Virus record (IMG/VR): IMGVR_UViG_3300025102_000195
Location: 1 to 28,901 of that record
Length of the DNA: 28,901 nucleotides
DNA from: a virus
Strand: one strand, 5' to 3'
Positions 1 to 28,901 of the stretch are shown one piece after another (within the stretch, counting starts at the first letter, position 1; each line of letters opens with the position of its first letter). The translations under genes and the position numbers were made by a program. A model generated the notes under the pieces. The model ran no database searches. It was not told where the DNA came from and saw nothing but the letters and a program-made list of their open reading frames with translations.

Positions 1-2
1 AT

Positions 3-332
3 GTATTAGGGGCAGGGGGTACGGAAACACAACGCGATTTCCAAAAGAAATATGGTGCTATAGCCGCTCATATTTTTGCTTTTTCTGAGGGTGACGTAAC
101 TGATTTAGAGGTGTGGTTAGGGTCTAACTTAATGCTCGGCCCTTTTATTATTTCTCGGCGGTGCGGGGGTCGTAATACAAATTGGCGAGTGTATGCTGCT
201 GTTTCTCCTCACACGTTTATGAACTCCCCTGTAAAGTTTATTAAAGGTTCCCCTGGTAAAGTTGATTCAGTTTTTTCTGCCCGCGTAAAAGTGTTAGTTG
301 ATGGTGAGTTGTCAAAACGAGTTGTGGAATGA
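3..332 (+). CDS. Unknown phage protein, C-terminal part (5' end outside window)
   Basis: The reading frame is open from the first bases of the window to a TGA at 330-332, so this is the end of a longer gene. A GTG at 111 could be a start, but the frame runs upstream without a stop through plausible coding sequence (GAGGTETQRDFQKKYGAIAA), so I treat it as 5'-truncated. The visible 109 residues have no motif I recognise. They include a basic Cys-containing stretch (SRRCGGRNTNWRVY) and a C-terminal part alternating in beta-strand style. The gene ends in a 4-base ATGA overlap with the downstream nuclease gene, so the two are probably translationally coupled and belong to the same early operon. 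Function unknown. Confidence 0.6.
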   Translation, partial: VLGAGGTETQRDFQKKYGAIAAHIFAFSEGDVTDLEVWLGSNLMLGPFIISRRCGGRNTNWRVYAAVSPHTFMNSPVKFIKGSPGKVDSVFSARVKVLVDGELSKRVVE

Positions 333-991
333 ATGCTTGGTCTTACAGCAGCCTTAAAACTTTTGAACAGTGCCCTAAAAAGTATTACCACTTGAAAGTT
401 AAGCGCGATGTTAAAGACAAAGGCAGTAGAGCAAGTATCTATGGGGAAGAAGTGCACAAAGCTGCCGAAGATTTTATTGCATCTGCTACTCCCATCCCGC
501 AGCGGTTTTCTTTCCTTACTAATGTTTTGAATACTTTAGTTTCTATCCCAGGAGAAAAGCTGTGCGAAGTTAAACTGGGGGTAGCTAAAAGTGATGAAGG
601 CTATGAACCTACAAAGTTTTTTGCTGATAATGTGTGGTGGCGTGGTGTGGCAGACTTAGTTATTTTGCAGGGTGATACTGCTTTTTCCATTGATTATAAA
701 ACTGGGAAAAATACTCGGTATGCTGATACTAAACAATTGGACGCGGTGGCTGCTGCTATTTTTACGCACTACCCTCATGTTAAAAAGATTAAATCGGCAT
801 TAGCTTTTGTGGTTTGCAATGAATTAATACGTAAAGAACACGTTAGTGATATGCGCGATTCGTACTTTGCGACTTTTGAACCAGAGCTTGAACGCTTGGC
901 GGGTGCAGAAGAATCAGGAGTCTGGAATGCAAAGACCGGACCCCTCTGTGCGTACTGCCCCGTCATTGAATGTGAGCATAACAGGACATAA
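329..991 (+). CDS. Cas4/RecB-like PD-(D/E)XK exonuclease with probable 4Fe-4S cluster
   Basis: This 220-residue protein has the layout of the RecB/Cas4 nuclease family. The N-terminus reads SYSSLKTFEQCPKKYYH (SxSxLxxFxxCPxxY motif). It is followed by GEEVHKA, the core WRGVADLV...FSIDYKTGK (metal-binding Asp, then D-x-K) and a Q-motif helix (QLDAVAAAIF). Cys15, together with Cys207, Cys210 and Cys215 near the C-terminus, matches the four-cysteine iron-sulfur arrangement of Cas4 and AddB nucleases. In phages such single-domain enzymes are thought to resect or degrade DNA during recombination and replication. That role fits the neighbours: HNH nuclease, SNF2 helicase, SSB-like protein and primase. 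There is no CRISPR array or Cas1/Cas2, so CRISPR adaptation is not implied. The start ATG overlaps the previous stop. Confidence 0.85.
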   Translation: MNAWSYSSLKTFEQCPKKYYHLKVKRDVKDKGSRASIYGEEVHKAAEDFIASATPIPQRFSFLTNVLNTLVSIPGEKLCEVKLGVAKSDEGYEPTKFFADNVWWRGVADLVILQGDTAFSIDYKTGKNTRYADTKQLDAVAAAIFTHYPHVKKIKSALAFVVCNELIRKEHVSDMRDSYFATFEPELERLAGAEESGVWNAKTGPLCAYCPVIECEHNRT

Positions 992-993
992 GA

Positions 994-1671
994 ATGAGTA
1001 ACAAAAAAGATATTAATTTATTTAGTAGCGCCCCTTTAGATCCTTATTGCATTATTACTTCTTTGTACCCTTATCGGTATGACCCGTTTGAATGGAACAT
1101 TTTTTCGAAAGATATGTTGCATAGCTTACGCTCGGTACGGCACAACTTCCCCACGCACATGCAAATACTACTCAACGATTTTTCTGTAGTAGCTGGTTCT
1201 GATTTAAAAAATTATAACTCTTTGGTTGGCACTTCAATTTTTGCTTGGCAGTGGAATATTTTTAAAGAAGTGAGGTGGCGCGTTGCAAACGGGGCTCATT
1301 ACATGGAAGTGTTAAAGGAGTTAAGACGCAGAACTTCTTTGGTTTTATCCTCACATAACATTAAAGACCCCTCAATGAATAGCTACTACAACGAAAGATG
1401 GCGAATATTACGCAGTGAATTGTTTGAAGTATACGGGGCTGCTTGCAGTGTATGTGGAAGAAATTACAAGACAGACGGAGTTGTCATTCAAGGGGATCAC
1501 ATACAACCAAAAATTAAACGCCCTGACATTGCTTTGTACTTTAGCAACTTACAAGTTTTGTGTAGGGATTGCAACGTGGGCAAAAGTTATTACTACAACA
1601 CCGACCATCGTTCACAGGCCGTGTTACCCACTGGATATACTACAAATAAAAGGGTAAGTAATTGGGACTAA
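994..1671 (+). CDS. HNH endonuclease
   Basis: The 225-residue protein ends in a clear HNH nuclease domain at about residues 145-205. It has a first zinc pair (CSVC), the catalytic GDHIQPK segment, an asparagine segment (FSNLQVLC) and a second zinc pair (CRDC) followed by N-x-GKS. The N-terminal 130 residues are not recognisable. The ATG lies 2 bases after the nuclease stop, with a weak AGGA about 8 bases upstream. Family members nick or cut double-stranded DNA; free-standing phage HNH proteins act as homing endonucleases, packaging cofactors or host-DNA nucleases. Its place in an uninterrupted replication operon, next to a Cas4-like exonuclease, suggests work on replicating or host DNA, but homing cannot be excluded. 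Confidence 0.85.
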   Translation: MSNKKDINLFSSAPLDPYCIITSLYPYRYDPFEWNIFSKDMLHSLRSVRHNFPTHMQILLNDFSVVAGSDLKNYNSLVGTSIFAWQWNIFKEVRWRVANGAHYMEVLKELRRRTSLVLSSHNIKDPSMNSYYNERWRILRSELFEVYGAACSVCGRNYKTDGVVIQGDHIQPKIKRPDIALYFSNLQVLCRDCNVGKSYYYNTDHRSQAVLPTGYTTNKRVSNWD

Positions 1672-2348
1672 CAAAGAAAATATTGATTGCAGTACCGGCT
1701 TACGATGGCAGAGTGTGTTGTGATTTTTCTGTCGGCATAGCTGAAATATTTAGGTTAGCGCAAGAAAACGGATACGAGTTATTTCTTCAGTATTGGATGT
1801 ATGATTCTTTGATTCACATAGCAAGGAACAGTTTGTTTACCTGTGCTTATGAACAGGGGGTTGACGCTATAGTTTTTATTGATTCCGACCAGGGATTTAC
1901 TTCAGAAGCTTTTTTTGCGGTTCTTTCCCATGATGTGGATGTTGTTGGTATCCCCGTGCGTAACAAAACTTTCGAAGAGGGTTACAACATTAGACCCACT
2001 GACATTGAACCACACAATTACAATATAGCTTTAAAACTTTTAGAAGTAGAGGCTATAGGCACTGGGTTTTTAAAGTTGTCAAAACACGCTATTCAAGTTC
2101 TTAGGGATTCGAGCCCGGCTTATGGAGACAATCACCGCATGGTATGTAATACACAAATTATTAATGGAGGGTTGATTGGGGAGGACATACAGATATGTGA
2201 CAAACTTAGGGCTGCTAATATAAAAGTATACGCGGATATTGCCCATACTTGTGACCATTTTGGCACCAATAAGTGGGTAGGCAACTATAAAGATTACTAC
2301 GTGCGTGGGTTACATGAACTGAAAAGAATAAAACAAGAGGGCAGTTAA
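1662..2348 (+). CDS. GT-A-fold glycosyltransferase
   Basis: This 228-residue protein resembles the phage glycosyltransferase group that begins ILIAVPAYDG, continues with a conserved DSLIHIARN segment (residues 48-56) and has a nucleotide-sugar/metal DxD motif, FIDSDQGF, at residues 74-76. Later conserved pieces are IGTGFLKLSKHA and GEDIQICDKLRAAN, the latter probably carrying the acceptor-side acid. It should transfer a sugar from a nucleotide sugar; the acceptor cannot be read from sequence. It sits inside a DNA-metabolism operon, so DNA base glycosylation is one possibility and virion or host surface modification another. I use the TTG at 1662, which follows an AGGG at 1651-1654 and overlaps the HNH gene by 10 bases; the next in-frame ATG would remove the core. 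Confidence 0.8.
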   Translation: MGLTKKILIAVPAYDGRVCCDFSVGIAEIFRLAQENGYELFLQYWMYDSLIHIARNSLFTCAYEQGVDAIVFIDSDQGFTSEAFFAVLSHDVDVVGIPVRNKTFEEGYNIRPTDIEPHNYNIALKLLEVEAIGTGFLKLSKHAIQVLRDSSPAYGDNHRMVCNTQIINGGLIGEDIQICDKLRAANIKVYADIAHTCDHFGTNKWVGNYKDYYVRGLHELKRIKQEGS

Positions 2349-3902
2349 TTGGAATTGATAGAGAATAAAGCTTTAATGTTACGCACTCGTACACCACATG
2401 TGGTTACGGAAGCGATTAAAAAAAGCAAAGTGATTTCCAGGGATGGCGATATCTATAACGTGCTTATACATTGGGGGTTGCGTGAAGCACAAGCTTTGAG
2501 CCAATTAAAAGTACAGAATGTCCCTTCCCCCATCAACCGTGACTACCAGTGGTCTGGCAAGCTTACCCCTTTTAAGCACCAGGAAATAACCTCTTCCTTT
2601 TTAACCTTGAACAAAAAGGCTTTTTGTTTTAACGAACAAGGTACCGGCAAAACAGCTTCTGTTATATGGGCGGCAGATTACTTGATGAAGCGCGGTGATA
2701 TAAAAAGAGTATTAGTTCTATGCCCTTTGTCGATTATGAAATCAGCGTGGCAAGAAGATTTGTTTAAGTTTGCTATGCATCGTAGTTGTTCCGTAGCGCA
2801 CGGCACCGCAGAGCGAAGAAAAAAGATTTTAGCTGCGGGTTCTGAGTTTGTCATCATTAACTTTGATGGGCTTAGGGTAATTAAAGAGGAAGTTTTAGCT
2901 GGTGGTTTTGATTTAATTGTTGTTGATGAAGCCAATGCTTACAAAAATGTGCAAACCAACCGATGGAAAATACTCAGGGATATTGTGGCTAAAACTCCTT
3001 GGCTATGGATGCTTACGGGTACTCCTGCCGCGCAGTCTCCGGTGGATGCGTTCGGGTTAGCCAAACTAGTCAACCCTACTAACATACCTAACTATTTCGG
3101 TAGGTTCAGGGATGAGGTTATGTACAAGGTTACGCAGTATAAATGGGCCCCTAAGCCCGATGCTCAACAGACGGTGCATAAAGCGTTGCAACCGGCGATT
3201 AGATTTGAGCGGGACCAATGTTTAGATTTGCCAGATGTTACTTACATGGAGCGAGAAGCGCCCCTGTCTGCACAACAGGTCAAGTACTATAAAAAACTTA
3301 AGAAAGACATGATGTTATCCGCTGCGGGGGAGGAAGTCAGCGCGGTCAATGCTGCTACTCAACTGAATAAACTTTTGCAGTTGTCTGGCGGGGCGGTGTA
3401 CACGGATGATGGGCAAGTCTTAGAGTTTGATGTGAGTGCACGGCTTAAGGTTATCTTAGAGGTAATAGAAGAGTCCTCTCATAAGGTATTAGTTTTTGTC
3501 CCGTTTACCCACACCATCGAACTTTTGGAGCAGTTTCTTGTCAAACAAAAGATCCCATGCGAGGTCATTAACGGGAAGGTTTCAGTTAATCGTAGGAGCG
3601 AAATTGTTTCTGAGTTTCAATCCAAAGATACTTTAAAAGTACTCCTCATCCAACCCCAAGCAGCTTCGCATGGTCTTACTCTTACTGCGGCTAATACAGT
3701 GGTGTGGTACGCCCCAGTAACCAGTGTTGAAACTTACTTACAGGCTAATGCTAGGATCAATAGACCAGGGCAAAACAACCGGATGAGTGTGGTGCACATC
3801 CAAGGAAGTCCTGTAGAAGCAAGGCTGTATAAGATGCTCCAGGGCAATATTTTAAACCACCACAAAATTATAGATCTTTATAGGAAAGAAATAAGCGAGT
3901 AG
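2349..3902 (+). CDS. SNF2-family DEAD/DEAH-type helicase
   Basis: A 517-residue two-lobed superfamily 2 ATPase. Lobe 1 has the SNF2 entry motif (LTPFKHQE), Walker A NEQGTGKT (Lys101), motif Ia-like VLVLCPLSIM, Walker B VVDEANAYKN (residues 192-200; DEAN rather than DEAH) and motif III LTGTPA. Lobe 2 has VLVFVPFTHT, a motif V-like region (LIQPQAASHGLTLTAANTVVWY) and motif VI QANARINRPGQ at residues 465-475. These are hallmarks of phage SNF2-like proteins that translocate on DNA and probably remodel forks or protein-DNA complexes during replication and recombination. The TTG start directly follows the glycosyltransferase TAA and has GAGGG about 8 bases upstream. It closes the first early gene block, before the promoter at 3905. 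Confidence 0.9.
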   Translation: MELIENKALMLRTRTPHVVTEAIKKSKVISRDGDIYNVLIHWGLREAQALSQLKVQNVPSPINRDYQWSGKLTPFKHQEITSSFLTLNKKAFCFNEQGTGKTASVIWAADYLMKRGDIKRVLVLCPLSIMKSAWQEDLFKFAMHRSCSVAHGTAERRKKILAAGSEFVIINFDGLRVIKEEVLAGGFDLIVVDEANAYKNVQTNRWKILRDIVAKTPWLWMLTGTPAAQSPVDAFGLAKLVNPTNIPNYFGRFRDEVMYKVTQYKWAPKPDAQQTVHKALQPAIRFERDQCLDLPDVTYMEREAPLSAQQVKYYKKLKKDMMLSAAGEEVSAVNAATQLNKLLQLSGGAVYTDDGQVLEFDVSARLKVILEVIEESSHKVLVFVPFTHTIELLEQFLVKQKIPCEVINGKVSVNRRSEIVSEFQSKDTLKVLLIQPQAASHGLTLTAANTVVWYAPVTSVETYLQANARINRPGQNNRMSVVHIQGSPVEARLYKMLQGNILNHHKIIDLYRKEISE

Positions 3903-3904
3903 GC

Positions 3905-3932
3905 TTGACTTTGTCAAACACAGTGTTATCCT
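3905..3932 (+). promoter_or_regulatory. Probable sigma70-type early promoter with two overlapping palindromes
   Basis: The 66-base gap between the helicase and the next gene contains TTGACT (3905-3910; 5 of 6 to the -35 consensus). After a 16-base spacer comes TATCCT (3927-3932; 4 of 6 to the -10 consensus). The -35 is half of a perfect inverted repeat, TTGAC-TTT-GTCAA (3905-3917), which abuts a second one, AACAC-A-GTGTT (3917-3927), reaching the -10. The layout suggests an operator where a repressor would block RNA polymerase. The small HTH protein encoded at 5839-6078 is an obvious but unproven candidate binder. Predicted transcription would start near 3939 and read the SSB and primase-helicase genes. 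Confidence 0.55.
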
Positions 3933-3968
3933 TACTTCCCTTTTTTAAAAACTCAACGGGATATACCG

Positions 3969-4379
3969 ATGAATGAACCTACCAAACCTACTCCAGACGA
4001 GTTAGTCAAAGTCTACATAAAAATCCGAGAAGCCATACGCGAGAAGGAAGCTGCACACAAAGAAGAGATTGCCTCTCTTAAAGAGCAATTTAAAATGATG
4101 TCCGATTTACTTTTGGATCATTGCAAAGAGCATAACGCTACTTCTGTTGTAACTCAGTTTGGTACTTTTTACCGTACTGTTAGGACTAAATATTGGACTA
4201 GCGATTGGGCAGCTATGTATGACTTTATTGTAGACAAAGGCGCTGCGCATGTACTGGAGAAGCGGATTAACAGTAAAGCTATGCAAGAATTTTTAGAAGA
4301 AAACCCCGAGAGTTTACCGGCGGGTCTTAACTCCGATAAGGCATATACTATCCAAGTTAGAAAACCCAATGCTAAATAG
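3969..4379 (+). CDS. Conserved coiled-coil phage protein of the replication module
   Basis: A 136-residue hydrophilic protein. Residues 10-55 form a charged helical, probably coiled-coil region (IREAIREKEAAHKEEIASLK). A short beta region follows (SVVTQFGTFYRTVRTKYW), then a helical and loop C-terminus (AMQEFLEENPESLPAGLN...YTIQVRK). Small proteins with this order (helical hairpin, T-x-x-G-T-x-Y strand, PAGLN turn) are frequent beside SSB and recombination genes in phages, but I know no assigned function. It is the first gene after the promoter at 3905. The ATG at 3969 has a modest GGGA about 9 bases upstream. The C-terminus overlaps the next gene by 11 bases. Confidence 0.75.
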   Translation: MNEPTKPTPDELVKVYIKIREAIREKEAAHKEEIASLKEQFKMMSDLLLDHCKEHNATSVVTQFGTFYRTVRTKYWTSDWAAMYDFIVDKGAAHVLEKRINSKAMQEFLEENPESLPAGLNSDKAYTIQVRKPNAK

Positions 4380-5079
4380 TCCGTTCCCCAACGATGCAGA
4401 GTCTCCCCGAGTTACTAAGAGGAGGCTTCAGACTAATACTAACGGTACTTTTGTGCGTGTCGTTAACGGCGAGAAGAAGGGGGAACCTTTCCATAGCAGC
4501 GTTAACATTATTGTAACTTGGTCCTTACCAAGCGTGTCTCGTATTTTTTACAAAGATAAATATGACGCTAGTAAACCTGCCGCTTCACCTAAATGTTGGT
4601 CAAACATGGGAGACAAGCCAGAAAAAGAAACTCCTGACCCACAACACCCAAACTGTGCAGATTGCGAAAACAATATTAAAGGTTCTGGTGCGGGGTCTAG
4701 CAGAGCGTGCCGGTATATGCGCCGCCTTGCCGTCCTCATAGAAGGGGATACCTCTGGGGATGTTTATCAATTTAATGTACCGGCTAAGTCTTTGTTTGGG
4801 AAGGGCAAAGGCAATGTGCATCCTTTTGAAAGTTACCTTTCTTACTTACGGTCTAATGGAGAACACCCAGACAACGTTGTGACTAAAGTTTGTTACAGCC
4901 CTAACTCCAATGCCATAGAACTTTTATTTACACCTTTACGCAATGTAAGCGAGGAAGAATGGCAGTTGGTTAAGACCGCCCAAGATCTTCCTGATATAAA
5001 ACGTTACACCCAGGTTGTAGCCTACAGTGTAGCTGAACAATCTCCCTTTGCTGAAACGCAGGGGTTTACTTTTAGTTAA
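4369..5079 (+). CDS. Phage protein with four-cysteine (probable zinc) motif, upstream of SSB
   Basis: A 236-residue protein with four cysteines, Cys76, Cys96, Cys99 and Cys114, spaced as C-x19-C-x2-C-x14-C around the distinctive segment NCADCENNIKGSGAGSSRAC. This looks like a structural zinc site. It is followed by beta-rich sequence (RRLAVLIEGD...VYQFNVPAKSLFG). I recognise the arrangement from unannotated proteins of other aquatic phages, where it also lies beside replication genes, but not as a named family. Position before the SSB-like gene and beta-rich composition make DNA binding plausible; this is inference. The ATG is inside the preceding gene and no in-frame start comes before Met80, so the overlap is probably real. 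Confidence 0.75.
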   Translation: MLNSPFPNDAESPRVTKRRLQTNTNGTFVRVVNGEKKGEPFHSSVNIIVTWSLPSVSRIFYKDKYDASKPAASPKCWSNMGDKPEKETPDPQHPNCADCENNIKGSGAGSSRACRYMRRLAVLIEGDTSGDVYQFNVPAKSLFGKGKGNVHPFESYLSYLRSNGEHPDNVVTKVCYSPNSNAIELLFTPLRNVSEEEWQLVKTAQDLPDIKRYTQVVAYSVAEQSPFAETQGFTFS

Positions 5080-5097
5080 TTTTGACAGGAGAAAATA

Positions 5098-5835
5098 ATG
5101 TCCGACCCTATTTACCATGTAATTAAAAACGTATCTGCGCTTTATCCGAGAATAAATAGAACGTATAGATATGATACTACAGCAGGGAAAAGTGTCCCTT
5201 GTGACCCGTTAGCTGACCAAGCAAGTTATGCTTTACAGTTTAAGGCTAGTGATGCCCAGGCTAAAGAGTTGTATCAAGTTATGAGCAAAGCGTTTGCAGA
5301 TTCAGATAGACGCACACCTAAATGGGCAGACACGTTGGAATTGCCTTTTAACCAAGATGAAGATGGCCTTTTCATAGGTAAAGCTAGTTTGAAAGGGGCG
5401 TACAACAGCGAGCTGACTACACCCCCTAAACAGTTTGATTCACAAAACACCCCACTCCCTGTTGATTTTTTATTGACTACAGGTAGCACAGTCAATTTAA
5501 GTGTAACCCTCTACCCTTACGGACCTAGTGACAAATCCACTGGTGGGGGTGTCTCGTTACGTTTACGTGCGGTACAAGTAATTAAGTACGTACCAATGCA
5601 AGAGCGTTCTCCGTTTGAGGTAGTAGAAGATGGGTTCCAAAGTGCAGAACTAACGGGGTCTAATGAGCCTTCTGCCACTGAACTTTTCCCTACTGACGAC
5701 ATTATTCCTGCTCCTAAAAAAGAGCCAGTGGTCGCAGACCCTATTGCAGAGCCTGTTAAGAAGGAAGTTAAGAAAGAGGCAGCGCCGCCCAAAGATGAAA
5801 TTGCTGATGTCCTCTCTGCGTGGGCAGATGAGTAA
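5098..5835 (+). CDS. Probable single-stranded-DNA-binding protein (gp2.5/Enc34-like)
   Basis: A 245-residue protein with a beta-rich N-terminal core (about 1-195) and a disordered tail rich in Pro, Lys and Glu. The last residues are acidic with an aromatic (DVLSAWADE), as expected of a phage SSB whose acidic tail contacts replication proteins. The core ends in GVSLRLRAVQVIKYV, a strand pattern I associate with the Enc34/DUF2815 ssDNA-binding family, and contains a ...WADTLELPFNQDEDGLFIGKASL region. It probably coats single-stranded DNA at the fork and works with the primase-helicase encoded downstream. A good AGGAG (5087-5091) precedes the ATG. The family assignment is by pattern only. Confidence 0.65.
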   Translation: MSDPIYHVIKNVSALYPRINRTYRYDTTAGKSVPCDPLADQASYALQFKASDAQAKELYQVMSKAFADSDRRTPKWADTLELPFNQDEDGLFIGKASLKGAYNSELTTPPKQFDSQNTPLPVDFLLTTGSTVNLSVTLYPYGPSDKSTGGGVSLRLRAVQVIKYVPMQERSPFEVVEDGFQSAELTGSNEPSATELFPTDDIIPAPKKEPVVADPIAEPVKKEVKKEAAPPKDEIADVLSAWADE

Positions 5836-5838
5836 TCT

Positions 5839-6078
5839 ATGAGCTACGGGTACAGCATACGGCTCATAGAACTAAATAAGAAAGCTAACAAAAGATCTCT
5901 TGGTGTTCGCTTAGGCAAGTTGTGCATAAAGCATGATCTGCCTATAGCGCAAGTGTCTATCCATTTGGGTGTTAGTAGGCAAACTTTATACAACTGGTTT
6001 GAGGGTGTTTGTGAACCTCATCATACAGTGTCGGATAAAGTCCAAGAATATTTAGACTCCTTTAAGCCTAATACATAA
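5839..6078 (+). CDS. Small HTH DNA-binding protein
   Basis: A 79-residue protein whose centre is a helix-turn-helix: IAQVSIHLGVSRQTLYNWFEG (residues 36-56), the classical pattern of XRE/Cro or Hin-type recognition helices. The basic N-terminus (SIRLIELNKKANKRSLGVRLGKLC) may add contacts. It could be a transcriptional regulator of the early operon; two palindromes overlap the promoter at 3905-3932. It could also be a replication-origin binding accessory protein, since it sits between SSB and primase-helicase. It starts 3 bases after the SSB stop, with no strong ribosome-binding site, which suggests coupled translation. Confidence 0.8.
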   Translation: MSYGYSIRLIELNKKANKRSLGVRLGKLCIKHDLPIAQVSIHLGVSRQTLYNWFEGVCEPHHTVSDKVQEYLDSFKPNT

Positions 6079-6094
6079 AAGTATAAAAATGAAT

Positions 6095-6137
6095 CGAGGT
6101 AACTTGGGGGGAGCAGTCCCCCTAAAAAAAGTAAATG
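6095..6137 (+). promoter_or_regulatory. Hairpin between Shine-Dalgarno sequence and primase-helicase start
   Basis: The gap before the primase-helicase contains GAGGT (6096-6100 region), the only good Shine-Dalgarno match, lying about 35 bases before the ATG at 6135. Between them is a near-perfect hairpin at 6104-6125: arms TTGGGGGGA and TCCCCCTAA, loop GCAG, nine pairs including one G-U. Folding it would bring the Shine-Dalgarno to roughly 13 unpaired bases from the start. Phage T4 gene 25 uses a comparable hairpin-shortened spacing. The run of A after the stem rules out an ordinary terminator. A 17-codon ORF also spans the hairpin (ATG 6089, TGA 6140-6142) and overlaps the primase start. 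Confidence 0.5.
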
Positions 6138-9026
6138 ACTGAATTTGATCTTTTAAATACTGTTCAACCTGATGAAGGTTGGTTTTGTATTTTAGGTATC
6201 AAGAAGGTAGAAGGTAAAGATGACGTTAGGCAACAGCTTGTAGCTACTCGAAAAGAAGTTGATGCTCTTACAGCGCAATATGTAACAGAAAAAAGAAATG
6301 TGTTTTTTGCAGTGAGCAAATATGCCACTGACACCAACCGTAAAAAAGACAATGTACGCGCTGTTAAATCTTTTTGGCTCGACATTGATTGCGGGGAAGA
6401 GAAAGCCAAGCCTAACCTTACTACTGGAATACCTGATGGATACCTTGACCAACCTACCGCAGCTAGAGCCCTCAAAGCTTTTTGCACTCTAATTGGTTTA
6501 CCCCTTCCTATCGTTGTAGATTCAGGCAGGGGGCTTCACGTTTATTGGGCGTTGACTGAAGAAGTGAGCCGAGAACAATGGGAGCCTGTTGCTGAGAGGC
6601 TACGTGAACTCTGTGTAACTCATAAGTTTTACGTAGACAACGCTGTCTTTGAGGTTGCACGCATTTTGCGTATACCTGGTACTTACAATTTTAAAGGGGA
6701 ACAACCTGCGTTAGTACAACCACTGGGAGAACCCCTTGAAGCTAAACAATTACCCCTTGGGGAATTTGCTGCTTTACTTGGTGTAAAGGAGAGTCCTCTT
6801 AAAAGAGTTTCTAAATTAGGGGAGTACCTAGCTACTGCAAATAACGGCAACACTACAACTAAGTTTACGAAGATAATGCAACGTAGTGCTAAGGGCGATG
6901 GGTGTGCACAACTGTTAGATTGCTACCTTAACCAAGAAACCCTTGTTGAACCTAGGTGGTTCGATGCCTTGTCCGTAGCTAATAAATGCGATGACCGAGA
7001 AAGTGCCATTATAAAAATGTCTGAGCGACACCCTGAATATTCTTTTGCTTCGGCTGATGCAAAAGCTAAAAACTCGGAAGGGCCACATGGGTGTGAGCAA
7101 TTTGAACGGAACAACCCTGGTGGCTGTGAAGGTTGTCCTCATCAAGGGTTGATTACTGGTCCAATTAAATTAGGCAAGGGGGTTGCCGCTGCTTCTACCG
7201 ATGATTTTATAAAAGACCCACTGAGCAACGGTTCGGCGGGGCCCCCTCTTTTATTTACCCCACCAAGCTACCCGTTTCCTTTTTTCCGAGGCAAGGCCAA
7301 CGGTATATACCATAGTGATGGCGTTGAAGATTCTGATGCGGAGCCTACATTAGTTTACAAAAATGATTTGTACGTGGTTAAGCGTATGGAAGATCCAAAT
7401 TTAGGGGATGTCGTAGTGTTCAGGCTTCATTTACCTAAAGACGGGGTAAAAGAATTTAACATTCCTAACGTACACGTTTCCGAAAAGGCAGAATTGCGTA
7501 AAGCTTTAGCTTCCTATGGAGTTTTAATTTCAGGCAGTAAGAAATTTGATCTTTTACATTTGTACATAATTCTTTCAATTACAGAACGGCAAGATGAGGA
7601 GAGGGCAGAGAAGATGAGAACACAGTTTGGTTGGGCAGATGGTGACAGCAAATTTATTGTAGGAGATAAGGAATACTCTGCGGATGGGGAGTACCATAGC
7701 CCACCCGCTGCACTTACCGAAGATATAGCAAAACATATGGTGCCCAAGGGTACTTTAGAAAAGTGGAAAGAAGTTTTTAATCTCTATGGTAGGCCAGGGT
7801 TAGAGCCCCATGCGTTTGCTGCGTTGACAGCCTTTGGTTCTCCTCTGTTTAAGTTTGTAGGGCAGAGCGGAGCGATACTTAATTTAATCCACCCTAGTTC
7901 GGGTACCGGAAAATCTACAATACTGTACATGGTAAACAGTGTTATGGGCCATCCTAAAGCCCTGAGTGCTAATTTTGCTGACACTCTTAATGCTAAACTT
8001 ATGCAGCTTGGCATGATGAATAACTTATGTTTTACAGTAGATGAGATGACTAACACTCCCGCAAAAGATTTTTCTGTTCTGGCGTACAGTATGTCTCAAG
8101 GACGCGGTAAACACCGAGTAAAATCACAAACTAATGAACTGCGAGCCAACTATACTCACTGGTCGAATATGTCTTTGTGTAGTTCTAATTCTTCCTTTTA
8201 TGAAAAACTTGCATCTTATAAAACGGACGCTGATGGTGAGATAATGCGGTTGCTGGAGTACAAGATAGATTACACACCCTCTGAAATTATCCCTACTGAT
8301 ATTGCTAAAGAGTTATTCGACCATCAACTTTTAAATAATTACGGTCACGCGGGGCCGATTTATGCGCAACACCTAATAGAAAACCTTGATGACATAGTTA
8401 AAGGGCTGTTGGCAATTCAGAGGAAGATTGATACTGAGTTAAAACTTACCCAGCGAGAACGTTTTTGGTCAGCCATACTTTCTTGCAACATAGCGGGCGG
8501 CTTGATTGCTAGACGGTTAGGTCTTATAGATTGGGATATGAATCGGCTTTACGCTTGGGCTACTAGCATGTTGCATGAGCTTCGCAATGATACCACGCCT
8601 CCTACGTTCAACGCCGTGCAAGTGGTTGGAGATTTTGTTTTGCGTCACATTGATAACACTTTAGTTGTAGAGGACGCTGCTGATAAACGTACCCACATGC
8701 CGTTGCTGCCAACCAAAGACCCTAGAGGCTCATTGATTAATCGTTTTGAACCTGACACTAAAAGATTATTTATTACTGCTAAACCTTTTAAAAATGATTG
8801 CGTAGACTTACAGGTTAACTATAAAGACACTTTAGCCAAGCTTAAGCAACAAGGTATTTTCTTAGGCACGTCTGTAAAAAGAATGTCCAAAGGTATGAAA
8901 GTTGTTTCCCCAGGAGTTCACGCACTTATATTCGATGCTTCCCATCCTGATTTTAACTTCGACATTGAGCAGTTTACGGTAGCTGTTTCAGACACAGAGG
9001 AAAGTGATGGTAGTAGAGCAAGTTAA
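6135..9026 (+). CDS. Primase-helicase: AEP primase domain, Cys/His motif and DUF927-like ATPase
   Basis: A 963-residue replication protein. The N-terminal part is an archaeo-eukaryotic-type primase with all three catalytic motifs: FWLDIDCG (Asp83, Asp85), SGRGLH (His135) and YVDNAVFEVAR (Asp168), followed by RIPGTYNFK. A Cys/His knot follows at Cys320, Cys331, Cys334 and His336 (NPGGCEGCPHQG). The C-terminal half is an ATPase with Walker A SSGTGKST (Lys593) and Walker B FTVDEMTN (Asp636, Glu637), resembling DUF927/SF3-like helicases. It probably unwinds the fork and synthesises primers, as T7 gp4 does with unrelated domains. The start has no adjacent Shine-Dalgarno but a hairpin upstream. The 3' end overlaps the next gene by 20 bases. 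Confidence 0.88.
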   Translation: MTEFDLLNTVQPDEGWFCILGIKKVEGKDDVRQQLVATRKEVDALTAQYVTEKRNVFFAVSKYATDTNRKKDNVRAVKSFWLDIDCGEEKAKPNLTTGIPDGYLDQPTAARALKAFCTLIGLPLPIVVDSGRGLHVYWALTEEVSREQWEPVAERLRELCVTHKFYVDNAVFEVARILRIPGTYNFKGEQPALVQPLGEPLEAKQLPLGEFAALLGVKESPLKRVSKLGEYLATANNGNTTTKFTKIMQRSAKGDGCAQLLDCYLNQETLVEPRWFDALSVANKCDDRESAIIKMSERHPEYSFASADAKAKNSEGPHGCEQFERNNPGGCEGCPHQGLITGPIKLGKGVAAASTDDFIKDPLSNGSAGPPLLFTPPSYPFPFFRGKANGIYHSDGVEDSDAEPTLVYKNDLYVVKRMEDPNLGDVVVFRLHLPKDGVKEFNIPNVHVSEKAELRKALASYGVLISGSKKFDLLHLYIILSITERQDEERAEKMRTQFGWADGDSKFIVGDKEYSADGEYHSPPAALTEDIAKHMVPKGTLEKWKEVFNLYGRPGLEPHAFAALTAFGSPLFKFVGQSGAILNLIHPSSGTGKSTILYMVNSVMGHPKALSANFADTLNAKLMQLGMMNNLCFTVDEMTNTPAKDFSVLAYSMSQGRGKHRVKSQTNELRANYTHWSNMSLCSSNSSFYEKLASYKTDADGEIMRLLEYKIDYTPSEIIPTDIAKELFDHQLLNNYGHAGPIYAQHLIENLDDIVKGLLAIQRKIDTELKLTQRERFWSAILSCNIAGGLIARRLGLIDWDMNRLYAWATSMLHELRNDTTPPTFNAVQVVGDFVLRHIDNTLVVEDAADKRTHMPLLPTKDPRGSLINRFEPDTKRLFITAKPFKNDCVDLQVNYKDTLAKLKQQGIFLGTSVKRMSKGMKVVSPGVHALIFDASHPDFNFDIEQFTVAVSDTEESDGSRAS

Positions 9027-9201
9027 TTACGAGGTAAATTGGAAGGCATTTAAGCGTGGCTACTCTATATTTGTTCCGTGTTTAAATCCATCTTTAGCAA
9101 AACAAGAAATAATGAAAACAACTAAAAGACTTAAATTTAAAATAATTACTAAAGTAGTTATCGAAGACAACATTAGGGGTATACGTTTCTGGAGAGTTTA
9201 A
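9007..9201 (+). CDS. Small basic conserved phage protein
   Basis: A 64-residue protein starting at ATG 9007. I prefer this to the GTG at 9004 because GAGGA (8997-9001) then lies 5 bases upstream. It is basic and follows the pattern WKAFKRGYSIFVPCLNP, then a Lys-rich helix (IMKTTKRLKFKI), then VVIEDNIRGIRFWRV. This resembles small unnamed proteins that follow primase-helicase genes in other phages; the compact alpha/beta layout could bind nucleic acid, but no function is known. It overlaps the primase-helicase by 20 bases and is the last gene of the + strand operon. Its TAA (9199-9201) overlaps the stop codon of the convergent late operon. Confidence 0.7.
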   Translation: MVVEQVNYEVNWKAFKRGYSIFVPCLNPSLAKQEIMKTTKRLKFKIITKVVIEDNIRGIRFWRV

Positions 9202-9209
9202 TTAACTCT
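9193..9209. other. Convergent operon junction with inverted repeat
   Basis: The + strand TAA (9199-9201) and the - strand TAA (9198-9200) overlap. Both lie in a perfect inverted repeat, AGAGTT (9193-9198) - TAATT - AACTCT (9204-9209). The stem is only 6 AT-rich pairs without a flanking U-tract, so a strong intrinsic terminator is not evident. It may at most slow polymerase from both sides. Each operon must otherwise read into the antisense of the other. Confidence 0.4.
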
Positions 9210-12200
9210 ACTGCGCCTAACTAAATCAGAAGCGAACGGAGCTAACTGCGTTTGAGGTACAACTAAGCCTTGATCCCCTTCGGCCCTAGTAGTTGCTCGT
9301 CCTGTTATAGATTGGTTTACACTGTTCCCAGATATGGGGTAGAACGCATTGCGGTAGTTGTATTCGTCTACCGCATCTAGAGCTTCCTCAATGTTAGCTC
9401 GTGTACGAGCAGTTGAATTCTCCATGTCTTTGGCGAAAGCTAAATTAACTTCGTTGAGTACTTTAGTTCGTTCCCGTTGTATTTCAATTGTCATTCGTTT
9501 GGCTAGAAAATTAGCTTTTTGTATTTCAGCCTCTGTAGTAGGTTGGAAATTTAAGGCTTGCCCAAGCAACTTACCCGTGGTGTACCACTCTGCATCTAGG
9601 ATAGGCGCACGTTGCCCGGATGTTACACTGCCTTCTTGAGATACTCGAAAAGCTTTCATGGGTCCACGGAAAAATGCAGGGGCAAACTTTTCTAAGCCCC
9701 TATCAAAATTGCCCTCGTTAACATCCTGTATACCATCCGCTATTTGTGCTCCCATAGCCCCTAAAGGACCACCAAAAGTATCAAATAAAAATTGTGTAAA
9801 AGCTCCTTTCATATCATCTGAGGGCACTCTATCTTGGAACCACAAATGATCTAGCGTTACGGAGGAGCCGACATTCCAATCTGTTAGTGCAGATAAGGGG
9901 CCCATTTCTACCCCTCTTGCTACCCCTTGTGCAGTTTCTGGTGACAACCCAAGCACACTAGCCAAGTCACTATTAGGACCAAACATGGTGGGTATCCACC
10001 ATTCTCTAAACCACAAGTCTAAATTCCTTTTGCCTAGCGGATTACCTTCATCGTTCTCGTCATACCATATATCAGCATCTTCATCGTCCATGTCGGGCCT
10101 CAGAGCTTCCCGTATCCCTTCGGCCATCCCCATCATGGCTGTATACCCAGGCACACCTACTAAACCCGCAAACAAAGTAGTCATTCCTATGGTGCCAAAA
10201 AGTTTTGTGGCAGCAGCTTTCTTTTCTTCCTTGGGAATAGTGGGCCATATTGTGCCAAAGAAATTACGAACTAAAAACGAAGTCATTTGTAACGGGTACG
10301 TTAAAAACTGAGTAGCTATTTTACCTACAGGGTGTTTCATTACTGGGGGCTTTTCATACAACGTATAGTTAAATAAAGTTTCGTAAGTAATTTCTACAGC
10401 TTTTTCTGTGGCAGCACTGAGAGCAGCTTCTGGACTCAGGTTAGGGTTGGTTTGTGCGAGTCTGTCTAACTCTAGTTCCAATGCAGACATAAACATTATC
10501 TCACGGGACAACCGTTCACTATGGTGGAAAAGAAACCCCATCATGTCTACAAAACCACGCCAACTTTTTTTACCTAGGTTGTCGAACTGATCACTGTCTG
10601 ATTTTTTTCGAGCACTTATATCAGCACTGTAAGTTAAATTAAGAATGCCTAAATCTCTGGCTCTTTCAAATCCAGCTTTTAATTGATCTTTGTTAGGGTG
10701 GTCTTCGATATATTTGGAACTAACGATAGATACGTCATCATCAAACATACCTTTACCAACCAATGGGCTGTCTTTACCAAAGCGATTTATAACAGCTAAG
10801 TAACCCCCTAGAACTCGCATTACATTTTTCTTACCGTACCCTCTAGCTACTAACGTGGGTATGCCCACTATGGGTACTTGGGTAAATTGGATAAGAGCAG
10901 ACTTGGGGGAGGTCAACATGTACACAAACGCCACTTGGTTACCCAGACCGGCGAGTTTACCAAAGTCAAAACCTTCAGGTATAACAGGGTTGATTTCTGC
11001 TCTAGCCCTAGAAGACAATTCATTAAAAAGAGCTTCATACTTTAGCTTACCTTCACTAGGAGTCATGCTATCCACACTGGCTTTTGCCCCTTCGATGGCA
11101 ACTTCAAGTGGAGCAATAAATTCAAACCGTGCTAGTTGGTTAGCAGAACTAGACTGCGAACTTATAAAGTTACGTAGGGCATCTTCACTGTATCCGGTAT
11201 AACCTTGCCTGTTTAAAAATTTGCGGCGTAATGCACCTGGCGGCAATGTCCTTAGATACAACTGATATATGCTATCTTTTAATTGGGCTCGGTCTTGGGG
11301 AGAGTTGCCCACAGTGTCAAGCAAGTCAAATAATTCTTTTAACTCTTCAGTGCTGCCCATCAATTCTTTTTGACCGTCTTGCAATTTGTTACCAATGTTT
11401 ATTTCTCCAGAACCTATCAACTCATCTTTGTCTCTATCCCCTACAATTTGATTTAGAAGCTCATCTCTTTCGGCAGCAGTTTCCCGCATATAAAATTCCA
11501 TTTCTGGACCCTTACCCACCCTAATCCAAAAATTTCCATAACGCATAAGAGGGAAATATACTTTTAATTGTTTAGCATTTTGGTATTGCAAAGTAATCAT
11601 GTTGATGAGTTTGTCTTGGAGTGCTAGGTCTTGCGTTGTGTTGTTGATATGCTCAATTAATAATTCTTGGTATTTAAGAAAAGTTTCTTTATAGGCATCT
11701 CTAGCCATAACATATATTTCATGGGCTTTCCCATTGTCTACTTGACCCACTTCGTCCCACAACCTGTACATGGCTTCAATATCAGCAATTCGTTGTGTTA
11801 TTTCATCATCTATTTGTGCTCGTTGACTATCTGATAAGTCGGGGTTTTCGGCTGCTTCATACAACCCTCCTACCCGTGTATCAGGATTTTCTACACTGGG
11901 CTTCCCATTCAATACTTCATCATTAGCAATGGCTTCTTCAACAGTGGCATGTTCGGCCATATCTAAATTTAATATAGTAGACCTATGCATTATATCCGCG
12001 AGAGTTTTGGCTTGCGCAGGAAAATTCTTAGTAAACTCTACCCAAGGTTGAATTCGTTTGTGAATTAAACCCATTGCAATGTTACGTTGTTTGTTAAACT
12101 CTTGAATAACTTTGTTTATTCTTACTGCGTCAAATTTACCATTCACCCACCGAGTAATATCAGTTGTAGTAAGCACTTTGGATATGGCTACAACTGCCGA

Positions 12201-15086
12201 ATCACTCATACGACCAAGCGCTTCCCGTAAACTTTTGATAGCCTGTTCACCATCCCTAGTTTCCATCATCAACTTACCCATATTGGACAAGGTGCCTCGC
12301 GCCCCACCAATATTATCGCGAATAGCTTCTACTATTTTTTTGACACGGAACTCTTTCTTGTCACTAATTTTTTTGGCAGCTAATACTTGTCCAGCATTGG
12401 CAGCTGTTTCGGGTACAAACAAAGCATCACTTGCCTTAATGAGTTCCATAAAGGCTGCTTTTTGGGAAGAGGGTATGTTAAACAGTTGGCGCAACAGCTC
12501 TACGAATTCACCAAACAATGTGGTCTTACCATCCCTACTGGGCTCCCCGTTAAGGAACTGTTGCATGGCTTCGTTAGTTCTTGCGTAAGCTATGAATTCA
12601 TTTAAGTCATTGAATGCACCGGCATTAAACAAGTTTCTGTCAGTGTCTGTTAAGGTGCCCGCTTTATCCTTAGCTTTATACCGTGCTTCAGCTTTTTCCA
12701 TTAGACTTTTTAGTTTGTCCAAGGATTCGACTTCTTTGTTAGTCAAGCCCTCATTAGTTGGGTCTTGGTTTTCATAGATGTTTACTTTAGCTACTGTCCC
12801 TTTGTGGGTAGCTTCATGGAGTATTACTTCTTCGTTCAACCCTTTTTCAGGATGTAAGTACATAGTGTCTGAGCTGTTCTCATATACCCCTTGAGTGTCA
12901 GCTTCATTGTATAAAGCACGGGTAGCAGGGTTGGCTATTTGGGTTTCAGGATCAGTGACAACCACAAAATTAGTATTGCCCATGAGAGGAGCTAATCGGT
13001 TTGCCAAATTCCTAAGTAATTTGTTGGATGTGTTTTTCTTGATGTACTCTACGGCTTGCCGTGCATTACGAATATTTGCAAAAGCTGAATTAGGTTCGGC
13101 AGCTGTATCCACACCAGAGCTTTTCTTTGCATCAGGGACAATTGTCGGGGTTTCAGCAGTTTGAGTAGTTAGTGTATTCCCTTCACTATCAAACAAAGTT
13201 TTAACAGGGATGGGTCCGAAAGGAGCCCTATCTTTGGCTAAAGTAGGTTCTCCAGGTGCAGTTACTTCTTTAATATTGGAGGGGGATACATCTGTGTTGC
13301 TTATAACTGCACTGGAGTATGTCATCTGCATTTCAGTGTTCATATCCTTTTGAACATTTTCAATGTCACTTTCAAATGAAACAACTTTTAAATTTTCTAT
13401 GGGAACACCTAGTTCGTAGTTCATCCTACTTGCCCATCTATCTGCATCTCCTTTATCTGAAAAAGCATAAACTTTTTTAGGAGTTTCTTTTCCACGGGTA
13501 GTAAATTGTCCTTTAGTGCTAGTCCTTGCACGTAACCCGTTTTGTTGTATTGTGGGAACGTTGTCCTCAGTGGTCACATGATAAAAAGTTTCTTTGGGTG
13601 TACCTGTTTCTATTTGTCGTGCGGCGAATGTTCCTTCCCCTTCTTCCTCACTCAGCCTAGCTGCCGTTGCCCTAGCTGCTGTGCTACCACTTTCGGCATC
13701 TAACGCATCAAAATCAGGGAACTCATATGCTTCATCTTCTTCCTTGGCTGTTACAGTCGCGTCTGCTTCTTCTCCAGCGGGTGGAGGCTCCGTTATTATC
13801 TCCCCAGTTTCTGGGTCTATGTTGCCCGCAACAACATCCGCGTCCCTACTAGCTGTTTCATCAGGTGCTCCGGGTTCTCCCGTGTCTTGAGGATCATCAG
13901 CAGGAGGGGGAGGGGTAGGGGTAGGATCATCAGGAGGAGTATCCAGCCCTTCAGTGTCTTCTGTTTGTTGTGCCGCTTGCAAAGCTCCCAGTGGACCGGC
14001 TGCTAATGCACCGGCTAACCCTTCTAAAGTTCCCGCACCGACTACACCTCGCATCAAAGGCACTTCGGCCTCTACAGCTTCTTCGCGTCCCAAAGCTATG
14101 TTTCTGGCAAGTTGTTCTTGTGCACCTTGTAAGGCTTCAGGCCCTGCTTCTTTTGCTGCGGCTACAGCGCCACTCGCTAACACGCCTCGCTTTGCTACAT
14201 TTTCTGCGACTTCTTTAACCAATGTCTTAGCCAACAAAGGTTCCAAACCTGCCCTGGAAGCGTAAGCTCCTAGTAGTCCACCTAGAGCAATCTGGTCTAA
14301 GTTTTCTCCACCATAAGCTTGAGCTTCTTGAGCGACTCGTTCAGCATCTTCTTCTGAGATTCCCTGCTTTATTAACTCTTCCTTAACAGCATCAAAAATA
14401 CTTCCCTTAACAATACCGGCTCCCATTATGGTACCCATGCCTAACGCAGCTGCACCTGCTGCTACAGGGACTGCGACTCCTAGTGCAGGGGCTGCTAAAC
14501 CAGCCAATAAAGCAGCGGCAGCTACGGGGATAACTGTACCTACCGCGTTAGCCATAAAGTCTATAGGTGCAGTAGCAATGCCTTGCAAAGCCGCCACTAC
14601 TTGGGCACCTACGCCTTTGTCTTCGGCTTCTTGTTGTAGTCTTGCAACTTCAGCACTATCACCTTTAGATTGCGCCGATAGTAAACTATCTAATAAGTCC
14701 TCAATGCCCCGTAAGTTTTCTGATACTTGGTTATCTGCACCAAAAGCTTCAGTTATAGCACGCACGCCGTAAGTAGCACCTTTACCAACCTGCAAAGGTA
14801 CGTCAGCAACAGGACGTAAGAAAGACTGATCTTCTATTTCAGGGGGTGGTTCAGGGGGTGGTTCAGGGGGTGGTTCAACTACAGGTTCGAGGACTGCCTG
14901 GGGAACCACTTCTTCGATAGGAGGAGGGACAACAGGTTCCCTTGGTTCAAACGGCGGTGGGGTAAACCCTTCACGCTTATAAGTCTCAGCAAAGATGGTA
15001 GCCATGTCTTCAGGCGTGGGGGGCTTTGGCCCCCTAACTCGCAGCTCACGTCCCGTAGCATCATCTTGAATGGTATATTCAGGCAT
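9198..15086 (-). CDS. Large polyvalent virion protein: ART-like, zinc metallopeptidase and LPD38-like regions
   Basis: A 1962-residue multidomain protein, probably carried in the virion and delivered into the cell. N-terminus: short conserved start, then a Pro/Glu-rich linker (48-83). Residues 180-225 are Ala/Gly-rich and hydrophobic, compatible with membrane passage, followed by an acidic Pro-rich linker (375-465). Residues 499-608 look like an ADP-ribosyltransferase/KptA-type fold (FYHVTTEDNVPTI...GLRA...VYAFSDKGDADRWA). Residues 757-761 are HEATH, a zincin HExxH motif, with a likely third ligand Glu830 in DLNEFIAYA. The last 600 residues match the style of large polyvalent-protein-associated domain 38: KSALIQFTQVP near 1400, and FLTYPLQMTSFLVRNFFG plus a hydrophobic segment near 1580-1640. 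The start ATG directly follows the upstream TAA. It is the last gene of the late operon. Domain names are from pattern recognition. Confidence 0.75.
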   Translation of the reverse strand: MPEYTIQDDATGRELRVRGPKPPTPEDMATIFAETYKREGFTPPPFEPREPVVPPPIEEVVPQAVLEPVVEPPPEPPPEPPPEIEDQSFLRPVADVPLQVGKGATYGVRAITEAFGADNQVSENLRGIEDLLDSLLSAQSKGDSAEVARLQQEAEDKGVGAQVVAALQGIATAPIDFMANAVGTVIPVAAAALLAGLAAPALGVAVPVAAGAAALGMGTIMGAGIVKGSIFDAVKEELIKQGISEEDAERVAQEAQAYGGENLDQIALGGLLGAYASRAGLEPLLAKTLVKEVAENVAKRGVLASGAVAAAKEAGPEALQGAQEQLARNIALGREEAVEAEVPLMRGVVGAGTLEGLAGALAAGPLGALQAAQQTEDTEGLDTPPDDPTPTPPPPADDPQDTGEPGAPDETASRDADVVAGNIDPETGEIITEPPPAGEEADATVTAKEEDEAYEFPDFDALDAESGSTAARATAARLSEEEGEGTFAARQIETGTPKETFYHVTTEDNVPTIQQNGLRARTSTKGQFTTRGKETPKKVYAFSDKGDADRWASRMNYELGVPIENLKVVSFESDIENVQKDMNTEMQMTYSSAVISNTDVSPSNIKEVTAPGEPTLAKDRAPFGPIPVKTLFDSEGNTLTTQTAETPTIVPDAKKSSGVDTAAEPNSAFANIRNARQAVEYIKKNTSNKLLRNLANRLAPLMGNTNFVVVTDPETQIANPATRALYNEADTQGVYENSSDTMYLHPEKGLNEEVILHEATHKGTVAKVNIYENQDPTNEGLTNKEVESLDKLKSLMEKAEARYKAKDKAGTLTDTDRNLFNAGAFNDLNEFIAYARTNEAMQQFLNGEPSRDGKTTLFGEFVELLRQLFNIPSSQKAAFMELIKASDALFVPETAANAGQVLAAKKISDKKEFRVKKIVEAIRDNIGGARGTLSNMGKLMMETRDGEQAIKSLREALGRMSDSAVVAISKVLTTTDITRWVNGKFDAVRINKVIQEFNKQRNIAMGLIHKRIQPWVEFTKNFPAQAKTLADIMHRSTILNLDMAEHATVEEAIANDEVLNGKPSVENPDTRVGGLYEAAENPDLSDSQRAQIDDEITQRIADIEAMYRLWDEVGQVDNGKAHEIYVMARDAYKETFLKYQELLIEHINNTTQDLALQDKLINMITLQYQNAKQLKVYFPLMRYGNFWIRVGKGPEMEFYMRETAAERDELLNQIVGDRDKDELIGSGEINIGNKLQDGQKELMGSTEELKELFDLLDTVGNSPQDRAQLKDSIYQLYLRTLPPGALRRKFLNRQGYTGYSEDALRNFISSQSSSANQLARFEFIAPLEVAIEGAKASVDSMTPSEGKLKYEALFNELSSRARAEINPVIPEGFDFGKLAGLGNQVAFVYMLTSPKSALIQFTQVPIVGIPTLVARGYGKKNVMRVLGGYLAVINRFGKDSPLVGKGMFDDDVSIVSSKYIEDHPNKDQLKAGFERARDLGILNLTYSADISARKKSDSDQFDNLGKKSWRGFVDMMGFLFHHSERLSREIMFMSALELELDRLAQTNPNLSPEAALSAATEKAVEITYETLFNYTLYEKPPVMKHPVGKIATQFLTYPLQMTSFLVRNFFGTIWPTIPKEEKKAAATKLFGTIGMTTLFAGLVGVPGYTAMMGMAEGIREALRPDMDDEDADIWYDENDEGNPLGKRNLDLWFREWWIPTMFGPNSDLASVLGLSPETAQGVARGVEMGPLSALTDWNVGSSVTLDHLWFQDRVPSDDMKGAFTQFLFDTFGGPLGAMGAQIADGIQDVNEGNFDRGLEKFAPAFFRGPMKAFRVSQEGSVTSGQRAPILDAEWYTTGKLLGQALNFQPTTEAEIQKANFLAKRMTIEIQRERTKVLNEVNLAFAKDMENSTARTRANIEEALDAVDEYNYRNAFYPISGNSVNQSITGRATTRAEGDQGLVVPQTQLAPFASDLVRRSRVN

Positions 15087-18000
15087 TTAGAGTCCCGGCA
15101 ACTCGTATGCACGTTCGTATACGTCCTGCGCGGTGTCTAATAGTACCTCAAAAGCAGTATTCGCTTGGTCTGACTCGGCTCCATATTTCCTCACGGCCTC
15201 GGCATGTGCTCTAACAAGCGGGTTTGTTGGCTGGTCCATTAGTTGTCCTACCATGTCAGAATAACCCTCAATTCTATTTGTTTGCCCTGCGTAAATGTTA
15301 TTAGCTCGGAGATAAACTTGGGTTGCTTCAACCCCCAATTGTGCGGGAGTTTTTTCTCCTCCCCTATTAGCTGCTATGTAGCGGTCAATAAAACGACTTT
15401 GGTCAGTTTGATTTTGAGCATCAATAGCATCTGCTCTGTTTTGTGCTTCGATAAGTGCTAACGCTTCTATTTGCTCTAATTGGTCACGATCCTGAGCCTG
15501 TTGCATAATACCCGCTGCTTCATACCCTTTACTTCTACCAGCACCCCCACCTAACGTCTGAAGCAAATCAAAGAAAGCTTCGGTGCCGCTTTGTGGTTGT
15601 GTAAGTTGGTTATACTGTTCTTGGATAGACATAGGACGTTGCGCAATCGAATTATTGTCACCAGTGCCAATAACTTCATACCTACCTGACCCAGTATTTA
15701 CACCATCTCTGCCCTCTTCTGCGGCAATAATTTCTTCTTGGGTTCTAAATTTAGCATCCGAACCCGGAGCGCCTTTAGCCCCACTTTCCATTTGTTGCTC
15801 AATAATTTCGGCTATTACATTATTACCGTTCTGATCTTCCTCTACTATCTCTTCAGTATTGTTAAAAGTGTTCGGATCATAAAACCTAAAACCATCAGAA
15901 CCACTAGCAGTTAACTCTTCTACTAAATCAACAGGTTCTTCAACGTTTATCTTTTTAGCTAAAGTTTGCCGCATAGATGAAGTAAGCGCAGGGTTATCGG
16001 AAGCCAAAGCCCTGCGAATGTTTGTTGTGTTAAAAAATGGACTATCCACTGGGATAGTTCCACCACTCATAGCATCAGCGTAACGTTGGGCGATAGCAAA
16101 ACCTTCTTCATTCCAATCTCTTGTTTGTTGTCCTCTCCTACCCATTAAGTCTTCATCAGCTGTAGAGGCTTGGTATACTTCACGATTTCTTCCTAAAGGG
16201 TTAGGAGAAACCCTTGAGAGTTGTTCATACCCATCAATAGTTTTTTGTGTTTGTACAGGAGGTTCTTCAGGCTCAAGTTGGTATCTAGGTCTAATTTTAG
16301 ATGTCCCATAAGGGTTAGCACTTATAGGTTCTCCAGTGTTTTCTTCTGACTCAGTAGGCCCCATTATGCTTTCAAGTAACCCCAAAGCTGCATCTGTATC
16401 TGAGGATTCCATACCACTATTAATTAGGTCAAAGAACGCATCCCTTCTACCTTGCGCTGCATCAAGCAAATTCATTTCTGCTTCAGCATCTGCTTGCTGT
16501 TCTGCATCGTAGCTTTCAGCTAGTTCGGGCAACAACATGCGCAACTCTCTGTTTGGTGCGCCAAGCGGAACCCCTTCCTCGCGTAAAGCTCTTCTCCTCA
16601 TAGCCGCTTCTTCTCCAGGTGATACCTTTTCTCCACCACTATCAAGTAAGTCAAAGAACGCATCTCTTCTATCTTGTGCTGCATCAAGTAAATTCATTTC
16701 TGCTTCGGCATCTGCTTCTTGGTTTAAAGTTCTTCTAGCAATAAGGTCGTTAGCTGAATCGGCATTAGCATTACTCATTATTTTACGCACATGAGGTCTA
16801 GTTGTGTCAGGTTGAGGAAGTTCTTCATAATCTCTACCACCCGCTACAAAGTTATCAGCATTTTGGTAACCTGCGTTGTACGCAATGAGGGCTGCTTCAA
16901 CATCTCCATTGTATCGGTCAAGCAAAGCTTGAAGGTATTCTCTAGAAAAATTTCTACTAGCTTCGGGGTCAAAAAGATCGCCTGTAAAAGGAGCTACACC
17001 CAATCCCGGTTGTGCCGCAGTTGAAGGTCTAATTTGGTACGCACCTAACTCGCCCATATTACCAACCGCATTGGGATCACCACCGCTTTCCGTCATCATC
17101 AAAGCGTTAAGAAGGTTATCCATATCTATATCTTCTGCTTTTACTAAACCACGGTTAGCAAAACCTACTATCCCCCCAGAAGCCATTTCTTCTACGTATT
17201 TAGTATGGTAATCCCCACCCATAAATTCAAAAGTTTCACGCCCTTTGCTACGCGCTTCTCTAAAAGCCCTATTAAATCTTTCTCTAATAGTTGGATCATT
17301 TTCAGCAGCAGCTTTAAGTTCAGGTAATAAAATTTCGTTGCTAAACCATCGCGCATTTTGCACTTGATCGGGGAGATACCGCCTTACCTTTTGTATAACT
17401 TCTGGAAACTGTTTCATAAAAGGCCCTTCTTCATCTGAATATAAAGGGTACCTTTTCAACTTGCTTAAAAAACTTTCTTCATTTTCAATATTGGTTAAAC
17501 CTTCTTGCGCTTGTGCTGCATCAAGCAAGCCCGTTACTGGCGGCAACAACGGTGTGCCTAGCATCCTAGGGTCTATAGAAGTAAGCCCACCTTTATCAAA
17601 ATTTAAAACTTCTTCACTGATGTCTAGGGAACCACTTTGGGTTTGGCGTATATCTTCTACCATGTCACTAAACCGTGACATAAAGTTAGCTTTTTCCATC
17701 TCAAACTGTTCTCTAGCTTGAGGCGATACGTTCCCTTCAATTTCATTAAAACGTTTTTGCCCCTCAAGAAACTCCATTACTCTTTCACTGCCGTACTTTT
17801 GCATAAGCATAGGTATAGGTTGGTTACTACCTACTGGCATAGCAGCATCTGGCCCATACTTTTCTACAGCAGCTCGTTTCTTTGCCCTGTTCATAAAGTC
17901 TTCGTTTAGCTCACCACCAAAATCATACATTGGCCCTACACCTAGGTTTTTAAGTAATGGGCCATACATAAATTCCTGCCGACTAAAATTGTTGCCTTCA

Positions 18001-18359
18001 ACGTTACCGCCATCCGCAAAAGAAACAATCCCACCACCGGCCATCATCATGTTAGGGGCGGGCACACCGGCTACTCCTGGCTGCATAGGCATGGGTTGAG
18101 GAGGCATCTGTTGAGCCATTTGCTGGGCTCCAGGCATTAATCTTTCAGCCAAACCTTGTTCTAACTGCCCCACTACTTGTGGAGGCTGTGGTTGCTCCAT
18201 TGCCATGTCCCGCTCACGAGCAGCCGCATTAACAATATTAGTTGCTTCTTGTAACGCTAAAGCATACTTTAACTGTGGGTTAACAGACTGCATCTGAGTA
18301 AGTGCGGGTACACCTAATTCAGTTAGTTCTTCTATTTCTTGACCAATACCATACGCCAT
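15087..18359 (-). CDS. Internal virion protein with lytic transglycosylase (SLT) domain
   Basis: A 1090-residue protein. Residues 413-500 are a soluble lytic transglycosylase domain: ALMMTESGGDPNAVG with catalytic Glu424, ELGAYQIRP (440s), LDRYNGDVEAALIAYNAGY (480-498). It should cut peptidoglycan during DNA entry, like T7 gp16. The rest is low-complexity helical and Gln/Met/Pro-rich sequence. Glycine motifs GGGIVSFADGG (108-118), KGGLTSID (256-263) and GGIVGFANRG (395-404) recur. A 30-residue unit ADAEAEMNLLDAAQ-x-RRDAFFDL is duplicated at about 550-574 and 623-648. A segment GSDGFRFYDPNTFNN (about 818-832) also occurs in the 672-residue protein upstream in the operon. It lies directly before the 1962-residue protein, consistent with a joint ejection complex. 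Confidence 0.8.
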   Translation of the reverse strand: MAYGIGQEIEELTELGVPALTQMQSVNPQLKYALALQEATNIVNAAARERDMAMEQPQPPQVVGQLEQGLAERLMPGAQQMAQQMPPQPMPMQPGVAGVPAPNMMMAGGGIVSFADGGNVEGNNFSRQEFMYGPLLKNLGVGPMYDFGGELNEDFMNRAKKRAAVEKYGPDAAMPVGSNQPIPMLMQKYGSERVMEFLEGQKRFNEIEGNVSPQAREQFEMEKANFMSRFSDMVEDIRQTQSGSLDISEEVLNFDKGGLTSIDPRMLGTPLLPPVTGLLDAAQAQEGLTNIENEESFLSKLKRYPLYSDEEGPFMKQFPEVIQKVRRYLPDQVQNARWFSNEILLPELKAAAENDPTIRERFNRAFREARSKGRETFEFMGGDYHTKYVEEMASGGIVGFANRGLVKAEDIDMDNLLNALMMTESGGDPNAVGNMGELGAYQIRPSTAAQPGLGVAPFTGDLFDPEASRNFSREYLQALLDRYNGDVEAALIAYNAGYQNADNFVAGGRDYEELPQPDTTRPHVRKIMSNANADSANDLIARRTLNQEADAEAEMNLLDAAQDRRDAFFDLLDSGGEKVSPGEEAAMRRRALREEGVPLGAPNRELRMLLPELAESYDAEQQADAEAEMNLLDAAQGRRDAFFDLINSGMESSDTDAALGLLESIMGPTESEENTGEPISANPYGTSKIRPRYQLEPEEPPVQTQKTIDGYEQLSRVSPNPLGRNREVYQASTADEDLMGRRGQQTRDWNEEGFAIAQRYADAMSGGTIPVDSPFFNTTNIRRALASDNPALTSSMRQTLAKKINVEEPVDLVEELTASGSDGFRFYDPNTFNNTEEIVEEDQNGNNVIAEIIEQQMESGAKGAPGSDAKFRTQEEIIAAEEGRDGVNTGSGRYEVIGTGDNNSIAQRPMSIQEQYNQLTQPQSGTEAFFDLLQTLGGGAGRSKGYEAAGIMQQAQDRDQLEQIEALALIEAQNRADAIDAQNQTDQSRFIDRYIAANRGGEKTPAQLGVEATQVYLRANNIYAGQTNRIEGYSDMVGQLMDQPTNPLVRAHAEAVRKYGAESDQANTAFEVLLDTAQDVYERAYELPGL
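15862..15910 (-). repeat. Dispersed 49-bp FRFYDP repeat, copy in transglycosylase gene
   Basis: This 49-base stretch matches 22198-22246 with only three mismatches by eye. On the - strand it encodes SGSDGFRFYDPNTFN in the same frame as its partners, although the surrounding proteins differ. Confidence 0.9.
16423..16722 (-). repeat. Duplicated 80-bp coding segment in transglycosylase gene
   Basis: Copies at about 16423-16502 and 16644-16722 encode ADAEAEMNLLDAAQ(G/D)RRDAFFDL. DNA identity is high, with mostly silent changes, which points to a fairly recent duplication. A short third echo (LLDAAQAQEG) is encoded near 17510-17530. Confidence 0.85.
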
Positions 18360-18375
18360 TGCGCCAACCTCTTAA

Positions 18376-19251
18376 TTAACTACAGTTACCGAATATATTG
18401 CGTGTTTGACCTTGAGGACAAGGGAATGCGGCATTTAAAAATTTGTTAATACCTTCGCCCGCAGTTCCTACTGCACCTATAGTCCCTAATATTTCAGAAA
18501 GCCCACTAGGTTCAATATAATCTCTTGTTTGTTTTTGTACAGGCAACCCATCAAGCAAAGCTTTTTGGTAGTTAACTTGCTTATACGGAAAATCTCTTTC
18601 TTCTTTAAACTGCGCATAATCAGCTTCAACACCTTCACTTTCAATACCACGTTGCTTATCACCAAAGTTAAGCATTTGATCTAGTGCTAACAAACCATAC
18701 CTATTATTGTCTTGTTGAGCGGTGCGCAACCTATCTTGTTCAGTGTTGAATTGATCTTGGGCTTTATCAAATGCCGTGTTATATCCTGTAGCAGTGATGC
18801 CTGAAAGGTTATTTAACAAACTACGTTGCGTTTCTGCATCCATAATTGCTTGCCGTGAGCCACCGTATGCACCAGCTCTACTCAACCTAGAAGCATTTTG
18901 TCGTTGTTGTATTTGGGCTTGTCTTTGCGCTTCAGCTAATTGGGGCTCCAACGAAGCTTGAAGGTACGGGTTCATATAGTCAGTAGCAGTAGTACCGGAG
19001 GTAAACGATGTGGGAGTGAAAGCTCCCATCTGTGCAGTAGGCACGGTCAACCCAGCAATACCTTGAAAAGCTTTAGTTTGTAAATCAGATTGCTCCGCTG
19101 TAAGCGGGCCTGTATAAGCCTGGTACGGTTGATTCGCTAAAGCTTTACCTTTTGCAAGTATGTCCGTTACATAAGGTGCAGCCCACGAAGACAAACTCTC
19201 TTCAGTACCTGCTACTTGACCAACTGGATCTTTGGCTACCAAATCTACCAT
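18376..19251 (-). CDS. Probable internal virion/head-tail protein (Gln/Ala-rich helical)
   Basis: A 291-residue protein dominated by a long helical middle (about 95-215) rich in Gln, Ala and Arg (AEAQRQAQIQQRQNASRLSR, then GAYGGSRQAIMDAE). A tail region SGLSEILGTIGAVGTAGEGI may touch membrane, and the C-terminus has a small Cys pair (CPQGQTRNIFGNC). The pattern PYQAYTGPLTAEQ near residue 42 and the GGSRQ segment are typical of unnamed structural proteins in aquatic podoviruses, where they sit beside the transglycosylase gene. By position and composition it resembles T7 gp14/gp15-class internal proteins, but homology cannot be shown here. The gene lies 16 bases upstream of the 1090-residue gene with AGAGG before that start. 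Confidence 0.6.
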   Translation of the reverse strand: MVDLVAKDPVGQVAGTEESLSSWAAPYVTDILAKGKALANQPYQAYTGPLTAEQSDLQTKAFQGIAGLTVPTAQMGAFTPTSFTSGTTATDYMNPYLQASLEPQLAEAQRQAQIQQRQNASRLSRAGAYGGSRQAIMDAETQRSLLNNLSGITATGYNTAFDKAQDQFNTEQDRLRTAQQDNNRYGLLALDQMLNFGDKQRGIESEGVEADYAQFKEERDFPYKQVNYQKALLDGLPVQKQTRDYIEPSGLSEILGTIGAVGTAGEGINKFLNAAFPCPQGQTRNIFGNCS

Positions 19252-19261
19252 TAGTGTTTCC

Positions 19262-20308
19262 TCACGCTAAAAAATTGTTAGGGTTTATTTCTTTACCCTG
19301 TTTAGTAGTACCAGTACGAGCTTTACGTATTCGGTCCATCATCCCATGCAACTGAGTAGCTCCTGCCTCTGAGTTCCCATTGCCCAAGTGACTTACTACA
19401 TCAGCTGGTATTACAAATTCACCATCACTTAATCTAGCTTCTTGGGTACCATTAATAGAAGCGGGTATTTGGTCTGCCATGCCATCAGTTGCGCCACCTA
19501 AGTAGTAACCGTTACCACCTAATGAAGCCAAACCACCTCTTTGAAAAGTAGGAGTCTGGGCAGCAAAAAACTCTTGGATTTCTTCTATAGGACGACCAAA
19601 ATAATTAGATATTTGTTCACTTGTAACTGCCCCATTTTTAAACATTTCAATCACAGCTGAAATTTCTGTGGGCGAGTAGTCGTTATCCCTAGGTATAGAG
19701 CTTAACGGATTACCATAAGCTCGGTTTTTTGCTGAAGCCAGAGCACTCTTAAGCGTATTTTGTATATTCAAATTGGGAGTAGCATTAAGTTTTTGTTCCG
19801 CAGGGGTTTGATAATAAGGCCCCATACTGTTTTGTATGTTAGCTAGTGGCGTGGTAGTAGCTTTTGAAAGCCTGTAAGGTGAAATAGCATTTTCGTTCAT
19901 ATACCCTATTGTTTGATCTATTTGTTGTCGATCTGTGGTATTACTACCGAGTATGCCACTTATATCTTTAGCTAAAGCAGTGTCCGTAACTCGTTGCAAA
20001 CTTGACAAACCTTGTCGAGCTGGGTTGGCCGCATTAGCCGCCGCTAGACTAGCTTGTTGGTTAGTCGCACGAGTGTTAGCGCCTTGTAGCAATGCATCCA
20101 TTGCAGTGTTGTAACGCGCTTCATACGCAGCTTGCCCAGGCCCATCATACTTTTCAGTAGTTTCTGTTAGCCTATCTAATTGTGGGCCTCGCACAAACTC
20201 CATATCGGTAAAGTATCGTTGCCCACCACTACCTGGTCTGCGATCAACATCGTAAGTATTAGGTACAATTGATCGAACACCCCTATAATCAGGTATGGTA
20301 ATTGCCAT
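19262..20308 (-). CDS. Structural/assembly phage protein with DGEFVIPADVV motif
   Basis: A 348-residue protein. The first 200 residues are helical and Ala/Asn/Gln-rich. Residues 210-250 (YSPTEISAVIEMFKNG...EQISNYFGRPIEEIQEFFAA) form a compact helical unit. Residues 257-280 carry a glycine-rich motif (RGGLASLGGNGYYLGG) like those in the 1090-residue protein. Residues 289-308 contain QEARLSDGEFVIPADVVSHL, a signature widely seen in phage virion-associated proteins without assigned function. It is probably a virion component in the neck or interior. A clear AGAGGA lies 5-6 bases before the ATG, and the gene starts 1 base after the preceding stop, so it is coupled to the late operon. Confidence 0.6.
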   Translation of the reverse strand: MAITIPDYRGVRSIVPNTYDVDRRPGSGGQRYFTDMEFVRGPQLDRLTETTEKYDGPGQAAYEARYNTAMDALLQGANTRATNQQASLAAANAANPARQGLSSLQRVTDTALAKDISGILGSNTTDRQQIDQTIGYMNENAISPYRLSKATTTPLANIQNSMGPYYQTPAEQKLNATPNLNIQNTLKSALASAKNRAYGNPLSSIPRDNDYSPTEISAVIEMFKNGAVTSEQISNYFGRPIEEIQEFFAAQTPTFQRGGLASLGGNGYYLGGATDGMADQIPASINGTQEARLSDGEFVIPADVVSHLGNGNSEAGATQLHGMMDRIRKARTGTTKQGKEINPNNFLA

Positions 20309-20309
20309 A

Positions 20310-22331
<2,022 letters not shown>

Positions 22332-23225
22332 TTATCCGTCTATCAACACGCCTTCAAATGAGGCGCTTATCTGGTTGTTGTTTGTAGTCGCTATGGCGCG
22401 ACACTCAATGTCTGTTTTTGCTGGTATGGCTAAAGAATATGTAAACGGTGCTATTGTGGTATTGCTCTCCAGCACTTGGATAAACCGTGTTCTAAAGGCG
22501 TTAGTAGCATTCTCCCGTGTCTTAAGCTTAACAGTCGCAGAATTAGTGGCCGAAGCTATGGCTGCCGTAAATGCTATCTCATCTATGTACAGAGTTTTAC
22601 TTGCGGGTACTGTGTAGACGGCCATCTGCGTCTGGTTAGAGTCACCAAAACTAGCGTACACAGTAGGAGGTACACCCGCTGTAGCCCCAGTTGTACCCAC
22701 ATAAACAGTCCCTGCACTTCCTCCGTTTGAGCCAGCAGTAAGGACGTAAGCTTTTAATATTCTTAGATATTCTTTAGTAGTAACTACTTGTGTTTGACCG
22801 TTCATTGCAATGTCTTCTTCAATCTGCAAGTAATTAGCATCCAGACCCTGTACCTTAATGGTACGTACTCCAGTACCTGTGGTGGCTATATCGTTGGTAT
22901 CGCTGCTAGAGATATACACCTCTCCTGCTGCACCAGGGTAAGTAAAGTTTCCACCCTCTGACCACACGGTTTCTTCAGTAATGTCTACATCAGCATTGAA
23001 ACCAAATTGATACAAGGCAGTAGCCCCTGATACTTGGCCTTGGGCAACTCTTAAATTGTAGGGGACTGTATTTGCCACAGCGTTCCTCAATGCGTTGTCT
23101 ATCTGGTTGAAATATAGACGTAAAATGTTATTAAAACGATCTACATACCCTCTACTGTACGTTTCTGGGCCAGTGGGTAAAGCTGGCGCAACTACTCGAC
23201 TCGTGCTATCTGTTGAGGTAGGCAT
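22332..23225 (-). CDS. Probable virion structural protein (tail-associated)
   Basis: A 297-residue protein. The N-terminal helix DRFNNILRLYFNQIDNALRN (residues 28-48) looks like an oligomerisation or attachment segment. The remainder is beta-rich and low in charge (WSEGGNFTYPGAAGEVYISSSDTNDIATTGTGVRTIKVQGLD, then GLDANYLQIEEDIAMNGQT). The C-terminal half is a jelly-roll-like set of strands ending SASFEGVLIDG. I know similar unnamed proteins directly downstream of the tail/stabilisation gene in other aquatic phages; they are probably virion parts. Its ATG overlaps the preceding stop (TAATG), so the pair is translationally coupled. Exact location in the virion is unknown. Confidence 0.65.
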   Translation of the reverse strand: MPTSTDSTSRVVAPALPTGPETYSRGYVDRFNNILRLYFNQIDNALRNAVANTVPYNLRVAQGQVSGATALYQFGFNADVDITEETVWSEGGNFTYPGAAGEVYISSSDTNDIATTGTGVRTIKVQGLDANYLQIEEDIAMNGQTQVVTTKEYLRILKAYVLTAGSNGGSAGTVYVGTTGATAGVPPTVYASFGDSNQTQMAVYTVPASKTLYIDEIAFTAAIASATNSATVKLKTRENATNAFRTRFIQVLESNTTIAPFTYSLAIPAKTDIECRAIATTNNNQISASFEGVLIDG

Positions 23226-25099
23226 TAGCGTCTACCATCAGGACGCATATCTAAGCGTGGGGAGCCAAGCTGCCATGCTACTCCTTCCGCTGTAGACTCC
23301 ATCTTAAAGGCAATCTGTCTACCTCGCACTCGTAAGTACACCTGTCCTGTAAACTGTTCTATAGGTACTGTAGCTGACCGAGTTACCGTGGCTGACGAGT
23401 TACCCCCCTCAGACAGTGGGTTGTTGTACCCCGATCCTGAGTTAGCCATAGGTGATATAGTCATACTAGCTGCTGGGTTAGTAGCACTAGAGCCATCAAA
23501 AGTTACATCAGGCAGCATCCGGTTAATTAGTACAAAACTATGCCCATCATCTAAATCAAACTCAGACGAGGTAATAGAGGCAGTAATAGCAGCCGTTACA
23601 CCTGTTTGTTTGTCATCGTTGCCTTTCTCGTGGTCTACCAAGTTGTTGCTGTATGTAGCGGCTATGGGCCTGTCCCGCAGTCCTGAGTCTAACCAAGCAG
23701 TTCTAGCTAACGTGCCGTAGTACCACACATTTTCTTGGTAGTTATACACTACATAACGGTCATTAGTGGTAACTCCAGCAGATGGATAAAACCACCAGAC
23801 TTCGTTGAATCCTTCATTAGTCCCAGCTGCTACTTGGTTAAATTGGTCGGTATTTATGTCATTAAAAACATAACGTTTAACGTTACAAGGTAGCGTCATT
23901 ACTGTACCGTCATACTTGTAGAACTTATCTTTACCCATCCAATAAGCAGTACTACCTGCGTATGCAGTAGCGTTTTGACTTGCAATAGATATGTTATCTC
24001 CTAGTAATTGAACGCTCCACACGGCATCTCCACCTTCATATTGCATAGAATACAAAGCAGCATCTGTCCAAACCAACACCTCTTGTCGCGCTTGCCTGGC
24101 AGTTATAATTTCTGTGCCCCGAGAAAGACGTTGGCTACCAGCAAAATTAGTTGCTGAAGGGGTCCAATTAAACACATCTTCTTGGTCTGACCACCGAATA
24201 AGCATAGGGTCTTGAACTGCTGTACCTAAAGTATTAGCCCCAAAACAAAATACAAAACGATAAATATCTGAAATAGTTACAAAATTTGTAATGCTAGGTA
24301 CATCAGTAGAAGTAGGGTAGTTGACAGTATCAATTACTTTACCCCGCACTGTTACACCCGTACTTGCTGCCCAGTAACATAATGGCCCACCACGATAAGC
24401 AAATACTAAATCTTCACCATAGTTTGATTGACTCCAAAGCCTGATAGGGGAAGTAGTTATACCACCGTTACCCCAAGTGCCTTGTCCCCATGTACCTGCG
24501 CCCCAACCAGTAAACGGTACACCTGTAGCTGACCCGGTGTTCAACTGATACGCACCTACTGTAGAGGCTCCACCGTTGCCTGTATCTCCTGCACTAGCAC
24601 TGACCGCAGCGGTTATGGTGTAGGAATCATCGTTAACCACATTGACTATTTCGTACTCAATATTAAGCACAGCGGCTGTTATGTTACCGCCCAGACTCAC
24701 CGCACCTGAATAAGTAACAAAATCCCCTACTACTGCTCCATGAGCTGTATCTGAAACCGTAAGCGTAGGAGAACCATTAAGGGCAGCAAAGGTTACATCC
24801 CCCGCTGCTGTAGTTAGCCTGATAGGGGTAATGTCGTTGTATGCTCCACCACGCTCTATGTAGTACTTTAGGTGCGTTCCTACACTAACTAAGTTTTGTT
24901 TGCCTAACGTAATCCAGTTCCATAGCGAACGACATATTCCTAGAAACGTGTTAGCAGAGATGCGCTCCCATCCCCCAATCTTCTCAGGCATACCCTGACG
25001 AAACCGCACCTTGTCAGACTCATACCACCCACCTTCTGTGGTATAGCGGGTGTTTTCACGATTAACCCCTGGTTTTAATTGAAGTTTTTTAAGAGGCAT
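23225..25099 (-). CDS. Tail / packaged-DNA stabilisation-like protein
   Basis: A 624-residue beta-rich protein. The N-terminus LKPGVNRENTRYTTEGGWYESDKVRFRQGMPEKIGGWERI is a recognisable start of podoviral tail or stabilisation proteins (P22 gp10-like/tail-tube group). The middle has repeated propeller-like strands (VWTDAALYSMQYEGG...WSVQLLGDNISIASQNA, AYWMGKDKFYKYDGT, NEVWWFYPSAG, DRYVVYNYQENVWYYGTL). The C-terminus has another beta domain (GQVYLRVRGRQIAFKMES). It probably forms part of the tail tube or neck that closes the portal. The exact family is not certain. Its ATG lies 2 bases after the lysozyme stop with AGGAG-poor context, so it depends on upstream translation. Confidence 0.7.
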   Translation of the reverse strand: MPLKKLQLKPGVNRENTRYTTEGGWYESDKVRFRQGMPEKIGGWERISANTFLGICRSLWNWITLGKQNLVSVGTHLKYYIERGGAYNDITPIRLTTAAGDVTFAALNGSPTLTVSDTAHGAVVGDFVTYSGAVSLGGNITAAVLNIEYEIVNVVNDDSYTITAAVSASAGDTGNGGASTVGAYQLNTGSATGVPFTGWGAGTWGQGTWGNGGITTSPIRLWSQSNYGEDLVFAYRGGPLCYWAASTGVTVRGKVIDTVNYPTSTDVPSITNFVTISDIYRFVFCFGANTLGTAVQDPMLIRWSDQEDVFNWTPSATNFAGSQRLSRGTEIITARQARQEVLVWTDAALYSMQYEGGDAVWSVQLLGDNISIASQNATAYAGSTAYWMGKDKFYKYDGTVMTLPCNVKRYVFNDINTDQFNQVAAGTNEGFNEVWWFYPSAGVTTNDRYVVYNYQENVWYYGTLARTAWLDSGLRDRPIAATYSNNLVDHEKGNDDKQTGVTAAITASITSSEFDLDDGHSFVLINRMLPDVTFDGSSATNPAASMTISPMANSGSGYNNPLSEGGNSSATVTRSATVPIEQFTGQVYLRVRGRQIAFKMESTAEGVAWQLGSPRLDMRPDGRR

Positions 25100-25101
25100 A
25101 C

Positions 25102-25536
25102 TTATTCCGCATATTCGCCTGTTTTAATTAGATCAGTAAGTTCTAATGCCCTACCACCTACTTGTTTAGCCCAACGTGAGTCTAAGAACTCCGTAGCGGC
25201 TTCTGCATATTCTTCCCGTTCCATCGCGGATAAAGCGCGTTTGAAACCCCTGAGTCTTGTTGCGCCCAGGTTAAAACTAATGTCAATCATAGCATCTCTG
25301 CGTACATCATCTAGCTTGTTAAACCACGGATATTCTTTTGCTAACTCTTTGATAACACGTTCAATATCGTTTTCCAGTAAGTATTCTACTTCATCTTCTG
25401 ACAGACCCATGCCGCCGCGCTGGTCAATGTTTCGCCCTACTCCTACAGTAATCTTCCCTTCTGAGCACTCGTAAGCATGAGTTTCTACACCTTCATGGCG
25501 CTTTAACATGGCAATTAACTTTTTCATGTTGCTCAC
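25102..25536 (-). CDS. Endolysin, T4-type lysozyme (GH24)
   Basis: A 144-residue muramidase. The catalytic Glu15 is in KRHEGVETHAY, and the conserved T-x-G-x-G loop follows as GKITVGVGRN with Thr30 matching T4 lysozyme Thr26. The position of T4 Asp20 is occupied by Cys24 (YECSEGK). Cysteine here is common in a GH24 subgroup and is known to support activity in T4 lysozyme. The C-terminal half has FNLGATRLRGFKRALSAM and SRWAKQVGGRALELTDLIKTG, the usual N-W/R-R-x-x-E-x-x-L region. It cleaves peptidoglycan at lysis after release by the holin. There is no signal peptide. It overlaps the holin gene by 4 bases (ATGA). Confidence 0.92.
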   Translation of the reverse strand: MSNMKKLIAMLKRHEGVETHAYECSEGKITVGVGRNIDQRGGMGLSEDEVEYLLENDIERVIKELAKEYPWFNKLDDVRRDAMIDISFNLGATRLRGFKRALSAMEREEYAEAATEFLDSRWAKQVGGRALELTDLIKTGEYAE

Positions 25537-26000
25537 TTCGTACTAGACCCAGAAAACCAAAATGCTGCCATAGTCCCCAGAATCCCTGATAGCTGACCTA
25601 ACACCAGTGAGATAATAGTCTCATCATTCTGGTCATGGGGCATTATTGTTACTGTTAAGACATACGCTCCGTACAGCAGTAACGCCAGTATCCCAAAAAC
25701 TTTAGGAGTCCAGTCGTTCTTAAAAGTTTCTCTTGCATGTTTACGGTCTTCTAATTCAGACTTAAAACTGTCTAAATCGATTTCCATTTCTTTAATGCGA
25801 TCCTTAAATTCCTTGTCGGCCTCTTTAAGAAGCACCATTTTTTCAGGCTTATCCTCAATTAAGTCTTCTATTTCATTGGCTGTAGCGTCTGGTACACCTA
25901 GCTTTTGTGCCGCCATCTTGACTGCCATACCCGCCATAGGCCCACCTGCTGCGCTGGCTATAGTAGGGGCAAGAGATTTAAGTAATCCACCTAGTTTCAT
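25533..26000 (-). CDS. Holin (GTA-type, Holin_3TMs-like)
   Basis: A 155-residue membrane protein. The N-terminal 30 residues are hydrophobic and Gly/Ala-rich (SLAPTIASAAGGPMAGMAV). A charged coiled-coil region follows (45-95: FKDRIKEMEIDLDSFKSELEDRKHARETFKNDWTPK). Two membrane segments end the protein: about 100-120 (VFGILALLLYGAYVLTVTIM) and 129-149 (IISLVLGQLSGILGTMAAFW), closing in FSGSSTK. The K/R-R-x-A-R-x...W(T)PK junction and the C-terminal FGSS-like end match holins of the gene-transfer-agent-release type. It would form the inner-membrane lesion releasing the adjacent lysozyme. The 42-base gap upstream has no clear Shine-Dalgarno. Confidence 0.85.
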   Translation of the reverse strand: MKLGGLLKSLAPTIASAAGGPMAGMAVKMAAQKLGVPDATANEIEDLIEDKPEKMVLLKEADKEFKDRIKEMEIDLDSFKSELEDRKHARETFKNDWTPKVFGILALLLYGAYVLTVTIMPHDQNDETIISLVLGQLSGILGTMAAFWFSGSSTK

Positions 26001-26042
26001 ATAACATCAACCATAGTTTAATCAACGCCTCAACGTTGTTAA

Positions 26043-26267
26043 TTACTTTCCCGTGGAGTCTTCCTCCACGATCTCATCAATCGTATCGCATACGTCAGGA
26101 ATCCTAACGCCTGTAGTAACTTCAGTAGTGACGCGCCCTACAGCCCGTATGCCTTTGTACACACCAGAACAGTACAATTCCTTGTTGGCAATCATGTCTT
26201 CGGACACAGAGCACCCGGCCATTAGTACACACAACGCAGCAATTCTAAGCATCTTCAACCTCATCAA
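26043..26267 (-). CDS. Small lipoprotein, possible outer-membrane spanin
   Basis: A 74-residue protein with a lipoprotein signal peptide: basic start (MMRLKMLR), hydrophobic core (IAALCVLMAG) and lipobox LMAGC with Cys19 as the lipidated residue. The mature part has two more cysteines in YCSGVYKGIRAVGR and IPDVCDTIDEI and an acidic C-terminus. It lies between lipase and holin and overlaps the lipase gene end by 23 bases. A lysis role such as o-spanin is therefore reasonable, but it lacks the Pro-rich character of classic Rz1, so this is inference. Downstream methionines at residues 2 and 6 are alternative starts; all keep the signal peptide. Confidence 0.75.
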   Translation of the reverse strand: MMRLKMLRIAALCVLMAGCSVSEDMIANKELYCSGVYKGIRAVGRVTTEVTTGVRIPDVCDTIDEIVEEDSTGK

Positions 26268-26991
26268 TAAGTGTTTTCAATTCTTTTACTTCGTCTTCAC
26301 TAAGTTCTTTGTCTTGGTTATCTAAGAACCCCTCTAACCGTTCTTTATAGCCTTCCATAAAGTGGTCAGTAATTCGGTCTTTTAACCCACCTCTGTCTTC
26401 GTCACGTACTTGTTTCTCAGGGTCAATTAAGTCTTGCCCATTATTAGCAAAGTACAACATGGTTTGTGATTTAGATGGGCCGTAGCAAATACGAGGTATA
26501 CGCGCCACCATGTCAGAACCCGCTACACAGGAAATTTGTTTGTCTAAAGTCATAGGGCGTTTAAAACCCTTGAAGAACGTATTCGGTTTACCAAAGGTAA
26601 TAAGGTTAATATTGGGGTGTTTCTTCCACAACTTAGCCGCTGTTAGCTCTGCTAACGCACCACCAAGGCTATGCCCACAGACTAGTGTACGTTTCTTCAT
26701 ATCCAGGTGTTTTTTAATCTTACGCCATACTGAAGCATGAGCAGCTACAAACCCGCCGTGGCACAGTCTACCCGCGTAAGGTACGGGTAGTACCATTGCA
26801 TCAGTTAGCCAATCCCGGCCCTGCTGTGTACCCCTGAACGCAATCACATCTATCGTCTTACGCTTGGCTACATAGACAGTAGTGGAGGTCAGGCGGCTTT
26901 CTATCTTGATGGACTTTTTGTTCTCATCATCGTATGCCTTCATACTCCACGAGCAAGCCATATTAAGTAGCACAGGGTCTAGTTTCATCAC
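26245..26991 (-). CDS. Class 3 lipase (alpha/beta hydrolase)
   Basis: A 248-residue alpha/beta hydrolase of the lipase class 3 type. Residues 49-55 give VIAFRGT (oxyanion-side strand). GHSLGGALAEL contains the nucleophile Ser108. Downstream LITFGKPN, then VAGSDMVARIP with Asp160, and ITDHFMEGY with His210 complete a visible Ser-Asp-His triad. The acidic C-terminal tail (DKELSEDEVKELKTLIDEVED) is likely flexible. No signal peptide is seen, so access to membrane lipids would be from the cytoplasmic side or after holin opening. Placed between a membrane-anchored protein and the lipoprotein/holin/lysozyme genes, it probably assists lysis by attacking membrane lipids. A virion or exclusion role is also possible. 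Confidence 0.85.
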   Translation of the reverse strand: MMKLDPVLLNMACSWSMKAYDDENKKSIKIESRLTSTTVYVAKRKTIDVIAFRGTQQGRDWLTDAMVLPVPYAGRLCHGGFVAAHASVWRKIKKHLDMKKRTLVCGHSLGGALAELTAAKLWKKHPNINLITFGKPNTFFKGFKRPMTLDKQISCVAGSDMVARIPRICYGPSKSQTMLYFANNGQDLIDPEKQVRDEDRGGLKDRITDHFMEGYKERLEGFLDNQDKELSEDEVKELKTLIDEVEDA

Positions 26992-27476
26992 TCACCACCT
27001 AATCCAAATATTAAAAACACTGCGCCAAAGATAAAAATAACCGTGCCTACTATACATGCAAACACTGTTGCTAACTGTTTGATTAGCATGTCTTCTTCTC
27101 TTTGAGCCGCTACTTTTTGTTTTCTTTTAACAGCTCGTTTTTTCTCAATTTTAGCCGCTTCAGCTTTAATTTTAACCCAGCGATGCGTTTGGCCTTTGCG
27201 GGAGTAATGATCCCGTATCTTATCCATCATTTTTTCGATACGTTCTTCCTGTTGGTCAATGGTTATGGCTTCCTCTAATGCACTGCCCACCATCAAATCA
27301 TCAGTACCCGCTTGACGAGCTTTTTGTATATGCTCCTCAACTTTCTTCTTGGCAGTGAAGAAACGGCCTACTTCTCCAGCCATGTCTTCAACTTCTTTCT
27401 TTTTAGCAATCGCACCTTGAACCATGACAAATGCACTATCCAAGGCTTTTATTGCTAGTAATGCTTCACCTATCAC
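26988..27476 (-). CDS. Coiled-coil protein with C-terminal membrane anchor
   Basis: A 162-residue protein with long charged helices (25-130, including EVEDMAGEVGRFFTAKKKVE and IEKMMDKIRDHY). A strongly basic patch (96-124, KIKAEAAKIEKKRAVKRKQK) precedes one C-terminal transmembrane segment (135-158, LATVFACIVGTVIFIFGAVF). The start is GTG, preceded by AAAGGA six bases upstream. The stop overlaps the lipase start by 4 bases. The topology (cytoplasmic coiled coil, tail anchor) is the reverse of a classic i-spanin. A role in lysis timing, membrane recruitment or exclusion is possible; none can be assigned. I have seen similar unnamed proteins next to lysis genes in aquatic phages. Confidence 0.7.
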   Translation of the reverse strand: MIGEALLAIKALDSAFVMVQGAIAKKKEVEDMAGEVGRFFTAKKKVEEHIQKARQAGTDDLMVGSALEEAITIDQQEERIEKMMDKIRDHYSRKGQTHRWVKIKAEAAKIEKKRAVKRKQKVAAQREEDMLIKQLATVFACIVGTVIFIFGAVFLIFGLGGE

Positions 27477-27645
27477 TCTCGATCCTTTTGCACATAGCGG
27501 TTATGTTCGTGTCTACCGAGTTGAGAATTATTCTTTGTGCGAATGTCTCACAGGTAGTTTTTTCTTGGAAACACAAGCCGCCATCAGCACAATCAGATAC
27601 TGCGGCAATTCCTCCGATAATCAAAACCAGAATATAAATATTCAT
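27466..27645 (-). CDS. Small membrane or secreted protein (59 aa)
   Basis: A 59-codon frame fills the otherwise empty 178-base gap in the late operon. It starts MNIYILVLIIGGIAAVSDC, a hydrophobic stretch that is either a signal peptide (cleavage near Ala15-Ser17) or a membrane anchor. A short mature part with four cysteines follows (19, 25, 32, 52). Its TGA (27468-27466) overlaps the GTG start of the next gene by 11 bases, and its ATG lies 9 bases after the preceding stop; both spacings are typical of this operon. The ribosome-binding site is weak (AAAGA). It could be a spanin-like or other lysis-associated protein; function unknown. Confidence 0.6.
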   Translation of the reverse strand: MNIYILVLIIGGIAAVSDCADGGLCFQEKTTCETFAQRIILNSVDTNITAMCKRIESDR

Positions 27646-27654
27646 TGTTCATCT

Positions 27655-28017
27655 TTACAGAGCTTTAATACGGTCTATTTCAGTCTGTACTGCATCGGTA
27701 AACGTACTGCTGTAAGTCGCATTAGCTGCATAGCGCACTTTGTCCGACTCAAGCATTCCTGCTGCGGGGTCTACCCATCCGCTGACATCGCCCCAAGCAG
27801 AGCCGTCATAGGTGTGCTTGCCGCCCTGCCATCCGTCAGGAGCAGTTACGCCTGAATGCAGAGTGGCATTGCTTGCATTTAAGTCACCGATATCAAAATC
27901 GTTGCCGCCATTGTTACGCACAGTCGCGTTAGGTGTTGCTGATAAATTGACATTCACGCTATCGTCAAAAACATAAACGCTTACGTTGCCGTCATTTCGT
28001 GTAATAGTCTGGCTCAT
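27655..28017 (-). CDS. Small fibre-associated or structural protein
   Basis: A 120-residue protein, Asn/Asp/Gly-rich in the first half (beta-type, VSVYVFDDSVNVNLSATPNA). A WQGGKHTYDGSAWGDVSGWV region and a C-terminal helix (DAVQTEIDRIKAL) follow. No motif I can name. Its ATG overlaps the stop of the fibre-like repeat protein (TAATG), so the two are translated together, which suggests a fibre tip, chaperone or adaptor. It ends just before the lysis-like cassette. Confidence 0.6.
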   Translation of the reverse strand: MSQTITRNDGNVSVYVFDDSVNVNLSATPNATVRNNGGNDFDIGDLNASNATLHSGVTAPDGWQGGKHTYDGSAWGDVSGWVDPAAGMLESDKVRYAANATYSSTFTDAVQTEIDRIKAL

Positions 28018-28901
28018 TATGAGTCTCCGTTTAAAAGTAATGATGTTGTTGAAATTGCTAATCCTGCATTGACGCTTGGGTCACCTGCTGAACTTGAAAA
28101 GCCACCCGTAGTGGTGACGTAGTATTTGGTTCCTACTGTTAAGGCTATGGGTGAAAAAGTTAGCACTACGGAAGTGCCGTAATTGCTATTAGCAGCATCT
28201 TTAAAACTAATAACAAATTTATCTTCGTTAGTGTCATAAGCTATTCCGCAGTCCTCAGTAGCAGCCGCAGCAAAAACAGCCGGAGTTTCGTAGGTAATAT
28301 CAGTGCCACTGACTTCTCCAACCGCATAAGTACCATAGCTACTATTGTCAGCGTCCATATAAACTAAGACAACTTTACCTACGTCTGGACTGTAAGCTAT
28401 AGAGGGATTACTAATATAGAGACTAATACTTTGCACTGTCGATTCTGCACCAAAAGAAATTGATGTTCCGCTTACCGTGCCTACGCTAGACGCGAGTGCT
28501 TTAGGAGCAGCATTGTCCCGATACCCGACTACAACCTTGTTGTTGCCTGAATCAAATGTACAAAAGGTTTCTTCTGTTGATGCCGCATGGAATACAGCAG
28601 CAGTTCCGAAAGATATAGAAGTTCCACTCACTGTTCCAACAATAGCCGTTCCGTGGCTAGAATTACCGACATCACGATACGCAACAACTGTTTTGTTATT
28701 TGACGAATCAAAAGTAGACGATGATTGTATGATTCCAATGGTCGCGCTCTCAAACACAACAGGCGTACCGAACGAAATAGACGTTCCACTTACAGTACCC
28801 ACTGCGGCTGTTCCGTATTCACTGTTGCCATCGTCTCTATAAAACACAACCACCTTATTTGAGTTGCTGTCGAAAGTAGTAGACGTTGGATTACCCGTTG
28901 C
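28017..28901 (-). CDS. Repeat-built tail fibre-like protein, C-terminal part (5' end outside window)
   Basis: The frame is open to the window end, so only the C-terminal 294 residues are visible. They consist of about five repeats of 52-54 residues: (S/A)TFDSxNNKVVVxYRDxGNSSxGTAxVGTVSGTSISFGT(P/A)xVF. The last two are progressively diverged (VYMDADNSSYGTYAVGEVSG, VISFKDAANSNYGT). A C-terminal unit TVGTKYYVTTTGG...NAGLAISTTSLLLNGDS ends the protein, a frequent end of phage fibre or receptor-binding proteins. The repeat pattern (strand, YRD turn, strand) suggests a beta-propeller or beta-solenoid. It most likely binds the host surface. The GTG at 28853 is inside a repeat and is not the true start. 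Confidence 0.75.
   Translation of the reverse strand, partial: ATGNPTSTTFDSNSNKVVVFYRDDGNSEYGTAAVGTVSGTSISFGTPVVFESATIGIIQSSSTFDSSNNKTVVAYRDVGNSSHGTAIVGTVSGTSISFGTAAVFHAASTEETFCTFDSGNNKVVVGYRDNAAPKALASSVGTVSGTSISFGAESTVQSISLYISNPSIAYSPDVGKVVLVYMDADNSSYGTYAVGEVSGTDITYETPAVFAAAATEDCGIAYDTNEDKFVISFKDAANSNYGTSVVLTFSPIALTVGTKYYVTTTGGFSSSAGDPSVNAGLAISTTSLLLNGDS
28450..28805. repeat. Fibre repeat units, DNA level
   Basis: The segment encoding GTVSGTSISFG recurs near 28450, 28606 and 28768, spacing 156 and 162 bases (52-54 codons), with partial DNA identity. These are in-frame protein repeats rather than a mobile or regulatory element. Confidence 0.85.

Follow-up and report, generated by a model that had tools for sequence, protein, structure and literature searches.

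The virion protein gp50 of coliphage N4 is built in the order lipid-binding N-terminal domain, 100-aa linker, RNA polymerase, HExxH domain (C1) and helical domain (C2), with membrane helices predicted at residues 224-278 (PMC12633501). ART domains are common in the polyvalent proteins of phages, and auto-processing by zincin domains has been proposed for such proteins (Iyer et al. 2017, PMC5512222). A DarB-like protein (gp69) is present in virions of JC1, with 51 unique peptides (PMC9144972). The protein analyzed here, P0001, is a variant of already known polyvalent and ejection proteins. The preliminary description had called it polyvalent, which is correct; several disparate domains, including a zincin and an LPD domain, stand in one phage chain.

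P0001 is encoded in a window of 28,901 nucleotides, positions 1 to 28,901 of an IMG/VR virus record. A single uninterrupted ORF on the minus strand encodes its 1962 residues; read on the plus strand, this interval is stop-rich. The ATG start directly follows the TAA stop of the upstream transglycosylase gene, whose SLT domain occupies residues 414-502 (16854-17120) of the 1090-aa product. The gene closes the structural operon, adjoining the transglycosylase and PHROG 4287 ejection genes, and the operon is convergent with the replication genes, as is the arrangement of N4 gp50-52. A chimeric assembly of the window is unlikely, because two independent contigs (L004 and L005) carry the window version at 99.9% and a more distant relative (L013) has the same module. 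A PADLOC search gave no convincing match. The relatives of the zincin are internal core and ejection proteins, and the gene lies beside transglycosylase and ejection genes where the structural operon ends; from these sequence relationships P0001 is most likely a podovirus protein that is packaged in the virion and ejected into the host with the DNA. As a whole, the locus is probably best explained as encoding the largest ejection protein, with an exchangeable cargo slot and a zincin. The features are collected in Table 1.

Table 1. Features of P0001 and its upstream neighbors (window coordinates)
Feature	Residues	Position	Strand	Basis
P0001, whole gene; 1962-aa putative ejection/polyvalent protein	1-1962	9198..15086	-	ORF and start/stop junction
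Upstream neighbor, 1090 aa, SLT lytic transglycosylase; presumed partner ejection protein		15087..18359	-	Domain matches
291-aa protein, PHROG 4287 "DNA ejection protein"; presumed third ejection protein		18376..19251	-	E 3e-7
Strongly hydrophobic Ala/Val/Leu stretch; candidate membrane-inserting segment	175-226	14409..14564	-	Kyte-Doolittle
Pro/Asp/Glu-rich low-complexity linker ahead of slot	376-480	13647..13961	-	Sequence composition
Putative cargo slot	483-647	13146..13640	-	Replaced in near-identical relative L002
ART-like module within slot (H503, Y540 present; Ser592/Ala593 at DarT Glu position)	499-608	13263..13592	-	Profile comparisons
Zincin-type metallopeptidase domain	667-879	12450..13088	-	Profile matches, alignment, AlphaFold2 model
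HEATH (HExxH) motif	757-761	12804..12818	-	ORF translation, alignments
Glu830, candidate third zinc ligand	830	12597..12599	-	Invariance among relatives
LPD39 domain	952-1151	11634..12233	-	Pfam, E 3.6e-8
PLxRFG helical region (NCBIfam tail-700), inside DarB-like C-terminus	1175-1666	10089..11564	-	E 6.9e-87

The presence of a zincin-type metallopeptidase domain in P0001 is solid at the level of sequence. The HEATH motif and Glu830 as third ligand had been proposed from the sequence of the window, and comparison with relatives bears out both. Glu830 is unchanged in an eight-row alignment, and the equivalents of H757, E758, H761 and Glu830 are invariant in all 60 further zincin-bearing relatives, indicating that the HExxH of P0001 is more than a chance motif. 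An HExxH with a downstream Glu is the gluzincin-type arrangement. The AlphaFold2 model of the region has a helix, a small beta sheet, the HExxH helix and the Glu helix in that order (pLDDT about 65-84), but a PDB fold search with the whole 1200-aa model returned nothing usable, only chance long-helix matches. In profile searches the domain matched the PDB entries 9sfn_G, an "internal virion protein" (E 1.4e-15), and 8vb2_A, the tetrameric ejection protein of PhiM1 (E 4.6e-6). It also matched the N4-type vRNAP PHROG (E 3.1e-17), N4 gp50 itself (E 6.3e-7; HExxH at 2228) and the vRNAP of Roseovarius phage RPP1 (E 6.3e-19). The top matches of a viral fold search were LPD proteins and phage internal core proteins. 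A scan of the genome collection with the zincin found one weak locus, in a Zoogloea MAG.

Proteolysis by the domain is putative, and the cargo slot is probably either processed or held by it. Published N4 gp50 has no sign of processing and is packaged uncut, so the zincin may not cut. It is possible, if unlikely, that the zincin has lost its cutting activity and acts as a structural part of the ejectosome, with its zinc site kept for folding or for contacts with DNA or a partner, leaving the rest of the cargo model intact. The C1 HExxH domain of gp50 packs against C2 and the RNA polymerase domains, and the same domain is present in the ejectosome structures 9sfn and 8vb2, both consistent with such a role. 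However, the equivalent of Glu758, which is the general base and not a zinc ligand, is invariant in 60 of 60 relatives. This argues against such a role, because a purely structural zinc site would allow Glu758 to change.

The resemblance of residues 499-608 to ARTs, also proposed earlier, stands in part. H503 agrees with the His motif near the N-terminus of ARTs (yHxT..nv..I..nGL) and Y540 with the Tyr of the second strand, and comparison with 16 DarT sequences by HHalign gave a score of 35.2, against 20.5 for the best of 60 shuffles, but over only 26 columns. The best PDB match of this part is DarT1 (E 0.06). In place of the acidic residue that ARTs use for catalysis, a Glu or, in the polyvalent HYD2 clade, an Asp, P0001 has Ser592/Ala593 at the aligned position and L013 likewise has Ser/Ala; the alignment at this position is weak. 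No match of the module to Pfam ART-PolyVal (PF18760) was listed up to E 10. The earlier expectation of a working NAD-dependent ART is not supported, on these two grounds, and the NAD chemistry of the module is at best putative. The AlphaFold2 model of the module, from an alignment of two sequences, is unusable (pLDDT 39), and a scan of the genome collection with the module found no locus. Single-sequence PDB matches of this part (discoidin, BamH and an ARF exchange factor) are weak, conflict with the profile result and are attributed to chance. There is also a weak plasmid match (E 4e-3).

L013 keeps the module at 63-68% identity while its flanks diverge. This retention, together with the resemblance to the ART superfamily, the frequency of ARTs in polyvalent proteins and the conserved zinc ligands, would fit a fixed bifunctional effector, with an ART domain that, like T4 Alt, ADP-ribosylates host targets and a protease that attacks host defenses. 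Such an effector is improbable given the Ser/Ala at the catalytic Glu position, the missing ART-PolyVal match and a near-identical relative that is without the module; moreover, there is no pointer to a host protease target. What the preliminary description did not bring out is that the ART-like part can be exchanged as a cassette while the rest of the protein stays constant, so P0001 is not tied to ART chemistry.

The replacement is seen by comparing the window with L002. The DNA of the two is 99.66% identical over 1201-13145 and 97.6% identical over 13641-15089, with no match over 13146-13640, where L002 has an unrelated sequence of similar length (486 versus 498 nt) in a sharp, in-frame replacement. 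The L002 variant module is found in one contig only. In most lineages with close pairs, a low-identity zone separates the N-terminus from the zincin. Variation is not confined to the slot: the N-terminal 200 residues vary too in two other close pairs, and L028/L030 also have low identity in the C-terminal zone. L106 has an ART-PolyVal domain (E 3.6e-18) directly before the zincin, whereas its close pair L105 has none, and L022 has a ddrB-ParB domain (E 3.9e-16) in front of the zincin. In the RPP1 vRNAP an ART, a first metallopeptidase and the RNA polymerase all lie ahead of the C1 zincin. We read the slot zone from these sequences as interchangeable, filled by ART-PolyVal, ddrB-ParB or unknown domains in relatives and by RNA polymerase in N4. 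Such swapping of the middle module within one frame points to a frame that serves in nature to deliver changing payloads.

It is quite improbable that the variable zone is only a spacer without ordered structure, free to recombine and drift, with incidental matches to ART-like and other domains. Most slot contents match no known family, and the flanks are rich in proline and acidic residues, which would favor a spacer. However, recognized folded domains occupy the slot in L106 and L022, the module is conserved in L013 despite the diverging flanks, and the replacement is sharp, in-frame and of similar length.

The preliminary description had named membrane-compatible Ala/Gly segments; P0001 has one strongly hydrophobic stretch, of Ala/Val/Leu (Table 1). 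At the same threshold, a strong hydrophobic stretch was found only in P0001 and was absent at the N-terminus of the seven relatives tested, which makes a membrane step weak. At the other end, the C-terminus is not LPD38-like as had been thought. The LPD38 profile (PF18857) has no match in P0001, although LPD38 is present in the relative L022; the Pfam match is to LPD39 (33.8 bits versus a cut-off of 27), followed by a PLxRFG/DarB-type helical region, and residues 1008-1948 match the DarB-like PHROG 10089 (E 7.9e-56). The connection to JC1 gp69 is by PHROG family name and annotation, with no direct match. A main function as a DarB-like anti-restriction protein that guards incoming DNA, suggested by this C-terminal half and by podovirus DarB-like giants that match at 24% identity, is very improbable and is rejected because the domain search found neither a methyltransferase nor a helicase in P0001, so that the enzymatic part is lacking, and the DarB-like proteins checked are without HExxH and have only the C-terminal chassis in common.

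From the computed features (ORF, domains, synteny, cassette exchange and zinc-ligand invariance) we infer a course of packaging, ejection, topology, proteolysis and cargo action. In a phage that is lytic and short-tailed, P0001 would be the largest internal virion (ejection) protein. It would correspond in compact form to N4 gp50 and to internal core proteins of the T7 type, with the transglycosylase encoded separately by the neighboring gene. It would be packaged in the head and exit with the DNA. At the inner membrane the hydrophobic N-terminus may become part of the trans-envelope channel, and everything that follows the Pro-rich linker would reach the cytoplasm. The slot between linker and zincin would carry an exchangeable effector, here the ART-like module, and this cargo is probably released when the neighboring HExxH...E zincin cleaves the chain at the slot. 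The long helical C-terminus may serve in packaging and in the channel. More tentatively, and with less than even confidence, many ejection proteins of short-tailed phages may be built on a common chassis of N-terminal domain, linker, cargo slot, zincin and helical tail, whose slot is a recombination hotspot for effectors freed by the zincin in the host cytoplasm at DNA entry. The N4 vRNAP would be one such cargo, and the whole would be a natural modular protein-injection system.

What was a list of unusual domain fusions becomes in this way a testable rule, with a payload position, constant parts and invariant residues (HExxH, Glu830) that are expected to control payload fate. In natural near-isogenic pairs (the window and L002, L105 and L106) it can be seen which part is exchanged by phages and that the remainder is under constraint. 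If the model is true, the payloads of uncultivated phages could be found by reading the slot, the N4 virion RNA polymerase would take its place in a broader scheme, and the function of the gp50 HExxH domain, a question of long standing, would be directly testable in the coliphage.

Among known systems, N4 gp50 and the RPP1 vRNAP (Schitoviridae) have in common with P0001 a homologous HExxH...E zincin, the order N-terminal domain, linker, cargo, zincin and helical C-terminus, and the closing position in the structural operon; in RPP1, too, an ART precedes the zincin. P0001 is much shorter, with a small swappable cargo module. Domain and PHROG searches found no RNA polymerase domain in P0001, only the C1 zincin being shared with the N4 vRNAP, and any homology of its LPD39/PLxRFG C-terminus to N4 C2 would be putative. 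The T7-type internal core and ejection proteins (the T7 gp16 class, 9sfn, PhiM1 gp48 in 8vb2 and that of Limnohabitans phage YIMV22061) resemble P0001 in zincin homology and a transglycosylase nearby. The YIMV22061 protein joins SLT, zincin and C-terminus in one chain (PHROG 342, E 2.6e-181), and T7 gp16 proper has an SLT in its chain, whereas the domain search found none in the P0001 chain; here the SLT is in a separate adjacent gene, and P0001 has an additional cargo slot and Pro-rich linker. The DarB-like giants of phages Atu_ph08, PBC5, PEp14 and Parlo are homologous to P0001 over the C-terminal ~950 aa (about 24% identity), but bear methyltransferase/helicase domains, and HExxH is absent in the two checked. 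The polyvalent proteins described by Iyer et al. (2017, PMC5512222) are likewise large phage proteins that unite a zincin with ART-like and LPD parts. The ART-like part of P0001 differs in being without the acidic residue of that clade, and here near-identical genomes swap the effector position as a cassette while the rest of the protein is constant.

The protein P0001, first described as a 1962-residue product, is indeed encoded by one ORF that continues unbroken over its full length in the 28,901-base viral record; the plus strand has no open frame across this interval. From N- to C-terminus, P0001 has a hydrophobic stretch (175-226), a Pro/acid-rich region (376-480), a variable slot (483-647), an HExxH metallopeptidase (zincin) domain (667-879) and a helical remainder. 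Its gene ends a minus-strand block, has its ATG directly after the TAA of the preceding gene, and is convergent with plus-strand replication genes (a helicase and a primase/helicase with DUF927). Upstream are genes for an SLT transglycosylase and a match to PHROG 4287 "DNA ejection protein" (E 3e-7). N4 shares this gene plan: gp50, gp51 and gp52 close a minus block convergent with replication genes. Based on homology and synteny, P0001 is very probably packaged and ejected.

The first 40 residues of P0001 (MPEYTIQD..G....V.GP.PPTPEDM) have a recognisable counterpart in the distant relatives L006 and L024, and are perhaps a packaging signal. A hydrophobic segment comparable to that of P0001 is absent from the N-terminal part of seven relatives at the same threshold, and the chances that the N-terminus inserts into a membrane appear evenly balanced.

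Features of the window that accompany the P0001 gene
Feature	Coordinates	Strand	Details
P0001	9198-15086	minus	1962 aa
Slot of P0001	13146-13640	minus	aa 483-647
N-terminal segment of P0001	14967-15086		aa 1-40
SLT transglycosylase	15087-18359		E 5.1e-19
Protein with Gly-rich motif	19262-20308		
672-aa protein with long Thr-Gly repeat array	20310-22328; array 20543-20820	minus	12/18-bp units, 23 copies; adjoins tail genes
Phage lysozyme	25102-25536		near class 3 lipase gene
Class 3 lipase	26245-26991	minus	E 3e-19
Tail-fibre-like protein of repeated GNSxYGTAxVGTVSGTSISFGT units	28017-28901	minus	interrupted by contig end

Between the near-identical genomes of the window and contig L002 (5250-7997), the transglycosylase gene is also mosaic: two stretches are absent, and the divergence extends to the SLT domain itself. 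The encoded protein repeats a GGGIVSFADGG / GGIVGFA motif at residues 106 and 395, and the Gly-rich motif of the 19262-20308 protein is similar. The Thr-Gly array can be aligned between relatives in pieces only. The lipase possibly functions in lysis or at the envelope.

The slot is exchanged as a cassette. L002 is 99.66% identical to the window over 1201-13145 and 97.6% over 13641-15089, but has no sequence alignable to 13146-13640. Runs of exact matches stop at gene nt 1446 and restart at 1945. The replaced segments, 498 nt in the window and 486 nt in L002, are both in frame, and the exchanged segment is the ART-like part. Contig L013 has the same ART-like module as the window with 65-67% identity elsewhere, and L003 carries yet another version, the third. 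Neither it nor the L002 version had a match in the phage collection, and no second viral contig with the L002 version was found. The slot is probably a cargo position.

The middle zone also varies in other lineages. Identities before, in and after it are 0.96/0.64/0.97 (L082-L089), 0.83/0.61/0.94 (L101-L102), 0.86/0.54/0.89 (L075-L078) and 0.66/0.22/0.61 (L120-L126), and it differs in L028-L030 too. However, the N-terminal part is more variable than the middle in L070-L092 and L103-L105; therefore, the rule is not absolute. L106 has ART-PolyVal (E 3.6e-18) immediately before the HExxH part, whereas the corresponding place is free of this domain in L105, which is 92% identical downstream of it. 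In L022, ddrB-ParB precedes the zincin. In the RPP1 vRNAP, ART-PolyVal, a first metallopeptidase and RNAP are all ahead of the C1 zincin.

The ART-like module (499-608) of P0001 only partly bears out the original assignment. Separate libraries gave weak matches that suggest the ART superfamily: PTS_2-RNA (E 0.07; 0.0013 against the window alone), DarT1 as the best PDB match (E 0.06, two collinear pieces), and 16 DarT sequences by HHalign (P 7.9e-5; 35.2 versus 20.5 for the best of 60 shuffles), over 26 columns only. A single-sequence PDB search gave different, incoherent weak matches. The catalytic Glu of DarT1, E152 (PMC11543638), aligns to Ser592, and all 16 DarT have Glu adjoining the Ser592/Ala593 column. 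A fair label is therefore "ART-like, catalysis doubtful", and NAD chemistry by this cargo is unlikely. A stand-alone 262-aa protein of Aeromonas phage phiA8-29 (L034:2983-3771), annotated as hypothetical, shares the FYHxT...GL...ET.KKxY signature of the P0001 module.

The HEATH motif (757-761), with Glu830 as putative third zinc ligand, held up better. Residues 656-935 match the N4-type vRNAP PHROG (E 3.1e-17, model positions 2024-2250), and a five-sequence zincin profile matches PDB 9sfn "internal virion protein" (E 1.4e-15) and 8vb2 (E 4.6e-6), the PhiM1 ejectosome (PMC11440229). A profile not trained on N4 gp50 detects it in a set of 8 proteins (E 6.3e-7); its sole HExxH, at 2228, lies within the C1 domain (2124-2375), which is reported to contain this motif (PMC12633501). 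AlphaFold2 predicts helices, three strands, an HExxH helix and a Glu helix, the element order given for polyvalent zincins (PMC5512222), at pLDDT of about 65-84. The domain occurs in 60 of 73 relatives collected through the C-terminus. None of these 60 has lost either His, the motif Glu or the third Glu, which is suggestive but not a probability, because these relatives share ancestry and were chosen with a profile that contains the motif. L107, L111, L112 and L134 lack the zincin, though they are 5'-complete and keep the C-terminus. Two HExxH motifs, one far from the C-terminal part, occur in single chains of L070, L074, L081, L092, L115-L118, L124, L125 and L026. That the zincin cuts to free the cargo is conceivable but somewhat doubtful; N4 gp50 is packaged uncut.

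The C-terminus was initially described as LPD38-like, but the profile match is to LPD39, together with PLxRFG and DarB-like PHROG matches. The nearest named phages encode DarB-like giants that share 24% identity with P0001 over the C-terminal half, and the two tested lack HExxH. Virions of phage JC1 contain an abundant DarB-like protein (51 unique peptides; PMC9144972), which is linked to P0001 through the family name, with no direct match.

Earlier work has already described polyvalent proteins that combine zincin, ART and LPD domains, and has proposed that the zincin processes its own chain (PMC5512222). The present analysis adds the exchange of a cassette at a single fixed position, seen at nucleotide level, and the agreement of this position with the domain order of N4 gp50, which is a lipid-binding NTD, a linker of ~100 aa, RNAP, C1 and C2 (PMC12633501).
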